From: Microbacterium sp. Nx66
GTDB lineage: Bacteria; Actinomycetota; Actinomycetes; Actinomycetales; Microbacteriaceae
Length of the DNA stretch: 64,000 bases
NCBI RefSeq assembly: GCF_904066215.1
Contig: NZ_LR880474.1
Location: forward strand, 2,666,001 to 2,730,000
Reading direction: 5' to 3'
Position numbers and translations under genes: made by a program. The first letter of the stretch is position 1, and the number at the start of each line of letters is the position of its first letter. Under the pieces are notes generated by a model. The model saw nothing but the letters and a program-made list of their open reading frames with translations, made no database searches and was not told where the DNA came from. Positions 1-64,000 of the stretch are shown here, piece after piece.

Positions 1-1176
1 GAGCAGGTCGAGCAGGCCCTTCTCGTCGACGGTGCCGACGACCTCGCCCATCATCACCGGCGGCTCGGCGCTGAGGACGACGAGCTGCGACACCTCGTAC
101 TCCGTCATCATGCCGATCGCCTCGAGCACCGTGTCGGTGGGGTGTGCGTGCACGAGGTCGGGAAGGCCGTGGCGGGAGGACCGGGCCGCGAGCACGTCGG
201 CGACCGTCTCCCCCTCCTCCACCTCGCTGAAACCGTAGGAACGCATCCACCCGTCGTTGAAGATCTTGCCCAGGTAGCCGCGCCCGCCGTCCGGGAGGAG
301 CACGACCATGACCGCGTCCGCCGGGAGGTCCTTCGCCACCCGCAGCGCGCCGACCACGGCCATGCCGCTGGAGCCGCCGACGAGGATGCCCTCCTCGCGG
401 GCGAGGCGCCGCGTCATCGCGAAGGACTCCGCGTCGCCGACCGCGACGATCTCGTGCGGGACCGCGGGGTCGTACGCCCCCGGCCAGATGTCCTCGCCCA
501 CGCCCTCGACGAGGTAGGGCCGGCCGGTGCCGCCGCTGTACACGCTGCCTTCGGGGTCGACACCGACGATCCGCACGGCATCGTCTGACACCTCGCGCAG
601 ATAGCGGCCGGTGCCGGTGATCGTGCCGCCCGTCCCCACGCCGGCGACGAAATGGGTGACCCGGCCGTCGGTGTCCCGCCAGATCTCCGGTCCCGTCGTC
701 TCGTAGTGGCTACGCGGCCCGTTCGGGTTCTCGTACTGGTTCGGCTTGAACGCCCCGGGGATCTCCCGTGCCAGCCGGTCACTCACGCTGTAGTACGACT
801 CCGGGCTGTCAGCCGGGACCGAGGTCGGGGTCACGACGACCTCCGCGCCGTACGCGCGGAGCACGTCGATCTTGTCCTCGCCCACCTTGTCCGGGAGCAC
901 GAAGACGCAGCGGTAGCCGCGCTGCTGGGCGACGAGGGCGAGCCCGACGCCGGTGTTGCCGCTCGTGGGCTCGACGATCGTCCCGCCGGGCTGCAGGTCC
1001 CCCGCGGCCTCGGCGGCGTCGATGATCCGGGCCGCGATCCGATCCTTCGCCGACCCGCCCGGGTTCAGGTACTCGAGCTTCACGAGCACCGTGCACGCGA
1101 TGCCCTCGGTGACGTGCTGGAGCTTCACCAGGGGCGTGTCGCCGACGAGGTCGACGATCGAGTCTGCGTACTTCAT
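1..1176 (-). CDS. cbs: Cystathionine beta-synthase, 3' end cut by window edge
   Basis: PLP enzyme that condenses serine (or O-acetylserine) with homocysteine to cystathionine in the cytoplasm. 392 codons are visible from ATG at 1176 to the window edge with no stop. The fold-type II core shows the PLP lysine in GSAKDR (Lys44), the phosphate loop TSGNTG (71-76), GTGGT (181-185) and GGSSG (267-271). After about residue 320 a regulatory CBS domain begins (VLEAIGMMTEYEVSQLVVL), which separates it from plain cysteine synthase, which ends near 320 residues. The rest of the CBS pair lies outside the window. Downstream genes are not visible, so an operon with a cystathionine gamma-synthase/lyase cannot be tested. 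Confidence 0.93.
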   Translation of the reverse strand, partial: MKYADSIVDLVGDTPLVKLQHVTEGIACTVLVKLEYLNPGGSAKDRIAARIIDAAEAAGDLQPGGTIVEPTSGNTGVGLALVAQQRGYRCVFVLPDKVGEDKIDVLRAYGAEVVVTPTSVPADSPESYYSVSDRLAREIPGAFKPNQYENPNGPRSHYETTGPEIWRDTDGRVTHFVAGVGTGGTITGTGRYLREVSDDAVRIVGVDPEGSVYSGGTGRPYLVEGVGEDIWPGAYDPAVPHEIVAVGDAESFAMTRRLAREEGILVGGSSGMAVVGALRVAKDLPADAVMVVLLPDGGRGYLGKIFNDGWMRSYGFSEVEEGETVADVLAARSSRHGLPDLVHAHPTDTVLEAIGMMTEYEVSQLVVLSAEPPVMMGEVVGTVDEKGLLDLL

Positions 1177-1228
1177 CTGTTCAGGGTACGGCGCGGGCTC
1201 CCGCCGCCGGGGCTGTGTTTCACCGCCG

Positions 1229-1367
1229 CTTCGACAGGCTCAGCGACCCAGAACCTGGGTCCCTGAGCCCGTCGAAGGGCCTGGGCCCGTCGAAGGGCCT
1301 GGGCCCCTGAGCCTGTCGAAGGGCCTGGGCCCCTGAGCCTGTCGAAGGGCATGAGCCCGTCGAAGGG
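1229..1367. repeat. Tandem array of a short GTCGAAGGG-containing repeat
   Basis: Five copies of GTCGAAGGG start at 1271, 1289, 1315, 1341 and 1359, spaced 18, 26, 26 and 18 bp, with CCTGGGCCC and CTGAGCCT between most of them. An inverted copy (CTTCGACAGGCTCAG) begins the array at 1230. The array ends directly against the stop codon of the permease (stop at 1368-1370). The arms can fold into hairpins, so it may act as a transcription terminator between cbs and the transporter. Single copies of the same motif occur at 15331 and inside a coding gene at 55740. Confidence 0.85.
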
Positions 1368-2336
1368 TCAGCCCTTCGTCGCGCCGGCCAGCAGGCCGCG
1401 GACGAAGAAGCGCTGCAGGGCGAAGAACACGATCAGCGGGACGATGATCGAGATGAACGTTCCCGCGGACTGCAGGAACCACTTGTTGCCCCAGGTCCCG
1501 GAGAGCGAGTTCAGCGCCTGGGTGATCGGCAGGGCGCCGGGCGAGGCGAAGATCGTCGCGACCAGCAGGTCGTTCCACACCCAGAGGAACTGGAAGATCG
1601 CGAAGGACGCGATCGCCGGAGCCGCCAGCGGCAGGATGATCCGGAAGAACACCTGTCCGTGTCCGGCACCGTCGACGCGGGCCGCCTCGATGATCTCGCC
1701 CGGGATCTCGGAGATGAAGTTGTGGAGCATGAACGTCGCCAGCGGCAGCGCGAAGATCGCGTGCGCGATCCAGACGCGGGCGAAGCTGTACTGCACCTCG
1801 TTCAGCCCGAACCCGGGGAAGATCGGCACGTCGTTGATCGTCAGCCCGTCCGAGAACAGGCTCAGCAGCGGCACGAGGGCCATCTGGAGCGGCACGATCT
1901 GCAGCGCGAACACGAAGATGAAGAGCATGTTCCGACCCTTGAAGTCGATCCATGCGAACGCGTACGCGGCCAGCGCCGCCATCACGATCGGGAACACGGT
2001 GGCCGGGATCGTGATGGCCAGCGAGTTGATGAACGCGGTCGCGAGGGTCGTCGAGGTCCCGCCCGAGTTCCACGCCTGCACGTAGTTGTCGAACGTGAAC
2101 TCCGGGTTGGAGAAGACCGTCCACCAGCCGCTGTTCTGCGTGTCGGCGCCCGGACGGAACGACGTCACGAAGAGGCCGAAGGTCGGGATCGTCCAGAAGA
2201 GCGCGATGACCGCGGCCGCGATCGTCGCCCCCTTCGAGGTCAGCTTCTTGTGGGCGGTCGCCTCGTTACGACGCGTGTCGCGCGCCACCTGGCGCTTGGT
2301 GCGGTTGTCCACGACGGTGGCCTGGGTTGCACTCAT
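1368..2336 (-). CDS. Carbohydrate ABC transporter permease (MalG-type)
   Basis: Inner-membrane permease of a CUT1-class sugar importer, 322 aa. A basic cytoplasmic N-terminus is followed by about six membrane segments (the first near residues 38-60). The EAA loop that contacts the ATPase is clear at 217-236 (EAARVDGAGHGQVFFRIILP). Its start codon overlaps the stop of the upstream permease by one base, so translation is coupled. No ATPase is encoded next to it; CUT1 systems of actinobacteria commonly share one MsiK/MalK ATPase encoded elsewhere. The substrate cannot be read from the permease itself. Confidence 0.9.
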   Translation of the reverse strand: MSATQATVVDNRTKRQVARDTRRNEATAHKKLTSKGATIAAAVIALFWTIPTFGLFVTSFRPGADTQNSGWWTVFSNPEFTFDNYVQAWNSGGTSTTLATAFINSLAITIPATVFPIVMAALAAYAFAWIDFKGRNMLFIFVFALQIVPLQMALVPLLSLFSDGLTINDVPIFPGFGLNEVQYSFARVWIAHAIFALPLATFMLHNFISEIPGEIIEAARVDGAGHGQVFFRIILPLAAPAIASFAIFQFLWVWNDLLVATIFASPGALPITQALNSLSGTWGNKWFLQSAGTFISIIVPLIVFFALQRFFVRGLLAGATKG

Positions 2337-3673
2337 CAGCGGATCTCCCTCTGCTTGGCCATCGATCGGGCGTTGTAGACGATCAGCGGCAACACGAACA
2401 GGAACAGCACGACGGCGAGCGCCGACGAGTGCCCGTAGCTCTGGAACCGCTGCTGCTGGTTGACCATCTCGAAACCGAGGACGCTGGTCTCGTCACGACC
2501 GCCGGTCATCACGGCGACGATGTCGTACACCTTCAGCGAGGCGATCGTGATGGTCGTGAGGACGACGATCAGCGACGACCGGATGCCGGGCACCGTCACG
2601 TTGCGGAAGCGCTGCCAGGCGTTCGTGCCGTCGAGCTCGGCCGCCTCCATCTGCTCGATCGGCACGGCCTTGATCGCGGCGGAGAGGATGACCATCGCGA
2701 AGCCGGTCTGGGTCCAGATGAACACGATGAGCAGCATGAGCGTGTTGAGGATGGGCTTGATGGCCAGCCACTGCACCGGGTCGCCGCCGAAAGCGGTGAC
2801 GATGGCGTTGAGGAGACCGATCTGGTCGCCCTGGCGGGCGTCGTACATGAACTTCCAGATGATGCCCGCGCCGACGAACGAGATCGCCACCGGCATGAAC
2901 ACGAGCACCTTCAGGAACTTCTCACCGCGCGCACGGTCGATGAAGACGGCGTACGCGAGACCGATGACCACCGAGATCACCGGAGCGAGCAGCGCCCAGA
3001 TGATGGTGTTGATCACCGACGACGTGCCGACCGGGTTGGTGAAGACCCAGATGTAGTTCTCGAGTCCGACGAACTGGTTGCCCGACTTGTCGAAGAAGGA
3101 CTTGAAGATCGTCGAGATCGCCGGGTAGATGAGGCCCAGCAGCAGCATGATCGCCGCGGGAGCCATGAACAGCACGAGCTGGAACAGGTAACCGGCTCCC
3201 TGTCGGGCGCGGAAGTCGGCGAAGAAGAGGAGCGCACCGACGAGCAGTGCGATCGCGACGACGTACACCACGGCGTTCGCGTAGGGACGAAGCAGCAGCA
3301 GGGCGAGCACCGGGATGACGAGGCACGCGACCAGCCGCATGATCGAGTAGCCGCGACCGGGGCGGGGCGCGAACTCGATCAGCACGAGGATGATCGCCAC
3401 GACCACGCCGAACACGAGCAGCACGGCGGGGATCTGCACCAACGGATTCAGACCGCCCAGCCACAAGAAGAAGCTGTTGAGCGAGAACCCGATCGTGATC
3501 CGCGAGGACTCCTCGGTCGGGGCGGTGAAGACGAGGAGGAGAGCGAGGGCGGCGACGACGACGAAGCCGATCGCGAGGACCGTCCGCGTGGCCTTCCTCC
3601 CCTTCTCGTCGGTGCCATGCGTCGTCGGCGGCGCGTCAGCCTCGACGGGTTTCTCGATGGTCGCGTGCGACAT
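2336..3673 (-). CDS. Carbohydrate ABC transporter permease (MalF-type)
   Basis: First permease of the CUT1 importer, 445 aa from ATG at 3673. An in-frame ATG at 3694 gives 452 aa, but the Shine-Dalgarno AGAAGGGGA lies within those extra codons, which supports 3673. The protein is longer than usual because extra hydrophobic segments precede the permease core (residues about 25-190). The EAA motif is IEQMEAAELDGTNAWQRFRN. It lies between the binding-protein gene and the MalG-type permease, the normal order for this class. Confidence 0.9.
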   Translation of the reverse strand: MSHATIEKPVEADAPPTTHGTDEKGRKATRTVLAIGFVVVAALALLLVFTAPTEESSRITIGFSLNSFFLWLGGLNPLVQIPAVLLVFGVVVAIILVLIEFAPRPGRGYSIMRLVACLVIPVLALLLLRPYANAVVYVVAIALLVGALLFFADFRARQGAGYLFQLVLFMAPAAIMLLLGLIYPAISTIFKSFFDKSGNQFVGLENYIWVFTNPVGTSSVINTIIWALLAPVISVVIGLAYAVFIDRARGEKFLKVLVFMPVAISFVGAGIIWKFMYDARQGDQIGLLNAIVTAFGGDPVQWLAIKPILNTLMLLIVFIWTQTGFAMVILSAAIKAVPIEQMEAAELDGTNAWQRFRNVTVPGIRSSLIVVLTTITIASLKVYDIVAVMTGGRDETSVLGFEMVNQQQRFQSYGHSSALAVVLFLFVLPLIVYNARSMAKQREIR

Positions 3674-3724
3674 GAACGTCCCCTTCTGGATCATGCTGGG
3701 TTCCCGCGCAGTACGGATCGGTGG

Positions 3725-3756
3725 AGCGGGGCCGGGCTGTGCAGCCCGGCCCCGCT
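3725..3756 (-). terminator. Perfect 15-bp stem-loop between binding protein and permeases
   Basis: Arms 3725-3739 and 3742-3756 are exact complements (AGCGGGGCCGGGCTG and its reverse complement). No T-tract follows on the minus strand. Such hairpins after a binding-protein gene commonly stabilise the upstream message or partly terminate, giving more binding protein than permease; that role is inferred. Confidence 0.7.
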
Positions 3757-3783
3757 CTGCCTACGAAGATCGCGTCGAGGCGA

Positions 3784-5106
3784 TCAGTTCTCGTAGCCGG
3801 CCTGGATGTCGGAGAGCACCGTCTCGGTGTCCTTGCCGTCGATCCAGTCGACCATCCCCTTCCAGAACGAGCCCGAGCCGACGGTCGACGGCATCAGGTC
3901 GGAAGCGTCGAACCGGAAGGTCGTCGCGTCGTCCTGCATGATGGTCATCGCCTCCTGGAGGAACTCGCTCGAAGCGAGGCTCGGGTCGGCGTTCTTGTTG
4001 GCGGAGATGACGCCGCCGAGCTCGACACGCGCGTCGGCGAACTCGGGCGATGCCATGAACTCGAGCACCTTCTGGGTGGCCTCGTCGTCCGAGAACGCCG
4101 CGACGAACTCGCCGCCGCCCTCGACCTGGAGCTCGCCCGCGGTCTCGCCCGGCATGATGAACGCGTAGACGTCGCCGTCCGGTGCGACCTCGGGGACGTT
4201 GCCGTCCGCGGTCTCCGTGTCGAGGAAGTTCGCCGACAGGAACGAGGCCTGGTGGGTCAGTGCGCAGTCGCCCTTGGCCACCGCGTTGGCGACGTCACCG
4301 AAGGCGGTCGAGTTGATGCTCTTGACGTCGCCGTAGCCGGCGTTGACGTACTCCGGGTTGAGCAGGATCTCACCCACGGCGTCGAAGGCCTGCTTGATCT
4401 CGGGGTCGGTGAACTTCACGTCGCCGGCCACCCAGTCGTCGTAGACCTCGGGGCCCGACTGGCGCAGGACGAGGTCCTCGATCCAGTCCGTTCCCGGCCA
4501 GCCGGATGCCGCCTCGGAGGAGAAGCCCGCGCACCAGGCCGGACCGCCGGTCTTCTCGACGATCGTGTCGGTGAGGGCGATCATGTCGTCCCAGGTCTCC
4601 GGGACCTCGACGCCCCACTCGGCGAACTGCTTCGGCGAGTACCAGACGTAGCCCTTGAGGTTCGCCAGCATCGGCGCCGCGTAGAAGGTGTCGTCGAACG
4701 TGCCGTACTTCTTCCAGTCCTCGGACCAGTTCTCGTCGACGGCGGACTCGACGGCCTCGGGGGCCGGCATGACCTTGCCCGTGTCGACGAGGGTCTTGAG
4801 CAGACCGGGCTGCGGGACGATCGCGATGTCCGGGGCGTCTCCACCCGTCACCTTGGTGACGATGTTGCCCTCGAAGCCCTTGTCGCCGGTGTACTCGACC
4901 TTGATACCGGTGTCCTTCGTGAACTGCTCGAAAGACGCGTTCAGGTCGTCGGCCTCGACGCCCGTGATGCCGCCGGAGATCCGGACGGTGTCCTTGGTCT
5001 CTCCGCCCTCGTCGCCCCCGCCCTCGGCGCAGCCGGCGAGCGCGAGAGACGCGACGCCGACGAGTGCGATGGGGGCGAGCAGGCGGTATCGCTGTGACAA
5101 AGCCAT
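3784..5106 (-). CDS. Sugar ABC transporter substrate-binding lipoprotein
   Basis: Extracytoplasmic solute-binding protein of family 1, 440 aa, which delivers a sugar or oligosaccharide to the two downstream permeases. ATG at 5106 follows GGAG. The signal peptide ends in a lipobox L23-A-G-C26, so the mature protein is a lipoprotein anchored by Cys26. The charged GGDEGGE linker and the long two-lobed domain are typical. It is the first gene of a three-gene operon that diverges from a LacI regulator gene; the operator-like palindromes between them suggest sugar-inducible expression. The exact sugar is not determinable; one CebR-like operator hints at a beta-glucoside or cello-oligosaccharide. 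Confidence 0.9.
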   Translation of the reverse strand: MALSQRYRLLAPIALVGVASLALAGCAEGGGDEGGETKDTVRISGGITGVEADDLNASFEQFTKDTGIKVEYTGDKGFEGNIVTKVTGGDAPDIAIVPQPGLLKTLVDTGKVMPAPEAVESAVDENWSEDWKKYGTFDDTFYAAPMLANLKGYVWYSPKQFAEWGVEVPETWDDMIALTDTIVEKTGGPAWCAGFSSEAASGWPGTDWIEDLVLRQSGPEVYDDWVAGDVKFTDPEIKQAFDAVGEILLNPEYVNAGYGDVKSINSTAFGDVANAVAKGDCALTHQASFLSANFLDTETADGNVPEVAPDGDVYAFIMPGETAGELQVEGGGEFVAAFSDDEATQKVLEFMASPEFADARVELGGVISANKNADPSLASSEFLQEAMTIMQDDATTFRFDASDLMPSTVGSGSFWKGMVDWIDGKDTETVLSDIQAGYEN

Positions 5107-5169
5107 GTACTTCTCCTCTTCAGGTGGATCTTCAGTCCGCCCAAGGAGAGCAATCGCCGCAACCATTGG

Positions 5170-5181
5170 GGAACCGATTCC
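5170..5181. promoter_or_regulatory. LacI-type operator candidate, transporter-proximal
   Basis: GGAACCGATTCC, a near-perfect 12-bp palindrome with the central CG typical of LacI-family operators. It lies 64 bp upstream of the binding-protein start and resembles the site at 5296. A plausible minus-strand promoter (TTGTGA, 18 bp, TTGTAC) lies just upstream of it, so a bound repressor would block the start of transcription. Confidence 0.55.
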
Positions 5182-5268
5182 AGGCCAACCTACTCGGGTT
5201 CCTTCGCGCCGTACAACTGGGGAAGGTTACAAGATCACAACCCTTTGACATCCGAGTGGACGACAAGG

Positions 5269-5282
5269 TGGGAGCGCTCCCA
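5269..5282. promoter_or_regulatory. CebR-like LacI-family operator
   Basis: TGGGAGCGCTCCCA is a perfect 14-bp palindrome. This is the sequence known as the CebR operator for cellobiose/cellotriose uptake genes in Streptomyces. It lies in the shared regulatory region between the importer and the LacI regulator. A TTGACA hexamer (5245-5250, plus strand) lies just upstream. Confidence 0.7.
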
Positions 5283-5295
5283 GTCCGGCGCGCCT

Positions 5296-5307
5296 GGAAC
5301 CGGTTCC
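5296..5307. promoter_or_regulatory. LacI-type operator candidate, regulator-proximal
   Basis: GGAACCGGTTCC is a perfect 12-bp palindrome with central CG, 83 bp upstream of the LacI start. It matches the site at 5170 at 11 of 12 positions, so the two may be bound by the same protein and support looping or autoregulation. A weaker half-site (GGAACCGGG) occurs near 5367. Confidence 0.55.
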
Positions 5308-5389
5308 TCCCCCGGTGTGGAACGACTACGATGGCTCCCGGCGAGTGCCCGATCGCTCGCCGTCGTGGAACCGGGTCGAGGAGGACACG

Positions 5390-6394
5390 ATGAGCACGAT
5401 CGCCGACGTCGCGATGCGCGCCGGTGTGTCCAAAGCGACCGTGAGCCGTGCGCTCAGCGGCCGCGGCTATGTCTCGGAGGAGACCAGGCAGCGGGTGGAG
5501 GAGGCGGCGCAGGACCTCGCGTACGTCGCGCACTCCTCCGCCACGAGCCTGGCCACGGGGCGTACCGGCACCATCGGCCTGGTGATGCCGCCGGTCGATC
5601 GGTGGTTCTTCGCCGAGCTGCTGGCGGGCGTGCAGGAATCGCTGCTCGCGCTCGACTACGACCTCTCGCTCTACGGCGTCCCCGAGCGCTCGGAGACCAG
5701 GGAGCGGCTGTTCGAGAGCGTGCTGCCCGGCCGGAGGTTCGACGGCATCATCGCCGTCGGCATCCAGCCCAGCGCCCGCGAGCTGGAACGGCTGCACCAT
5801 ACGGGGCGACCGCTCGTGAGCGTGGGCCCCTACAGCGCGGGATCGAGCGCCGTGTCGATCGACGACGCGGCCGCCGCCCGGATCGCCACCGAACACCTCA
5901 TCGACCTCGGGCACACCGACATCGCGTTCGTGGGCGGTGCCACGGATGACACCGACCTCAGCTACGGCGACGCCCGCCGCCTGGCCGGCTACCGGGAGGC
6001 GCTGCACGCGGCGGGACTCACGCCGCGGGCGCGGGTCGCCGGTTCGGCTCCCACGATGCCGGGCGGCTACGCGGCGGCGGCGGGACTCCTCGGCGACCGG
6101 CGGCACCGTCCGACCGCCATCGTCGGCGTGTGCGACGAGGCGGCCATCGGCGCCGTGATCGCGGCTCGCCGCCTGGGCATCGCGGTGCCGACCGAGCTCA
6201 GCGTCGTCGGGATCGACGACCACGAGCATGCGGAGATGTTCGCGCTCACCACCATCGGGCAGTCGCCGCGGGATCAGGGACGAGAAGCCGTGCGCCTGCT
6301 GATGCGGCGGATGAGCGAGCCGGATGCTCCGGTCGAGCGCGTCGAGGCCGCCTCGGCGCTCGTCGTCCGCAGCTCGACCGCGGCGCCGCGCTGA
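5390..6394 (+). CDS. LacI-family transcriptional regulator of the sugar importer
   Basis: 334 aa from ATG at 5390, preceded by GAGGAGGA. The N-terminal helix-turn-helix (residues 3-25, with SKATVSRALS as recognition helix) and hinge are followed by a periplasmic-binding-protein-like sugar sensor domain that ends in the typical VGIDDHE and TTIGQ segments. It is divergent from the ABC operon and separated by 283 bp with three palindromes, which fits a local repressor released by the imported sugar. In-frame codons upstream of 5390 lack a ribosome site and were not used. Confidence 0.9.
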   Translation: MSTIADVAMRAGVSKATVSRALSGRGYVSEETRQRVEEAAQDLAYVAHSSATSLATGRTGTIGLVMPPVDRWFFAELLAGVQESLLALDYDLSLYGVPERSETRERLFESVLPGRRFDGIIAVGIQPSARELERLHHTGRPLVSVGPYSAGSSAVSIDDAAAARIATEHLIDLGHTDIAFVGGATDDTDLSYGDARRLAGYREALHAAGLTPRARVAGSAPTMPGGYAAAAGLLGDRRHRPTAIVGVCDEAAIGAVIAARRLGIAVPTELSVVGIDDHEHAEMFALTTIGQSPRDQGREAVRLLMRRMSEPDAPVERVEAASALVVRSSTAAPR

Positions 6395-6407
6395 CCCCGC
6401 AGACGCA

Positions 6408-6438
6408 CGAAGGCCCCGGGCGGAACCCGGGGCCTTCG
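6408..6438. terminator. Bidirectional terminator between lacI-type gene and rplL
   Basis: A 13-bp perfect stem (6408-6420 with 6426-6438, CGAAGGCCCCGGG and its complement) with a 5-base loop lies between two convergent genes and can serve both. Confidence 0.75.
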
Positions 6439-6460
6439 CAGAAGCGCTGGTGCGCTGGAA

Positions 6461-6844
6461 TTACTTGAGGGTGACGGTCGCGCCGGCCTCTTCCAGAGCA
6501 GCCTTGGCCTTCTCAGCCGTCTCCTTGTTGGCGCCCTCGAGGACGGCCTTCGGAGCACCGTCGACGACGGCCTTGGCCTCGCCGAGGCCGAGCGAGGTGA
6601 GCTCGCGGACAGCCTTGATGACCTGGATCTTCTTGTCGCCGGCAGCCTCGAGGATGACGTCGAAGGAGTCCTTCTCCTCCTCGGCCGCGGCCTCGCCTGC
6701 GCCGCCAGCGGCACCGGCGACGGCGACGGGGGCAGCAGCGGTGACCTCGAACTTCTCCTCGAACGCCTTCACGAACTCGTTGAGCTCGATGAGGGTCAGG
6801 CCGGCGAACTGCTCGAGCAGCTCCTCGGTGGAAAGCTTCGCCAT
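6461..6844 (-). CDS. rplL: 50S ribosomal protein L7/L12
   Basis: Stalk protein of the large ribosomal subunit that recruits translational GTPases, 127 aa. The N-terminal dimerisation helix binds L10. An Ala/Gly/Pro-rich hinge at about 48-65 leads to the conserved C-terminal domain with [20 protein letters not shown]. It follows rplJ by 48 bp, the universal rplJ-rplL order, so the leader upstream of rplJ should control both. Confidence 0.98.
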
Positions 6845-6892
6845 GATGTATCTCCTAGATAGATGGGGTTTGTAGACGAGATCGCCGGTCGC

Positions 6893-7381
6893 TTACGCGG
6901 CCTCGGCGGTCTCCAGCTTTTCGCGAAGCGCGTCGATGGTGGCCGCAGCCTTGCCCATCGTCGCCTTCATCATGCCCGCGGCCTTCGCCAGCAGAACCTC
7001 GCGGCTCTCGAGCGAGGCGTACGTGTTGACCTCGTCGGCGGTGAGGGCCTTGCCCTCGAAGATGCCCGACTTGATCACGAGAAGCGGGTTGGCCTTGGCG
7101 AAGTCACGCAGAGCCTTGGCGGTGGCGACGAAGTCACCGTGCACGAACGCGACAGCCGACGGCCCCTTGAGGTCGTCGTCCAGCGCGGAGATGCCGGCCT
7201 TGTTGGCGGCGATCTTGGTCAGCGTGTTCTTCACCACGGCGTACTCAGCGTCCTGACGGATGCTGTTGCGCAGCTGCTTGAGCTGGGCAACCGTCAGACC
7301 GCGGTACTCGGTCAGCAGGACGGCGTTCGAGTTCTCGAATGACTTCGTGAGCTCGTTGACCGATGCATCCTTCTGCGCCAT
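6893..7381 (-). CDS. rplJ: 50S ribosomal protein L10
   Basis: Base of the ribosomal stalk, 162 aa. ATG at 7381 follows AAGGAG and starts MAQKDASVNEL. The open frame continues upstream to 7546, but that part runs through the structured leader and is not coding. The globular domain (LLTEYRGLTVAQLKQLRNSI) is followed by a C-terminal helix that carries L7/L12 dimers. Free L10-L12 complex normally represses its own mRNA by binding the leader. Confidence 0.98.
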   Translation of the reverse strand: MAQKDASVNELTKSFENSNAVLLTEYRGLTVAQLKQLRNSIRQDAEYAVVKNTLTKIAANKAGISALDDDLKGPSAVAFVHGDFVATAKALRDFAKANPLLVIKSGIFEGKALTADEVNTYASLESREVLLAKAAGMMKATMGKAAATIDALREKLETAEAA

Positions 7382-7580
7382 GGTCACTCCTTGGTGTGTA
7401 CGAGGCGCCGCACGGTGGTGGGGCGCCGGCCTCCGACCCCCTGCAAAAGAGAAGAGCTCCGGCGCAAGCGCACGGAGCTCGGAAGTTCGTGACACCTGCG
7501 CGGGCCCCTGCGATGCAGAGCTTCGATCCTGTGCACTCACGCGCACACGATGACCAGCGGTCTTCGGTTATGACCACTGT
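7382..7580 (-). promoter_or_regulatory. L10 leader (autoregulatory mRNA leader of rplJ-rplL) with promoter
   Basis: About 190 bases precede rplJ without a gene. The minus strand carries CCGAAGACCGCTGGTC (about 7567-7552), a sequence typical of actinobacterial L10 leaders, then GCAGGGGCCCG and a strong hairpin at 7454-7480. A TACAGT hexamer just upstream of the start of this segment could be the -10 box. The L10-L12 complex is known to bind such leaders; the exact fold here is inferred from position and these motifs. Confidence 0.65.
7441..7480 (-). terminator. Attenuator-like hairpin with T-rich tail in the rplJ leader
   Basis: The outer stem pairs 7454-7461 with 7473-7480 (GAGCTCCG/CGGAGCTC), the inner stem GCGC-AA-GCGC closes the top, and on the minus strand TTCTCTTTTG follows. 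This is the clearest intrinsic-terminator structure in the window and sits between promoter and rplJ, so it could attenuate transcription of the r-protein genes. Confidence 0.6.
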
Positions 7581-7620
7581 ACCCCACGCTCCCTCTCCCC
7601 CCAAATCCCCCTCCTCCTCC

Positions 7621-7700
7621 GTCGACCCACCCCTTTCGGTGCACCCCGGCCCCTTACGCCTGCACGCAACGGGCCGGAGCGCACGGAAGGGGGTGGGTCA
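7621..7700. repeat. Intergenic palindromic repeat, family A copy 1
   Basis: GTCGACCCACCCCTTT at the left and AAGGGGGTGGGTC at the right form complementary ends about 80 bp apart, with GGCCCCTTACG and CACGCAACGGGCC in the middle. It ends five bases before the stop codon of the gene at 7706. Related copies lie at 8784, 15407 and 24156. The element plus the rplJ leader account for the gene-free stretch 7382-7705. Confidence 0.75.
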
Positions 7701-7705
7701 GCGAC

Positions 7706-8680
7706 TCAGCGGGCGAAGAGGCCGAGGGCGCGGAAGTGTGCGTCGGCCGCGGCGAGGGAGGCGACGTGCTCGCTCGTCACCCGGACCACCCGCCAGCCGG
7801 TGGTCCCGCGCACCCAGTCCTCGCGGATCTTCTCGTCGAGCACGACCTGTGACACGGGCCGGCCGCCGCGGAGGCCCTCGTCCAGGTACTTGTCCCGGCC
7901 GTCGCACTCCACGAAGGTGCGGGACTGGTCGACGGCGATGTCCATCCAGAACCGACCGCCGCGCGGTCCGTCCACCGGCACCTGCAGACGCGGCCTGCCG
8001 AAGCCGAGCTGATGGAGCCGGTACCGCGTCACGCTCTCCAGCGGAAGCTGCGCGCGCCCGTCGGCCAGGACCACGATCCGACGGGCCTGCACGATGCCGC
8101 GGAGCCGGGGACGACGCACTCGATCCGCGAGGTCCGTCAGGAGAGCCTGCGCCGCGGTGTCGTCGAACTCCCACGGGTCGCCGCCGACCAGAGCGAGGGC
8201 GGCATCCGCGACGGCGAGAGCCGCCTCCGGAGCGGCCGTGCGGGCGAGGTCGACGACCGTCCGGGCGAGGGAGGTGCAGCGGATGCCGTCGCGCTCCACG
8301 ATGTCGCCGGCGGCAACCGCGCCCTCGTGCCGCAGGATCCCCGAGGTGCTGTGGCGACGGTCGGGGGGCGCCGTCACATGGACCCTCGTCGGCCGCACCC
8401 GGTACAGCGGCAGACCCCACAGCACCGCAGCCGAGGCGTGCGAGAACACGGGCCGCGTCCCCGAGGCCGCGAGGTCGGCGGCCACCACCTCCGCACGGTG
8501 CCGGGACTCCGGGGCGAGATCGCTCCAGTCCCGTTGCGCGAGGTACCACCCGCGACGCACATGATGCAGCTGCCGCCCTTCCACCGCGGCGTGGAGCGTC
8601 CGAGACCCCCACCCCTCCTCCTCCAGCCGCCGACGACCGAGGAGCATCGCCCGGATCTCGTCCACACTCACCTGTCTCAT
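7706..8680 (-). CDS. Orphan AbiEi-like protein with nuclease-like C-terminal domain
   Basis: 324 aa from ATG at 8680; upstream in-frame codons run into a repeat and were rejected. The N-terminal part (about 1-90) resembles the winged-helix AbiEi antitoxin-type domain. The middle contains FSHASAAVLWGLPL and TSLARTVVDLAR, typical of this actinobacterial family. Residues about 225-315 resemble a DUF559/Vsr-like PD-(D/E)xK fold: ESVTRYRL, then FWMDIAV, VECDG and K before the last helix. No AbiEii toxin gene is adjacent, so it is not a complete toxin-antitoxin pair. It sits alone between two copies of the same palindromic repeat. Function unknown; a DNA-binding or DNA-processing role is inference. 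Confidence 0.7.
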   Translation of the reverse strand: MRQVSVDEIRAMLLGRRRLEEEGWGSRTLHAAVEGRQLHHVRRGWYLAQRDWSDLAPESRHRAEVVAADLAASGTRPVFSHASAAVLWGLPLYRVRPTRVHVTAPPDRRHSTSGILRHEGAVAAGDIVERDGIRCTSLARTVVDLARTAAPEAALAVADAALALVGGDPWEFDDTAAQALLTDLADRVRRPRLRGIVQARRIVVLADGRAQLPLESVTRYRLHQLGFGRPRLQVPVDGPRGGRFWMDIAVDQSRTFVECDGRDKYLDEGLRGGRPVSQVVLDEKIREDWVRGTTGWRVVRVTSEHVASLAAADAHFRALGLFAR

Positions 8681-8783
8681 CCCCCCGACTCTCCCTCTCC
8701 TCTCGCCGATCCCCGGCCTTCCCGCAGTTCCCCACACCCTTTCTCTCCCTCCCGCGCCCTGTGCAGGAAGACACCCCTCGTCC

Positions 8784-8866
8784 TCGACCCACCCGTTTGC
8801 GTTCGAGCCACCCCCTTGTGCGCGCACGCAGGGGGCCGGGACGCACGGAAGGGGGTGGCTCGTCGG
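8784..8866. repeat. Intergenic palindromic repeat, family A copy 2
   Basis: CGAGCCACCCCCTT (8804-8817) is exactly complementary to AAGGGGGTGGCTCG (8849-8862), with an outer GACCCACCC arm at 8787. It lies between the divergent genes at 8680 and 8928 and shares its internal ACGCAGGGGGCCGG and GCACGGAAGGGGGTGG modules with the other family A copies. Confidence 0.8.
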
Positions 8867-8927
8867 GAGGGCGGGAGGGGCGGCGTGTACGGCGGGAACG
8901 GGGGTGGGGGAGAGTTAGAGTCTTCTG

Positions 8928-9608
8928 GTGACCCCGGAACTCCAAGCTCGCATCGTCGCGGACTCGCGCGACCGCGTGGCGTGGATGAGGGCACGGTCCC
9001 GGGGCATCACGGCCACCGACGTCGCCGGACTCACCAGCGAACGCTCGATCGCCCGTGCCGCCGACGCCAAGCTCGGCGGGGGGCCGCGGTTCGGCGGCAA
9101 CGCCTACACGGACCACGGTCGACGCCGCGAGCCCGAGATCGCCGCCTGGGTCGCCGCGACGCACGGCATCTTCCCCTCCTCCGCGTTGTTCCGCGCCGAG
9201 GTCGAGCACCGCCACCTGGCCACCCCCGATGGCATCTCGGTGGACGCGGACGGTCGCGTCAGCCTCGCGGAGATCAAGACCACCAACAAGGCCTTCCGCG
9301 GCATCCCGCGCACGTACCTGCGCCAGGTCTGGTGGCAGCAGCACGTGCTGGGCGCCGAGCGCACCCTGTTCGTCTGGGAGGAGCACGTCGACTTCTCCCC
9401 CATCCACGACGAGCCCCGCTGCGTGTGGATCGACCGGGACGACCGCGAGATCGCCAAACTCGTCGGTCTCGCGACCGACCTCATCGACGAGCTGTACCGT
9501 CGCACAACGGGACGCGCGGTGCCGACGCGCTCCGTCGCCCCGGTCGACAGTCGCCGCGAGCAGCTCCGCGAGCGCGACGCCTTCCGCGCCCTCGCCCTCG
9601 CCGACTGA
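8928..9608 (+). CDS. YqaJ-type viral recombinase / exonuclease family protein
   Basis: 226 aa from GTG at 8928. The lambda-exonuclease-like PD-(D/E)xK core is visible: GRRREPEIAAWV (acidic residue of the first helix), PDGISVDADGRVSLAEIKTT (Asp and the E-x-K signature) and YLRQVWWQQHV (following helix). Family members are 5'-3' exonucleases that work with single-strand annealing proteins, mostly in phages. Here no Bet/RecT partner or phage gene is nearby, so it is a domesticated, solitary copy. Intact length and active-site residues suggest it is functional. Confidence 0.8.
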   Translation: MTPELQARIVADSRDRVAWMRARSRGITATDVAGLTSERSIARAADAKLGGGPRFGGNAYTDHGRRREPEIAAWVAATHGIFPSSALFRAEVEHRHLATPDGISVDADGRVSLAEIKTTNKAFRGIPRTYLRQVWWQQHVLGAERTLFVWEEHVDFSPIHDEPRCVWIDRDDREIAKLVGLATDLIDELYRRTTGRAVPTRSVAPVDSRREQLRERDAFRALALAD

Positions 9609-9642
9609 GCGAACGCCGAGGGCCTCGGGACGACCCGCCCCG

Positions 9643-10536
9643 TCAGGGGTCGCGAGCGAGTACGCGACGTGCTTCTCCCGCGACCTCGGCCGCGATCGTG
9701 TCCAGCAGCGCGGAGCGCAGGTTCCACTGCTGCCAGTACAGGGCAACGCGCAGGGTCGGACCGCCGAGCGCGACGAGCCCGGGGACCTCCTGCAGTCGCG
9801 GCACCATCCCCCAGCCCAGGCCGAGGCCGACCGCGAGCGCGTAGTCGTGCGACGCCGGGACGTAGTGTCGCGGAACGCCCGCCGCCGGCACTCCCCGCGC
9901 CGCCAGCCACTCATGCTGCAGGGTGTCCCGGCGGTCGAAGTCGACGAACGGCGCGTGCGCCAGCGCGGCGGGCGTCACGCCGTCAGGGAACCATCGACGG
10001 GCATAGGCAGGCTCGGCCATGGCGCGGTACTCGAGCACGCCGAGGGGCGTGACCGTGCACCCCGCGACCGCCGTGGCCTCGCTCGTCACCGCGGCCATGA
10101 CCGTTCCCGATTCGAGCAGTCGGGCGGTGAAGTTCTGATCGTCGCGGTGCAGGTCCAGGTCGATGTCGTGCGCGGCCGAGAGGCGCGCCATCGGCGGGAG
10201 GAACCAGGTCGCCAGGGAATCCGCGTTGACGGCGAGAGGCACCGTGATGCGGTGTCCCCCACCGCCCTCCTCGATGCCGACCCCGGCGAGCGCATCCTGC
10301 TCCAGGAGCGCGATCTGCCGCGCGAGGCGCACGACGGACTCCCCGGCCTCGGTGAGGCGGACCGGCTTGCTGCGCACGAGGAGGATCCGCCCGAGCTGCT
10401 CCTCGAGCGCCTTGAGCCGCTGACTGACCGCGGACGGGGTGACGCGCAGGCGGCGGGAGGCGGCGTCGAGGGTCCCCTCGTCCGCGACGGCGGCGAGCGT
10501 GGCGGCGAGCTCCGGGTCGATCCTCACATCAGCCAT
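9643..10536 (-). CDS. lysG: LysR-family regulator LysG (ArgP)
   Basis: 297 aa from ATG at 10536. An N-terminal winged helix (AASRRLRVTPSAVSQRLKALEEQLG) is followed by the effector-binding domain. It is divergent from lysE with 60 bp between, the arrangement known from Corynebacterium glutamicum, where LysG senses Lys, Arg or His and activates lysE. Convergent with the YqaJ-type gene, 34 bp between stops. Confidence 0.92.
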   Translation of the reverse strand: MADVRIDPELAATLAAVADEGTLDAASRRLRVTPSAVSQRLKALEEQLGRILLVRSKPVRLTEAGESVVRLARQIALLEQDALAGVGIEEGGGGHRITVPLAVNADSLATWFLPPMARLSAAHDIDLDLHRDDQNFTARLLESGTVMAAVTSEATAVAGCTVTPLGVLEYRAMAEPAYARRWFPDGVTPAALAHAPFVDFDRRDTLQHEWLAARGVPAAGVPRHYVPASHDYALAVGLGLGWGMVPRLQEVPGLVALGGPTLRVALYWQQWNLRSALLDTIAAEVAGEARRVLARDP

Positions 10537-10596
10537 GCTAATGGTGAGAAAGGAATCTTCGCTGCACCTCATGGCCAGCATCCCTAGGCTCGATGC

Positions 10597-11250
10597 ATGC
10601 TCACCGTTCTCGCCGGCCTCGGCCTCGGCCTGTCGCTCATCGTCGCGATCGGCGCGCAGAACGTGTTCGTGCTGCGACAGGGCATCCGGCGCGAGCACGT
10701 CCTCGCCGTCGTGATCGTCTGCGCCCTCTCCGACGCCGTGCTGATCATCGCCGGCGTCGCCGGGCTCGGCTTCGTGCTGTCCGCCGCTCCCTGGCTCGTC
10801 GTCGTTGCCCGCTGGGCAGGGGCGCTGTTCCTCCTCGGCTACGGGCTGCTCGCGGCGCGACGGGCCTGGCGTGGCGGCGAGGAGCTGGTGGTCGACGGGG
10901 GCGACGCTCCGGTCCTCGAGGCGTCCGGTGGCACCGGGACCCTCACCCGCACCCGCCTCGCCCCGGTGATCCTCACGACACTGGCGTTGACCTGGCTGAA
11001 CCCGCACGTGTACCTCGACACGGTGCTGATGCTCGGCTCGATCGCCGCGACGCACGGCGACGAGCGATGGCTGTTCGCGGCAGGGGCGGTCATCGCGAGC
11101 CTCCTCTGGTTCACCGCCCTCGGCTTCGGTGCCCGCTACCTCGGACGGTGGCTGCGCACCCCGCGCTCCTGGCGTCTCCTCGACGCGGTGATCGCGGTCG
11201 TGATGATCACGTTGGCGGTGAGCCTGGTGCTCCCGGTGCTGGACGCCTAG
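10597..11250 (+). CDS. lysE: L-lysine/L-arginine exporter LysE
   Basis: 217-aa inner-membrane protein with about five to six hydrophobic segments. The N-terminus LIVAIGAQNVFVLRQGIRREH and the segment TLALTWLNPHVYLDTVLMLGS with its NPH motif are family signatures. It exports excess basic amino acids by proton exchange, for example when peptides are the carbon source. Expression probably depends on LysG bound in the 60-bp intergenic region. Confidence 0.95.
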   Translation: MLTVLAGLGLGLSLIVAIGAQNVFVLRQGIRREHVLAVVIVCALSDAVLIIAGVAGLGFVLSAAPWLVVVARWAGALFLLGYGLLAARRAWRGGEELVVDGGDAPVLEASGGTGTLTRTRLAPVILTTLALTWLNPHVYLDTVLMLGSIAATHGDERWLFAAGAVIASLLWFTALGFGARYLGRWLRTPRSWRLLDAVIAVVMITLAVSLVLPVLDA

Positions 11251-11254
11251 CCAC

Positions 11255-11620
11255 TCACGCCGCGTCGATCTGCGCCACCCGCGCCCGGACGAGGGCCCGG
11301 ACCGCGTCCTCCGGCAGCGGGTGCTCCGGCTGGAACCGGATCGTCCCCTTGTCGACGCTGATATCGGGATGACCGTCGAGGAGGCCCGCCACGGCAGCAA
11401 CCGCCTCGGGGCTGAACGGGTAGACACCGATGTGCTTCTTCGCACGCATCACCGAGAGCAGAGGCTTTCCGGCGAGCACGAGCGCCGGCATCCCATACCC
11501 CTTGCCCTGCTCCGCATCCGGCACCTCCTCCGTGGCGATCGCGTACACGCGATCGATCACTGCGCGGTCCGCCGCGTCGAGGTCGGTCAGGTAGTCGTCG
11601 ATGGTGCCCACGCACCGCAT
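11255..11620 (-). CDS. DUF1801 (iron-chaperone/YdhG-like) protein
   Basis: 121 aa from ATG at 11620; a GTG at 11611 (start VGTIDDYL) is an equally possible start. Small domain of the YdhG/Fra-like fold: YLTDLDAADRAVIDRVYAIA, GYGMPALVLAGKPLLSV, HIGVYPFSPEAV, then KGTIRFQPEHPLPEDAV. The family has been called iron chaperone by similarity to frataxin, but the activity of bacterial members is poorly known. Tail-to-tail with lysE, four bases between stops. Confidence 0.75.
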   Translation of the reverse strand: MRCVGTIDDYLTDLDAADRAVIDRVYAIATEEVPDAEQGKGYGMPALVLAGKPLLSVMRAKKHIGVYPFSPEAVAAVAGLLDGHPDISVDKGTIRFQPEHPLPEDAVRALVRARVAQIDAA

Positions 11621-11651
11621 CCTGCCACCGATCGCCCTCGGGGTCGAGGGC

Positions 11652-12455
11652 TCAGGCGCCGTCGAGCGGACGGAGGATGCGCGTGAGGAACCGTTGCGTG
11701 CGCTCATGCTGCGGGGCGCTGAACAGCTGAGCAGGCGGCCCCTGCTCCACGACGACGCCGCCGTCCAGGAAGAGCACGTGATCTGCGGCTTCGCGGGCGA
11801 AGCTCAGCTCGTGGGTGACGACGGCCATCGTCCATCCCTCATCGGCGAGCTCCTTGATGACGAGCAGCACCTCGCCGACCAGCTCCGGATCGAGGGCGCT
11901 CGTCGGCTCGTCGAACAGCAGCAGGTCCGGTTGCAGGGCCAGCGCCCGCACGATGCCGACCCGCTGCTGCTGCCCTCCGGAGAGCTGATGCGGCCGCGCG
12001 TCCGCCTTGTCGGCGAGGCCGACCCGGGCGAGCAGCGCCTGGGCCTCGGCGACGACCTCGGTCTTCGGACGACCCTGCACCCGCCACGGCCCTTCGATGA
12101 CGTTCTCCAGCACGGTCAGGTGCGGGAACAGGTTGTGGTGCTGGAACACCATCGCCGACCGGTCACGCAGCGCCAGCCGCTGCTGCTTCTCCACGCGCGG
12201 TTTCGGGCGCACCTCCGGTGCGAAGTCGATCTCCGGTCCCCCGGCCATCACGATGGTCCCCGCGTCCGGCGTCTCCAACCCGTTCAGGGCGCGCAGGACG
12301 GTCGTCTTGCCAGAGCCGCTGGGCCCGATGAGCACCACGACCTCGCCCCGATGCAATGTGAGGTCGAAGCCGCGGAGCACCTCGGTGGTGCCGAAACTCT
12401 TGTGCAGCCCGCGTGCGGTGAGCAGCGGTTCGGCCGTGGGGTCAGTGCGCGACAC
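11652..12455 (-). CDS. Polar amino acid (cystine-type) ABC transporter ATPase
   Basis: 267 aa cytoplasmic ATPase. Walker A GPSGSGKT (44-51), signature LSGGQQQ (158-164), Walker B LLLFDE (178-183) and the D-loop SALD are intact. It lies last in a three-gene operon (binding protein, permease, ATPase), overlapping the permease by 14 bases. An insertion of about 20 residues ([17 protein letters not shown]) before the Q-loop is typical of the TcyC/TcyN branch. Confidence 0.92.
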
Positions 12456-13107
12456 GACTGTCGAGCCTCCTCTCCAGGGCGCTCTGCCCGAAGGAGAGCA
12501 CCAGGCAGATCACCCAGTAGACCAGCGCTGCGGCCAGGTACAGCACCATGAACTCGAGCGTGGTGGAGGCGATCTGCTGCGCCACCTTGAACAGCTCCGT
12601 CACGAGGATCAGCGAGGTGAGGGAGGTGTCCTTCACGAGCGAGATGAACGTGTTGGACAACGGCGGCACCGAGACCCGGGCGGCCTGCGGCAGGATGATG
12701 CGGGTCAGCGTGCGGGTGCGGTTCATGCCGACCGTGTACGCGGCCTCCCACTGCCCCTTCGGCACCGAGAGGATCGCCGCCCGCACGACCTCGGCGCCGT
12801 AGCCGCCGACGTTGAGCGAGAGCGCGATGATGGCGCTCGGCCACGGATCGAGGGTCACCCCGACGGACGGCAGGCCGTAGAAGATCACGAAGAGCTGCAC
12901 GAGCATCGGCGTGCCGCGGATCACCGAGATGTAGAACCGCGCGATGCCGGACACCACCGGGTGCACCGAGATCCGCATCAGCGCCATGCCGATCGCGATC
13001 ACGAGCCCCAGGACGAACGACACCAGGGCGAGCGGGATCGTCGCCGTCAGCCCTGCCCAGGCGATCGGCCCGAGCGAGGAGAAGAAGAGCTCCCAGGGAT
13101 TCTGCAT
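12442..13107 (-). CDS. Polar amino acid (cystine-type) ABC transporter permease
   Basis: 221 aa, five hydrophobic segments, HisM/TcyB type. The EAA-like loop is GAEVVRAAILSVPKGQWEAA. ATG at 13107 begins three bases after the binding-protein stop, so the genes are co-transcribed. It forms the membrane channel with the downstream ATPase. Confidence 0.92.
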   Translation of the reverse strand: MQNPWELFFSSLGPIAWAGLTATIPLALVSFVLGLVIAIGMALMRISVHPVVSGIARFYISVIRGTPMLVQLFVIFYGLPSVGVTLDPWPSAIIALSLNVGGYGAEVVRAAILSVPKGQWEAAYTVGMNRTRTLTRIILPQAARVSVPPLSNTFISLVKDTSLTSLILVTELFKVAQQIASTTLEFMVLYLAAALVYWVICLVLSFGQSALERRLDSRVAH

Positions 13108-13110
13108 CGC

Positions 13111-13926
13111 CTACTGCGAGACGTCCTCGCCGAAGTACTTCTCGCTGATCTCGGCCAGTGTGCCGTCGGCACGGAGCGTGTCGAGCGCCTCGTCGACCGC
13201 ATCGACGAGCGCCTCCTTGTCCTTCGTGAACACGAAGGCCTGCTCGCCGGCGTCGTCGGTCTCCGCGGCGATCTTCAGGCCGGTCGGGCTGTTGGTCGTC
13301 TCGTAGTCGAGGAAGGTCAGCTTGTCGTTGACGGTGGCGTCCACCCGGCCCTGGCGGAGGAGCTCCACGGCCTGCGCCCAGCCCTCGACGCCCTCGACCT
13401 TGGCGCCGGACTCGGTGGCCAGCTCGTACCAGTTGCTCGTGAGGGACTGCGCCGTGGTCTTGCCCTCGAGGTCGTCGAACGACGAGATGGAGTCGTCGTC
13501 CTCCTTGACCACGATCACGCCGGGCGACACCGTGTACGGGGTGCTGAAGAGGTACTTGGCCTCGCGTTCGTCGTTGATCGACACCTGGTTCGCGATCACG
13601 TCGAAGCGGCCCGCGTCGAGCCCCGCGAAGATCGCGTCCCACTGGGTCTCCTGGAACTCGACCTTCAGACCGAGCTCGTCGGCGACGGCCTGGATGATCT
13701 CGACGTCGTAGCCGGTGAGGTCGCCGGAGCCGCCGTCGCCGTGGAAGCTGAACGGACGGTAGGTGCCCTCGGTCGCGACCGTCAGCGTGCCGTCCTTCAC
13801 CAGGCCGAAGTCGGAGCCCGCGGCGCTCTCGCCGTCCGTGCTCGCGGGCGTGCTCGAACCGCTGCACGCGGTCAGGGCGGCAGCGGCGACGACCAGTGCG
13901 GTGACGGCGATGAGACGACGGGACAT
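13111..13926 (-). CDS. Amino acid ABC transporter substrate-binding lipoprotein, probably cystine
   Basis: 271 aa from ATG at 13926, preceded by GGAGG. Lipobox L18-T-A-C21. Family 3 solute-binding fold: GTLTVATEGTYRPFSF, GYDVEIIQAVADELG, RFDVIANQVSINDER and KYLFSTPYTVS. NQVSINDER followed by FSTPYTVS closely resembles cystine-binding TcyA/FliY proteins, so L-cystine is the likely ligand, but related polar amino acids are possible. Sulfur import would fit the nearby cbs, although the two are 12 kb apart. Confidence 0.85.
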   Translation of the reverse strand: MSRRLIAVTALVVAAAALTACSGSSTPASTDGESAAGSDFGLVKDGTLTVATEGTYRPFSFHGDGGSGDLTGYDVEIIQAVADELGLKVEFQETQWDAIFAGLDAGRFDVIANQVSINDEREAKYLFSTPYTVSPGVIVVKEDDDSISSFDDLEGKTTAQSLTSNWYELATESGAKVEGVEGWAQAVELLRQGRVDATVNDKLTFLDYETTNSPTGLKIAAETDDAGEQAFVFTKDKEALVDAVDEALDTLRADGTLAEISEKYFGEDVSQ

Positions 13927-14057
13927 GGACCCTCCTGGGGTGAGAAGCGCGGGTGCGAGTTTACGCGACGACCGCGGGAACTCCCCCACAGTACGCGTCG
14001 CTCCGGGCGTTCCCCGCATCGGATGACGCCGGATGTCGCGGGCGGCCCGGGAACGCG

Positions 14058-14087
14058 GAACGCCCCCGGGCGGACCCGGGGGCGTTC
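14058..14087 (-). terminator. Terminator downstream of rplA
   Basis: Perfect 13-bp stem GAACGCCCCCGGG (14058-14070) with 14075-14087 and a 4-base loop, 30 bases after the rplA stop. No T-tract follows on the minus strand. Confidence 0.7.
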
Positions 14088-14116
14088 GGTGCGACAGGTG
14101 CGAACCCGTCGACGCG

Positions 14117-14806
14117 TCAGATGGCGTTGACGTCCAGCGGGATGCCGGGGCCGAACGTGGTCGACACCGCACCCTTCTGGATGTAACGGCCCTTGGCGCT
14201 GGACGGCTTGAGGCGGACGATCTCCTCGAGAGCGGCGTCGATGTTCTCGTTCAGCTGCTCGGCCGAGAACGAGGCCTTGCCGATGACGAAGTGCACGTTG
14301 GCGTGCTTGTCGACGCGGAACTCGATCTTTCCGCCCTTGATCTCCTCGACGGCCTTGGCCGGGTTCGGAGTCACGGTGCCGGTCTTCGGGTTCGGCATCA
14401 GGCCACGGGGACCGAGCACCTTGCCGAGACGGCCGACCTGGCCCATGAGCTCCGGGGTCGAGACCGCGGAGTCGAAGTTGGTCCAGCCGTCGGCGACCTT
14501 CTGGATGAGCTCGGCGCCGCCGACCTCATCGGCGCCGGCAGCGATCGCCGCCTCGGCCGCGGGGCCGGTGGCGAACACGATGACGCGGGCGGTCTTACCG
14601 GTGCCGTGGGGCAGGATGACGGTGCCGCGCACCATCTGGTCCGCCTTGCGCGGGTCGACGGCGAGCTTCAGCGCGACCTCGACGGTCGAGTCGAACTTCG
14701 CCGAACCGGTCTCCTTCGCGAGCGCGACGGCCTCGGACGGCGTGTAGAAACGGTCTGCCTCGATCTTCTCGGCGGCAGCCTTGTAAGCCTTGGACTTGGT
14801 AGCCAT
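14117..14806 (-). CDS. rplA: 50S ribosomal protein L1
   Basis: 229 aa, standard length. Two-domain L1 stalk protein: [28 protein letters not shown] at the N-terminus, the inserted second domain around [18 protein letters not shown] and AGADEVGG, and the signature region [15 protein letters not shown]. It binds 23S rRNA near the E site and represses its own operon. Eleven bases after rplK, forming rplK-rplA. Confidence 0.98.
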
Positions 14807-14817
14807 GATTATTCTCC

Positions 14818-15249
14818 TCAGCCCTCGACCGTGATGCCCATGGAACGGGCGGTGCCGGCGATGATCTTCGAGGCGGCCTCGATGTCGTTCGCGTTCAGGT
14901 CGGCCTGCTTCTGCTCAGCGATCTGACGGACCTGGTCCTTGGTGATCTTGCCGACCTTGACGGTGTGCGGGGTGGCCGAAGCCTTCTGCACACCGGCGGC
15001 CTTCTTGATGAGCTCCGCCGCGGGCGGGGTCTTCAGGACGAAGGTGAAGCTGCGGTCCTCGTAGACGGTGATCTCGACGGGGATGACGTTGCCGCGCTGC
15101 GACTCGGTCGCGGCGTTGTACGCCTTGCAGAACTCCATGATGTTGACGCCATGCTGACCGAGCGCGGGGCCGATCGGCGGCGCCGGGTTGGCGGCACCGG
15201 CGTTGATCTGAAGCTTGATCAGGCCGGTCACCTTCTTCTTCGGTGCCAT
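14818..15249 (-). CDS. rplK: 50S ribosomal protein L11
   Basis: 143 aa from ATG at 15249 ([18 protein letters not shown]), preceded by GGAAAGGAA. The N-terminal proline-rich segment [19 protein letters not shown], the target region of thiostrepton-type antibiotics, is intact. The C-terminal domain binds 23S rRNA in the GTPase centre. Upstream codons in the same frame are non-coding. Confidence 0.98.
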
Positions 15250-15330
15250 TCTCTTTCCTTTCCTCGAGGCGGATGCGAGCATCCGCTTCTCCCACGGCTC
15301 CGGCCTCTCCGGCCCGTGGTCGTCTGCGCG

Positions 15331-15352
15331 CCCTTCGACAAGCTCAGGGACC
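15331..15352. repeat. Single short repeat, family D
   Basis: CCCTTCGACAAGCTCAGGGA plus CC, a widespread bacterial intergenic motif, lies 82 bp upstream of rplK. It is the reverse complement of the units in the array at 1229-1367 and differs at two positions from the copy inside the aminotransferase gene at 55740. Together with the family A repeat and the nusG terminator it accounts for the gene-free stretch 15250-15554. Confidence 0.8.
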
Positions 15353-15406
15353 CCAGCGGGCTATCACACAAACCACGTAAGTCTACCTGATCACTCCCCC
15401 ACTCGC

Positions 15407-15483
15407 GAGCCGGCCCCTCGAGTGCGAGCCGGCCCCGTGCGTGCGTCCGCAAAGGGCCGGGAGGCACGGAACGGGGTGGGTCC
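15407..15483. repeat. Intergenic palindromic repeat, family A copy 3
   Basis: A direct duplication GCGAGCCGGCCCC (15405 and 15424) is followed by CGCAAAGGGCCGGGAGGCACGG and AACGGGGTGGGTCC, in the same module order as the other family A copies. It lies between nusG and rplK, downstream of the nusG terminator. Confidence 0.7.
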
Positions 15484-15490
15484 GGGAAGA

Positions 15491-15524
15491 GAAGACGGCC
15501 GCCCCGGAAGGGACGGCCGTTCTC
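15491..15524 (-). terminator. Terminator downstream of nusG
   Basis: ACGGCCG (15495-15501) pairs with CGGCCGT (15514-15520) and the stem extends with some mismatch. On the minus strand it is followed by TCTTCTCTTCC, a weak T-rich tail. It would separate secE-nusG from rplK-rplA. Confidence 0.6.
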
Positions 15525-15554
15525 GTGCACTTCGGCGGGCTCAGTGACCCGCGG

Positions 15555-16589
15555 TCAGATCATCTTGGTGACCTGGTCGAACGACAGCTCGACCGGGGTC
15601 TCGCGCTCGAAGAGGGAGACGAGGACCGTGAGCTTGCCGCTCTCCGGCTTGATCTCGCTGATCGAACCGGGAAGACCCGCGAACGAGCCCTCCTTGATCG
15701 TGATGGTCTCGCCGACCTCGAAGTCGACCTCGGCGGGAAGCGGACGGGCGACGGCGACGCCGCCCTTGGCCGCGATGTTCTTGGCGGTCGGGACGTCCTT
15801 GACCTCGACGAGGGACTTCAGCATGTTGAAGGCCTCTTCGAAGCGCAGCGGCGTCGGGTTGTGGGCGTTGCCCACGAAGCCGGTGACGCCGGGGGTGTGC
15901 CGCACGACCGACCAGGTGTCCTCCGTGAGCTCCATGCGCACCAGCACGTAGCCGGGGATGCGCACGCGGGTGACCATCTTGCGCTGGCCGTTCTTGATCT
16001 CGACGACGTCCTCCATCGGGACCTCGACCTGGTAGATCTCGTCCTCGACCTCGAGCGTCGACTTGCGCTGCTCGATGTTCGCCTTGACCTTGCGCTCGAA
16101 GCCGGCGTACGAGTGGATGACGTACCACTTGCCGGGGAGCATGCGCAGGTCCATGCGGAAGGCCTCGTACGGGTCTTCCTCGGAAGCCGACTCGTCCTCG
16201 TCGGACTCGGCGGCCGGACGGTCGTCCTCGCCGTTGACGTCGGGCCCCTCGTAGGGGGTGACCTCGTCGGCGGCCTCGGCCTCCTGCTCCGCGACCTCTT
16301 CGGCCACGGAATCGTTGAGGACCTCGGCGGCGGCTTCGGACTCCGCGGCTTCGTCCAGGTTCAGAGCGTCGTTCACGATGGCGTCCGCCTCCGGGTCGTC
16401 GATGTCGATGTCGATGTCTTCCGTCTCCTGCTCGCCGTCCTCGTCCTCGACGTGGACCGCGACGTGCTCGGCAGAGGTGACCGAGAGCTCCTCGGCGGCG
16501 AGCACGTTGCCCTCCTGGGCCTCGTCCTCCTCGCTGGACTGCTCTGCGGCGGTCGCCCAGTCGGCGTCGTCGGAATATCGTTCAGACAC
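15555..16589 (-). CDS. nusG: Transcription termination/antitermination protein NusG
   Basis: 344 aa, about twice the E. coli length because of an acidic N-terminal extension of about 150 residues rich in Glu/Asp/Ala, including an IDIDIDD run near 60. The NGN domain begins at [20 protein letters not shown] (153 onward) and contacts RNA polymerase. The C-terminal KOW domain contains [16 protein letters not shown]. Actinobacterial NusG proteins commonly carry such acidic extensions. It follows secE by 42 bp. Confidence 0.97.
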
Positions 16590-16631
16590 GTTGCTTCTTC
16601 TCCATAGCTGCGGCCGATGCCGCGGGGGTCA

Positions 16632-16904
16632 TCAGCCAGGGATTCCGAACACGTAGTGCGTCAGGAGCCCGAAGACGTAGTCGAGACCGTAGACGATGCC
16701 CATGACGATCAGGACGAAGACGAGCACCACACCCGTGAACTTGAAAAGCTCCTTGCGGGTCGGGGTGACGACCTTGCGCAGTTCGGCGATGACCTGGCGG
16801 ATGAACAGGGCGATGCCCCCGAAGAACCGGGAGAAGGGGTTGCCCTTCTTCTGGCGCGTGGCGCCGGCCGCGACGACGTCGCCGCGCGGTTCGTCCTGAT
16901 CCAT
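16632..16904 (-). CDS. secE: Preprotein translocase subunit SecE
   Basis: 90 aa, single-span form. A charged cytoplasmic N-terminus, then VIAELRKVVTPTRKEL (the conserved amphipathic segment) and one hydrophobic helix FTGVVLVFVLIVMGIVYGLDY. It clamps SecY in the translocon. It lies between tRNA-Trp and nusG as in most actinobacteria. Confidence 0.97.
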   Translation of the reverse strand: MDQDEPRGDVVAAGATRQKKGNPFSRFFGGIALFIRQVIAELRKVVTPTRKELFKFTGVVLVFVLIVMGIVYGLDYVFGLLTHYVFGIPG

Positions 16905-16943
16905 CCTGAATGTACCTTTCGTGTGTCAGCGTGCGCTGACGCG

Positions 16944-17016
<73 letters not shown>

Positions 17017-17208
17017 AGAGACCCGGAGGTCTCGGGGATGCCCTCCCCACCCTGCCACCGGCCGATGTCGAAGACGCCAGGCACGGCGAAAGAATGCAGA
17101 GAACAACTGCTCACCAAGCATACGGCATCGATCCCGTGGTGCCGAACAGGAAGCGGAACCCGCGTTGTTGCTAGGCTCGGCGGGCGGACGAAGCAGGAAG
17201 GGACGCAT

Positions 17209-19029
17209 GTGAGTGGGGATGTGCAGCAGTTCCAGGTGGATCTGCGCGGAGTCGTCGACCTGCTCAGCAGGCACATCTACTCCAGTCCCCGCGTCTATCT
17301 GCGGGAACTGCTCCAGAACGCGCGGGACGCGATCGCGGCGCGCCGCGAGGTCGACGGGGGCGGAGGCCGCATCCGCATCACGCCGCTCACCGCGCAGACG
17401 GGCGCGTTCGTGCTCCGCGATGACGGGGTGGGGCTGACCGCGGCCGAGGTCGCCGATCTCCTCGCGACCGTCGGGCGCAGCTCCAAGCGGGACATCTTCG
17501 ACCTCCCCCGGAGCGACTTCCTCGGCCAGTTCGGCATCGGGCTGCTGAGCTGCTTCATGGTCGCCGACACCATCGTCATCCGCTCCCGCAGCGCCAGAGG
17601 CGGCTCCGCGGTGGAGTGGACGGGCAGCGCCGACGGCACCTTCCGGGTCGCGGAGATCGATGACGACCTGCCGATCGGCACCAGCGTGCACCTCGTGCCG
17701 CGCTTCGACGCCGACGAGCTGCTGCGACCGGCCGCCGTGCACGAGCTCGCGACCACGTTCGGCGAGTTCCTGCCCGTGCGGGTGACCATCGATGCGACCG
17801 GCGGGGACATCGACGTGACCCGCGAGGCGCCCTTCCTCGACCCCGCCGCCGACGTCGAAGCGGCCGTGCAGTACGGCCGCGACCTGCTCGGTGCGGCGCC
17901 GCTGGACGTGATCCCGCTGACCGAGCCGGCGACCGGGACGCAGGGCCTGGCATACGTCCTGCCCTTCGCTCCTCCGCCCGGCGCCCGGCAGGCGACCCGC
18001 ATGTATCTGGGCCGCATGCTGCTGTCGGAACGCGTCGACGACGTGCTGCCCGACTGGGCGTTCTTCGTGCGCGCCGTCATCGACTCCACCGGCCTCGCAC
18101 CGACCGCGAGCCGCGAATCCCTCGTCGAGGACACGGCGCTGGAGCACGTCCGCGAACAGCTCGGCGCCGGGATCCGCCGCTGGGTGCTCGAACTCGGACT
18201 GCGTGAACCGCATCGCCTCGCCCAGTTCGTCGCCGTGCACGAGGTCGGACTCAAGTCCCTGGTGCGCCACGACGAGGAGCTCGCGCGCTTCATCACCCGC
18301 TGGCTCACGGTGGAGACCACGCACGGCACGCTGCGGATCGGCGACCTCGTGGAGCGGTACCCGCACGTGCGCTACGCCCAGACGGTCGACGAGTTCCGCC
18401 AGGTGGCCGGGATCTCGCCGTCCGACGAGGTCCTCGTCAACGGCGGCTACCTCTACGACGCCGACCTGATCCGGCTGCTCCCCGACCTCTACCCGCAGGT
18501 CACGGTCGAGAAGGTCGACGTGACCGGGGAGCTCGATCGCCTCGACCCGCCGCCGCTCGACGACCGGGACATCGCGATGGCGCTGGAGTCCCGCGCCGGC
18601 GCCGTCCTGCAGTCCTCGGACTGCGCCGTGGTCGTCCGGGCGATCGACCGCCCGGAGCTGACCGGACTGTACGTGGCGGACCCCGAGGTGCTGCGGACGA
18701 TCGACCGCGGGCGCACCAAGGGCATCGCGAGCACGCTCTGGGGCGGGGTGCTCGACCGCATCGACCAGACGCTCTCCTCTTCGCGGGACGACGACCTCAC
18801 GGCGCGACTGTGCCTGAACTGGTCGAACCGCGTCGTCCGGGCCCTCGTCCGCGTCGAGGACGACGCCGTCTTCGCACGCACGGTCCAGCTGCTCTACATC
18901 CAGGCGCTTCTCGCGGGTCACCACCCCCTCTCGGACGCCGATCGGGCGCTCATGACCAGCGCCCTCTCCGACCTCGTCTCACTCTCCGCCGGCATCGAGG
19001 GGGACACTCTCCCCTTCGACGCGCGCTGA
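17209..19029 (+). CDS. Hsp90-family (HtpG-like) ATPase
   Basis: 606 aa from GTG at 17209, preceded by AGGAAGG. GHKL ATP-binding motifs of Hsp90 are intact: ELLQNARDA (Glu33, Asn37, Asp40), DDGVGL (71-76) and GQFGIG (106-111). The middle domain carries TASRESLVED with Arg302 in the place of the catalytic arginine of HtpG. It is shorter and divergent from classical HtpG, and has no C-terminal MEEVD. A gene for a 930-aa TPR protein starts 28 bases after its stop, so the two are very likely co-transcribed. Client and role are unknown; protein folding under stress is family knowledge, a specific TPR partnership is inference. Confidence 0.85.
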   Translation: MSGDVQQFQVDLRGVVDLLSRHIYSSPRVYLRELLQNARDAIAARREVDGGGGRIRITPLTAQTGAFVLRDDGVGLTAAEVADLLATVGRSSKRDIFDLPRSDFLGQFGIGLLSCFMVADTIVIRSRSARGGSAVEWTGSADGTFRVAEIDDDLPIGTSVHLVPRFDADELLRPAAVHELATTFGEFLPVRVTIDATGGDIDVTREAPFLDPAADVEAAVQYGRDLLGAAPLDVIPLTEPATGTQGLAYVLPFAPPPGARQATRMYLGRMLLSERVDDVLPDWAFFVRAVIDSTGLAPTASRESLVEDTALEHVREQLGAGIRRWVLELGLREPHRLAQFVAVHEVGLKSLVRHDEELARFITRWLTVETTHGTLRIGDLVERYPHVRYAQTVDEFRQVAGISPSDEVLVNGGYLYDADLIRLLPDLYPQVTVEKVDVTGELDRLDPPPLDDRDIAMALESRAGAVLQSSDCAVVVRAIDRPELTGLYVADPEVLRTIDRGRTKGIASTLWGGVLDRIDQTLSSSRDDDLTARLCLNWSNRVVRALVRVEDDAVFARTVQLLYIQALLAGHHPLSDADRALMTSALSDLVSLSAGIEGDTLPFDAR

Positions 19030-19057
19030 CACCCCCCGACTACCCGAAGGGCCCTCC

Positions 19058-21850
19058 ATGGCACGTCCGAAGAAGCGCTTCCAGCAGCTCATCGAGGAGA
19101 TCGATCGCACCCCGTGGGGCCCGGCGGAGCAGGCCCTCGTGGCGGAGGCGGTCGCGCTGGCCATCGAGATCGGCGACGAACGGCTGGAATACGAAGCCCG
19201 GATGCGGCAGACCGCGTCGGCGAACATGGTCGGCGCCACCGACGTCATGCTGAACTCCTTCGCGTGGTGCCTCGCGCATCACGACGCCGACCCGCAGCGG
19301 TTCCCCGCCGACCTCGACAACGGCGGCGCCGACCTGATGTGGCAGTTCAAGTGGATGGCGTCTTCGCTGCGCTCCTCCCCCGCCTTCTCGCAGGAGCAGA
19401 TCGCCGCGGTGCTCGACGACATGGAGTCGCACTACCGTGCCGCAGGACTCGGCCTCAGCGGCGTGCTGACCGCCCGCTTCGAGGACGCCTGGGACGCCGG
19501 CCGGTTCGACGCCGCCGAAGCCCTCCGCGTGCAGCTCGAGGCCACGCCGCGCGACGAGCACAGCCACTGCGACGCGTGCAGCCGCAGCCAGTTCGCGGGA
19601 TTCTTCGCGGAGACCGATCGCGACGCCGACGCCATCCGGCTCGTCGAGGAGATGATCGAGGGCGGTTTCTCCTGCGGCGAGGAGCCGGAGCACGCGCTCT
19701 CCCGCGTCCTCCTCCCGTACCTCCGCGCCGGACGCACGGAAGATGCGAAGACCGCGCACCTGCGCAGCTACCGACTGGCCAAGGACAACCCCGACAACCT
19801 GCGCATCGTGGCGAACAACATCGTGTTCGCCGCGATCACCGGCAACGAGGCGCGGGCGCTGGCCCTGATCGAGAAGCACGTCGCGTGGCTCGCCCACGAC
19901 GGCCTCAACGTCGACGCACACTTCGCCGCCCTCACGGCGTTCGCGGTCGCTCTCGACCGCGTCACCGCCGCCGGCCACGGCGACACCCCGGTCCGCGGTG
20001 CCGACGCCCCTGCACTCGTGCCGCTGCTCGGGGCCCACGACGGCCCGTGGAGCGCCGCCGACCTCGCCGCGGCCGCCTGGTCCACGGCCGAGCGCATCGG
20101 GGCGCAGTTCGACGAGCGGGACGGCACCGACGGCCACGCCCGCAGCCTCGCCCGGATGCGCGCTCTCGCCGACGAGAGCTACGACGTCCCGATCCGCTCC
20201 GATGCGTTCGTCGCCCCGGCCCCGGCCGCCACTCCGGCGGATCCGGAGGCCTGGTACGAGCGGGCGATGCAGCTCGCGCAGTTCGGCGCCGAGCAGGAGA
20301 CCCTCGCCGCGCTCCCGCACGCCCTGGAGGTCGACGACCCCGCCCAGCGCGCGCAGCTCCTGTCGATGCACCTCGGCATCCTCGTCGCGCTCGATCGCGT
20401 GGACGAGGCCGAGCGCCTCCTCCCCGAGCGGATCGCCGCCCTGCGGGCCGCAGGGAACGACGCGCAGGCCGACCTCGAGGAGCGTCTGAAGCTCGCGACC
20501 TTCGGGCTGCACACCGACGAGACCATGGCGGCACTCGAAGAGGAGTTGGCCGCGGCCGACCGTCTGCCGGCCTGGTCGCGCGGCGACCTGGCCATCAGCC
20601 GCGCGTCGCTGCACCTCAGGGCCGAGGAGCCGGACGCGGCCCTCGACCTCGCCGAGCTCGCGGCCCGCTCGTTCGCGGAGGCGGAGGACACCCGGCTGTC
20701 CAACACGACCACCCTCGTGGCGATCGGCGCCGTGCTGAGCAAGGGCGACCTCGACGCCGGCCGCACGCTCCTCGACCGCTTCCTCGCCCAGGACGACCTG
20801 TCCGCCGGTCATCGGGCCCACGCGCTGCAGACTCGGGCCCGCGTGCGGGGCGGCACGGGCGCGTACCAGGATGGGGCGACGGACGCCGACGAGGTGTGCC
20901 GGCTGCTCGCCGAGCTCGGCGCCACGCGGGCTCTCGCCGACGCCCATGTGCTCGCGGGCGCGCTCTGGGAGGACGCCGAGGAGCCCGAGAAGGCCGTCAC
21001 CCGCTACCGTCTGGCTGCTCGGCTGCAGGATGACGGCGATCGCACCGGCGTGGACTTCCGGCTGGCCAGGGCGATGCTCCGCGCGGGAGACGCCGAGGAG
21101 GCCGCGGAGCTCTTCGGCGACGTGCTCCAGCGCGAGGAGGACGCCGAGACGCCCGCCGGCTCCCGTGCCATGACCGCCTCTCTCCTCGCCCGGTCTCTCG
21201 CCGAGTCCGGAGAGTTCGGCCAGGCGGTCGGCGCACACGGCTACGCCGCCGAGTTGTTCGGACAGGCGGAGGCGCACGCCGACCAGGCCATGGCCATGAC
21301 CGAGCAGGCGAAGATCCTCGCCCGCTTCGAGGAGCACGACGACGCCGTGCGGCTGCTGGAGGGCGCTGCGGACATCGCTCGTCGCGCCCCCGAGGCCGTC
21401 GGCGCGCTGTCCGAGGTGCTGCACAGCCTCGGCCAGGCCTACGGCGGTTGCGGCGACGAGCGCGCCTTCCCCCTCTTCGACGAGGTCGCCGCGCTCGCCC
21501 AGGAGCATGAAGCCGGATGGCTGCTCGCCGACGTGACCGACTCCCGCGGCCGCGCCCTGGCCCAGCTCGGCCGGATCGACGAGTCCGTCGCCGCCGCCCT
21601 CACTGCCGCCGATGGTTTCGCCGCGCTCGGGGATCAGGGCGCCGCCGGGAGCTCGGAACTGTTCGCGGGGCGCGTCCTCGCGGGGAACGACCGTCCGGCC
21701 GACGCCGTACCCGTCTACCGGAGCGCCCTGGACCATGCCGAGAGCTTCCCGCCGCTGCGTCAGGTCGCGGCACTGGAGCTCGGCGATGTGCTGGAGGCAC
21801 TGGGACGGCACGCCGAGGCCGCAGAGGTCAGGGCCCTCGTCGAGAGCTGA
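19058..21850 (+). CDS. Large TPR-repeat protein paired with Hsp90-like ATPase
   Basis: 930 aa, cytoplasmic (no signal peptide or membrane segment). It is built of repeated Ala-rich helix pairs with TPR periodicity through most of the length, for example ALPHALEVDDPAQRAQLLSM and ARTLLDRFLAQ-type units. Near residue 168 an H-x-H-C-x-x-C cluster (HSHCDAC) could bind zinc. The first 20 residues are basic (MARPKKRFQQLIEEIDRTPWG). No catalytic domain was recognised. Co-transcription with the Hsp90-like gene suggests an adaptor or co-chaperone, but this is inference from context. A perfect hairpin terminates the operon. Confidence 0.75.
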   Translation: MARPKKRFQQLIEEIDRTPWGPAEQALVAEAVALAIEIGDERLEYEARMRQTASANMVGATDVMLNSFAWCLAHHDADPQRFPADLDNGGADLMWQFKWMASSLRSSPAFSQEQIAAVLDDMESHYRAAGLGLSGVLTARFEDAWDAGRFDAAEALRVQLEATPRDEHSHCDACSRSQFAGFFAETDRDADAIRLVEEMIEGGFSCGEEPEHALSRVLLPYLRAGRTEDAKTAHLRSYRLAKDNPDNLRIVANNIVFAAITGNEARALALIEKHVAWLAHDGLNVDAHFAALTAFAVALDRVTAAGHGDTPVRGADAPALVPLLGAHDGPWSAADLAAAAWSTAERIGAQFDERDGTDGHARSLARMRALADESYDVPIRSDAFVAPAPAATPADPEAWYERAMQLAQFGAEQETLAALPHALEVDDPAQRAQLLSMHLGILVALDRVDEAERLLPERIAALRAAGNDAQADLEERLKLATFGLHTDETMAALEEELAAADRLPAWSRGDLAISRASLHLRAEEPDAALDLAELAARSFAEAEDTRLSNTTTLVAIGAVLSKGDLDAGRTLLDRFLAQDDLSAGHRAHALQTRARVRGGTGAYQDGATDADEVCRLLAELGATRALADAHVLAGALWEDAEEPEKAVTRYRLAARLQDDGDRTGVDFRLARAMLRAGDAEEAAELFGDVLQREEDAETPAGSRAMTASLLARSLAESGEFGQAVGAHGYAAELFGQAEAHADQAMAMTEQAKILARFEEHDDAVRLLEGAADIARRAPEAVGALSEVLHSLGQAYGGCGDERAFPLFDEVAALAQEHEAGWLLADVTDSRGRALAQLGRIDESVAAALTAADGFAALGDQGAAGSSELFAGRVLAGNDRPADAVPVYRSALDHAESFPPLRQVAALELGDVLEALGRHAEAAEVRALVES

Positions 21851-21855
21851 CACGC

Positions 21856-21892
21856 CGCCGGCTCGGGATCCACAGGGGGTCCCGAGCCGGCG
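21856..21892. terminator. Terminator shared by TPR gene and poxB
   Basis: 13-bp perfect stem (CGCCGGCTCGGGA at 21856-21868 with 21880-21892) lies between two convergent genes. Confidence 0.75.
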
Positions 21893-21913
21893 TCGTCGCG
21901 GTGGTGAGCCGCG

Positions 21914-23638
21914 TCAGAACAGCTGACGCCAGTTCGCCCGTGCGAGGTCGAGCAGCTCGTCCCCGCGGCCCGACATGACCGTGCGGATCGCGTAGAGCGC
22001 GAAGCCCTTGACCTGCGCGGCCTCGATCGCCGGCGGCATGGACAGCTCCTGGCGCTCGGTCACGACGTCGAGCAGCGCGGGACCGTCGTGCGCGAGGACC
22101 TCACGGACCGCCTCCGGCAGATCCTCGCTACGCTCCACCCGACGGGCGAAGATGCCCATGGCCTCGGCGATCGCCGCGAAGCTCGGGTTGTCGAGCCCCG
22201 TGCCGTAGGTGACGAAGCCGGCGGCCTTCATCTCCAGCTCCACGAAGTTCAGCGATGAATTGTTCACCACGATCGTCTTGACCGGGAGACCGTTCTGGGT
22301 GAGCGTGAGCAGCTCGCCGAGCATCATCGCGAGGCCGCCGTCGCCGGCGAGCGCCACGACCTGACGATCCGGATGGGCGACCTGCGCGCCGATGCCGTGC
22401 ATCAGGGCGTTCGCCATCGAGCCGTGCGTGAACGACCCGATCAGCCGGCGCCCCTCGGTCATGGACAGGTAGCGCGCGGCCCAGACGGTCGGCGAGCCCA
22501 CGTCGGCGGTGAAGATCGCGTCGTCGGCGGCGTACTCGTCCAGGAGGCGTGCCAGGTACTGCGGGTGGATGGGGCGTGCGCCCTTCGCCGGCACCGCGAG
22601 CTCGTCGAGCTTCTTCCGCGTCTTCCGGTAGTGGGCCACGGCGTCGTCGAGGTGGCCGCGGTCGTCCTTCCGGGCGAGTCGGGGCAGCAGGGCCTCGGCG
22701 GTCGCCTTCACGTCGCCGACGAGCCCGAGGTCGAGCGGGTGCCGCTTGCCGAGCTGCGAGCCGCGGATGTCGACCTGGATGGTGGTCGCGTGCTCCGGGT
22801 AGAACTGCTCGTACGGGAAGTCGCTGCCGAGGACGAGGAGCGTGTCCGCCGCCTCCATCGCCCGATAGCCCGACGCGAATCCGAGCAGCCCCGTCATGCC
22901 GACGTCGAACGGGTTGTCGTACTCGATGAACTCCTTGCCGCGCAGCGCGTGGACGATGGGGGCACCGAGTGCGTCGGCGAGCGCGATCACCTCGTCGTGC
23001 GCGCCCTCCACGCCGGCCCCGGCGAGGATGGTGACCTTCTTGGCCGCGTTCAGCATGGTCGCGGCCTTCTCCAGCTCCGGACCGCTGGGCTGGATCAGCG
23101 GGCGGGTGCGCTCGATCACCACGGCGCGGTCATCCGCGATCTCGGACAGCGCCACATCACCGGGGATCACGAGGACCGCGACGCCGCGCTGCTCGATGGC
23201 CGCGCGCATGGCGATCTCCATCAGCCGCGGCATCTGCGACGGGTCCGCGACGTATTCGACGTACACGCTGCACTCGCGGAACAGCTCCTGCGGATGCGTC
23301 TCCTGGAAATATCCGGTGCCGATCTCGACGGTGGGGATGTGGGCGGCGATGGCCAGCACCGGCACCCGGGAGCGCTGTGCGTCGTACAGGCCGTTGATGA
23401 GGTGCAGGTTGCCGGGGCCGCATGAACCCGCCACGACGGCGAGGTCCCCGGTGGTGCCGGCGTCGGCCGCGGCGGCGAAGGCGGCGGACTCCTCGTGGCG
23501 CACATGCACCCAGCGGATCCGGCCGTCCTTGCGGAGGGCGTCCGTGAGTCCGTTCAGGGAGTCGCCCGGGATGCCGTAGACCCGGTCGACTCCGTTGGCG
23601 TTCAGAGTCTTGACGATGTTCTCAGCGACGTTGGCCAT
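21914..23638 (-). CDS. poxB: Pyruvate dehydrogenase (quinone) / pyruvate oxidase
   Basis: 574 aa, close to the 572 of E. coli PoxB. ThDP- and FAD-dependent peripheral membrane enzyme that oxidises pyruvate to acetate and CO2, feeding electrons to quinone. The N-terminal PYR domain has YGIPGDSLNGL and the catalytic glutamate in RHEESAAF (Glu49/50). The PP domain has GDGGLAMMLGELLTL followed by NN, the Mg-ThDP motif. The C-terminus GFALYAIRTVMSGRGDELLD is the expected lipid-activated tail region. Acetate made here could feed the glyoxylate genes at 49.7-52.8 kb. Confidence 0.92.
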   Translation of the reverse strand: MANVAENIVKTLNANGVDRVYGIPGDSLNGLTDALRKDGRIRWVHVRHEESAAFAAAADAGTTGDLAVVAGSCGPGNLHLINGLYDAQRSRVPVLAIAAHIPTVEIGTGYFQETHPQELFRECSVYVEYVADPSQMPRLMEIAMRAAIEQRGVAVLVIPGDVALSEIADDRAVVIERTRPLIQPSGPELEKAATMLNAAKKVTILAGAGVEGAHDEVIALADALGAPIVHALRGKEFIEYDNPFDVGMTGLLGFASGYRAMEAADTLLVLGSDFPYEQFYPEHATTIQVDIRGSQLGKRHPLDLGLVGDVKATAEALLPRLARKDDRGHLDDAVAHYRKTRKKLDELAVPAKGARPIHPQYLARLLDEYAADDAIFTADVGSPTVWAARYLSMTEGRRLIGSFTHGSMANALMHGIGAQVAHPDRQVVALAGDGGLAMMLGELLTLTQNGLPVKTIVVNNSSLNFVELEMKAAGFVTYGTGLDNPSFAAIAEAMGIFARRVERSEDLPEAVREVLAHDGPALLDVVTERQELSMPPAIEAAQVKGFALYAIRTVMSGRGDELLDLARANWRQLF

Positions 23639-23678
23639 ACCCCGACCCTACGCCCGCCGAGGCCTCCCCGGGCCGGGC

Positions 23679-24116
23679 TCAGTACTCCTGCGGCCCGTCC
23701 CGGTCGGGCTCCGGATCGCGCCGGAACGCACGGCCGGAGACCGATGTCGGCGCGATGCGCACGTACACGCGCTTGTCGGTCGGGATCCACGGGCGCAGAC
23801 CCGCCGCCTCCGCCCGCTCGATGTCGGCGTCGGTCTCCAGAGCCTCCGCACGTCCGCGCACGATGACACTCCAGGCCGCGGTGTCCGTGTGGTCGTCGAC
23901 CTCGAAGAGCACGTCGGCGGTGACCGTCAGCTCGAACAGCTTGCTCCCGGGGGCGGTGCGGAACAGCAGGCCTTCGCCGTCCACGGCATAGTTCACGGGG
24001 AAGATGTCGATGGTGTCGCCGACCCGGGTCACGAGCCGCCCGAGCTCCTGGCTGCGCAGGTGCTCCCAGCTCTGCTCCGCGGTGAGGGTCTGGACCGGAT
24101 CCGTGTGCGCGCTCAT
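23679..24116 (-). CDS. Pyridoxamine 5'-phosphate oxidase-family protein
   Basis: 145 aa from ATG at 24116. Split-barrel FMN/F420-binding fold: SQELGRLVTRVGDTIDIFPVNYAVDGEGLLFRT is the typical start, with VLFEVDDHTDTAAWSVIVRGRAE as the second half. Members bind FMN, F420 or haem, so the reaction cannot be told. 40 bp upstream of poxB on the same strand, possibly co-transcribed. Confidence 0.8.
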   Translation of the reverse strand: MSAHTDPVQTLTAEQSWEHLRSQELGRLVTRVGDTIDIFPVNYAVDGEGLLFRTAPGSKLFELTVTADVLFEVDDHTDTAAWSVIVRGRAEALETDADIERAEAAGLRPWIPTDKRVYVRIAPTSVSGRAFRRDPEPDRDGPQEY

Positions 24117-24155
24117 GCCGCCATTGTGCCTCGTCCGTCCTCGACGCGCACCCCC

Positions 24156-24237
24156 GTCGACCCGGCCCCTCTCGTGCGAGCGGCCCCCTTGCGTACGCAC
24201 GCAAGGGGGCCGCTCGGCCGCAAGGGGGTGGGTCGAC
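24156..24237. repeat. Intergenic palindromic repeat, family A copy 4 (best preserved)
   Basis: GTCGACCC at 24156 and GGGTCGAC at 24230-24237 form the outer arms. An inner near-perfect palindrome (24178-24214, GAGCGGCCCCCTTGCGT with its complement) fills the left half, followed by CCGCAAGGGGGTGG. It ends two bases before the stop codon of the dehydrogenase gene at 24240, a position that suits a terminator. Confidence 0.8.
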
Positions 24238-24239
24238 GA

Positions 24240-25604
24240 TCAGCCGATGCGGATCAGCTTCTTGTTGACGAACTCGTCGGCGGCGAGGTGGCCCAGCTCG
24301 CGTGCCGTGCCGCTGCGCTTGATGCCGCCGAACGGGAGCTCCGGGCTGTCGGCGAGCACGAGGTTCACGTAGACCATGCCCGCCTCGATCCTGTCGGCCA
24401 CCCGCTCCGCCTGCGCCTCGTCCGTCGTGAAGACGTAGGAGCCGAGGCCGAACGTGGTGTCGTTGGCCAGCGCGACCGCCGCGTCCTCGTCCGCGACGCG
24501 GTACACGACCGCCGCGGGACCGAACAGCTCCTCGCGGTAGACGTCCATCTCCGGGGTCACGTCGGCGAGCACCGTCGGTGCGAAGAACGCCCCGTCGCGC
24601 GTACCGCCCGTGAGCAGCGTCGCACCCTGGGCGACCGCCGTGTCGATCTGCTTCTGCAGGTTCTCCGCGGCCGCCTCCGACGAGACCGGGCCGAGGACCG
24701 TGTCGTCGAGCGTGGGGTCGGTCGCCTCGACGGCCGCCATCGCCGACGTGAACTTCTCCACGAACGCGTCGTAGAGGTCGTCGACGATGATGAAGCGCTT
24801 GGCGCCGTTGCAGGCCTGACCGTTGTTGTCGAGCCGCGCGTCGACACCCGCCTGCACGGTGGCGTCGAGGTCGTCGGTGGAGAGCACGATGAACGGGTCG
24901 GACCCGCCCAGCTCCAGCGCGACCTTCTTGAGGTTGCGCCCCGCGACCTCGGCGACCGCGGCGCCGGCGCGCTCGGAGCCGGTCAGCGACACCCCCTGCA
25001 CCCGCCGGTCCGCGATCATGGCCGCGATCTGGTCGTTCGTCGCGAGCACGTTCTGGTACGCGCCTTTCGGGAAGCCGGCGTCGTGGTAGATCGCCTCGAT
25101 CGCGCTCGACGACTCCGGGCACTGCGGCGCGGGCTTCAGCAGGATCGTGTTGCCGACGATCAGGTTCGGCGCCGCGAAGCGCACGATCTGGTAGGCCGGG
25201 AAGTTCCACGGCATGATGCCCACGAGCGGTCCCAGCGAGGAGCGGCGGATGATCGCCGACCCCTCCCCGAGGATCTTGATGGGCTGGTCGGCCATGATGT
25301 CCTCGGCCTGGTCCGCGTAGTACTCGGCGATGTCGGCGGCGAAGTCGACCTCGCCGAGTGCGGCCTCCCGGGGCTTGCCCATCTCGCGCACGAAGATGTC
25401 GGCCAGCTCCTCGCGGCGTTCGCGGTGCAGCTCGGCCGCACGGCGCAGAAGCGCTGCACGGTCGGCGACCGTGGTGGAGCGCGACCACTCGCGGTGGGCC
25501 TCGTCCGCGGCGGCGACGGCCTCCTCGATCTGCGCGTCGGTGAACGTGTCGTACGACGCCAGGGTCTCGCCGGTGGCGGGGTTGACGACGGCGTAGTCGG
25601 TCAT
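24240..25604 (-). CDS. gabD: Aldehyde dehydrogenase, succinate-semialdehyde/4-aminobutanal type
   Basis: 454 aa, short GabD1 class. Catalytic Glu231 lies in ELGGSDPF and nucleophile Cys265 in NGQACNGAKR; PWNFPAYQ binds the cofactor. It oxidises succinate semialdehyde to succinate or, in this putrescine operon, possibly 4-aminobutanal to GABA. Last gene of the operon headed by gabT, 25 bp after the second dehydrogenase. Which of the two enzymes handles which aldehyde is not visible from sequence. Confidence 0.88.
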   Translation of the reverse strand: MTDYAVVNPATGETLASYDTFTDAQIEEAVAAADEAHREWSRSTTVADRAALLRRAAELHRERREELADIFVREMGKPREAALGEVDFAADIAEYYADQAEDIMADQPIKILGEGSAIIRRSSLGPLVGIMPWNFPAYQIVRFAAPNLIVGNTILLKPAPQCPESSSAIEAIYHDAGFPKGAYQNVLATNDQIAAMIADRRVQGVSLTGSERAGAAVAEVAGRNLKKVALELGGSDPFIVLSTDDLDATVQAGVDARLDNNGQACNGAKRFIIVDDLYDAFVEKFTSAMAAVEATDPTLDDTVLGPVSSEAAAENLQKQIDTAVAQGATLLTGGTRDGAFFAPTVLADVTPEMDVYREELFGPAAVVYRVADEDAAVALANDTTFGLGSYVFTTDEAQAERVADRIEAGMVYVNLVLADSPELPFGGIKRSGTARELGHLAADEFVNKKLIRIG

Positions 25605-25629
25605 GTCTCTCCTCCTCTTGCCGTGCCGG

Positions 25630-27096
25630 TCAGGAGACCGGGATCAGCGTGTACTTGGTGGACAGGTATTCGTGGATGCCCTCGAAGCCGCCCTCGCGGC
25701 CGACGCCGGACTGCTTGACGCCGCCGAAGGGAGCCGCCGCATTCGAGACGACACCCACGTTGAGACCCATCATGCCCGTCTCCAGCGCGTCGATCATCCG
25801 CTGACCGCGCTGCAGGTTCTCGGTGAACACGTAGGAGACCAGGCCGTACTCGGTGTCGTTGGCGAGACGCACGGCCTCGTCCTCCGTCTCGAAGGTCGCG
25901 ATCGCGAGCACCGGGCCGAAGATCTCCTCGCGGAGGATCGCGGAACCGGGGACGACGTCGGTGAGGACCGTGGGCTCGTAGAACGTGCCGGTGCCCTCGA
26001 GCGCCTTGCCGCCCGCGAGCAGGGTCGCGCCGCGCTCGACGGCGTCGTCGACGAGCTCGCCGGCCTTGGCCACGGCGTCCTCGTCGATGAGCGGGCCGAT
26101 CGCCACGCCGTCCTCCGTGCCGCGACCGATCTTCATGCCGTTGACGCGCTCGGTGACGCGCTTGGCGAACTCGCCCGCGACATCCTTGTGCACGATGAAG
26201 CGGTTCGCCGCCGTGCAGGCCTGACCGATGTTGCGGAACTTCGCGGCCAGCGCACCCTCCACGGCCTTGTCCAGGTCCGCGTCGTCGAACACGACGAACG
26301 GGGCGTTGCCGCCGAGCTCCATCGACACCCGGAGCACGCCCTCGGCGGCCTGCGCGATGAGCTTGCGGCCGACCTCGGTCGATCCGGTGAAGGAGAGCTT
26401 GCGCAGACGCGGGTCGGCGATGATCGGCGCCGACAGGGCGCTCGACTTCGAGGTCTGCACGACGTTGACGACACCCTTGGGCAGACCGGCCTCTTCGAGC
26501 AGCGTCGTGAAGAAGATGGTCGTGAGCGGCGTGAGTGCCGGGGGCTTGATCACCACGGTGCAGCCGGCGGCGAGGGCCGGGGCGATCTTGCGCGTGGCCA
26601 TCGCGAACGGGAAGTTCCACGGCGTGACGAAGAACGACGGACCGACGGGGCGCTGCGACACGATCATGTGACCGGTGCCCTCGGGGTTCAGGCCGTAGCG
26701 GCCGCTGATGCGCACGGCCTCCTCGCTGAACCAGCGGAGGAACTCGCCGCCGTAGGCGACCTCGCCGCGGGCCTCGGCCAGGGGTTTGCCCATCTCGAGC
26801 GTCATCAGCAGCGCGAGGTCCTCCTTGCGCTCCTGCACGAGGTCGAACGCCCGGCGGAGGATCTCCCCGCGCACGCGCGGCGCGGTCGCGGCCCACTCGT
26901 CCTGTGCGGCGACGGCGGCGTCGAGCGCCCGGATGCCGTCCGCGGGGGTGGCGTCAGCGATCGTGCGGATCACCTGGTTGGTCGAGGGGTCCTTGACGTC
27001 GAAGGTCGCGCCGGTCTCCCCCTCGATCCACTCCCCGCCGATGAAGAGGCCGGTGGGGATGCTGTCGAGCAGCGCCTGCTCGTTCTGAGTGCTCAT
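25630..27096 (-). CDS. gabD: NAD(P)-dependent succinate-semialdehyde dehydrogenase (E. coli GabD type)
   Basis: 488 aa, full-length ALDH. Glu260 in ELGGNAPF and Cys294 in NIGQACTAANR are intact, with TPWNFPFAMATRK for cofactor binding. It should convert succinate semialdehyde to succinate, the last GABA step. It lies 14 bp downstream of the amino acid permease gene. The presence of two aldehyde dehydrogenases in one operon fits a two-aldehyde pathway from putrescine to succinate. Confidence 0.88.
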   Translation of the reverse strand: MSTQNEQALLDSIPTGLFIGGEWIEGETGATFDVKDPSTNQVIRTIADATPADGIRALDAAVAAQDEWAATAPRVRGEILRRAFDLVQERKEDLALLMTLEMGKPLAEARGEVAYGGEFLRWFSEEAVRISGRYGLNPEGTGHMIVSQRPVGPSFFVTPWNFPFAMATRKIAPALAAGCTVVIKPPALTPLTTIFFTTLLEEAGLPKGVVNVVQTSKSSALSAPIIADPRLRKLSFTGSTEVGRKLIAQAAEGVLRVSMELGGNAPFVVFDDADLDKAVEGALAAKFRNIGQACTAANRFIVHKDVAGEFAKRVTERVNGMKIGRGTEDGVAIGPLIDEDAVAKAGELVDDAVERGATLLAGGKALEGTGTFYEPTVLTDVVPGSAILREEIFGPVLAIATFETEDEAVRLANDTEYGLVSYVFTENLQRGQRMIDALETGMMGLNVGVVSNAAAPFGGVKQSGVGREGGFEGIHEYLSTKYTLIPVS

Positions 27097-27110
27097 GGAT
27101 TCTCTCTCTT

Positions 27111-28667
27111 TCAGACGGACGTGGGACGACGACGGCGGCTGGGCGGAGCGTCCGTACCCAGCGTCTCACCGCGGAAGAAGGCGGGGCGGCGGATGGCGTT
27201 CCAGATCATCACGGCGATCCCGACGACGATGATGAGGATGCCGAGGATGAAGACGATCCCGATGCCGCCGATCTCCGACCCGGAGCCGTAGGCCGGGTCC
27301 ATGGAGTCGATCAGCGTGGTGAAGAACAGGATCGCCAGGATGATGCCGCCCACCAGCGGGAACAGGAAGGTGAAGAAGACGTTCCGCGCCGAGTCGAACC
27401 ACTGCTTGCGGAAATACCAGACGCAGGCGAACGCGGTGATCCCGTAGTAGAAGCAGATCATCATGCCGAGCGTGAGGATCGTGTCCCACAGCGTGTCCTC
27501 GCTGACCACGCGCATCACGGCGTAGAACGCGGAGGCCACGATGGCCGACACGATGGTGGCGTAGCCCGGGGTGAAGAACCGGGGGCTCACCTTCGCGAAC
27601 GACTTCGGCAGCGCGCCGTAGTGACCCATCGCGAGCAGGGTGCGCGCCGGACCGACGAACGTCGACTGCAGCGACGACGCCGAGCTCGTGAGCACCGCGA
27701 GGGAGACGAGGAACGCGAGCGGCCCGAGGATCGGCCCGGAGAGGTGGAAGAACACGTTCTCCTGGATGTCGCCGTTGCCGAGGCCGAGCTCCCCCGTACC
27801 GACGCCCGCGAACATGATCATCGCGACGGCGAGGAGCAGGTAGAGCGAGACGATCGTGAGCACCGTGACGGTGGCCGCGCGACCCGGGGTCTTCTCCGGG
27901 TCCTTCGTCTCCTCGTTCATGGTGAGGGTGACGTCCCAGCCCCAGAATATGAAGATCGACAGCGACAGACCGGCGGCGACCGCGCTGAACGACGAGATCG
28001 CGAACGGGTTGAACCAGTTGAGGTCGAACGGCTGGTAGTCGAAGCCGTTGCCGCCCACGGCCTGCACGATCGCGGCGACCGCGAAGAACACGAGCACGAG
28101 GATCTGGAATCCGACCAGCCAGTACTGCAGCTTCTGCGTGGTCTGCATGTCCCGGTACGACACCCACGTCGCGCCCAGCATGAAGAGCAGGCACACGCCG
28201 ATGTTGATCCAGGTGACGCCGGCGAGATCGGCGATCTCGGCGTTGCCCGTGATCTGCGACAGCAGCAGGAACAGGAAGTCGACCGCGACCCCGGCGAGGT
28301 TGGACAGCACGAGGATCGTGGCGACCACGAGGCCCCAGCCGGCCATCCAGCCCACCCACGGCCCGAACGCCCTGGCGGCCCAGGTGAAGGAGGTGCCGGA
28401 GTCGGGCATGCGGTTGTTGAGCTCGCGATAGCCGAAGGCCACGAGGAGCATCGGGATGAAGCCGACGAGGATGATCGCCGGGATCTGCGCGCCCACCTCG
28501 GACGCGGTGGGGCCGACGGCGGCCGTGAACGTGTAGGCGGGGGCGATGCACGAGATGCCGATCACGACGGCGCCGATCAGGCCGACGGTGCCGGCGCTCA
28601 GGCCCTTCGTCGAGATTCCGGTCGTGACGCCGGATGCGGGCTCCGTCGCCCGGTTGGTGCTGCTCAT
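27111..28667 (-). CDS. APC-family permease, probably putrescine/GABA importer
   Basis: 518 aa with about 12 hydrophobic segments. The first segment GLIGAVVIGISCIAPAYTFT and the FGYRELNNRMPDSGTSFTWA loop are typical of the amino acid-polyamine-organocation superfamily (PuuP-like branch). Its start overlaps the universal stress protein stop by one base (TGATG), so translation is coupled. Context (putrescine oxidase, gabT, two semialdehyde dehydrogenases) indicates import of putrescine or GABA; this is inference. Confidence 0.85.
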   Translation of the reverse strand: MSSTNRATEPASGVTTGISTKGLSAGTVGLIGAVVIGISCIAPAYTFTAAVGPTASEVGAQIPAIILVGFIPMLLVAFGYRELNNRMPDSGTSFTWAARAFGPWVGWMAGWGLVVATILVLSNLAGVAVDFLFLLLSQITGNAEIADLAGVTWINIGVCLLFMLGATWVSYRDMQTTQKLQYWLVGFQILVLVFFAVAAIVQAVGGNGFDYQPFDLNWFNPFAISSFSAVAAGLSLSIFIFWGWDVTLTMNEETKDPEKTPGRAATVTVLTIVSLYLLLAVAMIMFAGVGTGELGLGNGDIQENVFFHLSGPILGPLAFLVSLAVLTSSASSLQSTFVGPARTLLAMGHYGALPKSFAKVSPRFFTPGYATIVSAIVASAFYAVMRVVSEDTLWDTILTLGMMICFYYGITAFACVWYFRKQWFDSARNVFFTFLFPLVGGIILAILFFTTLIDSMDPAYGSGSEIGGIGIVFILGILIIVVGIAVMIWNAIRRPAFFRGETLGTDAPPSRRRRPTSV

Positions 28668-29551
28668 CAGCGGTCTCCTGCTTCGATGCGGGTGCGCGGG
28701 ACGACGATCATGGGGACGGGCAGCTCGTGCAGCATCTTCGCCGCCGTGGAGCCCAGGAAGAGACGGCGTGGCTGCGCCAGACGGCTGGAGCCGACGAGCA
28801 CGACCTCCCCGGGGAGCCAGGAGAGTCCGGCGACGGCGTCCTCCACCGTCTCGCCCGGCGCCTCCTCGACGACGGCGCCGAGGCCGTCCGGCAGGCGCCC
28901 GGCCGCCACGGCCAGCACCTGGTGCGCGTGCTCGCTGCCGGCGAGGCGGATCGCGCCGGTGTCGAGTCCCGGCGGCACGTCGAACGGCACGAGCGACACC
29001 AGCCGGAGGCTCACCTCGGCCGCGCCGGCGAGGGCGACGGCCTGGTCGAGCACGCCCTCCGCGCCGGGACGCGTGCCGACGGCGACCGTGACGCGCGGAA
29101 GCACGTGGTCGTCCTGCTGGGCGAGCCCGGAGGGTGCGAGGGCCACCGGGATCGGCGAGGAGTGCAGCAGCTCCGATGCGACGCTGCCCAGGCGATGCCG
29201 GCCGAAGAGGCCGCCGCCGGCCGTGCCGATCACGATGACGCTGGCGTCGAACTCCTCACCGGCGGCGATGAGGCCCTCGGCGAACGACTCGGAGAAGCGC
29301 ACATGGCCGCTGCGCACCAGCTCCTGCGGGAGACGCACGACCGCGTCCTGCAGCCAGCTCCGCGCCTGCTTCCGGATGACGTCCTCGTAGGCGCGCTCCG
29401 GTGGCACGGCGGCGCTCCGGGTGCCCTCGGTCGGCAGCACGATCACGAGGTGGAGGGTCGCACCGATGCTGCGCGCCAGACGTGCGCCCAGCGCCGCCGC
29501 GTCCGCCCCCGCATCCGTCGCCGTGTAGCCGACGACGACCGAGCCGGTCAT
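28667..29551 (-). CDS. Universal stress protein with two USP domains
   Basis: 294 aa from ATG at 29551. Two tandem USP folds: domain 1 (MTGSVVVGYTATDAG to about 150) has GTAGGGLFGRHRLGSVA, and domain 2 has GSSRLAQPRRLFLGSTA. These G-x2-G-x9-G(S/T) motifs are those of ATP-binding USPs. It overlaps both neighbours by single-base TGATG junctions, so it is made together with the permease and the oxidase. A role in protecting against the hydrogen peroxide made by the oxidase is speculation. Confidence 0.88.
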   Translation of the reverse strand: MTGSVVVGYTATDAGADAAALGARLARSIGATLHLVIVLPTEGTRSAAVPPERAYEDVIRKQARSWLQDAVVRLPQELVRSGHVRFSESFAEGLIAAGEEFDASVIVIGTAGGGLFGRHRLGSVASELLHSSPIPVALAPSGLAQQDDHVLPRVTVAVGTRPGAEGVLDQAVALAGAAEVSLRLVSLVPFDVPPGLDTGAIRLAGSEHAHQVLAVAAGRLPDGLGAVVEEAPGETVEDAVAGLSWLPGEVVLVGSSRLAQPRRLFLGSTAAKMLHELPVPMIVVPRTRIEAGDR

Positions 29552-30933
29552 CAGCCGATGCTCTCGGGAGCGCCGGCCTCGCGGCGGGCGTCGACGATGT
29601 TCGCCGCGACGAAGTGGCCCATGCGGATCGCCCCGTCGACGTGCTGGTAACCCGCTCCTGCCATGTCGCTGCAGGCGAAGTGGATCGGTCCGACGGGCGT
29701 GCGCAGGTCGGCGCCGTAGCGGTGCAGGCCGCCCAGGTCGAAGCTCGCGGCGTAGGCGCCACGCGTCCACTCCTCGCTGCCCCAGTCGCTCTCGTAGTAC
29801 ACGACCGGGTTCTTCGCCTCGGGACCGTAGTAGTGCGACAGCGACTCGAGGATGCGCTCCTTGCGCTCCTCGGCGGACAGCTCGAACACGCCGTCGGCGT
29901 TCGCATCGGACACGAAGCCGACCAGAGTGCCGCGCTCGTCGCCGTGGTTGCTGTTGTCGTAGGCCTCGTGCGAGAGCTCGTACGGGCTGAACGCCGTGCC
30001 GCTCAGGCCCTGCTCGCGCCAGAACGGGCGGTCGTAGACGGCGTGCACCTTGATGACGAAGCCCATCGAGAGGTGCTGGTGCAGCTGGTGCTGGCGACGC
30101 GGCAGCGGCGGGACGAAGGAGATGCGGTTGTAGAGGATGGGGGCGTGCGCGAGGATCGCGTACCGCGCCCGCACCGTGAGGTCGTCGGTGGTCGCCACGA
30201 CCCCGTCATCCGACCACTCCAGGCTGCGGACGGGCTGGTTCAGCAGCACGTCCTCGCCCAGGCGCTCGGCGAGGCGCAGCGGCACCTGCTGGAGCCCTCC
30301 CACGACGCGCTTGTCGAGGATGAAGTCGGCGTCGACGAGGTTCGAGTACGAGCCGGCCGAGGCCGCCATGAGCAGCGACTGCAGCAGCGAGAAGGCGTGG
30401 GTCGGCTTGGTCAGCATCGCCGAGCCGGTGGCGAAGGCGAGGTTACGCACGGCTTCGTCGTCGTCGGTCTGCGAGCGCAGCCAGGCGTCCCAGGAGATCG
30501 AGTCCCACTCGGCCGCGTTCGGGTGCTCCCACGGCTTGTCCGGGTCGATCTCGGCGACGAGGGCGTCGAGGATGCCGGTGATGCGCGCGATCACGGCCTC
30601 GGTCTCCGCCGACACCGGGAACATCTCGCCCGTGAAGCGGTGGGCCTGTCCGTCCGGGCCGACGTAGACGCTGTCGCCCTCGCGGTACCGGCTGTAGGTC
30701 TCGAGCCCCAGCTCCTCGATCGTGTCCTTGAGCGCGTCCTGGTCGGGCGAGACCCACTGGCCGCCGATCTCCAGCATGGCGCCGTCGATCACGTCGGTCC
30801 ACAGGCGGCCACCCACGCGGTCGCGGGCCTCCAGCACGGCGACCGACAGCCCGGCCTTCCGCAGGTCGTTGGCCGCCGTGAGCCCTGCGGCTCCGGCGCC
30901 CACGATCAGCACGTCGCGGGTGATCTCAGCCAT
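29551..30933 (-). CDS. puo: Putrescine oxidase (flavin monoamine oxidase)
   Basis: 460 aa from ATG at 30933, six bases after GAAGGAG; a TTG six bases upstream is less likely. FAD Rossmann motif VGAGAAGLTAAN, then GGRLWT and a conserved C-terminal FAD segment AGAGYQHVDGAIRMG. It oxidises putrescine to 4-aminobutanal with release of ammonia and hydrogen peroxide. Assignment to putrescine over other amines rests on GabT and two semialdehyde dehydrogenases in the same operon, plus general resemblance to Rhodococcus and Kocuria enzymes. Confidence 0.85.
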   Translation of the reverse strand: MAEITRDVLIVGAGAAGLTAANDLRKAGLSVAVLEARDRVGGRLWTDVIDGAMLEIGGQWVSPDQDALKDTIEELGLETYSRYREGDSVYVGPDGQAHRFTGEMFPVSAETEAVIARITGILDALVAEIDPDKPWEHPNAAEWDSISWDAWLRSQTDDDEAVRNLAFATGSAMLTKPTHAFSLLQSLLMAASAGSYSNLVDADFILDKRVVGGLQQVPLRLAERLGEDVLLNQPVRSLEWSDDGVVATTDDLTVRARYAILAHAPILYNRISFVPPLPRRQHQLHQHLSMGFVIKVHAVYDRPFWREQGLSGTAFSPYELSHEAYDNSNHGDERGTLVGFVSDANADGVFELSAEERKERILESLSHYYGPEAKNPVVYYESDWGSEEWTRGAYAASFDLGGLHRYGADLRTPVGPIHFACSDMAGAGYQHVDGAIRMGHFVAANIVDARREAGAPESIG

Positions 30934-30974
30934 CTGCAACTCCTTCGTCGTCGGGGGATGCGGGGGATGAAGTA

Positions 30975-31016
30975 CCGGTCGCGTCCCGAAATCCCCCGAT
31001 CCGGGGACGCGACCGG
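30975..31016 (-). terminator. Hairpin between gabT and puo
   Basis: CCGGTCGCGTCCC (30975-30987) is exactly complementary to 31004-31016 with a 16-base loop. It lies after gabT and may reduce read-through to the rest of the operon. No T-tract. Confidence 0.6.
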
Positions 31017-31024
31017 ACAGGGTG

Positions 31025-32386
31025 TCAGGCGCCGGCCAGCGCCTCGGCCACGACGTCGAGGCCCTCGTTCAGCAGCTCGTCGCCGATGGACAGCGGCGGG
31101 AGGAAGCGGATGACGTTGCCGTACGTGCCGCAGGTGAGGACGATGACGCCCTGGGCGATGCACGCCTTGGCCACAGCAGCCGTGAGCGCGGCGTCCGGAG
31201 CGTTGGTCTCCGGGTCGACGAACTCGGCGGCGACCATCGCACCGTGACCGCGGACGTCGCCGATGCGGGCGTCCTCGGCCTGGAGGGCTGTGAGGCGGCC
31301 GAGGAGGATCTCGCCGATCTCGCGGGCACGCTCGATGACGCCGTCGTTCTCGAACACGTCGATGGCCGCGAGCGCCGCGGCGCACGCGATGGGGTTGCCG
31401 CCGTAGGTGCCGCCGAGGCCACCGGAGTGCGACGCATCCATGATCTCGGCGCGGCCGGTCACGGCGGCGAGCGGCAGCCCGCCCGCGATGCCCTTGGCGG
31501 TGGTGATGAGGTCGGGCTCGATGCCGAAGATCTCGCTGGCGAACATGTGTCCGGTGCGGGCGAACCCGGTCTGCACCTCGTCGGCGATGAAGACGACGCC
31601 GTTCGCGCGGCACCAGTCGACGATCGCGGGGAGGAAGCCGTCGGCGGGGACGATGAAGCCCCCCTCACCCTGGATCGGCTCGATGATGACGGCGGCGAGG
31701 TTGTCGGCGCCGATCTGCTTCTCGAGCTGGAGGATCACGCGGGCCGCGGCCTCGCCGCCCTCGAGCCCGTCGCGGAACGGGTACGACATCGGCGCGCGGT
31801 ACACCTCGGGGGCGAACGGTCCGAAGCCGCTCTTGTACGGCATCGACTTCGCGGTCAGCGCCATGGTGAGGTTCGTGCGGCCGTGGTAGCCGTGGTCGAA
31901 CGCGACGACGGCCTGACGACCGGTGTGCTTGCGGGCGATCTTGATCGCGTTCTCGACAGCCTCGGCGCCGGAGTTGAACAGGGCGCTCTTCTTGGCGAAG
32001 TCGCCGGGGGTGACGCGGTTGAGCGCCTCGGCGACGCCGACGTACGACTCGTACGGCGAGATCATGAAGCAGGTGTGCGTGAACTGCGCCGCCTGCGCGG
32101 CCACGGCGGCGGCCACCTTCGGGTGCGAATTGCCGACCGTGGTCACGGCGATGCCGGAGCCGAGGTCGATGAGCGAGTTGCCGTCGGCGTCGACGACCAC
32201 TCCTCCCCCGGCCGCGACGGCGGCGACCGGCACCGTGTGACCGACACCGGCGGCGACCGCGTCCGCCTTGCGGGCGAGGACCTCGGCCGACCGCGGGCCG
32301 GGGAGTTCCGTGACGAGGCGACGCTCCTGCGGGAGGTCGGGGCCGCCGAGGGGGACTGCGGGTGCTGCGGTGTCGAGGAGAGCCAT
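31025..32386 (-). CDS. gabT: 4-aminobutyrate aminotransferase
   Basis: 453 aa class III PLP aminotransferase. It transfers the amino group of GABA to 2-oxoglutarate, giving succinate semialdehyde. PLP lysine 298 is in TTAKGIAGGLPL, with FIADEVQTGFARTG (Asp269) and LFNSGAEAVENAIK upstream. First gene of the putrescine/GABA operon and divergent from a PucR-type regulator across a 93-bp region that carries two direct repeats. Confidence 0.93.
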   Translation of the reverse strand: MALLDTAAPAVPLGGPDLPQERRLVTELPGPRSAEVLARKADAVAAGVGHTVPVAAVAAGGGVVVDADGNSLIDLGSGIAVTTVGNSHPKVAAAVAAQAAQFTHTCFMISPYESYVGVAEALNRVTPGDFAKKSALFNSGAEAVENAIKIARKHTGRQAVVAFDHGYHGRTNLTMALTAKSMPYKSGFGPFAPEVYRAPMSYPFRDGLEGGEAAARVILQLEKQIGADNLAAVIIEPIQGEGGFIVPADGFLPAIVDWCRANGVVFIADEVQTGFARTGHMFASEIFGIEPDLITTAKGIAGGLPLAAVTGRAEIMDASHSGGLGGTYGGNPIACAAALAAIDVFENDGVIERAREIGEILLGRLTALQAEDARIGDVRGHGAMVAAEFVDPETNAPDAALTAAVAKACIAQGVIVLTCGTYGNVIRFLPPLSIGDELLNEGLDVVAEALAGA

Positions 32387-32421
32387 GTCGCGAGCGTACG
32401 GCGGCAGCGGAGACGCCCGCA

Positions 32422-32475
32422 TTCGCCGGGTCGTACAATCGGAGAATTGATTTCGCCGTCTCGTACAACCGGAGA
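32422..32475. promoter_or_regulatory. Two 24-bp direct repeats between gabT and the PucR regulator
   Basis: TTCGCCG-N2-TCGTACAAYCGGAGA occurs at 32422-32445 and again at 32452-32475, exactly 30 bp apart, about three helical turns. The second copy ends five bases before the regulator ATG. This is the likely binding site of the PucR-type protein and would control both divergent genes. Confidence 0.75.
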
Positions 32476-32479
32476 TCGT

Positions 32480-33988
32480 ATGGCCCCCGCCGATCCCTCC
32501 ACGCTGTCCGCCCTGCTGCGCCGCCGGGATCTCGACCTGCGCCTCGTCTCCACCGCAGCGGATCTGCCGGACGGCGCGCTCGACCGGCCACTGCGCTGGG
32601 TGCACAGCTCCGACCTCGCGGACCCGACGCCCTTCCTCGCGGAAGACCTCGTCCTCCTCACCACCGGCACGCAGTTCGACGACGCGGAGGCCATCGCCCC
32701 CTACGTCGTCCGCCTCGCCGAGCGCGGCGTGCTGGGGCTCGGATTCGGGACCGACGTGCATCGCTCGGGAACACCGGAAGAGTTGATCGCGGCGTGCGCC
32801 GACCAGGGCATCCCCCTGTTCGAGGTGCCGTACCGCACGCCGTTCATCGCCGTGGCCCGCGCGCACTCCGAGGCGATCGCGGCGCAGGCCTACGCCCGGC
32901 GCACCTGGGCGCTGGACACCCAGCGCGCCCTCGCCCTCGCCGCCCTCCGGCCGCGCGGGCTCGAGGCGATCATCACCGAACTCGGCCGTCGACTCGGCGC
33001 CTGGGCGGGCATGTTCGACGCGGCGGGCGACCTGATCGTCGCCCACCCCCGCGACGCCCTCTCGGCGACTGTCCGGGAAGGGCTCGGGACGCGGGTCCAG
33101 GAGATCCTCGACCGCGGACTCGAGGCGGGGCAGTCCCTCACCCTCGATGCGCACACCTTCATGCTCTTCACGGTGGGGCGGGGCGGGCACCTGCGCGGCG
33201 TCCTCGCCGTGGCGGCGGACGCCCTCGACCAGGAGGCCAGGGCCGTCGTCACCTCGGTCATCGCGATGGCGGGACTGGCGCGTGAGCAGAGCGAGCAGCT
33301 CGCCCGCGGCCGCCGCCGGCTGCACACGCAGCTGCTGCGCTCGCTCCTGGGCGACGACCCCGGCCTCGCGCGCCGTGTCCTCGGCAGCCTTCCGCCCGCC
33401 CCCGTGGTGGTGGCGGTGACCGGGGATGCCCCGGCCGAGCCTCTCCTCGACTGGTGGGAGCGCCGACGGGTCGAGCACGGGACGCCCGTCTTCCTCGCGG
33501 ACTCCGAGGACGGCGTGGTCATCTGCGTGTCAGCGGCCGACGAGGCTCTTCTCGACGACGCGGCCTCGCGCTTCAGCGCCCGCGTCGGCGTCTCGGCCCC
33601 GGAGGGGTACGACGCCTTCTCCCGCGCGCACGCCCAGGCGCTCATCGCTCTCCGACAGCCGGGCACGAGCGGCGCCGTCCGGTACGCCGACACGGTCGGA
33701 TCCAGCCTGCTCACGGCGCTGGCGACGGATGAGGCCCGGCTCGTCGCGGAGTCGCGGCTCGCTCCGCTCCGGGAACACGACGCCGCCCACGGCACCGCGC
33801 TCGAACACGCGCTGCGGACCTGGCTCGACCACGACACGCGGGCCGAGCAGGCCGCGGCCGCCCTCGGCATCCACCGGCACACCCTCCGCTCCCGGGTCTC
33901 CCATGCCGGCGCCCTCCTCGGGGTCGACCTCACGACCTTCCCCGCCCGGGCCGAGGTGTGGGCCCTCCTGCAGACCGCCCGCGACTGA
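32480..33988 (+). CDS. PucR-family transcriptional regulator of the putrescine/GABA operon
   Basis: 502 aa. An N-terminal PucR-like sensor region is seen (VLLTTGTQFDDAEAIAPYVVRLAERGVLGLGFGTD). The C-terminal helix-turn-helix of the CdaR/PucR type is in RAEQAAAALGIHRHTLRSRV. The ATG at 32480 leaves almost no leader after the second direct repeat, so the transcript may be short or leaderless. In Corynebacterium glutamicum a PucR-type protein (GabR) activates gab genes in response to GABA; the same role here is inferred from position. Confidence 0.85.
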   Translation: MAPADPSTLSALLRRRDLDLRLVSTAADLPDGALDRPLRWVHSSDLADPTPFLAEDLVLLTTGTQFDDAEAIAPYVVRLAERGVLGLGFGTDVHRSGTPEELIAACADQGIPLFEVPYRTPFIAVARAHSEAIAAQAYARRTWALDTQRALALAALRPRGLEAIITELGRRLGAWAGMFDAAGDLIVAHPRDALSATVREGLGTRVQEILDRGLEAGQSLTLDAHTFMLFTVGRGGHLRGVLAVAADALDQEARAVVTSVIAMAGLAREQSEQLARGRRRLHTQLLRSLLGDDPGLARRVLGSLPPAPVVVAVTGDAPAEPLLDWWERRRVEHGTPVFLADSEDGVVICVSAADEALLDDAASRFSARVGVSAPEGYDAFSRAHAQALIALRQPGTSGAVRYADTVGSSLLTALATDEARLVAESRLAPLREHDAAHGTALEHALRTWLDHDTRAEQAAAALGIHRHTLRSRVSHAGALLGVDLTTFPARAEVWALLQTARD

Positions 33989-34024
33989 CCCGGCCCCTTC
34001 CGTCCCCGCCTCCCCCCTTCCCCC

Positions 34025-34102
34025 GCGACACCTGCACGACTGCGCGACACCTGCACGACGGATCGGCCCGCCAGGTCATGCCCGCGGACCGAGGTCGTGC
34101 AG
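34025..34102. repeat. Intergenic repeat with CTGCACGAC units, family C copy 1
   Basis: GCGACACCTGCACGAC is directly repeated at 34025-34040 and 34044-34059, and the inverted GTCGTGCAG lies at 34094-34102. The segment fills the space between the convergent PucR and RpiR genes, so a terminator role is plausible. Compare the element at 46714. Confidence 0.6.
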
Positions 34103-34118
34103 CCGGAACCGCGGGCCC

Positions 34119-34973
34119 TCAGCCGTCGAGGTTGTCGGAGACCACTTCGAGAGCGTGTGCCCGAGCCTGGACGGCGGCGTCGCCGCGCGCGGAGGTGACC
34201 GCGGCCGCGAAGACCTCGGCGAACACGAGGAAGGCGACGCGGGAGGCGTGCTGCAGCTCTTCGCGGAAGCTCACCCCGGCCGGGGTGATGACGAGCGACA
34301 GGGAGGCCGCGTCGGTCAGCGCGGAGGACGCGAACGAGGTGAGTGCGATCACCGTCGCACCGCCGCGGGCGGCGGCGGTCGCGACACGCAGGCTCGCCTC
34401 ATTGGCTCCGGACCCGCTGACGATGACGCACACGTCCTGCTCCGTGAGATGCCGGGCCGCGATCTGCTGGGCGATGGCGTCGGCGATGAACTCCGCCGGT
34501 CGCCCTGCCGCCGTGAGCCGCATCGCCAGATCGCTCGCGATCGGCGACGAGAGACCGTTCGCCAGGACCAGCACACGTCGCGCGGAAGAGGTCGCGGCGA
34601 CTGCCGCGTCGACGGTCGCCGGGTCCAGGAGACTCGCCAGCACGGGGAGGGACGCCGCGACACGGTCGATCTCACCGCGCATCCGCCCCAGCACACCCGG
34701 CCCGTGATCGACCGCAGCGTCACCGCTCCCCCCGCCGAGCTCGGCGGCCAGCGCGACCCGGAGCTGCGGGTAGCCGCGGTAGCCGAAGCCCTGGCACGCA
34801 CGGACGACGGTGGCGCGGCCGACACCCGCCCGGTCGGCGAGCTCCTGCGCTGTCCACTCCACGACGGCGTCGGCGGAGTCCAGGATGAGCTCGGCCACCC
34901 GCCGCTCCGCGGGCTGCAAGGTGTTGCGGACCGCGGCGATGCGCACGGTCGGCGGAGCGCTAGGGGCGAACAC
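34119..34973 (-). CDS. MurR/RpiR-family regulator with SIS domain
   Basis: 284 aa. N-terminal HTH_6 domain (NTLQPAERRVAELIL, TAQELADRAGVGRATVVRAC) is followed by a SIS sugar-phosphate isomerase-like domain (RRVLVLANGLSSPIASDLA; VIVSGSGANEASLRVA). SIS domains of this family sense phosphosugars or similar phosphorylated ligands. It is the last gene of the PhnCDEE-type operon, overlapping the second permease by 14 bases, and so probably senses the imported compound or a product of it. Confidence 0.88.
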   Translation of the reverse strand: MFAPSAPPTVRIAAVRNTLQPAERRVAELILDSADAVVEWTAQELADRAGVGRATVVRACQGFGYRGYPQLRVALAAELGGGSGDAAVDHGPGVLGRMRGEIDRVAASLPVLASLLDPATVDAAVAATSSARRVLVLANGLSSPIASDLAMRLTAAGRPAEFIADAIAQQIAARHLTEQDVCVIVSGSGANEASLRVATAAARGGATVIALTSFASSALTDAASLSLVITPAGVSFREELQHASRVAFLVFAEVFAAAVTSARGDAAVQARAHALEVVSDNLDG

Positions 34974-35775
34974 GGGCTCGGGCTCCCTCCATGATCCGGC
35001 GGCGGATCGCGCCGGATACCGCGTCGATCAGCATCGTCACCGTGACAACCACGATGAGCAGGACACCCACCGTCGACCACTCACGGTACTGGGTGTAGGA
35101 GGTGAGCATGTCACCGATGCCGCCGACGCCGATGAGGCCGAGGACGGCCGACGAGCGCACGTTGATCTCGAAGCGGTAGAGCCAGAACGACCAGAACGCC
35201 GGTTCCGCCTGTGGCCACACTCCCCATCGCAGCACCTGGAGAGTGCTGCCGCCGGCCGCGTGTGCCGCCTCGATGGGGCCACGGGGCACGGCTTCGACGG
35301 CCTCATAGCCCCATTTGCCGAGGGTGCCGATGCCGTTGAGTGCGAGCGCCAAGGCTCCCGTGAAGGGTGTGAGCCCTGTCACCGAGAGGATCACGATCGC
35401 GATGATGATCTCCGGGACCGCGCGGATGAGCGAGAACAGCCCGCGAAGCAGATTGCGCAGCCAGACCGGTCCGAAGCCGCGAGCGGCCAGCAGGCTCAGG
35501 GGTGTCGCGAGGAGGATGCCGAGCACCGTGCCGACCCAGGCCATCTCGATGCTCCGCCAGGTCTGCCCCAGGGCCTCGGGGAGCTTCTCCCAGTTCGGGT
35601 CGCCGAACATGAGCACGGTGTAGCGGACGATCTCCGCCGGGAGATCGGCGAGGCGCGCCCAGGAGATGTCGATCGACCAGAAGGCCAGCACGATCACGGC
35701 GGTCACGAGGCCCCATCCGACGAGGAGCCAGGGGCGCCGAGGCCGGGCGGGGACGGCGGTGAGGGGCGCGGTCAT
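34960..35775 (-). CDS. phnE: Phosphonate-type ABC transporter permease (second PhnE)
   Basis: 271 aa with about six hydrophobic segments. PhnE signature EAVEAVPRGPIEAAHAAGGS is the EAA loop. Start overlaps the preceding permease stop by four bases (ATGA). Together with the first PhnE it probably forms a heterodimeric channel, as in several PhnCDEE systems. Confidence 0.9.
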   Translation of the reverse strand: MTAPLTAVPARPRRPWLLVGWGLVTAVIVLAFWSIDISWARLADLPAEIVRYTVLMFGDPNWEKLPEALGQTWRSIEMAWVGTVLGILLATPLSLLAARGFGPVWLRNLLRGLFSLIRAVPEIIIAIVILSVTGLTPFTGALALALNGIGTLGKWGYEAVEAVPRGPIEAAHAAGGSTLQVLRWGVWPQAEPAFWSFWLYRFEINVRSSAVLGLIGVGGIGDMLTSYTQYREWSTVGVLLIVVVTVTMLIDAVSGAIRRRIMEGARARVRP

Positions 35776-36596
35776 ACGAGCCTCCGCCGAACGGCGTCGG
35801 AGACCACGTCGATCACGATCACCACGATGAGGATCTCGAGGATGATGAGCGAGAGCTGGTCGTAGCGGTAGAACGTGCGGACGGCGTCGATGAGCAGCCC
35901 CATCCCGCCCGCGCCGACGAGTCCGAGCACGGTCGATGCGCGCACGTTGAGCTCGAAGACGTAGAGGGTCTGGTTCGCGAAGGCGGGCCAGGCGTCCGGA
36001 AGGGCGAGCGTCCGGTTGATCTGCATCTGCGTCGCGCCCACGGCCCGGCCGGCCTCGAGGGGCCCGCGGTCGTTCGTGTCGATGGCCTCGGACACGAGCT
36101 TGACGATGATGCCGATGTTGAACAGGACCAGCGCCAGGATCCCGGGAAGGGCGCCGACGCCCACCATCGCCACGAGGATGGCGGCGTACAGCAGGTCGGG
36201 AACACTGCGCACGACGTTGAGGACCCCGCGCACGACCAGTCTCGCGCCCGTGTTCGGGTTCGTCGCCCGCGCCGCCCAGAAGCTCAGGGGCAAGGACACG
36301 GCGGCGCCCAGGGCGGTGGCGATGACCGCCATCTGCAAGGTCTCGATCAGCGGCGGGACCGTGCGCGGGAAGAACGACCAGTCGGGCACCAGCAGCTTCA
36401 GCACCTTGTCGGCGCCGTTCTGCCAGTTGCGCGCGATCGCGTCGAGGTCGACTCCGATGCCGACACCGGGCAGACACATCACGACCGTCACGGCGACCAC
36501 ACCCGCCAGGACAGCGGCTCCCTTCCAGGCACCGGGTGGGCGCCCGGGCACGTCGAGCGGTGCCACCGCGGTGTCCTGGTCGACGACGGGGGTCAC
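35772..36596 (-). CDS. phnE: Phosphonate-type ABC transporter permease (first PhnE)
   Basis: 274 aa permease with the loop [20 protein letters not shown] and the conserved [12 protein letters not shown] segment shared with the second PhnE. It overlaps the ATPase stop by four bases. One hydrophobic segment near the N-terminus ([18 protein letters not shown]) precedes the core. Confidence 0.9.
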
Positions 36597-37417
36597 GCGT
36601 CCAGCCGATCGTCCGAGGTGAGCGACCGGCCGTAGATGCCCTCGAAGTCCGCGTCCGAGGCACCGGCGGCGGGGCCGTCGTAGACGATCTCGCCCGCGCG
36701 CATGCCGATCATCCGGGCGCCGTATTCACGGGCGAGGTCGAGCAGGTGGAGGTTGACGAGCACCGTGATGCCGAGATCGCGGTTGATGCGCCGCAGGTCG
36801 TTCATCACGCCGTGCGCCGTGGGCGGGTCGAGGCTCGCCACCGGCTCGTCCGCCAGGACGACGCGAGGCTCCTGCGCCAGAGCGCGGGCGATCGCGACGC
36901 GCTGCTGCTGGCCGCCGGAGAGATCGGAGGCCCGCGCGTGCAGCTTGGGCAGGATCCCGACCCGGTCGAGCGCGTGGTACGCGCGCTGCCGGTCAACCTC
37001 AGGATAGGCACCGAGGAGTGTGCGCCACAGCGGCGTGTGGGCGAGACGCCCGACGAGCACGTTGTGCAGCACGCTGGCGCGACCGGCGAGGTTGAAGCCC
37101 TGGAAGACCATGCCGATGTCCCCCCGGAGCCGGCGCAGCGTGCGCGGGGAGGCGCCGCTGACGCGATGCCCGCCGACGTCGAGGGTGCCGGACGTGACCG
37201 GCACCAGGCCGTTGATCGTGCGGATGAGAGTCGACTTCCCCGAGCCGGAGAGCCCGACGACGGCGACCATCTCGCCCGCGGCGATCTCCAGTGAGACGCG
37301 GTTCAACCCGATCGTGCCGTTCGGATAGCGCACCGTCACATCGTCGAGACGGATGTTCCACGGCGTGGACGCCGCGGCCGGAGCCGCGGCGTCCACCGGG
37401 TGATGCGGAGCGGACAA
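36593..37417 (-). CDS. phnC: Phosphonate-type ABC transporter ATPase
   Basis: 274 aa. Walker [10 protein letters not shown], signature [15 protein letters not shown] and Walker [13 protein letters not shown] are complete. PhnC class by length, operon partners and the segment [20 protein letters not shown]. Starts one base after the binding-protein stop. Confidence 0.92.
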
Positions 37418-37418
37418 T

Positions 37419-38408
37419 TTACTGCAGCCCCAGGGCCTCGGCGGCCCGGGCGACGACGTCGAGCGACGCGGGGTCGGCCGGTGCGAGCTTGGTGATCGAG
37501 TAGATGCTCTCCAGGATCGTCGAGCCCTCCTCCGTGTTCGAGAACTCCTCGAGCGCGGTCGTGATGCGCTCCTGCAGCTCCGGGGACAGGTCGGCAGACA
37601 GAGCGACGCCGTCGTTCGGGATCTCCTCGGTCATGGCGAAGACGACGACCTTCTCCCCCACGTCCGGGGTGTCCTTCTGCACGATCGTGCGGGCGTCCCA
37701 GAAGCTGAAGCCCACCTCCGCGTCGCCGTTGTAGACGGCCAGCACGGACGCGTCGTTCGCAGTCACCGGGATCTGCTCGATGTCCGCGTCCGTGTCCAGG
37801 CCCGCCTCCTGGAGCGCGAGGATCGGGTAGATGTAACCGGCGGGGGACCCCGGGCCGAGGACGGCGACCTTCGCGCCCTCCACCTTGTCGATGCTGTCGA
37901 GACCGGCGGGTCCGGTCATGGCGTCGGCGCCGTTGCAGAAGAGCATCCCGTCACGCGCGACCGGCTCGTCCTCGCAGTACTTGTCGGGGTTGTTCGTCAT
38001 GAACTGCGCCGGGTAGGTGATGTTGCCGTTGCGCTCGGTCTGCAACACGACGGACGCGTCGTACATGTCGTTCGCCTGCCAGAGCTGCAGCGACGGCAGG
38101 AAGCCGATCTGCGCCTGCCCCGCGCCCATCGCCTCGACCGCGGCCTGGTAGTCCTTCGAGACGACACCGGTCACCTCGATCCCGAGCTCTTCCGTGAGGT
38201 AGTCGGTCAGCGGGGCGGCTGTCTCCACGAGGCCGTCCTGGTCCTGCGACGGGACGAGGGCGAGGACGAGGGAGTCCGGATCCTCGGCGGGGGCGGCGGA
38301 CGGGTCGGCCCCGGCAGTGGTGCCGGAGCACCCGGCGAGCGCGACGGTCAGCAGGGCACCGGCGGCGGCGAGACCGAGAACCGGGCGGCGGAAGGGGGAG
38401 GTACGCAT
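37419..38408 (-). CDS. phnD: PhnD-type phosphate/phosphonate substrate-binding lipoprotein
   Basis: 329 aa from ATG at 38408, six bases after AAGG; the ATG at 38414 has no room for a ribosome site. Lipobox L24-A-G-C27. The PhnD fold is seen in [41 protein letters not shown] and [19 protein letters not shown]. Ligand could be a phosphonate, phosphite or an organophosphate ester. No phosphonate-cleaving gene is nearby, and the operon instead contains a HAD phosphatase and an RpiR regulator. Confidence 0.88.
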
Positions 38409-38410
38409 GA

Positions 38411-39103
38411 TCATCCTTCGGTGGTGAGGGTGTGTGAAGTGGACGGAACGGAGGAGTCGGTGGCCCGCAGCCAAGCCTCGAGCTGCGGTGCGAGAGTGGC
38501 GAAGTCGGCCGCGCGGAAGGTCGGGGTCGCTGCCGGGTCGGCGAAGCCCCCGATCAGCGCGGTGGCGTGACCGCGGGCGTGTGCGGGAGCGAGATCGTTT
38601 CGCCACATGTCGCCGATGCTCAGGATGCGGGCATCGGGCGGCAGCGCATCGAGGACCTTCTCCATCCCGGCGGGCTTGCGGGCATCGGTCACGATGCGGT
38701 CGAACAGTCCCGCGAGCCCGAGGTGCTCCAGAGCCTCCGGAAGACGCAGGGCGGGGGCGTTGGTCACCAGCACGCGCTCCGCTACGGGGCCGGCGGTCCG
38801 AAGGAACTCGACCAGGCCGCTCGGGACCGTGACCGGAGCCGCAGCCGTGGCGAGCTGGGCGCGGCTCGCCAGGTAGGCCGCGCTGAGCACGGCACCGTCG
38901 GCGCCGAAGCTGTCCGCCGCGCGGCGGACGACGTCGTACCCGTCGACGGCGTCGGGGCCCGCGACGGCGAGCGCGACGCGGACGTCGTCGACGAACCGCT
39001 CCGACGCGCCCAGCGCGGTGGCCACATGTCGGGCGTAGGCGAGGACAGGGCCGTCGCCGAGCGCGATCGTGCCGTCGAAGTCGAAGAGGAGGATGGTGGT
39101 CAC
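38411..39103 (-). CDS. HAD-superfamily hydrolase heading the PhnCDEE-type operon
   Basis: 230 aa from GTG at 39103, preceded by GGAAGGAA. HAD motif I is LFDFDGT, motif II VLVTNAPA, the lysine motif DARKPAG and motif III SIGDMWRNDLAPA. It lacks the DWAGT motif of phosphonoacetaldehyde hydrolase, so a phosphomonoesterase (phosphoglycolate-phosphatase-like) is more likely. First gene of the six-gene operon, two bases before phnD. It probably dephosphorylates the imported compound; the substrate is unknown. Confidence 0.8.
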   Translation of the reverse strand: MTTILLFDFDGTIALGDGPVLAYARHVATALGASERFVDDVRVALAVAGPDAVDGYDVVRRAADSFGADGAVLSAAYLASRAQLATAAAPVTVPSGLVEFLRTAGPVAERVLVTNAPALRLPEALEHLGLAGLFDRIVTDARKPAGMEKVLDALPPDARILSIGDMWRNDLAPAHARGHATALIGGFADPAATPTFRAADFATLAPQLEAWLRATDSSVPSTSHTLTTEG

Positions 39104-39125
39104 GGGGTTCCTTCCGTGCGGACGC

Positions 39126-39197
39126 TCCGTCCAGCATGGGCAAACGACATGGACGGAACGCCCACAGCGCATGAACGCCGCGTGAACACTCCGTCCA
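39126..39197. promoter_or_regulatory. Three TCCGTCCA half-sites in the divergent promoter region
   Basis: TCCGTCCA at 39126-39133, its inverse TGGACGGA at 39150-39157 and another TCCGTCCA at 39190-39197. The first two form an inverted pair with 16 bp between. They lie between the HAD gene start (39103) and the divergent gene at 39210, so a regulator, perhaps the RpiR protein, could bind here. Confidence 0.5.
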
Positions 39198-39209
39198 CGT
39201 CGTTCCCGT

Positions 39210-39872
39210 ATGGTGAACGCCGTGTCCGAACTCGCTGCCCTCATGCACGCCGCCGACCGCGCCGCGACCAGCACCCCGGTCGCCGCGCAGAGCGCGATCG
39301 ACGCGTTGCCCTGGCTCGATGCCTCACTCCGGGCTGATCGCGATGCGAGGCGCTTCGCCGCGTGGGGCCGGTCGACCGCCGTCGACGAGAACACCGGCAC
39401 GGGCGTCATCGCGCCCGCCCTGTTCGACGAACTCCACCGGCGCGCGGGCCTGCCGGCGACCTGGCCGGTCGGTAACGCCGGGCTCCTGCACTGCTACGGC
39501 TACCTGCTCTCGCGGGAGCCCACCCCCTACGGCCTCAAGAGCGACCGCTGGCTGACCCCGGCGCTGCCTGTCGCCTGCGGACTCCCCGAGGACGCCTTCC
39601 TCCCCTGGCTCCCCGGTCCGACGCTCCTGGCCCGAGCGACCGCCGCGGCCGCCGCCCTGTCCGCAGGCCTGCACGGATCCACGGTCGCCGTCGCCGGCCG
39701 CGAGAGTCGGGTCTCTCTGAGCGCGTCGGAGGGGCCGGCGGCCCTGGCCTACGCGGTCGCACCATCCCCGGGGCTCCCCCCGCTCCCGGTCACGCTCTTC
39801 CCCGTGACCGACGCGGCGGCGATCCTCACCGAGTTCCCCGCGCTGCCGCGACTCCGCTGGAACGCGGCGTAG
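39210..39872 (+). CDS. Hypothetical protein, divergent from the PhnCDEE-type operon
   Basis: 220 aa from ATG at 39210; GTG codons at 39213 and 39222 are alternative starts, and no clear ribosome site favours any. No known domain was recognised. Ala/Leu/Pro-rich and soluble, with conserved-looking parts WPVGNAGLLHCYGYLLSRE and PYGLKSDRWLTPALP. Its stop codon is immediately followed by the stop of the convergent riboflavin kinase gene. Normal codon use and a dense neighbourhood support a real gene. It may belong to the phosphonate-type regulon because it shares that promoter region. Confidence 0.65.
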   Translation: MVNAVSELAALMHAADRAATSTPVAAQSAIDALPWLDASLRADRDARRFAAWGRSTAVDENTGTGVIAPALFDELHRRAGLPATWPVGNAGLLHCYGYLLSREPTPYGLKSDRWLTPALPVACGLPEDAFLPWLPGPTLLARATAAAAALSAGLHGSTVAVAGRESRVSLSASEGPAALAYAVAPSPGLPPLPVTLFPVTDAAAILTEFPALPRLRWNAA

Positions 39873-40286
39873 TCAGCGCCTCGCGAACGTGCGCCGCTCC
39901 GCGGCGAGAAGCCGCCGCGAGGCCGCGACATCCGCGGCGGTCCGGGCGACGAGCTCCGCGACCCCATCGAAACGGAGCGTCGGCCGGAGCAGCGCGACGA
40001 GCTCGACCGACAGCAGCTGCCCGTAGAGGTCGCGATCGATGTCGTGGAGGTGCACCTCGAGACGCCGCGCCCGGTCGCCACAGAACGTCGGATTGACGCC
40101 GATGCTCGCCGTCGCCTCCCACCGCCGGTCGTCGCCGGGCAAAAGCGCCCACGCCGCATAGATCCCATCGTCGGGCAGCAGCCGCTCGGACAGGGCGAGA
40201 TTCGCGGTCGGGAAGCCGAGCAGCCGACCGCGACCGTCGCCGGGGACGACCAGGCCGGAGAGCACCCGGGGCGCCGGTCCGCTCAC
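39873..40286 (-). CDS. rcaA: Stand-alone riboflavin kinase of the riboflavin catabolism cluster
   Basis: 137 aa from GTG at 40286, overlapping the flavin reductase stop by four bases (GTGA). It is a lone RFK domain: GRLLGFPTANLAL (G-(F/Y)-PTAN motif, ATP/Mg), SIGVNPTFCGDRARRLEVHLHD and DLYGQLLSVEL. Bifunctional RibF proteins have an additional N-terminal FAD synthetase domain that is absent here. It phosphorylates riboflavin to FMN, supplying the cofactor of the reductase and lyase. Gene content and order match rcaA-E of Microbacterium maritypicum. Confidence 0.85.
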   Translation of the reverse strand: MSGPAPRVLSGLVVPGDGRGRLLGFPTANLALSERLLPDDGIYAAWALLPGDDRRWEATASIGVNPTFCGDRARRLEVHLHDIDRDLYGQLLSVELVALLRPTLRFDGVAELVARTAADVAASRRLLAAERRTFARR

Positions 40287-40792
40287 ACGTCTCCGGCGGG
40301 CGAGATGGCGCGGTAACGGCTCTGGTGGAACACGAGCGGCTCGACGCCGTCGAAGAGCGTCACATCCTGGATCTCGTAGAGCGCGATCTCGTGGTCGCCA
40401 CCGTCGAACGTGCTGTGCAGCCGGCACGTGAGCCAGAGCGCGGCGTCGTCGATCAGCACGGCCCCACCCTCCGAGCGATGCCACGCGTGGCCGCCGAACC
40501 GGTCGCCTTCGCGCGCGGACAGGGAGCGGCTGAGCGGCTCATGGTGCGCCGCGAGGACACTCATCCCCAGTTCGGGGACGGCGCGCAGCACGGGCCACGT
40601 CTTCGAGGTGCGCGCGGCGCTGACGGCGACGAGGGCGGGCTCCAACGAGATCGAGGTGAAGGAGTTGACCGCCATACCGACGGCGCGGTCCTCGACGTGC
40701 GCGGCCAGCGCGACCACACCGGTCGGGTAGACGGAGAAGGCGCGACGGAGAGCGCGGTCCCGCGGCAGGGCGTCGGTCACGGCAGTGGTCAT
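40283..40792 (-). CDS. rcaB: Flavin reductase of the riboflavin catabolism cluster
   Basis: 169 aa from ATG at 40792, preceded by AAAGGA. Flavin-reductase-like split barrel: AFSVYPTGVVALAA, GMAVNSFTSISLEPALVAVS and FHQSRYRAI. NAD(P)H-dependent reduction of flavin supplies FMNH2 to the two-component lyase RcaE. First gene of a two-gene unit with rcaA, behind a near-consensus promoter whose start region is covered by the palindrome at 40809. Confidence 0.87.
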   Translation of the reverse strand: MTTAVTDALPRDRALRRAFSVYPTGVVALAAHVEDRAVGMAVNSFTSISLEPALVAVSAARTSKTWPVLRAVPELGMSVLAAHHEPLSRSLSAREGDRFGGHAWHRSEGGAVLIDDAALWLTCRLHSTFDGGDHEIALYEIQDVTLFDGVEPLVFHQSRYRAISPAGDV

Positions 40793-40808
40793 CACGAAGT
40801 CCTTTCGG

Positions 40809-40824
40809 TAGTCAACTTTGACTA
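40809..40824. promoter_or_regulatory. Operator of the rcaBA unit (7-2-7 palindrome)
   Basis: TAGTCAA-CT-TTGACTA, perfect inverted repeat. It begins seven bases downstream of the -10 box on the minus strand, so it covers the transcription start of rcaBA. The identical arms occur at 46661 before the importer genes. The PadR-type gene at 40887 is the obvious candidate for the binding protein. Confidence 0.8.
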
Positions 40825-40830
40825 GTTTGG

Positions 40831-40859
40831 ATTATATGTATTTTTGACCATGCAAACAA
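40831..40859 (-). promoter_or_regulatory. Promoter of rcaBA
   Basis: On the minus strand: -35 TTGTTT (40859-40854), 17-bp spacer, -10 TATAAT (40836-40831). This is the best sigma-70 type promoter in the window and lies in an AT-rich island. Confidence 0.75.
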
Positions 40860-40886
40860 CAGGTTCCACCGCACCGAGCCGTTAGC

Positions 40887-41483
40887 ATGAAGCGCATGTC
40901 GACCACCCGCCTCGTCGTCCTCGGTGCCGTCAAGCAGTTCCAACCGGTGCACGGCTACTTCCTGCGCCGCGAGCTCATGACCTGGCACGTCGACGAGTGG
41001 GCGCACATCCAGCCCGGTTCGATCTACAACGCCCTCCGCGCGCTCGAAGTCGACGGCTACGTGGCGGAGAGCGGCACCGAGACGGAGGGCAAGCGCCCCG
41101 CGCGCACCACCTACCGCATCACCCCGGCCGGCGAGGTGGAGCTGCAGCGCATGCTGCGCGAGAACCTCTGGAACGTCGCGGCCTTCGACACCCAGGCGAT
41201 CATGACCGTGGCCTCGTTCATGTTCGTCCTCAGCCGGCAGGAGGTCATCGCCGGCCTCGAGCACCGGCTCATCAAGAGCGACGCGATCATCACGCAGAAC
41301 GGCTTCGACGTGCAGGACACCCTGCGCTCGGAGACGACCCCGGAGTACGTGCGCGAGATCTTCGACCTCTCCACCGCCCGACTCACCGCCGAGAAGGAGT
41401 GGCTCCTGACGCTGCTGGAGCGGCTGCGTGCCGGAGCGTACACATTCGCCGGCGAGACGGCGGAGACCACCCCTACGCGCTGA
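40887..41483 (+). CDS. rcaC: PadR-family transcriptional regulator of riboflavin catabolism
   Basis: 198 aa; ATG at 40887 (MKRMSTTRL) or 40896, neither with a clear ribosome site. Winged helix of the PadR type: LVVLGAVKQFQPVHGYFLRREL, QPGSIYNALRALEVDGYV, RPARTTYRITPAGEVEL. A C-terminal helical dimerisation region follows. Divergent from rcaBA across the palindrome, so it probably represses rcaBA, itself and the importer-rcaE-rcaD unit. Effector is presumably riboflavin or a product. The symbol is inferred from its place between rcaB and rcaD. Confidence 0.75.
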   Translation: MKRMSTTRLVVLGAVKQFQPVHGYFLRRELMTWHVDEWAHIQPGSIYNALRALEVDGYVAESGTETEGKRPARTTYRITPAGEVELQRMLRENLWNVAAFDTQAIMTVASFMFVLSRQEVIAGLEHRLIKSDAIITQNGFDVQDTLRSETTPEYVREIFDLSTARLTAEKEWLLTLLERLRAGAYTFAGETAETTPTR

Positions 41484-41505
41484 TACCGCCGCGCCCAGCG
41501 CGGAC

Positions 41506-42390
41506 TCAGCGCCGCGCTACCAGAGCCTCCAGAGCGGTGACGGACAGCGCCGGAGTGGTCGCCCCACGGTGACGGGCGACGATCGCCCCCGCGGCACAGG
41601 CACGGACGAGAGCGTGCTCGATGTCGTGACCCTGGGCGAGCCCCGCAGCGAGGGCGCCGCAGAAGGCATCCCCGGCTCCCGTCGTGTCGACGGCGTCGAT
41701 GCGGAAGGCCGGCACGTGCACGCCGGGGCGCCCTGGCCGATGCAGCGTCACACCGGCGGCCCCCTCCGTGAGCACGACCGCCCCGGCGCCGGCGCCGAGG
41801 AGCCGCTCGACGCCGCCGAGTTCCGCGCACTCCGTCTCGTTCACGACCAGCACGTCCACCTCCGGCAGCAGGTCGACGGCGGCGGGGTGCGCGGGGGCGG
41901 CGTTGAGGATCGTGAGGGTCCCGGAGGCATGTGCGGCGGCCAGGGCGGCGGCGACCGCGGCGAAGGGCACCTCGAGCTGAGTGAGCATCACGGCCGCCCC
42001 GACGGTCCCGGCCACGGCGTCTTCCGGAGTGAGCTCGCCGTTCGCCCCCGCCGCCACGAGGATGCTGTTGTCGCCGTCGTCGAAGGCCAGCACGTGCGCG
42101 ACCCCGGTCGGCGCGGACGCGGAGCGGCGGAGCGCGGCGTCCACTCCCGCCTCCGTCAGCGCCGCCTCCAGAACGGCGCCGGCCTCGTCCGCTCCGACGA
42201 CGCCGCAGAACGTGGTCACGGCTCCCGCGCGGGCCGCGGCGACAGCCTGGTTCAGACCCTTGCCACCGGGGAAGCGGCCTCCGGCCCGGCCGAGCAGCGT
42301 CTCACCGACGCGGGGAGGACGCGACACCTCGACCACGAGGTCGAGGTTCGCGCTCCCCACGACGGCGACGCCGGCGAGGCTGTCAGACAC
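41506..42390 (-). CDS. rcaD: Ribokinase of the riboflavin catabolism cluster
   Basis: 294 aa PfkB-family kinase. GSANLDLVVEVSRPPRVGETLLG at the N-terminus, GGKGLNQAVAAARAG (substrate loop) and DTTGAGDAFCGALAAGLA (anion hole, catalytic Asp) are ribokinase signatures. It phosphorylates ribose released from riboflavin to ribose 5-phosphate. Its start overlaps the rcaE stop by eight bases, so translation is coupled. Convergent with rcaC. Confidence 0.87.
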   Translation of the reverse strand: MSDSLAGVAVVGSANLDLVVEVSRPPRVGETLLGRAGGRFPGGKGLNQAVAAARAGAVTTFCGVVGADEAGAVLEAALTEAGVDAALRRSASAPTGVAHVLAFDDGDNSILVAAGANGELTPEDAVAGTVGAAVMLTQLEVPFAAVAAALAAAHASGTLTILNAAPAHPAAVDLLPEVDVLVVNETECAELGGVERLLGAGAGAVVLTEGAAGVTLHRPGRPGVHVPAFRIDAVDTTGAGDAFCGALAAGLAQGHDIEHALVRACAAGAIVARHRGATTPALSVTALEALVARR

Positions 42391-43762
42391 GGGCCATCGT
42401 CCGCCGGAACGACGACCCGATGTGGGAGTCGGCGAGCGCGGGCGTCGGGGTGCCCATCAGCCGTTCCCGCAGCGACTCCGGCTCGGCTGCGGGGTCGGCG
42501 ATCGCCCCGCGCTCCTTGAGGATCGGCAAGACGTGCTCGATGAAGTCGGCGGTCGAGGCCGGCGGGATCACCGGAGCGAAGAGGAAGCCGTCGAGGTCGG
42601 CGCCGTCGGCGAGCTCCATCATCCGGTCCGCCACCTGCTCCGGCGTGCCCACGATCGGGCGGGCGCCCACGCCGTGCGCGTGCCAGTCGCCCAGGACATC
42701 GCCCACCGTCTTGTCGGCGAAGCGCGCGACCTGCGTCTGCGAGAGTTCGGTGCGGAGCTCGGACATCGGCGTGCTCGGGTCGTACGACGACAGGTCGAGA
42801 CCGGTGAACCAGGCGTAGGAGGCGACGGTGACCTCGGGATTCTGCGCATCGGCGACCTCCGCGTAGGTGCGGCGGGCCTCCTCCTCGGTGCTGCCGACGA
42901 CCGCGGCGAACGCCGACATGATCTTCACCTCGTGCGCCGCACGGCCGTTCTTCACCGCCTCCTCGCGGATCGCCGAGGAATGCGTGCGGAGCTGCTCGAC
43001 CGAGCCGCTCCCGACGAAGATCGCCTCGCCGTGCTTGCCGCCGAACTCGCGACCGGCGGGCGACGCCCCGGCCTGGAACAGCACCGGCGTGCCCTGCGGC
43101 GAGCGCTGCGTGTTGCCGTAGCCGTGCGAGCGGAAGTAGGGCCCGTCGTGCGCGATGCGGTGGACTTTGGCCGGGTCGGCGAAGCGGCCGGACTTGTCGC
43201 GCTCCAGCGCCCCTTCCTCCCAGGCCTCCTCCCACAGCTTGTAGACGACCTGCATGAAGTCGTCCGCCATCAGATAGCGCTCGTCGTGTCCCACCATCGG
43301 CACGCCGAAGCCCTGCACCGCGGTGTCGGCCGTGCCGGTGGTGACGACGTTCCAGCCGATCCGGCCCCCGGACAGGATGTCGAGAGTGGCCAGGCGTCGG
43401 GCGAAGGAGTACGGCGGCTCGAGCAGGGTCGATCCGGTGGCGACCAGGCCCAGGCGGGTGGTCTCCGGGATGAGGGCGGCGAGGATGATCGCCGGGTCGA
43501 GCCGCGGCAGATCCAGGCCCTCGACGGAGCAGATCTCCGGCCGCTCACCGGCGACGTCGGCCCAGCCCCACGCGTCGGCGAGGAAGAGGAAGTCGAAGCC
43601 CGCGTTCTCGACCAGGCGCGCGGTGTCGCGCCAGTAGTCGAGCTTGTCGAAGAGGTAGCGCCGATTGTCGGGGTGGCGCCAGGTCGCGGTGCCGGAGTCG
43701 TTCGCCTGGGCGTTCTCGAAGAGTCCGAGCCGCAGGGTCTTCACGGGGTGCTGAGCGGTCAT
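42383..43762 (-). CDS. rcaE: Riboflavin lyase/hydrolase, LLM-class flavin-dependent oxygenase
   Basis: 459 aa, NtaA/SnaA/DszA-type bacterial-luciferase-like monooxygenase. Typical segments are TLRLGLFENAQANDSGTATWRHPD, RLGLVATGSTLLEPPYSFARRLATLDILSGGR, GWNVVTT and GGKHGEAIFVG. RcaE uses reduced flavin and O2 to cleave riboflavin to lumichrome and ribose. Assignment rests on gene context: riboflavin kinase, flavin reductase, regulator, ribokinase and lyase in the published A-to-E order. Without that context the family alone would allow many substrates, such as nitrilotriacetate or sulfonates. Confidence 0.83.
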   Translation of the reverse strand: MTAQHPVKTLRLGLFENAQANDSGTATWRHPDNRRYLFDKLDYWRDTARLVENAGFDFLFLADAWGWADVAGERPEICSVEGLDLPRLDPAIILAALIPETTRLGLVATGSTLLEPPYSFARRLATLDILSGGRIGWNVVTTGTADTAVQGFGVPMVGHDERYLMADDFMQVVYKLWEEAWEEGALERDKSGRFADPAKVHRIAHDGPYFRSHGYGNTQRSPQGTPVLFQAGASPAGREFGGKHGEAIFVGSGSVEQLRTHSSAIREEAVKNGRAAHEVKIMSAFAAVVGSTEEEARRTYAEVADAQNPEVTVASYAWFTGLDLSSYDPSTPMSELRTELSQTQVARFADKTVGDVLGDWHAHGVGARPIVGTPEQVADRMMELADGADLDGFLFAPVIPPASTADFIEHVLPILKERGAIADPAAEPESLRERLMGTPTPALADSHIGSSFRRTMARV

Positions 43763-43869
43763 GGCGGATGCCTTCCTGGGAGTGGGGGATGGAGTCGTTC
43801 GGAGTTTCCGGGCACGCCGGGGGAACCCGGGGGCGCGGGGTCGCGCTCCCGGGACCGGGGGTCGTGCGG

Positions 43870-44718
43870 TCAGCCCTTCGCGGTGACCTCGCCGTCGCTC
43901 CACCACAGGACGCGCCGGCGCACGACCGCGAGGAGCACGATGAGGAGCACCCCGAGCAGGCAGAGCAGAGCGATGCTCGCCCAGGTCACGGGCAGGTTCG
44001 CCTGTGCCGCCGAGGTGGTGACGAGGGAGCCGAGACCGGCCTGCTGACCGGCCGCGACGAACTCGGCCACGGCGGCGCCGACGACGGCGAGGGGCAGTGC
44101 GATCCGCAGACCGGCGAACACGTACGGCATGCTGCCGGGGAACCGCAGCTCGCGGAAGATCTCCCACCGCGAGGCGTGCAGCGTCGTGAACACGTCGAAC
44201 GCCTTCTGGTCCACGTCGCGGAGGCCGGCGAGCGAGTTCACGAGCATGGGGAAGAAGACCACGAGTCCTGTGACGATGAACTTCGGCACCATGCCGAACC
44301 CGAAGGCGACGACCAGCGCCGGGGCGATCGCGACGATCGGCGTCACCATCACGATGATGACCAGCGGCATGACGGCCCGCTCGATGATCTGGAACTCGGC
44401 CATCACGACGGCCAGCAGGAAGCCCGCCAGTATGCCGGCGGAGGCCCCGACGACGACCTCCAGCAGCGTCACGAGGAAGTTCGACCAGTACATGCCCGCG
44501 TCCTCGACGAGGCTGGCGCCGATGGCCTCCAGCGTCGGCAGGACGTACGGGTTGGTCCACGCCACGATCTGCCAGAGCAGAGCCGCGATCACGAACGTGA
44601 TCAGGGTCGGTCCCCACGAGCCCCAGCGGAGCCAGCCGGGGATGCCGCGGCGGGGCTGCGCCTTCAGCCGCGCCGTGGCGAGGGTGGCGGTGGTGTCTCT
44701 CATCGTCAGCTCAGACAT
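43870..44718 (-). CDS. ABC transporter permease, probably riboflavin uptake
   Basis: 282 aa SsuC/ThiX-type permease from ATG at 44718 (ATG at 44703 also possible), overlapping the ATPase by eight bases. About six hydrophobic segments; the EAA loop is TLHASRWEIFRELRFPGSMP. It is followed after 107 bp by rcaE on the same strand, and no obvious promoter lies between, so transporter, rcaE and rcaD probably form one operon. Confidence 0.82.
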   Translation of the reverse strand: MSELTMRDTTATLATARLKAQPRRGIPGWLRWGSWGPTLITFVIAALLWQIVAWTNPYVLPTLEAIGASLVEDAGMYWSNFLVTLLEVVVGASAGILAGFLLAVVMAEFQIIERAVMPLVIIVMVTPIVAIAPALVVAFGFGMVPKFIVTGLVVFFPMLVNSLAGLRDVDQKAFDVFTTLHASRWEIFRELRFPGSMPYVFAGLRIALPLAVVGAAVAEFVAAGQQAGLGSLVTTSAAQANLPVTWASIALLCLLGVLLIVLLAVVRRRVLWWSDGEVTAKG

Positions 44719-45508
44719 GGGCCTTCTCCGTCTGCGCGCGCAGCGCACCGCGCACGACTGCCTCCAGGTCGCGGAACTCGTCCGTCGCGTACGCCTCCTC
44801 GGTGCGCGGTCGCGGGAGGTTCACATCGATCACCTCGGCGATGCGGCCAGGGTGGGCCGCCATCACCACGATCCGGTCGGAGAGCATGATCGCCTCCGGC
44901 ACCGAGTGCGTCACGAACATCACGGCCTTGCGGTTCGACTGCCAGAAGTCCAGCAGGGCGATGCGCTGCAGGTCGCGGTTCATCTCGTCGAGGGCGGAGA
45001 ACGGCTCGTCCATCAGCATGATCGCCGGGTCGAACACGAAGGCCCTGGCGATCGCGGCGCGCTGCTGCATACCGCCGGAGAGCTGCCCCGGGTACTTCTT
45101 CAGCGCATGCCCGAGTCCGAACGTCGACAGCAGCTCGGCGGGGTCGCGGAGGGCGCGGTCGCCGTTGGCCCCGCGGTTGATCCGCACGGGGAGCTCGACG
45201 TTCTCGCGCACCGTCTTCCACGGCAGGAGCGCCGGGGACTGCGGGACGAGACCGATCTTCTTGTCGCGGGAGGCCGCCGTGACGCTCTCGCCGTCGATCG
45301 TGACGGTGCCGGAGTCGGCGTCGAGGAGTCCGGCGACCACCTTGAGCAGCGTGGACTTGCCGCACCCGCTGGGCCCGATCACCGACACGAATTCGCCCAT
45401 GCCGATCGTGAGGCTCACGTCGTCGAGCACCGTCACCTGGGCTCCGTCGACGCCGAAGGACTTCGAGACGTTCCTGACCTCGACGCCCGCGCCGTGTGCC
45501 GCGGTCAT
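44711..45508 (-). CDS. ABC transporter ATPase, probably riboflavin uptake
   Basis: 265 aa. Walker A GPSGCGKST, signature LSGGMQQRAAIARAF and Walker B IMLMDEPFSALD are complete, with HSVPEAIMLSDRIVVM after it as in SsuB/TauB/ThiZ ATPases. The start overlaps the binding-protein stop by one base (TGATG). Confidence 0.85.
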   Translation of the reverse strand: MTAAHGAGVEVRNVSKSFGVDGAQVTVLDDVSLTIGMGEFVSVIGPSGCGKSTLLKVVAGLLDADSGTVTIDGESVTAASRDKKIGLVPQSPALLPWKTVRENVELPVRINRGANGDRALRDPAELLSTFGLGHALKKYPGQLSGGMQQRAAIARAFVFDPAIMLMDEPFSALDEMNRDLQRIALLDFWQSNRKAVMFVTHSVPEAIMLSDRIVVMAAHPGRIAEVIDVNLPRPRTEEAYATDEFRDLEAVVRGALRAQTEKAHV

Positions 45509-46611
45509 CACTTCTCCGCCCAGACGAGGGTGTCGCCGTCGTACAGGTCGGCCACGAGATCCGGGTCCATCATGTCGGCGATGGCGGGGAGGTCCTTGAC
45601 GTCGCCGTACTCCTGCACGATCTCGTACTCGGGCTGCCACATGTCCTCGGTCTGCACGCCGGGGTTGCCGCCCGCACTCTCGCGCACCCAGGCCGACTCG
45701 ACCTCCCACGTACGGGCGAGCTGATCGCGCGGGAACGCCGCACCCTGGCCGTTCTCCTCCGCGAGGGCCGCCAGCATGTCGATGCATTCGTCCGCCTCGT
45801 CGAGGCAGAACTGCAGGGCCTTGAGGCTCGCGCGCATGAAGTCGGCGGCGACCTCACGGTGCTCGTCGAGGAAGCGCGAGTTCACCTCCATGACGTTGTA
45901 CGTGCCCTCGACGCCGAGGGCGGAGGGCAGGAACTCGCTGAACGGGAGGTCCTGTGCCTTGAGGGTCTGCGGCTGGTTGGAGGCGTAGCCGACGATCGCG
46001 TCGACCTGCTCGCGCACGACGACGGTCGGGTCGTAGTTGGTCATCTTCACCATCTCGACCTTCGAGACGTCCACCCCGGCCTCATCGAGCATGGCCGAGG
46101 CGATGGGCGTGAGGTTGATGAAGTACCCCAGCGAGCCGCCTTCGAGGTCGGTGAGGTCGGCGAGCTTCTCGTTGCCGAAGATCGAGAACGGCGGGGTCGT
46201 GCCGTAGGTCGCTACCGCGGTGAGGTTCTTGCTGTTCGCCGCGGCGAGCATCACATCGGAGGCGGAGCCGAGAGCGGTGAACTGCGCCTGCCCGGAGGCG
46301 ACGAGCTGCTGCCCGTTCGCACCGGACGCGTTGATCTCCACGTCGAGGCAGAGGTCGTCGAAGTAGCCCAGCTCCTTCGCCAGGAACACGTCGAGCTGCC
46401 CGGCGCTGGCGGAGTAGCCGTAGCCGGAGATGTAGGTGATGGTGCCGGCATCCTGGTTGCGCTGGCAGGCGTCGCTGCCGCCCGCGCTCGTGGGGGCGGT
46501 ATCGCCGCCGGGCGCCGGCGAGGAGCAGGCTCCGAGCGTCAGCGTGGCGGCGAGAACGCACGTCAGGGTGGCAGTGGTGCGGAATCGGGTTTCCGCAGAG
46601 GAAGTAGCCAT
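45508..46611 (-). CDS. NMT1/THI5-type substrate-binding lipoprotein, probably riboflavin
   Basis: 367 aa from ATG at 46611, preceded by AGAAGGGA. Lipobox L26-G-A-C29. The fold is that of SsuA/ThiY/RibY binding proteins: FLAKELGYFDDLCLDVEI, ASGQAQFTALGSASDVMLAA and FMRASLKALQFC. Such proteins bind aromatic vitamins and precursors as well as sulfonates and nitrate. Its place at the head of the rcaE-rcaD operon and the shared operator with rcaBA point to riboflavin. Several Cys pairs (DACQRN, DLCLD, CLDEADEC) are unusual for the family and may form disulfides. Confidence 0.8.
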   Translation of the reverse strand: MATSSAETRFRTTATLTCVLAATLTLGACSSPAPGGDTAPTSAGGSDACQRNQDAGTITYISGYGYSASAGQLDVFLAKELGYFDDLCLDVEINASGANGQQLVASGQAQFTALGSASDVMLAAANSKNLTAVATYGTTPPFSIFGNEKLADLTDLEGGSLGYFINLTPIASAMLDEAGVDVSKVEMVKMTNYDPTVVVREQVDAIVGYASNQPQTLKAQDLPFSEFLPSALGVEGTYNVMEVNSRFLDEHREVAADFMRASLKALQFCLDEADECIDMLAALAEENGQGAAFPRDQLARTWEVESAWVRESAGGNPGVQTEDMWQPEYEIVQEYGDVKDLPAIADMMDPDLVADLYDGDTLVWAEK

Positions 46612-46660
46612 GAGGGTCCCTTCTCGGCCGTTCGTCATTGATGGCTCGATGAAAGTAACA

Positions 46661-46676
46661 TAGTCAATCTTGACTA
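46661..46676. promoter_or_regulatory. Operator of the importer-rcaE-rcaD operon (7-2-7 palindrome)
   Basis: TAGTCAA-TC-TTGACTA, arms identical to those at 40809. It lies 50 bp upstream of the binding-protein ATG in an AT-rich patch. A possible minus-strand promoter, TTGATC (46687-46682), 17 bp, ACTATG, overlaps it, so binding would block polymerase. Confidence 0.78.
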
Positions 46677-46713
46677 AGCAAGATCAAACTAACTCCATCG
46701 GCACGATCCGGTG

Positions 46714-46782
46714 ACGGATGCACGACTCCCCCGGGCCTCGGCTCGTGCGCGCGAAACACGGTCGTGCATCCGTGGCCCGGGG
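46714..46782. repeat. Intergenic repeat with GTCGTGCA arms, family C-like copy 2
   Basis: GGATGCACGAC (46714-46724) is complementary to GTCGTGCATCC (46762-46772), and CCCCGGGCC (about 46728) to GGCCCGGGG (46774-46782). The two pairs interleave in the order A, B, A', B'. It lies in the region upstream of the riboflavin importer and downstream of the gene at 46830. Confidence 0.6.
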
Positions 46783-46829
46783 AGAGAACGAGAAGGAACA
46801 GTGTCCAGGACGGGACGGGACGGGCGGAT

Positions 46830-47957
46830 TCAGACCGGGGTCGAGCGGAGCGGCCAGGCGGGCCACCAGCCGTCGTCGAGCCCGCGCAGCAGGGCGCCCG
46901 TGCGCTCTCGCGCCTCCGCGGGCATCTCCGGAGCGGGGCCTGAGCTGCTCTCCCGCCGGTCGCCGTCCGGCGACCGGATCTCGGTGTACAGCCACGCGCG
47001 GCGGCCGACGGGATACTTCTCCCGGAAGCCACCGGCGGCGACCGACAGCAGGATCCGCTCCAGCTCGTCCGCCGCCGTCTCGGCGGTCTCGTCGCAGGCA
47101 TCGCAGATGCACGACGGCACGATCGCGTGGAAGTGGGCGCCCGCCTCTACGCTGACGGAGGGAACGGTCGGCGTGATGACGACTCGCGCACCGCGCGCCG
47201 GTTCGAGCACGACGCGCTCCGTCCCGTCCTCCCCCGACTCTCGCCGCGCCTCGACTTCGTACTCGCGGGAGAGGTGCTCGACGAGCGCGTCGACCACGAG
47301 AAGCAGCGGTGCGAAGCGCTCCGGGTGGCTCTCCCGAGAGTACGACTCCTCCGGTGCGATGCCATCGGGCCAGCGGCGTCCGTAACGGATGACCTCGCCG
47401 CGGTCGTCGTGGAAGGTCAGGGGCGGGAGAGCGGGCCGGACATACGCGCGCGCCGGGACGACGACGACCGCGGGAGCGGAATCCTCCGCGGACAGCGCTC
47501 TCATCTCCTCGTCATCGATGTCGTCCTGCTCCCACGACGCGAGCATCTGCAGGAACGCATCCCGCTGGTCGGGCTGCTGCACCATCCCCTGCACGAGACC
47601 CGCGACCGGGATGGAGAGGGTGTTCGTCCCGATCTCCGGCTCGCTCGTCATCCGCCAGGTCGCGGCCGGGTGCACGACCGCGATGACGTTGCCGACGAAG
47701 CGCGCGGCGGCCGCCGCGAGGTCCGGGCGGTCGAGGATCTCCGGACGCGCTGCCACCACATCCCACGTCGCCGCGAGGTCGTCGGCCAGCAGCGCGGGGT
47801 CGATCCCGAGGCCCCGCAGGAAGTCGGCGAACGGCTCGAAACCGTCGACGAAGCGGACCGGCCGCAGGGCCTCCGCCGGCGATGGCATCCACAGGATCGC
47901 GGCGGCACCCGCCTCGGGCATCGGGCCGAGGGGACCGGGGAAGACGTCACTGCTCAT
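46830..47957 (-). CDS. Hypothetical protein downstream of ramB
   Basis: 375 aa from ATG at 47957; no known enzyme domain recognised. No signal peptide or membrane segment. The C-terminal half has a conserved-looking block RYGRRWPDGIAPEESYSR, then LLLVVDALVEHLSREYEVEA and VPSCICDACDETAETAADEL with a C-x-C-x2-C cluster, resembling small actinobacterial proteins of unknown function. The N-terminal half (GPMPEAGAAAILWMPSPAEALRP) looks like a separate domain, so this may be a fusion. Separated from the upstream ramB stop by 22 bp, possibly co-transcribed. Confidence 0.7.
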   Translation of the reverse strand: MSSDVFPGPLGPMPEAGAAAILWMPSPAEALRPVRFVDGFEPFADFLRGLGIDPALLADDLAATWDVVAARPEILDRPDLAAAAARFVGNVIAVVHPAATWRMTSEPEIGTNTLSIPVAGLVQGMVQQPDQRDAFLQMLASWEQDDIDDEEMRALSAEDSAPAVVVVPARAYVRPALPPLTFHDDRGEVIRYGRRWPDGIAPEESYSRESHPERFAPLLLVVDALVEHLSREYEVEARRESGEDGTERVVLEPARGARVVITPTVPSVSVEAGAHFHAIVPSCICDACDETAETAADELERILLSVAAGGFREKYPVGRRAWLYTEIRSPDGDRRESSSGPAPEMPAEARERTGALLRGLDDGWWPAWPLRSTPV

Positions 47958-47979
47958 CGACCGAGCGTAACGAGCGGGA

Positions 47980-49425
47980 TCACCGGGGCGCGTGGGACTC
48001 CAGGAACTCGTACACATCGGTGGTGTCCACGCCGGGGAAGGCACCGGTGGGCAGCGTCGCCAGCAGCGTGCGCGGGGTCTTCACGTTGGGCCAGGAGTTC
48101 TCGCGCCACCGCTCCTCCAGCTCGGCGGGAGCCCGACGGCAGCACACCTCGACCGAGTGCTTCGACACACCGCGGTGCGGGGTGTCCCTGCCGACGAACC
48201 ACTTCGTGTCATCGAACCGCACCCCGACGCTCACCGAGTGCAGACCCTCGCTCGATGCCTCCACACGGGCGGTGCACCAGTAGGTGCCGTTCCCGGTGTC
48301 GGTGTACTGGTAGTACGGGTTGAACCGGTCGTCCTCGTCGAACACCACCCGGGAGGTCCACCGGCGGCAGCACATCTGCCCCTCGATGGCGCCGAGCCGG
48401 TCGGTCGGGAAGTTCACGTCGTCGTTCTCGTACGCCTTCGTGATGGTGCCCGACTCATGCACCTTGAGGAAGTGCACGGGGATGTCGAGGTGCCGCGTCG
48501 CGAGGTTCGTGAACCGGTGCGCCGCCGTCTCATACGACACCGAGTATGCGTCACGGAGGTCTTCGATGGAGATCGCCCTCCGCTGCTTGGCATCCTGCAA
48601 AGCGGGGACGACGTGCGCCTCCGGGATGAGCAGGGCACCGGTGAGGTAGTTCGTCTCCACCCGCTGCCGGAGGAACTCGGCATAGCTGCGCGGCTCGGAG
48701 TGCCCCAGGATACGGCTCGACAGCGCCTGCAGCACCGCGGTGCGTGCGTCTCCCTTCGCCGGGACGCTGCTCGACAGGTACAGCCGGCCGTTGGCGAGGT
48801 CGGCGACGCTGCGGGTCGTCTGCGGCAGGTCGGGGGCGTAGTGGAGGGTGAAGCCGAGATGGGCCGCGATCTCCGAGGCGGTGCGCTGGGTCAGCGGTCC
48901 CCCGGGATGGCCGACGGCCGCGAGGATCTCGGCCGCCTTCGCCTCCAGCTCGGCGAAGTGGTTGTCCTGCCGGCGCATCAGATGCCGCAGTTCGACGTTG
49001 GCGCGCCGGGCCTCCTCCGGGGTCGCGGCGCGCTCGTCCTTGAGTCGGTCGATCTCCCCCTGCAGCGCCAGCAGGGCCTTCAGCGCCTCCGTCGGCACAC
49101 TCTTGGCGATGCGGAACGGCGCGATGCCCAGCGCCTGGAACGTCTGCCCCTTCATCGCGCGTTCCAGGGCGACCTCGATCGCGCTGCGCTCGTCGAGCGG
49201 CTCCCCCGTGAGCAGCGCGTCGATGGTCACCCCGAGCGCGCGGGCGATCGCCTGGAGCTGCGTGAGCTTGGGCTCGCGCTTGCCCGTCTCGATCATCGAC
49301 ATCTGGCTCGGCGCCCGCTCGACCGCGGCCGCGAGCTCTTCGAGCGTCAGGCCCCGCGCGGTGCGCAGCTGGCGGATGCGCCGCCCGACAGTGAGGGCGT
49401 CGGTCTCTTCCGTGGTGTCGTCCAT
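47980..49425 (-). CDS. ramB: RamB-type (ScfR) transcriptional regulator of acetate metabolism
   Basis: 481 aa from ATG at 49425. The N-terminal XRE helix-turn-helix ([40 protein letters not shown]) is followed by a coiled region ([13 protein letters not shown], about 115-165). A long C-terminal domain has [37 protein letters not shown] and several cysteines. In Corynebacterium and Mycobacterium RamB controls glyoxylate-cycle genes. It is divergent from aceA here, 245 bp between, supporting local control of aceA and aceB. Confidence 0.87.
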
Positions 49426-49670
49426 GTCGGCTCCTCTCAGCCCACCGCCGTCCGCGTCGGTGCGGGATCGGGAACGCTCCTCGCGAGGCCGGGCCGGGGT
49501 CTTTCCTGATCCCGCGAGGCCGCGTGAGCGGTGCGTGCGGGCCGAGTCTGTCACGAAAACAGAAATCCAGTCAAACTTCTCCTCATTTCGGCACCGGAGA
49601 GGCGCCGAACTTCACACAGAGTGGAGGCACGCCATCGGCACCGACGCCGATTCCCATCCGAGGAGACACC

Positions 49671-50996
49671 ATGACGAACACCGCAGCGACCCCCACCCCG
49701 CGCCCCGCCGGCCTGCGCGCCGGCGATCAGGTCCAGACGGCGGCGGAGCTCCAGGAGATCTGGGACACCGACCCGCGCTGGGACGGTGTCGAGCGCACGT
49801 ACTCCGCCGAAGACGTCGTCCGCATCCGCGGCTCGGTCCGCGAGGACGCCACCCTCGCCCACCGCGGTGCGGAGAACCTCTGGAACCTCCTGCACACGGA
49901 GGACTACATCCGGGCGCTCGGCGCCTACACCGGCGGCCAAGCCGTGCAGCAGGTGCGCGCCGGCCTGAAGGCCATCTACCTCTCCGGATGGCAGGTCGCC
50001 GCCGACGGCAACCTCGCCGGACAGACCTACCCCGACCAGTCGCTCTATCCGGCGAACTCGGTCCCGGCGGTCGTGCGTCGCATCAACAACGCCCTGCTCC
50101 GGCAGGACCAGCTCGAGCACGCCGAGGGTGAGATCACGCAGGACTGGCTCGCGCCGATCGTCGCCGACGCCGAGGCCGGCTTCGGCGGACCGCTGAACGC
50201 GTACGAACTCGCGCAGTCGCTCATCCAGTCCGGTGCCGCCGGCATCCACTGGGAGGACCAGCTCGCGAGCGAGAAGAAGTGCGGCCACCTCGGCGGCAAG
50301 GTGCTCGTGCCCACGCAGCAGCACATCCGCACTCTCAACGCGGCCCGTCTCGCGGCGGACGTCGCCGGTGTTCCGACCGTCATCATCGCCCGCACCGACG
50401 CCCTCGCCGCCGATCTGCTCACGAGCGACGTCGACGAGCGCGACCGGGAGTTCACCACAGGCGAGCGCACGTCCGAGGGCTTCTACCGGATCCGCCCCGG
50501 CATCGAGTCGGTCATCAGCCGCGGCCTCGCCTTCGCCCCGTACGCCGACCTGCTCTGGGTCGAGACCGGGGAGCCGGACATCGAGCTGGCGCGGGAGTTC
50601 GCCGCGGCCATCCACGCGCGGTTCCCCGGTAAGCTCCTGGCCTACAACTGCTCCCCGAGCTTCAACTGGAAGCGCCACCTGTCGGACGCCGAGATCGCGA
50701 CGTTCCAGCAGGATCTGGCAGACCTGGGCTACAAGTTCCAGTTCATCACCCTGGCCGGGTTCCACGCCCTGAACCACTCCATGTTCGACCTCGCCCGCGG
50801 TTACGCCGAGCGCGCCATGAGCGCCTACGTCGAGCTGCAGGAGGCCGAGTTCGCCGCCGAGGCCGACGGGTACACCGCCACCAAGCACCAGCGTGAGGCG
50901 GGCACCGGCTACTTCGACGTCATCTCCACCGCGCTCAACCCCGACAGCGCCACCCTCGCCCTCGCCGGCTCCACCGAGACCGCCCAGTTCCACTGA
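49671..50996 (+). CDS. aceA: Isocitrate lyase
   Basis: 441 aa from ATG at 49671, preceded by GAGGAG. It cleaves isocitrate to glyoxylate and succinate. The catalytic signature KKCGHLGGK (202-210, Cys204) and the Mg-binding DAEAGFGG segment are present, with IARTDALAA and [12 protein letters not shown] further on. Standard bacterial ICL1 length. First gene of the aceA-aceB pair for growth on acetate, fatty acids or ethanol. Confidence 0.97.
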
Positions 50997-51021
50997 CCCC
51001 CGTTTTCTCCCCCCACTTCCC

Positions 51022-51101
51022 CCGAGACCCCCGGTTCTCGTCGAGACCCCGCCCCGCACACGCCGGGAGCCCGGGGTCTCGACGACAACCCGGGGGCTCG
51101 G
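51022..51101. repeat. Palindromic repeat, family B copy 1 (aceA-aceB spacer)
   Basis: A 30-bp arm starting CCGAGACCCCCGG (51022-51051) matches the complement of 51072-51101 at 27 of 30 positions, with a 20-base loop. It lies between aceA and aceB and could terminate or stabilise the aceA transcript. GAGACCCC/GGGGTCTC ends are shared with the element at 56326. Confidence 0.8.
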
Positions 51102-51122
51102 CATAAGGCAAAGGACACCATC

Positions 51123-52757
51123 ATGACCACCGCACCGATGCAGACGACCCGACAGGGCCCCGCGATCGAGATCGCCGGGCCCATGCGCGACCGCTACGAC
51201 GAGATCCTGACCCCGGAGGCGATCGCCTTCCTCACCGAACTCCACCACCGGTTCGCCTCCCGCCGCCACGACCGGCTGGCCGACCGGATGCGTCGCCGCT
51301 TCGAGATCGGCAACGGACACGACCCGCAGTTCCGAGAGGACACCGCGCACATCCGCCAGGACACCACCTGGCGGGTCGCCGGCGCCGGACCGGGGCTCGA
51401 GGACCGCCGCGTCGAGATCACCGGGCCCACCGATCCGAAGATGACCGTCAACGCCCTGAACTCCGGCGCGCGAGTGTGGCTCGCCGATCAGGAGGACGCC
51501 ACGAGCCCGACCTGGAAGAACGTCATCGAGGGGCAGCTGTCCCTTCGCGACGCGATCCGCGGCGAGCTCTCCTTCACCTCCCCCGAGGGCAAGGAGTACC
51601 GGGTCACCGCTGAGCGCACGCCCACGATCGTGATGCGCCCCCGTGGCTGGCATCTGCCGGAGAAGCACCTCACCTTCATCGACCGCGCCGGCCGGCCCAC
51701 GTCGGCATCCGGCTCCCTGGTCGACTTCGGTCTCTACTTCCTGCACAACGCGCAGGCGCTGATCGAGGCCGGCCGCGGACCGTACTTCTACATCGCCAAG
51801 CTCGAGTCCAGCGAAGAGGCGAAGCTGTGGGACGACGTGTTCTCCTTCAGCGAGGAGTACATCGGCATCCCGCACGGCACCATCCGCGCGACCGTGCTGA
51901 TCGAGACCCTGCCGGCCGCGTTCGAGATGGATGAGATCCTGTACGAGCTGCGCGACCACTGCGCGGGCCTCAACGCCGGACGCTGGGACTACATCTTCTC
52001 CATCATCAAGAACTACCGCGGCCGCGGCGCCCGCTTCGTGCTCCCCGACCGCAGCGAGGTCACGATGACGGTGCCCTTCATGCGGGCGTACACCGAGCTC
52101 CTCGTGCAGACCTGCCACAAGCGCGGAGCCTTCGCGATCGGCGGCATGAGCGCGTTCATCCCGAATCGCCGCGACCCCGAGGTGACGGCGCGCGCGGTCG
52201 AGAAGGTGTCGGCTGACAAGAAGCGCGAGGCCGGCGACGGCTTCGACGGCACCTGGGTCGCCCACCCCGACCTGATCCCGACGGCGCAGGCCGAGTTCGA
52301 CGCCGTGCTCGGCGACCGCCCGAACCAGGTCGACCGTCAGCGCGACGACGTGCACGTGGAGGCGCGCGACCTGCTCGACCTGCACATCGGTCGGCCGATC
52401 ACCGCGCAGGGCGTGCGGGACAACGTGTCCGTCGCCATCCGCTACCTGGAGGCGTGGCTGCGCGGACTCGGCGCCGTGGCCATCGACAACCTCATGGAGG
52501 ACGCCGCGACCGCGGAGATCAGCCGCTCGCAGGTGTGGCAGTGGATCCATCAGGACCGCACCACGCAGGACGGCACGGCCATCACGGTCGAGTACGTCGA
52601 GGGGCTGATCGCGGAGGTGCTCAGCGAGGTCGACAGGCGCGAGGGCGACCGCTTCGACGACGCCGCCGAGATCTTCCGCGAGGTCGCGCTCCGTGAGGAG
52701 TTCCCGACCTTCCTCACCCTGGGCGCCTACAGCCGGTTCCTGGTCGACGAGGACTGA
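51123..52757 (+). CDS. aceB: Malate synthase A
   Basis: 544 aa, class A length (E. coli AceB 533). Condenses glyoxylate with acetyl-CoA to malate. The family signature RDHCAGLNAGRWDYIFS and the catalytic region RPRGWHLPEKH are intact, and the C-terminal Asp region appears as DNLMEDAATAEISRSQVWQW. Start ATG at 51123 follows AAAGGA. Most actinobacteria use malate synthase G; class A next to aceA is the usual alternative. The transcript may include aceA, 126 bp upstream. Confidence 0.96.
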   Translation: MTTAPMQTTRQGPAIEIAGPMRDRYDEILTPEAIAFLTELHHRFASRRHDRLADRMRRRFEIGNGHDPQFREDTAHIRQDTTWRVAGAGPGLEDRRVEITGPTDPKMTVNALNSGARVWLADQEDATSPTWKNVIEGQLSLRDAIRGELSFTSPEGKEYRVTAERTPTIVMRPRGWHLPEKHLTFIDRAGRPTSASGSLVDFGLYFLHNAQALIEAGRGPYFYIAKLESSEEAKLWDDVFSFSEEYIGIPHGTIRATVLIETLPAAFEMDEILYELRDHCAGLNAGRWDYIFSIIKNYRGRGARFVLPDRSEVTMTVPFMRAYTELLVQTCHKRGAFAIGGMSAFIPNRRDPEVTARAVEKVSADKKREAGDGFDGTWVAHPDLIPTAQAEFDAVLGDRPNQVDRQRDDVHVEARDLLDLHIGRPITAQGVRDNVSVAIRYLEAWLRGLGAVAIDNLMEDAATAEISRSQVWQWIHQDRTTQDGTAITVEYVEGLIAEVLSEVDRREGDRFDDAAEIFREVALREEFPTFLTLGAYSRFLVDED

Positions 52758-52805
52758 CGACGCGAGCATGCCGCAGGCCGTGGGGTCTGCGGCATCGCCG
52801 CGTCG
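52758..52805 (+). terminator. Terminator downstream of aceB
   Basis: ATGCCGCAG (52768-52776) pairs with CTGCGGCAT (52787-52795), and outer arms CGACGCG (52758-52764) and CGCGTCG (52799-52805) extend the stem. It starts directly after the aceB stop. Confidence 0.7.
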
Positions 52806-52846
52806 TGCCCGGCCCGCCCCCTCCCTGCCGGGCGTAGCCTGGAGCC

Positions 52847-53278
52847 ATGAGCGACGTATGGAGCAGCATCGCCGAGGAGTTCCTGCACCTCTATCCGCGC
52901 GGACGACGACTGCTCGCGGTCGCCGGCGCGGATGCCGAGCGCTCCCGCGCAGCCGCGGACGACCTCGCGACAGCCTTGACCACGGCGGGCCAGACCGTCG
53001 AGCGTGCGCACACCGCTGACGGGGACGAAGCCGCCCTCCGCGCCGACGTGGTGGGCCCCTTCCGCGCCACGGACAGCGGAGCTGTGCTCCTCGTGTCCGG
53101 CCCTGGCCCGATCGTGGCTCCGAGTACGCGCGGGATGTGGAACTACGTCCTCTGGCAGCTCGCGGGAGACGAGCCCCCGCACACCGCGGCGAACGCCCTG
53201 GTCGACGTGACCGATCCGGCCCATCCCACCCGGCGTTTCGCCGACTACTGCGCAGTCCCCTCCTCGTTCGAGACCTGA
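52847..53278 (+). CDS. Hypothetical protein resembling a kinase with lost P-loop
   Basis: 143 aa. The start RGRRLLAVAGADAERSRAAADDLATAL resembles the nucleotide-binding strand and helix of uridine-kinase-like proteins, but the P-loop G-x4-GK(S/T) is replaced by GADAERS, so ATP binding by that motif is unlikely. The rest, AVLLVSGPGPIVAPSTRGMWNYVLWQL, looks like the second half of such a Rossmann-like fold. Context gives no function. Convergent with the Lrp-family gene, 16 bases between stops. Confidence 0.65.
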   Translation: MSDVWSSIAEEFLHLYPRGRRLLAVAGADAERSRAAADDLATALTTAGQTVERAHTADGDEAALRADVVGPFRATDSGAVLLVSGPGPIVAPSTRGMWNYVLWQLAGDEPPHTAANALVDVTDPAHPTRRFADYCAVPSSFET

Positions 53279-53294
53279 GTCGCCGCCCGCCGAC

Positions 53295-53804
53295 TCAGTG
53301 GAACGACGCGGCGACCGAGTTGCGGTGGTAATCGAACACGATGCTCGTGCGGGTCGACGCCACGCTGCTCTGCGCGGACAGGTGCTCGAGCACGAACTCG
53401 CGCATCTCCGAGGAGTCGGCGACGGCGATGTGCAGGAGGAAGTCGTCGTCACCGCCGAGGAAGAACACCTGGATCACCTGCGGCAGCGCGCGCACCCGAT
53501 CGGCGAACTCGACGATGCTCTCCCGTCGGGCGGCCGGACGCAGGCTGACGCCGATGATCGCCTGGAGTCCGGCGCCGAGCTCGCGTTCGTCGACGCTCGC
53601 ATGGAAGCCGGTGATGACCCCGCGCTCGATCAGCCCGCGCAGCCGTGCGTGCGCCGTCGACGGCGCGACTCCCAGTCGCCCGGCGAGTTCCGCGTTCGTC
53701 ATCCTCCCGTCGGCGGTGAGGAGCTGCACGATCCGCGCGTCGATGGGGTCGAGGGCGGGCGCCCGAACGCTGTTCGGCTCGGACGACGCGGAGGCGGTGG
53801 TCAT
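53295..53804 (-). CDS. Lrp/AsnC-family regulator divergent from ald
   Basis: 169 aa from ATG at 53804 (ATG at 53813 also possible). N-terminal HTH (LDPIDARIVQLLTADGRMTNAELAGRLGVAPSTAHARL) and C-terminal RAM ligand-binding domain (RALPQVIQVFFLGGDDDFLLHIAVADSSEMREFVLEHLS). It is divergent from alanine dehydrogenase, the arrangement known for AldR in mycobacteria, where the Lrp-type protein controls ald in response to alanine. Confidence 0.9.
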   Translation of the reverse strand: MTTASASSEPNSVRAPALDPIDARIVQLLTADGRMTNAELAGRLGVAPSTAHARLRGLIERGVITGFHASVDERELGAGLQAIIGVSLRPAARRESIVEFADRVRALPQVIQVFFLGGDDDFLLHIAVADSSEMREFVLEHLSAQSSVASTRTSIVFDYHRNSVAASFH

Positions 53805-53919
53805 ACGAAGCATTATTCAGGATCCGACCCGTCGCCGAAGACTCTTCACTCATTCTGTCCATCTCGCGACGTTTCTGCGATCCTTGTCTGCACCCTGCGC
53901 CCCGACACCTGGAGGATCG

Positions 53920-55014
53920 ATGAAGATCGGCGTCCCGACCGAAGTCAAGAACAACGAGAACCGCGTCGCCCTCACCCCGGCCGGCGCCGATCGGCTCGTG
54001 CGGGAGGGACACCGCGTGCTCGTGCAGTCGGGTGCCGGCATCGGATCGAGCATCGACGACGACGCGTACCGCGCGGCTGGTGCGGAGATCGTGGACACCG
54101 CCGCCGACGCCTGGGGAGAGGCCGACCTGCTCATCAAGGTCAAGGAACCCGTCGCCGAGGAGTACGGCTTCCTCCGACCCGACCTCACGCTCTTCACCTA
54201 CCTCCACCTCGCGGCGGACCGTCCGCTGACCGAGGCCCTCGTCGCAGCCGGCACGACCGCCGTCGCCTACGAGACCGTGCAGCTGCCCGACCGCACGCTG
54301 CCCCTGCTCGTGCCGATGAGCGAGATCGCCGGTCGCCTGTCCGTCATCATGGGCTCCCACTCGCTGCTGCGCTCGCAGGGCGGCCGCGGCATGCTGCTGG
54401 GCGGCATCGCCGGTACTCCCCGGGCCAAGACCGTGGTCATCGGCGGTGGCGTCGCCGGAGAGCACGCGGCCGCGAACGCGCTCGGACTCGGATCGAAGGT
54501 CACCGTCGTCGACGTGGCGCTCCCCCGGCTGCGCGAGCTCGAGCACCGCTACGGCGGCGCTCTGGAGACCCGGGCATCGAGCCGCTACGACATCGCCGAG
54601 GAGCTGACGTCGGCGGATCTCGTCATCGGCTCGGTCCTCATCCCCGGTGCCGCGGCCCCCAAGCTGGTGACCGACGACATGGTCGCCGCCATGAAGCCGG
54701 GGTCCGTGCTCGTCGACATCGCGATCGACCAGGGCGGCTGCTTCGAGGGCTCCCGTCCGACCACGCACGACGACCCGACCTTCGCGGTGCACGACTCGAT
54801 CTACTACTGCGTCGCGAACATGCCGGGAGCCGTTCCGACGACCGCGACCCGGGCGCTGACGAACGCCACTCTCCCCTACGTCTCGGCCATCGCCGCCAAG
54901 GGCTGGGAGCGGGCGGCCTCCGACGACGCTGCCCTCGCGAAGGGGCTCAACGTGCAGAGCGGGCGCATCACGCTGGACGCCGTCGCGCAGGCCCACGGCC
55001 TCTCCACCGACTGA
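53920..55014 (+). CDS. ald: Alanine dehydrogenase
   Basis: 364 aa from ATG at 53920, preceded by GGAGG. It interconverts L-alanine and pyruvate plus ammonia with NAD. Pyruvate-binding [10 protein letters not shown], the catalytic His in TYLHLA, the NAD motif [10 protein letters not shown] and [19 protein letters not shown] are conserved. Length is near the usual 371. Probably controlled by the divergent Lrp-type regulator through the 115-bp intergenic region. Confidence 0.96.
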
Positions 55015-55095
55015 CCTGTCGAACCCGAAAGAACCTCGGATCTTGGCGGCATCCCACACCTCATCCGCCGCATCGACCCGAGTACGCTCGTAACC

Positions 55096-56325
55096 GTGAC
55101 CGAACGCGCTCCTCTCTCCCGCAAGCTGTCCGCCATCGCCGAGTCCGCGACCCTCAAGGTCGACGCCAAGGCCAAGGCCCTCAAGGCCGAGGGCAAGCCC
55201 GTCATCTCGTATGCCGCGGGCGAGCCCGACTTCGCCACCCCCCAGTTCATCGTGGACGCGGCGGCTGAGGCGCTGGCCGACCCGGCGAGCTATCGCTACA
55301 CCCCTGCTCCCGGCCTCCCGGCGCTCCGCGAGGCGATCGCCGCAAAGACGCTCCGCGACTCCGGACTCGAGGTCTCCCCCGGTCAGGTCATCGTCACCAA
55401 CGGCGGCAAGCAGTCGGTGTACCAGGCGTTCCAGGCGGTCGTGAACCCGGGCGACGAGGTGCTGCTGCCCGCGCCGTACTGGACCACGTACCCCGAGGCG
55501 ATCCGTCTCGCCGACGGCACCCCGGTCGAGGTCTTCGCGGGCGCCGACCAGGAGTACAAGGTCACCGTCGAGCAGCTCGAGGCCGCCCGGACCGACCGCA
55601 CCACCGTCCTCGTCTTCGTGTCGCCGTCGAACCCCACCGGTTCCGTGTACACGGCCGAGGAGACGAAGGCCATCGGCGAGTGGGCCGTGGAGCACGGCAT
55701 CTGGATCATCAGCGACGAGATCTACCAGAACCTCACCTACCCTTCGACGGGCTCAGGGACCGCGGTGACGGCGACCTCGATCGTGGATGCCGTGCCGGAG
55801 GCCGCGAACCAGACGATCCTCGTCAACGGCGTGGCCAAGACCTATGCCATGACCGGCTGGCGCGTGGGCTGGATGGTGGGCCCGGCCGACGCCATCAAGA
55901 TCGCCGGCAACCTGCAGTCGCACCTCACGAGCAACGTCAACAACGTCGCACAGAAGGCGGCGATCGCGGCGCTCAACGGTCCGCAGGACGAGGCCGAGAA
56001 GATGCGCGAGGCCTTCGACCGCCGCCGTCAGCTCATCGTGTCGGAGCTGTCGAAGATCGACGGACTGGTGGTGCCGAACCCGCTCGGCGCGTTCTACGTC
56101 TACCCCGATGTGCAGGGCCTGCTCGGCCGCACCTGGGGCGGCGTGACCCCGACGACGTCCCTCGAGCTCGCCGACCTCATCCTCGACCAGGCCGAGGTCG
56201 CCGTCGTCCCCGGAGAGGCGTTCGGTCCGTCCGGCTACATCCGCATGTCGTACGCGCTCGGCGACGACCAGCTCCTCGAGGGCGTGCAGCGCCTCCAGCG
56301 CCTGTTCTCCTCCTCTTCCTCCTGA
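55096..56325 (+). CDS. aspC: Class I aminotransferase, aspartate aminotransferase type
   Basis: 409 aa from GTG at 55096. Fold-type I subgroup I-gamma: [48 protein letters not shown], then DEIYQNLTY and the PLP lysine in [16 protein letters not shown] (Lys248). Probably transfers amino groups between aspartate and 2-oxoglutarate. Immediately after DEIYQNLTY, residues 216-222 (PSTGSGT) are encoded by a copy of the family D intergenic repeat, in frame. In other actinobacteria this gene lies next to secE; here it is 38 kb away. Confidence 0.93.
55740..55761 (+). repeat. Family D repeat copy inside the aminotransferase gene
   Basis: CCTTCGACGGGCTCAGGGAC (55741-55760), flanked by C on both sides, matches the repeat at 15331 except for two bases. 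It encodes residues 216-222 without disturbing the frame. Confidence 0.85.
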
Positions 56326-56408
56326 CCCCGAGACCCCGCTTTACCGCCGGGACCCCCTCGTACCTGCGCAGGTAGGAGGGGGTCTCGGCGTGAACCCGGG
56401 GTCTCGGG
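56326..56408. repeat. Palindromic repeat, family B copy 2, filling a convergent gene gap
   Basis: Outer arms CCCCGAGACCCCG (56326-56338) and CGGGGTCTCGGG (56397-56408) are complementary. The inner hairpin GACCCCCTC-GTACCTGCGCAGGTA-GGAGGGGGTC occupies 56351-56384. The element begins on the base after the aminotransferase stop and ends on the base before the VOC-protein stop, so it is positioned as a bidirectional terminator. Confidence 0.85.
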
Positions 56409-56810
56409 TCAGTCTTCGGGGTGGAAGCCGATCAGCCAGCGGATGCCGTAGCGGTCGACGAGGGTGCCGTCGACATCTCCCCACGGGCGCTGCTGCAGCG
56501 GATCGATGACGCGGCCGCCGCCGGAAAGCTCGTCGTACCAGCGGGTCAGCGTTCCGGGGTCGGCTGTGCCGAGGAGCGAGAGGAACATCCCGCTCATCTG
56601 GACGGCATCGTCATCGGCTCCCGCGTCCGCTCCGGCGAGTTCGACCGGACCGCCGAGCTGCCCGTGTGCGACCGCGTCGCCTGGGCCGTCGTGACGGCCG
56701 GCGCTCGCGTAGTCCATCAACTGGAGCTCACCGCCGAACACATCGCGGTAATGGCCGAGTGCTTCGGCGGCGTTGCCGGGGAACAGCAGGTACGGGATCA
56801 GTCCGCTCAT
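56409..56810 (-). CDS. VOC-family protein (PhnB/glyoxalase-like)
   Basis: 133 aa from ATG at 56810. Starts SGLIPYLLFPGNAAEALGHYRDVFGGEL and ends WGDVDGTLVDRYGIRWLIGF, the pattern of PhnB-like vicinal-oxygen-chelate proteins with duplicated beta-alpha-beta-beta-beta units. Metal ligands and substrate cannot be assigned. Convergent with the aminotransferase gene. Confidence 0.85.
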   Translation of the reverse strand: MSGLIPYLLFPGNAAEALGHYRDVFGGELQLMDYASAGRHDGPGDAVAHGQLGGPVELAGADAGADDDAVQMSGMFLSLLGTADPGTLTRWYDELSGGGRVIDPLQQRPWGDVDGTLVDRYGIRWLIGFHPED

Positions 56811-56858
56811 CCCGCGAGCGTAGTCCGCGGCGGCTCCGGTCACCACCTGCCGAGAACG

Positions 56859-56894
56859 ACGGACGGCCGCCACCCGGAGGTGACGGCCGTCCGT
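56859..56894 (-). terminator. Terminator downstream of the GntP-type symporter
   Basis: 11-bp perfect stem (ACGGACGGCCG at 56859-56869 with 56884-56894) directly after the symporter stop on the minus strand. Confidence 0.7.
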
Positions 56895-56904
56895 GCGAGC
56901 GCGG

Positions 56905-58326
56905 TCAGGAGACCGGGATCACCGCGTACAGCACCCAGGTCAGCACGAATCCGGAGACCCCGAGCACCGTCGTCAGAGGCGTCCACGTGCGCAGGCCGTC
57001 CTTGACCGAGAGACCCAGGTACCGCGTGACCACCCAGAAGCCGGAGTCGTTCACGTGGCTGAGGCCGAGGCCGCCGTACCCGATGGCGACCGCGAGCAGC
57101 GCGGTGTGCACGGTGTCGAGTCCCATCGCGGAGACCGAGGGCAGGAGGAGGCCCGCGGTCGTCGCGATCGCGACGGTGGCCGACCCCTGAGCCGCACGCA
57201 TGATGAGCGAGATGAGGAAGGCCGCGAGCAGCAGGGGCATCCCGCTGGAGGCGAGCACCTCGGCGACCGCGCTGCCGATCCCGGTCTCGGTGAGGACGCG
57301 GCCGAAGGCGCCACCGGCACCGGTGACGAGGATGATGACCGCAGCGGCCGGCAGCGCCGACTCCATGACCTCGCCGAGGTGCGCAGCCGACCAGCCGCGG
57401 CGCACGCCGAGCAGGTACATCGCGGCGGCGATCGCGACCATGAGCGCGAAGATCGGCTGGCCGACCATGCTGAGGAATCCGTTCCAGAACGTGCCCGCCT
57501 CGAACAGCGGCGCCACGGCGGTGCCGAGCATGATGAGCACGAGCGGCAGGAGGATGAGGCCGAGGACCGTGCCGGCGCCCGGCGCCTTCTCGCCCTCGCC
57601 GAGTCCGCCGGTGAGCGTCGACTTCTCCGTGCCGAAGTTGTCGTACATCTCCTTGGTGGCGGCGAGCATCGCGAACTCACGGGTGTTGATCCACTTCGCC
57701 ACGAGGTAGGACAGGACCGCGAGCGGCACGGAGATCGCGAGCGCGAAGATCGTCACCCAGCCGATGTCGGCGCCGAGGATCGCGGACCCGCCGACGATGC
57801 CCGGGTGCGGGGGCACCGCGACGTGCACGGCGAGCATGATGCCGGCGACCGGGAGACCGAACTTGATCGGGTTGAGACCGGCCACCTTCGAGAAGGCGAA
57901 CACGATGGGGATGAGGATGATGAAGCCGGCGTCGAAGAACACCGGGATCGCCAGGATGCCGGCGGCGATGACGAGCGCGATGCCGACGCGCTTCGGGCCC
58001 AGCCAGCCGGTGAAGCGCCCCGCGAGCGACTCGGCACCGCCGGACAGCTCGATGATCTTGCCGAGCATCGACCCGAGGGCGACGAGTACCGCGACCGAGC
58101 CGAGGGTGCCGCCGACACCGGCGATGATCGCCTGGATGACGCCGAGCTGCTCAGGGGTGTCGCCGTCGGCGGGGATCGTGGTCAGCGGCAGGCCTGCCGC
58201 GATGCCGACGATGATCGATACGAGGATGAGGGCGTAGAACGCCTGCATCTTGAACCGGATGATGAGCAGGAGCAGCAGGCCGAGGCCCGCCAGGCCGATC
58301 AGGATGAGGATCGGAAGAGGAAGCAT
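56905..58326 (-). CDS. GntP-family gluconate/acid-sugar:H+ symporter
   Basis: 473 aa with about 12-13 hydrophobic segments. The segments AIPVFFDAGFIILIPIVFAFSK and HVAVPPHPGIVGGSAILGAD, and SATVAIATTAGLLLPS near the C-terminus, are GntP signatures. GntP relatives import gluconate, fructuronate and four-carbon aldonic acids. Last gene of the module with the dehydrogenase and kinase, 39 bp downstream. Threonate, erythronate or a similar acid is the likely substrate. Confidence 0.9.
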   Translation of the reverse strand: MLPLPILILIGLAGLGLLLLLIIRFKMQAFYALILVSIIVGIAAGLPLTTIPADGDTPEQLGVIQAIIAGVGGTLGSVAVLVALGSMLGKIIELSGGAESLAGRFTGWLGPKRVGIALVIAAGILAIPVFFDAGFIILIPIVFAFSKVAGLNPIKFGLPVAGIMLAVHVAVPPHPGIVGGSAILGADIGWVTIFALAISVPLAVLSYLVAKWINTREFAMLAATKEMYDNFGTEKSTLTGGLGEGEKAPGAGTVLGLILLPLVLIMLGTAVAPLFEAGTFWNGFLSMVGQPIFALMVAIAAAMYLLGVRRGWSAAHLGEVMESALPAAAVIILVTGAGGAFGRVLTETGIGSAVAEVLASSGMPLLLAAFLISLIMRAAQGSATVAIATTAGLLLPSVSAMGLDTVHTALLAVAIGYGGLGLSHVNDSGFWVVTRYLGLSVKDGLRTWTPLTTVLGVSGFVLTWVLYAVIPVS

Positions 58327-58365
58327 CTCTGGATCTCTTCTTTCAGTGAGGGCGCGACGTCGCGC

Positions 58366-59256
58366 TCAGGACAGTCGTTCGGGTGCGACGACGCGGATGA
58401 CGGCGGAGTCGTCCAGAGCGCCGAGGCCCTGCGCTTCGCCGAGGAGGAACAGCTGCTCGGCCGCGGCGGCGACCGGCGTGGACAGGTGCGCACGGCGCGC
58501 GGCGTCGCCGACGATGCCGAGGTCCTTGACGAAGATGTCGAGGCGGCTGAGCACCTCCGCGCCGTCCTCGTCGTACGCCTGCAGGGCGCGCGGGCCGCGG
58601 TTGCCGAGCATGAAGGAGTTGGCAGCCCCGGCGGTCAGCGCGTCGAGTGTGCGGGCGCGGTCCAGGCCGAGGGCGTCCGCGAGGGCGAGCGCTTCCGCGG
58701 CCGCGGCGATGTGCACGCCGCAGAGGAGCTGGTTGACGGTCTTCAGCGCCTGGCCGTCGCCGGGCTTGTCGCCGACGATGGACAGCGTGGAGGCGAGCTG
58801 GTCGAGCACCGGGCGCGCCGTCTCCAGAGCGCTCGGGGTGGCGCCGACGACGATGAGGAGGTCGCCCTCCCCCGCCCGGACCGGACCGCCGGAGAGCGGG
58901 GCGTCCACGAGCTGCGCACCGTGCGCGGCGAGCTGGGTGGCGATCGCGTCGATGCCGTCCGTCCCCACCGTGCTGGTGAGGATCACGACCGCACCCTCGG
59001 CGAGGTGCGGGGCGAGCCCGTCCTCACCGAAGAGCAGCGCCTCGAGCTGCGCACCGGTCCGGACGGCGACGAGCACCGCGTCCGCACCGTCCACGGCGTC
59101 GGCTGCGGACGATGCCGGCGTCACGCCCGCCTCCGCCGCGAGAGCGATGCGTTCGGCGGCGATGTCGAAGCCGCGCACGTCGAAGCGCTCGGCGAGGCGG
59201 GTGGCCATCGGCAGCCCCATGGCGCCGAGTCCGATGACAGCGACGGTGGATGTCAT
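58366..59256 (-). CDS. ltnD: NAD-dependent beta-hydroxyacid dehydrogenase, LtnD-like
   Basis: 296 aa from ATG at 59256, overlapping the kinase by four bases (ATGA). Rossmann motif VAVIGLGAMGLPMA, substrate loop DAPLSGGPVRAGEGDLLI and the catalytic lysine region GDGQALKTVNQLLCGVH. Such enzymes oxidise L-threonate or D-erythronate at C2 before phosphorylation by the kinase next door. The 3-hydroxyisobutyrate dehydrogenase family is broad, so the exact substrate is inferred from the kinase. Confidence 0.83.
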   Translation of the reverse strand: MTSTVAVIGLGAMGLPMATRLAERFDVRGFDIAAERIALAAEAGVTPASSAADAVDGADAVLVAVRTGAQLEALLFGEDGLAPHLAEGAVVILTSTVGTDGIDAIATQLAAHGAQLVDAPLSGGPVRAGEGDLLIVVGATPSALETARPVLDQLASTLSIVGDKPGDGQALKTVNQLLCGVHIAAAAEALALADALGLDRARTLDALTAGAANSFMLGNRGPRALQAYDEDGAEVLSRLDIFVKDLGIVGDAARRAHLSTPVAAAAEQLFLLGEAQGLGALDDSAVIRVVAPERLS

Positions 59257-60680
59257 GAGTGTCCTTCCGGGTTGTTTCCATCGTCGCCTGCGAGAGTGGC
59301 GACGACGGTGACGAGGGAGTCCGCGTCGCCGACGTTGCCGGCGAACACGACGTACGGGATGCCGACCGCGGGGCCGGTCTCCGGCTGCCACAGCGACACG
59401 AGGCCGGGCAGCATGGGGCCGAGCACGGTGGCCCGGCGGATCTCGAGCGCTTCACTGGCGACGTCGCTCGACGTGATGCCGCCCTTCGCGATGACGAAGC
59501 GGGGCGGCGCGATGGCGAGCACTCGACGCACGAGGTCGACCACTCCGCTGGAGATGCGGCGGGCGATCGCGAGGCTCTCGTCACCGTCGGCGCCGGTGAC
59601 GAGTTCGCGGGTGGTGTGCACGATCACGGTACCCGTGGCGAGGGCGTCGGCGACCGCGTGCGCCTGCGTCTCGAGGTGGGTCTCGCGCTCGGGGCCGATG
59701 AGGGCGCGCACGTCGAGCTCGATCGTGCGGGTGTTCGGTCGAGCTGCCGTGAGGGCCTCGAGCTGGGCGGTGGTGAGCGGCACGTGGCTTCCGACGACCA
59801 CGAGACCGCCGCGGTCGTGCGCGAAGGGGATGTCGTCCGCGCGCACCGGCTCGGCGATCTCCTGCCCGATGTGCGCGCGCACGTAGGGCGGGCCGACCCG
59901 GAGGAGCACGTCGCGGTCCCGCAGACGGTGCAGTGCGAGCGCGACCACACGCATATCGGACTCCTCGACCACGTCGACCGCGACGACCGTGCCGTCGGTC
60001 AGGGGTGCGAGGAAGCCGGCCACGGCGTCCACGCCCGCGCGGATGGTGCGGATGTCGAGGCCCGCTACCGCGGACGCCGGGATGCGGCCACCCGTCTTCT
60101 CGGCGACCCAGTCGCGCAGGTCTGAGGACGCGTAGCCGAAGGTCGCATCGGCCGCGAAGGGGGTCTCGCCGACCGGAGTGGCCTCGCCGTCGGTCACCCA
60201 GTAGTGCACGGAGTCGACCGTGATCCGGCCGGCGTCGGGGAAGGCGGGCACGAGCAGGGTCAGCGCGGGGGCGCGACCGGTGCGGGAGCCGATCTCCGCG
60301 GAGAGGACGTCGGTCTCGAGCGGGAAGTGCCCGCGCAGCGTCGAGTCGCCGCGCGAGACGAACGTGACGCGCCGCCCCTGGGCCTCGGCGGCGGCGAGAG
60401 CCACGTCGACGATCTCGCGGTTGCGGGCGGCCGCGGCGTCTTCGTCGAGCGACCGGGTGTTCGTGAGCACGTATACCGCGGCGGCGCCGGTGGCGAGCGC
60501 CTCGTCCAGGTCGGCACGCTCCCACCGGGTGAGGACGGGGAGGTTCGCGACCGACTGCGTGCCGGTGGGGTCGTCGTCCAGGACGACCAGCACATCCGTG
60601 GGATCGACCTCTGCACGGACGTCGGCGGCGGTGACGGCGACAGGTGCAGGCAGGGGGGCCAGCAGGGCGTCGATGTGCAC
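59253..60680 (-). CDS. ltnK: Four-carbon acid sugar kinase (LtnK/OtnK, DUF1537)
   Basis: 475 aa from GTG at 60680, five bases after GAAGGAG; codons upstream run across the operator. The N-terminal domain has VLVVLDDDPTGTQSVANLPVLTRW (DDPTG motif) and SRGDSTLRGHFPLE, and the C-terminal ATP-binding domain has FVIAKGGITSSDVASEAL. It phosphorylates 2-oxo-tetronates (for example 2-oxotetronate 4-phosphate formation). First gene of the module, downstream of a 22-bp palindrome and a GntR gene. Confidence 0.88.
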   Translation of the reverse strand: MHIDALLAPLPAPVAVTAADVRAEVDPTDVLVVLDDDPTGTQSVANLPVLTRWERADLDEALATGAAAVYVLTNTRSLDEDAAAARNREIVDVALAAAEAQGRRVTFVSRGDSTLRGHFPLETDVLSAEIGSRTGRAPALTLLVPAFPDAGRITVDSVHYWVTDGEATPVGETPFAADATFGYASSDLRDWVAEKTGGRIPASAVAGLDIRTIRAGVDAVAGFLAPLTDGTVVAVDVVEESDMRVVALALHRLRDRDVLLRVGPPYVRAHIGQEIAEPVRADDIPFAHDRGGLVVVGSHVPLTTAQLEALTAARPNTRTIELDVRALIGPERETHLETQAHAVADALATGTVIVHTTRELVTGADGDESLAIARRISSGVVDLVRRVLAIAPPRFVIAKGGITSSDVASEALEIRRATVLGPMLPGLVSLWQPETGPAVGIPYVVFAGNVGDADSLVTVVATLAGDDGNNPEGHS

Positions 60681-60742
60681 ACGAACTCCTTCGTTCCGGG
60701 AGATGGTCCGTGGTGGGGGCCACGGACCAGGGGAATCTGCAT

Positions 60743-60764
60743 CGTTATCCGATATCAGATAACG
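60743..60764. promoter_or_regulatory. GntR-type operator before the acid-sugar operon
   Basis: Palindrome CGTTATC-N-GATATC-N-GATAACG centred at 60753/60754, with one mismatched pair. It lies 63 bp upstream of the kinase start and 53 bp from the GntR stop. TATC/GATA repeats of this kind are bound by FadR-type GntR regulators, so the adjacent regulator is the candidate. Confidence 0.7.
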
Positions 60765-60816
60765 ACGAGCGTACCTCACGATCATCGCGGCTCCAAACCG
60801 ACGGGGAGCGCGCGGA

Positions 60817-61527
60817 TCAGCGACCGTGGACGAAGTGCAGCAGGTCGTCGCGGGTCTGGCGCATGTGACTGCGCATGGCCTGACGAGCGGCCGCGCCGGA
60901 GCCGGTCCGCATCGCCTCCAGCACCGCCGCATGCTCGGCCAGCGCGTGCTCGCGGATCTCCGGGATGGCGCTCGTCTCACTGCGGGTCGCCTGGAGCATC
61001 GTCGTGAGCGGACGCATCGAGGCGACGAGGATGCGGTTCTCCGCCGCGCGGATGATCACGTCGTGGAAGGCGAGGTCCGCCGCGACGAACGCATCCACGT
61101 CGGCCCGCTCGTGGGCCGCCTGCATCTCCTCGAGGAGTGCGGCCATCTCGGCGAGGTGCTCCTCGGTGCGCCGACCCGCCGCGAACTCCGCTGCTCCGGT
61201 CTCGAACATCATGCGCATCTCGAGCATCTCCAGCGACGAGCGCTCACGAGCGCCCGCGCTCTGGGCGTGCCGGACGACCGCGTCGAGGCCCGTCCACTCG
61301 TCGGTCGGCGCGATGCGGTGCCGGGTGCCCGGAACGGCGACGATCACGCCCTGCGCCTGCAGGAGACGGACACCCTCGCGCATCGTGAGACGGGAGACCC
61401 CGAACTGCTCCGCCAGCTCCCCCTCGGGAGGCAGCGGCTGCCCGGCCTCGAGCCGGCCCGCGATGATGGCGTCGAGCAGTCCGTCCACGACCGCCTGCGT
61501 CCGCGACACCCGCTCGACCTTCGTCAC
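60817..61527 (-). CDS. FadR-type GntR regulator of the acid-sugar module
   Basis: 236 aa from GTG at 61527, overlapping the murB stop by four bases (GTGA). Winged helix: GRLEAGQPLPPEGELAEQFGVSRLTMREGVRLLQAQGVI. The C-terminal all-helical FCD domain has LEMLEMRMMFETGAAEFAA, DLAFHDVIIRAAENRI and EHAAVLEAM with the metal-binding His/Asp pattern. Probably represses the kinase-dehydrogenase-symporter unit until an acid sugar binds. Its translation is coupled to the cell-wall gene murB, an odd pairing. Confidence 0.88.
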   Translation of the reverse strand: MTKVERVSRTQAVVDGLLDAIIAGRLEAGQPLPPEGELAEQFGVSRLTMREGVRLLQAQGVIVAVPGTRHRIAPTDEWTGLDAVVRHAQSAGARERSSLEMLEMRMMFETGAAEFAAGRRTEEHLAEMAALLEEMQAAHERADVDAFVAADLAFHDVIIRAAENRILVASMRPLTTMLQATRSETSAIPEIREHALAEHAAVLEAMRTGSGAAARQAMRSHMRQTRDDLLHFVHGR

Positions 61528-62654
61528 AGGTCGACGCCCACCAGCACGGGCTCCGGCTGCAGCACGAGGCCGAACTCGGCGTGCACGCGGTTCTGGATGA
61601 AACGGGCGAGCTCGGCGACCTCGGCCGCCGTGGCACCACCCCGGTTGGTGAGCGCCAGGGCGTGCTTGGTCGAGACGGACGCCCGCGAGCGGGGCAGCTT
61701 GAACCCCTTGCGGATGCCCGCCTGCTCGATGAGCCAGGCGGCGCTCACCTTCACGTCGGGGGCCTCGGTCTTCGTCGGCGGCACGTGCCCGTCGTACGAG
61801 GCGAGGGGGATGACGGTGACCGCGTCGAGGTCGGGGGCCACCGGCCACCGCGGGCACTCCGGCGGGAGGGACCGGGCCTGAGCGGCCGTGACGATCGCGT
61901 TCTGGAAGAAGGAGCCGACGCCATGCGTGTCCGGGTCGTCCGCATCGAGCAGCATGCCCTTCGATGCGCGGGTGGCGAGGATGCGCTCGCGCACCCAGGT
62001 CAGCGGCACCGGGGTGTCGTCGGTCAGGCCGAGGGCGCGACGCAGCTGCTCCCCGCGCACCACGCGCTCGCGGGCGACCAGCAGATCGACCGTGACGGAC
62101 AGGATCACGGCACGACGCTGCGGCTCGCTGCCGTGGTGATGCTTGAGCACCGAGGTGCGGAATCCGAGCCCGAGCTCCGTCGCCGGCACGGTGGAGATCT
62201 CGTCGGAGCCCTCATCGATCAGCTCGACCTCGACGAGGGTCTCCTGGATCTCCTGGCCGTAGGCGCCGATGTTCTGCACGGGTGACGCGCCGACCGTGCC
62301 GGGGATGCCGCTCATCGCCTCCAGCCCGGCGTACCCGCGCTCGACCGCGTACGACACCAGGTCGTCCCAGCTGTGTCCGGCCTGCACACGCAGACGGACG
62401 CGACCGGGATGCGGCGACGGAAGCTCCTCGACGCCCCGGGTCCGGATGCGGATGACGGTGCCCTCGAACGGCTCGTCGCCGACGAAGAGGTTCGAGCCCC
62501 CTCCGAGCACCAGCCAGGGGTCGCCCTCCGCCCAGGTCTCGCGGAGGACCGAGACGAGCTCCGCCGTCGTCGTCGCCTCGCGCATGTGCGCAGGCGCAGC
62601 GCCGGTGCGGAGCGTGGTGAGCTCGGCCAGGCGGATCGGCTCGACCTCGCTCAT
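61524..62654 (-). CDS. murB: UDP-N-acetylenolpyruvoylglucosamine reductase
   Basis: 376 aa. Reduces UDP-GlcNAc-enolpyruvate to UDP-MurNAc in peptidoglycan synthesis. FAD site LVLGGGSNLFVGDEPFEGTVIRI and EAMSGIPGTVGASPVQNIGAYGQEI are conserved, and GSFFQNAIV contains the catalytic Ser region. The actinobacterial type I enzyme has extra loops, hence the length. Overlaps the dehydratase gene at its start (ATGA) and GntR at its end (GTGA). Confidence 0.96.
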   Translation of the reverse strand: MSEVEPIRLAELTTLRTGAAPAHMREATTTAELVSVLRETWAEGDPWLVLGGGSNLFVGDEPFEGTVIRIRTRGVEELPSPHPGRVRLRVQAGHSWDDLVSYAVERGYAGLEAMSGIPGTVGASPVQNIGAYGQEIQETLVEVELIDEGSDEISTVPATELGLGFRTSVLKHHHGSEPQRRAVILSVTVDLLVARERVVRGEQLRRALGLTDDTPVPLTWVRERILATRASKGMLLDADDPDTHGVGSFFQNAIVTAAQARSLPPECPRWPVAPDLDAVTVIPLASYDGHVPPTKTEAPDVKVSAAWLIEQAGIRKGFKLPRSRASVSTKHALALTNRGGATAAEVAELARFIQNRVHAEFGLVLQPEPVLVGVDL

Positions 62655-63055
62655 CGGACGGCGACGCGCAGCTGCGCCTTGACGAGCACGGTGGTGTCGC
62701 CGGTCGTGACCTTGAGGTCGATGCGCGCGGACTCCTCGTCCACGGCGCCGACCGTCGCGACGACGTGCACATCGGCGCCGGTCTCGGGGTCGACCACCAC
62801 CGGCTTCGTGAAGCGCACGCCGTAATCGAGGATCCGGGTCTGCGGGTCGAGCGCGGCCACGACCACCGACGAGGCGATGCCCATGGTCAGCATGCCGTGC
62901 GCGAGCACGCCGGGAAGGCCCACCGCGGCGGCGACGTCGTCGCGGTAGTGGATCGGGTTGAAGTCGCCGGAGGCTCCGGCGTAGCGGACGAGCGACTCCC
63001 TCGTCAGGTGCACGGTGCGCTCGGCGAGCACGTCTCCCACGGTGAACGCGCTCAT
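62651..63055 (-). CDS. MaoC-family dehydratase, HadB-like subunit
   Basis: 134 aa hot-dog fold. The hydratase motif is in YAGASGDFNPIHYRDDVAAAVGLPGVLAHGMLTMG, with catalytic Asp and His (GDFNPIH). It pairs with the subunit encoded just upstream, as HadA-HadB in mycobacterial fatty-acid elongation, although Microbacterium has no mycolic acids, so the substrate is open. Part of a had-had-murB block conserved in actinobacteria. Confidence 0.88.
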   Translation of the reverse strand: MSAFTVGDVLAERTVHLTRESLVRYAGASGDFNPIHYRDDVAAAVGLPGVLAHGMLTMGIASSVVVAALDPQTRILDYGVRFTKPVVVDPETGADVHVVATVGAVDEESARIDLKVTTGDTTVLVKAQLRVAVR

Positions 63056-63507
63056 GCGGTCTCCTCCTCGGCGCCGACGAGCAGGACGCTGGTGGCGGTC
63101 ACCACGTGCGCGCCCGCTTCGTCGGTGATCTCGGCCTCGCTCGTGATCATGGCGTTCCCGCCCATCATGCGGATGCCGGTGACACGCAGCTGCGCCGTCA
63201 GCTCGTCTCCCGCGACGATCGGCCTGGTGTAGCGGAATCGCTGCTCCGCGTGGATCGTGCGCGCCAGCACGATGCCGGAGTCCGGCTCGGCCAGCAGCTG
63301 CTGGAGCGTGAGATCCTGCAGGACCATCGCGAAGGTCGGCGGCGCGACGACGTCGGCGAAGCCGGCCGCACGGGCGGCCTCGACATCGGTGTGCTGGGGG
63401 GCGTCGGCGAAGACGGCGCGCGCGAACTCGCGCACCTTCTCCCGCCCGACGAGGTAGGGGGCGGTCGGCGGGAACTCCCGGCCGACGAGTTCTTGGTTCA
63501 CTGCCAC
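63052..63507 (-). CDS. FAS1-like / MaoC-fold dehydratase, HadA-like subunit
   Basis: 151 aa. MAVNQELVGREFPPTAPYLVGREKVREFARAV and PPTFAMVL are typical of the HadA/HadC N-terminal dehydratase domain (PF13452-type). It lacks the catalytic Asp/His pair and serves as the stabilising partner of the downstream subunit. Four-base overlap (ATGA) with it. Confidence 0.87.
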   Translation of the reverse strand: MAVNQELVGREFPPTAPYLVGREKVREFARAVFADAPQHTDVEAARAAGFADVVAPPTFAMVLQDLTLQQLLAEPDSGIVLARTIHAEQRFRYTRPIVAGDELTAQLRVTGIRMMGGNAMITSEAEITDEAGAHVVTATSVLLVGAEEETA

Positions 63508-63598
63508 CCGTCGATCCTACCGAGGCCCGCCGACGGCCCGCCGTGCGCGGGCCGTCCGAAACCCGGATGATATGCCACATCGCGGGGACCGGCGGGCC

Positions 63599-64000
63599 TC
63601 ACCCCTGGGAGCGGACCACCATGTTCAACGTCATCCGACTCGGAACGACCTTCACCCGTGAGGTGTGAACGACCTCGCCGGCCCGGTCCAGCGCGCGCTT
63701 GCGGACGACGATGAGCGGATCGTGCTCCGGGCGGGCCAGCCACTCCGCGGTCTGGGCGGTGGTGAAGCCGACGTCGATCTCCCGGTACATCTCCGAGAAC
63801 TCCACGCCGTACACGTCGCGAAGCACCTGATATGTGGAGGTGTCGTGGTCGATGTGCCGGTCGAAATCAGGGAAGCGCGTCAGTGAATACCGGCTGTCGT
63901 CGATGGAGAGGGGGATGCCGTCGAGAGCGAAGACGCGTACCAACCGGAAGACCGGGTCGCCGACCGGGACGCCGAGGCGCCGGGCGCGCTTCTCGTCGGC
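63599..64000 (-). CDS. GntR-family regulator with UTRA domain, N-terminus outside window
   Basis: 134 codons of the C-terminal part, ending at 63599; the start lies beyond the window edge. The sequence LGVPVGDPVFRLVRVFALDGIPLSIDDSRYSL followed by REIDVGFTTAQTAEWLARPEHDPLIVVRKRALDRAGEVVHTSRVKV is a UTRA effector-binding domain (HutC/FarR group). The DNA-binding domain is not visible. Its effector and targets are unknown. Confidence 0.85.
   Translation of the reverse strand, partial: ADEKRARRLGVPVGDPVFRLVRVFALDGIPLSIDDSRYSLTRFPDFDRHIDHDTSTYQVLRDVYGVEFSEMYREIDVGFTTAQTAEWLARPEHDPLIVVRKRALDRAGEVVHTSRVKVVPSRMTLNMVVRSQG

Follow-up and report, generated by a model that had tools for sequence, protein, structure and literature searches.

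Cleaving riboflavin is one way in which the breakdown of vitamin B2 begins. Whether the vitamin is cleaved for feeding or to release lumichrome as a signal is a question raised in 2025 (PMC12746152). The rca locus of Microbacterium sp. Nx66 poses it for a stretch of 64,000 nucleotides, here called the window. Do its eight neighboring genes form a unit that imports riboflavin, cleaves it, and is switched by its own regulator?

The eight open genes occupy positions 39873-46611, where the preliminary description had placed them. Their order on the plus strand is rcaA-rcaB-rcaC-rcaD-rcaE-permease-ATPase-SBP, and only rcaC is encoded on the plus strand, the other seven being on the minus strand. 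The features are as follows.

39873..40286, minus strand: rcaA, single-domain riboflavin kinase (Flavokinase), 137 aa; PF01687 7.2e-33, residues 74-192 of a longer frame
40283..40795, minus strand: rcaB, flavin reductase (Flavin_Reduct); PF01613 7.2e-35
40809..40824, unstranded: predicted operator for RcaC, in the space from which rcaB and rcaC diverge
40887..41483, plus strand: rcaC, PadR-family regulator, 198 aa; PF03551 5.8e-14, model matches PadR-family structures
41506..42390, minus strand: rcaD, ribokinase (PfkB/ribokinase family); TIGR02152 9.6e-67, 225 bits
42383..43762, minus strand: rcaE, riboflavin lyase/monooxygenase, 459 aa; riboflavin lyase 5w48 E 5.7e-221, 320/449 identical
43870..44718, minus strand: importer permease; BPD_transp_1 8.8e-27, start inferred from homologue coverage
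44711..45508, minus strand: importer ATPase; ABC_tran 1.2e-35, start read from the open frame
45508..46611, minus strand: importer lipoprotein (SBP), NMT1/THI5 family, lipobox Cys near residue 29; Pfam NMT1 8.6e-31, start conserved in the alignment of homologues
46661..46676, unstranded: predicted operator for RcaC; the 7-bp arms of its inverted repeat match perfectly, and 49 bp separate it from the importer start

The SBP stop is overlapped by the ATPase ATG, the ATPase stop by the permease start, and the rcaE stop by rcaD. The importer had been described as fused in front of rcaE-rcaD; the genes are adjacent, none is fused, and 107 bp separate the permease from rcaE. For rcaA, the best reading is the 137-aa frame, with a GTG overlapping the rcaB stop, in preference to a 203-aa open frame. 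Its designation as a lone riboflavin kinase is correct, as the protein has a single domain and the only other Flavokinase match of the genome (C1:1460381) lies in a 465-aa frame that, as expected, fits a bifunctional RibF. The rcaD score is below the cut-off of 299.65 for TIGR02152, an NCBIfam equivalog. No simple-consensus match to sigma-70 promoters or terminators was found in 39700-46900.

Enzyme activities have been reported by others for homologues of the Rca proteins and are assigned here by homology. The lipoprotein would bind external riboflavin, and the permease and ATPase would pump it inward. RcaA would phosphorylate part of this riboflavin to FMN, which RcaB would reduce. RcaE, using reduced FMN and oxygen, would convert riboflavin to lumichrome and ribose. 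RcaD would phosphorylate the ribose for use as carbon, and lumichrome would remain. RcaC, as a repressor on TAGTCAANNTTGACTA upstream of importer-rcaE-rcaD and of rcaB-rcaA, would be released when riboflavin or lumichrome builds up. We regard this whole scheme of import, cleavage, and RcaC control as highly probable.

Dozens of genomes share the gene set, which is therefore not a chance grouping. Of 56 database loci, 53 have importer genes next to rcaE, and these 53 were the loci analyzed. The three left out all have an RcaE of at least 57% identity: L052 is a short contig with no importer seen in 2.2 kb, L055 has no importer, and L075 is the other half of the L035 cluster and carries the L035 ribokinase. 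All seven of rcaA, rcaB, rcaC, rcaE, and the importer genes are found in 51 of the 53 loci, with the kinase not detected in L049. Ribokinase is detected in 36 and not detected in 17, four of which (L018, L035, L041, and L043) are cut or short. Among 589 genomes surveyed, this SBP is carried by all 39 with rcaE (one rcaE being a contig-end fragment). A single genome, G346, has the SBP without rcaE, apparently a case of decay. In two Streptomyces clusters, a PnuC/RibM-type gene follows rcaA, and the 8-10 kb flanks contain neither an ABC importer nor a PadR gene.

The 3.46 Mb genome has only two exact copies of the inverted repeat TAGTCAANNTTGACTA. Both lie in the rca island, one upstream of the importer and one in the space that separates rcaB from rcaC. 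Most related clusters, spanning two phyla, carry the repeat in the same two places, either exactly or with mismatches. Of 53 SBP genes, 46 are preceded by a best site with at most two mismatches, and 47 of 50 rcaB/rcaC spaces contain one as good; in L047 the best match in that space has four mismatches. Two loci with a displaced kinase and reductase have no site with three or fewer mismatches near rcaC. Among rca loci, the exact repeat is confined to Microbacterium and one Demequina, and the others carry variants. Within the genus, 3 of the 27 genomes with rcaE lack an exact site; in the survey of the family, 11 of 12 do. From these sequence patterns, TAGTCAANNTTGACTA is likely the operator of RcaC.

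Sites outside rca loci were also found. The single two-mismatch site of this genome adjoins a PadR-like gene, as does the exact site in G267. Genome G477, which lacks rca genes, has an exact site flanked by genes that, on visual inspection, look TetR-like on one side and carboxylesterase-like on the other. This TetR-like neighbor refutes the proposal that exact and near-exact repeats elsewhere always lie beside a PadR gene.

RcaC has the PadR winged-helix domain and fold, as seen in the PF03551 match and the structure model, and its Trp95 is invariant among the homologues aligned. It is probably a repressor that acts at the predicted operator, with riboflavin or lumichrome as the presumed releasing ligand. 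The rca switch could offer a compact riboflavin biosensor.

The main role of the island may be to make a lumichrome signal from the cell's own riboflavin, rather than to use external riboflavin. Begley and colleagues raise signaling, having found no strain with rcaE beside lumichrome-degrading genes (PMC12746152). The present bacterium probably makes its own riboflavin, since the genome has a lumazine synthase with an FMN riboswitch, its only such match (C1:1085770), about 3 kb away. However, the importer is linked in every analyzed locus, a PnuC-type gene is present in both Streptomyces clusters, and ribokinase is found in those 36 loci, which points to an imported substrate and use of the ribose. 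Signaling as the main role is thus unlikely, and the two roles could coexist. Together, the linked importer and a switch that probably senses the substrate favor feeding on the imported vitamin.

Lumichrome is probably the end product in this bacterium. The pathway of M. maritypicum ends there, and the lum cluster of Nocardioides simplex is the next stage of riboflavin breakdown (PMC12746152). The check for lumichrome degradation covered P450s in five rcaE-bearing genomes, this one among them. The frame that holds the single P450 match of this genome has 446 aa, which is not long enough for a fused P450 of the LumU type. One frame was inspected among the four other genomes, that of Nocardioides astragali (L135), and by eye it is a plain P450. 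The locus had been called a complete riboflavin catabolism cluster of rcaA-E plus importer. All eight genes are present, but the word complete is too strong given where the M. maritypicum pathway ends and the short P450 frame.

From its linkage and the transporter swap, we infer that the rca importer takes up riboflavin. Somewhat less probable than a primary signaling role is that this importer carries another ligand, e.g., a thiamin precursor, and is a mere neighbor of the rca genes. The solved sequences nearest the SBP, whose predicted model is of moderate quality (mean pLDDT 73), are 3ix1, which binds the pyrimidine formylaminopyrimidine, and the thiamin-bound 4nmy; none is flavin-binding. 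The public names of some importer genes begin with "Thiamine pyrimidine synt". Against this stand the tight linkage and co-occurrence with rcaE, the predicted operator common to importer and rca genes, and the replacement of the importer by a PnuC/RibM-type gene in Streptomyces. An Rfam search of the window matched one tRNA and no riboswitch, so a TPP riboswitch is absent at the importer and riboswitch control of it is rejected. A scan of 20 of 30 SBP loci, each to 1.5 kb beyond the gene, gave no riboswitch match either; L087, L095, and L098 among the 20 are rca-type and the remainder are distant paralogues. A riboflavin importer would correct the generic or thiamin-related names that these genes carry.

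RcaE matches the Bac_luciferase/NtaA-DmoA family, and NCBIfam assigns it to the NtaA/DmoA subfamily with 417 bits. Its score to the solved riboflavin lyase is 737 bits, versus 302 for dimethyl-sulfide monooxygenase, 225 for nitrilotriacetate monooxygenase, and at most 302 for any of the other 20 solved sequences matched. With these scores ruling out a generic NtaA/DmoA monooxygenase, and with a riboflavin kinase and a flavin reductase in the cluster, it is scarcely credible that RcaE is another member of that family acting on a sulfonate or chelator. Its earlier identification as a riboflavin lyase stands: identity to 5w48 is high, the other enzyme classes are far off, and the sequence-based objection of closer nitrilotriacetate or sulfonate monooxygenases therefore fails.

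It is probable, with less assurance than for the scheme itself, that the island is a self-contained uptake-and-cleavage unit. This unit would have a dedicated riboflavin importer without an FMN riboswitch, interchangeable with the PnuC/RibM-type carrier of Streptomyces. RcaC would be a PadR repressor that senses riboflavin or lumichrome and controls the two TAGTCAANNTTGACTA-marked rca transcription units and nothing else, and the island would move between phyla, also on plasmids. No report of the rca importer or RcaC operator was recognized among the open-licence papers listed; the 2016 G10 and 2020 Devosia papers on riboflavin breakdown, cited in PMC5399262 and PMC12934955, fall outside that scope, and absence from print is not claimed.

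Several known systems resemble parts of the island. Unlike the lum cluster of Nocardioides simplex, this genome showed no LumU-like fused P450 in the P450 search. LmrR, B. subtilis PadR, and VanR are PadR-type regulators with structures containing aromatic ligands, and LmrR binds riboflavin (0.26 uM) and then loses DNA affinity (PMC4534193). Entries for PadR and VanR are among the matches to the RcaC model, although with an rmsd near 19 A on both; overlays are poor to partial, with TM 0.33-0.62 among the 24 best and Rv0047c giving the best TM.

RibXY of Chloroflexus, for which riboflavin uptake has been shown, is composed of a permease and SBP of the nitrate/sulfonate/taurine superfamily, and its orthologues carry an FMN riboswitch (PMC4418817). 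The rca SBP and permease belong to the thiamin-precursor/sulfonate superfamily, a likeness by family rather than by direct sequence comparison, but no FMN riboswitch was found in the window.

The riboflavin monooxygenase cluster of Devosia riboflavina (L042) is similar in RcaE (66%), importer (69-75%), and PadR (65%). It differs in having ribokinase after the kinase and operator candidates with one mismatch each. The closest system is M. maritypicum MF109 (L004), with which the alignment to M. maritypicum was run. Its gene set and order are identical, importer included, in agreement with the rcaA-E order described earlier, and the only difference seen is sequence divergence. Protein identities range from 63 to 96%: RcaA 63% (over the longer, 203-aa frame), RcaB 88%, RcaC 95%, RcaD 74%, RcaE 92%, permease 95%, ATPase 96%, and SBP 91%. 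Because the gene order is the same, the catabolic part of the island is already known from MF109.

The island at 39873-46611 is made up of eight genes, all of them open and of the families that the preliminary description had named. Each was assigned by its open frame and a family match, as follows.

46611-45508, minus strand, SBP, the NMT1/THI5-type importer lipoprotein
45508-44711, minus strand, importer ATPase
44718-43870, minus strand, importer permease
43762-42383, minus strand, rcaE, riboflavin lyase
42390-41506, minus strand, rcaD, ribokinase
40887-41483, plus strand, rcaC, PadR regulator
40795-40283, minus strand, rcaB, flavin reductase
40286-39873, minus strand, rcaA, kinase

From SBP to rcaD, consecutive starts and stops overlap, save for a gap of 107 bp between the permease gene and rcaE. 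The divergent rcaC and rcaB are 91 bp apart. This arrangement suggests two minus-strand transcription units plus rcaC. A 220-aa open frame (39210-39872) directly abuts the rcaA stop with its end; it has no Pfam or NCBIfam match, and relatives are present in only 4 of the best 80 RcaE loci (L009, L012, L021, L022). Just beyond rcaA, translations judged by eye give an ABC transporter of phosphonate type, distinct from the island's importer and made up of two permeases, an ATPase, and a lipoprotein, together with a HAD-like hydrolase frame (34960-39409). At 47980-50996, again by eye only, a helix-turn-helix regulator frame is divergent from an isocitrate lyase-like frame, a pair that suggests glyoxylate-cycle control.

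RcaE matches the riboflavin lyase 5w48 at 737 bits in a search of the sequences of solved structures, with 320 of 449 aligned residues identical. The other 20 sequences matched, among them dimethyl-sulfide, hexachlorobenzene, alkane, dibenzothiophene, and nitrilotriacetate monooxygenases, reach at most 302 bits. Across the 349 genomes of the family survey, RcaE matches are 65-71% identical in 11 genomes besides the source genome and then drop to at most 42%. By sequence, therefore, RcaE is not nearer to nitrilotriacetate or sulfonate monooxygenases, the kinship that was to speak against a riboflavin lyase. In two genomes of the surveys, the matched RcaE stretch is listed with one internal stop codon (G460:C6:28599-29945 and G497:C1:2199207-2200559).

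Related clusters were collected by a short-peptide-pattern scan of genome contigs. RcaE identity is at least 57% in 56 of the best 80 of 90 relatives and at most 45% in 24. Analysis covered 53 of the 56, leaving out L052 (a 3.7-kb contig, importer not seen in its 2.2 kb upstream), L055 (without importer), and L075 (the other half of the cluster at L035). SBP, ATPase, and permease are present in all 53, and rcaA, rcaB, rcaC, rcaE, and the importer together in 51, the exceptions being L035 (cut off) and L049 (kinase not detected). The ribokinase was detected in 36 of the 53; its gene follows rcaA in some and lies between rcaE and rcaC in the others. Two Microbacterium esteraromaticum loci (L045, L054) have kinase and reductase on the importer's far side. 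An acidobacterial contig (L073:2377-11451) carries an RcaE-like gene (39%), a flavin reductase (42%), and a PnuC-like match 7 kb on.

The importer also accompanies rcaE across genomes. In the genus survey (247 Microbacterium genomes), RcaE is found in 27 and SBP in 28; the extra genome, G391, has the beginning of rcaE at a contig end. The family survey, at thresholds of at least 65% identity for RcaE and 63% for SBP, gives 12 and 13. Its extra genome, G346, keeps importer and PadR genes (L119:8595-11837), and matches to rcaE, rcaA, and rcaB were not found within an 18-kb stretch; by eye, the SBP signal sequence is in a different frame from the body. This locus is apparently an rca remnant. The surveys have 7 genomes in common, and of the 589 in total, 39 have rcaE, all 39 have SBP, and one has SBP alone, though because of kinship the number of independent events is much lower than 39. 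The importer proteins diverge from one another much as the RcaE proteins do (r of pairwise distances, 0.89-0.92), a correlation that common ancestry by itself would equally produce. In six other loci of the family (L099, L101, L102, L103, L111, L115), more distant importers (SBP 33-41%) have as neighbors LLM-type monooxygenases only 24-27% identical to RcaE; such sets might take up and cleave other heterocycles.

For all seven proteins, the mean alphaproteobacterial-actinobacterial distance is smaller than the largest distance within actinobacterial clusters, a relation that would fit movement of the island as a unit between phyla. All eight genes, plus fsa, a fructose-6-phosphate aldolase gene, are found on a Maritalea myrionectae plasmid that typing classes as mobilizable (L130:6174-13590).

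The strongest indirect sign that the ABC system would carry riboflavin comes from two Streptomyces clusters, in which a PnuC-type gene stands in its place. In Streptomyces sp. SID8352 (L055) and, on a megaplasmid, Streptomyces sp. NBC_00841 (L129), ribokinase, rcaE, rcaB, and rcaA are followed by PnuC-family genes 78% identical to each other; the L129 ribokinase match is split in two pieces. SBP, permease, and RcaC matches were not found in the 8-10 kb flanks, and the sole ATPase match there, in L055, is 30% and 8 kb away. The L055 gene matches PF04973 (9e-43) and falls just below the NCBIfam PnuC cut-off. The PnuC family includes RibM, an actinobacterial carrier for which riboflavin transport has been shown by experiment, although sequence alone hardly tells RibM from PnuC (PMC4418817).

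The only solved-structure sequence matches of the SBP (E up to 0.01) are 3ix1 (3e-14), which binds formylaminopyrimidine, and the thiamin-bound 4nmy (1e-4). These are likewise the top two structure matches of a moderate SBP model. In public records, the rca SBP has either a generic name or one that refers to thiamin pyrimidine synthesis.

The predicted RcaC operator is the inverted-repeat pattern TAGTCAANNTTGACTA. Its only exact matches in the 3.46-Mb genome are the following.

46661-46676, minus strand, inverted repeat TAGTCAAGATTGACTA
40809-40824, minus strand, inverted repeat TAGTCAAAGTTGACTA

With up to 2 mismatches allowed, the genome holds a third site, which has 2, and two matches for the pattern read backwards. 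In the genus survey, exact sites occur in 26 of 247 genomes: 24 of the 27 with rcaE (two sites in 22, one in G406 and G450), G391, and G477, which has its site though it is without rca genes. Read backwards, the pattern matched 1 genome. In the family survey, exact sites were confined to the source genome and G267 and were not found in the other 11 rcaE-bearing genomes; related clusters, e.g., in Salinibacterium, have variants. Within 250 bp upstream of SBP, the best site has 0, 1, 2, or 3 mismatches in 23, 12, 11, and 7 of the 53 loci; in 50 testable rcaB/rcaC spaces, it has 0, 1, 2, 3, or 4 in 21, 21, 5, 2, and 1. Fewer than 5% of 200 simple shuffles each equal the best site in 53/53 SBP upstream regions and 49/50 rcaB/rcaC spaces. 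At L045 and L054, both sites lie between kinase/reductase and importer, with no site near rcaC.

Outside rca, the G267 site adjoins a PadR-like gene 33% identical to RcaC, and the 2-mismatch site of the source genome adjoins another (31%, tblastn). The G477 site, unlike these, adjoins a TetR-like gene. A related repeat, TAGTCCATGTGGACTA (L120:2631-2646), lies upstream of the 31% PadR-like gene, itself before an efflux-like gene, which hints at a PadR operator type.

The RcaC model (mean pLDDT 82.5) has 24 structure matches at E of at most 0.001, all PadR-family save a few named by locus alone. The top matches, with modest TM-scores, are Bacillus subtilis PadR with operator DNA, Rv1176c, VanR, and Rv0047c. 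Riboflavin is a plausible inducer of RcaC because LmrR, also a PadR protein, is described as binding riboflavin at 0.26 uM, with an affinity for its promoters that is then lower by a factor of about 2-4 (PMC4534193).

Lumazine synthase and a single FMN riboswitch lie about 3 kb from each other in the source genome, which therefore probably makes its own riboflavin. Its single P450 match falls in a frame of 446 aa. The island was rightly recognized as a riboflavin catabolism cluster, and by its genes it would provide import, cleavage, and ribose salvage, but "complete" goes too far. The pathway probably stops short of full breakdown, since lumichrome is described as precipitating unaltered in M. 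maritypicum (PMC12746152).

The catabolic cluster is already known: alignment with M. maritypicum, as strain MF109 (L004), shows all eight genes, arranged identically. The importer and the predicted operator are a modest, testable addition. By its description in PMC4418817, RibXY, the riboflavin importer of Chloroflexus, is of the same superfamily as the rca importer.
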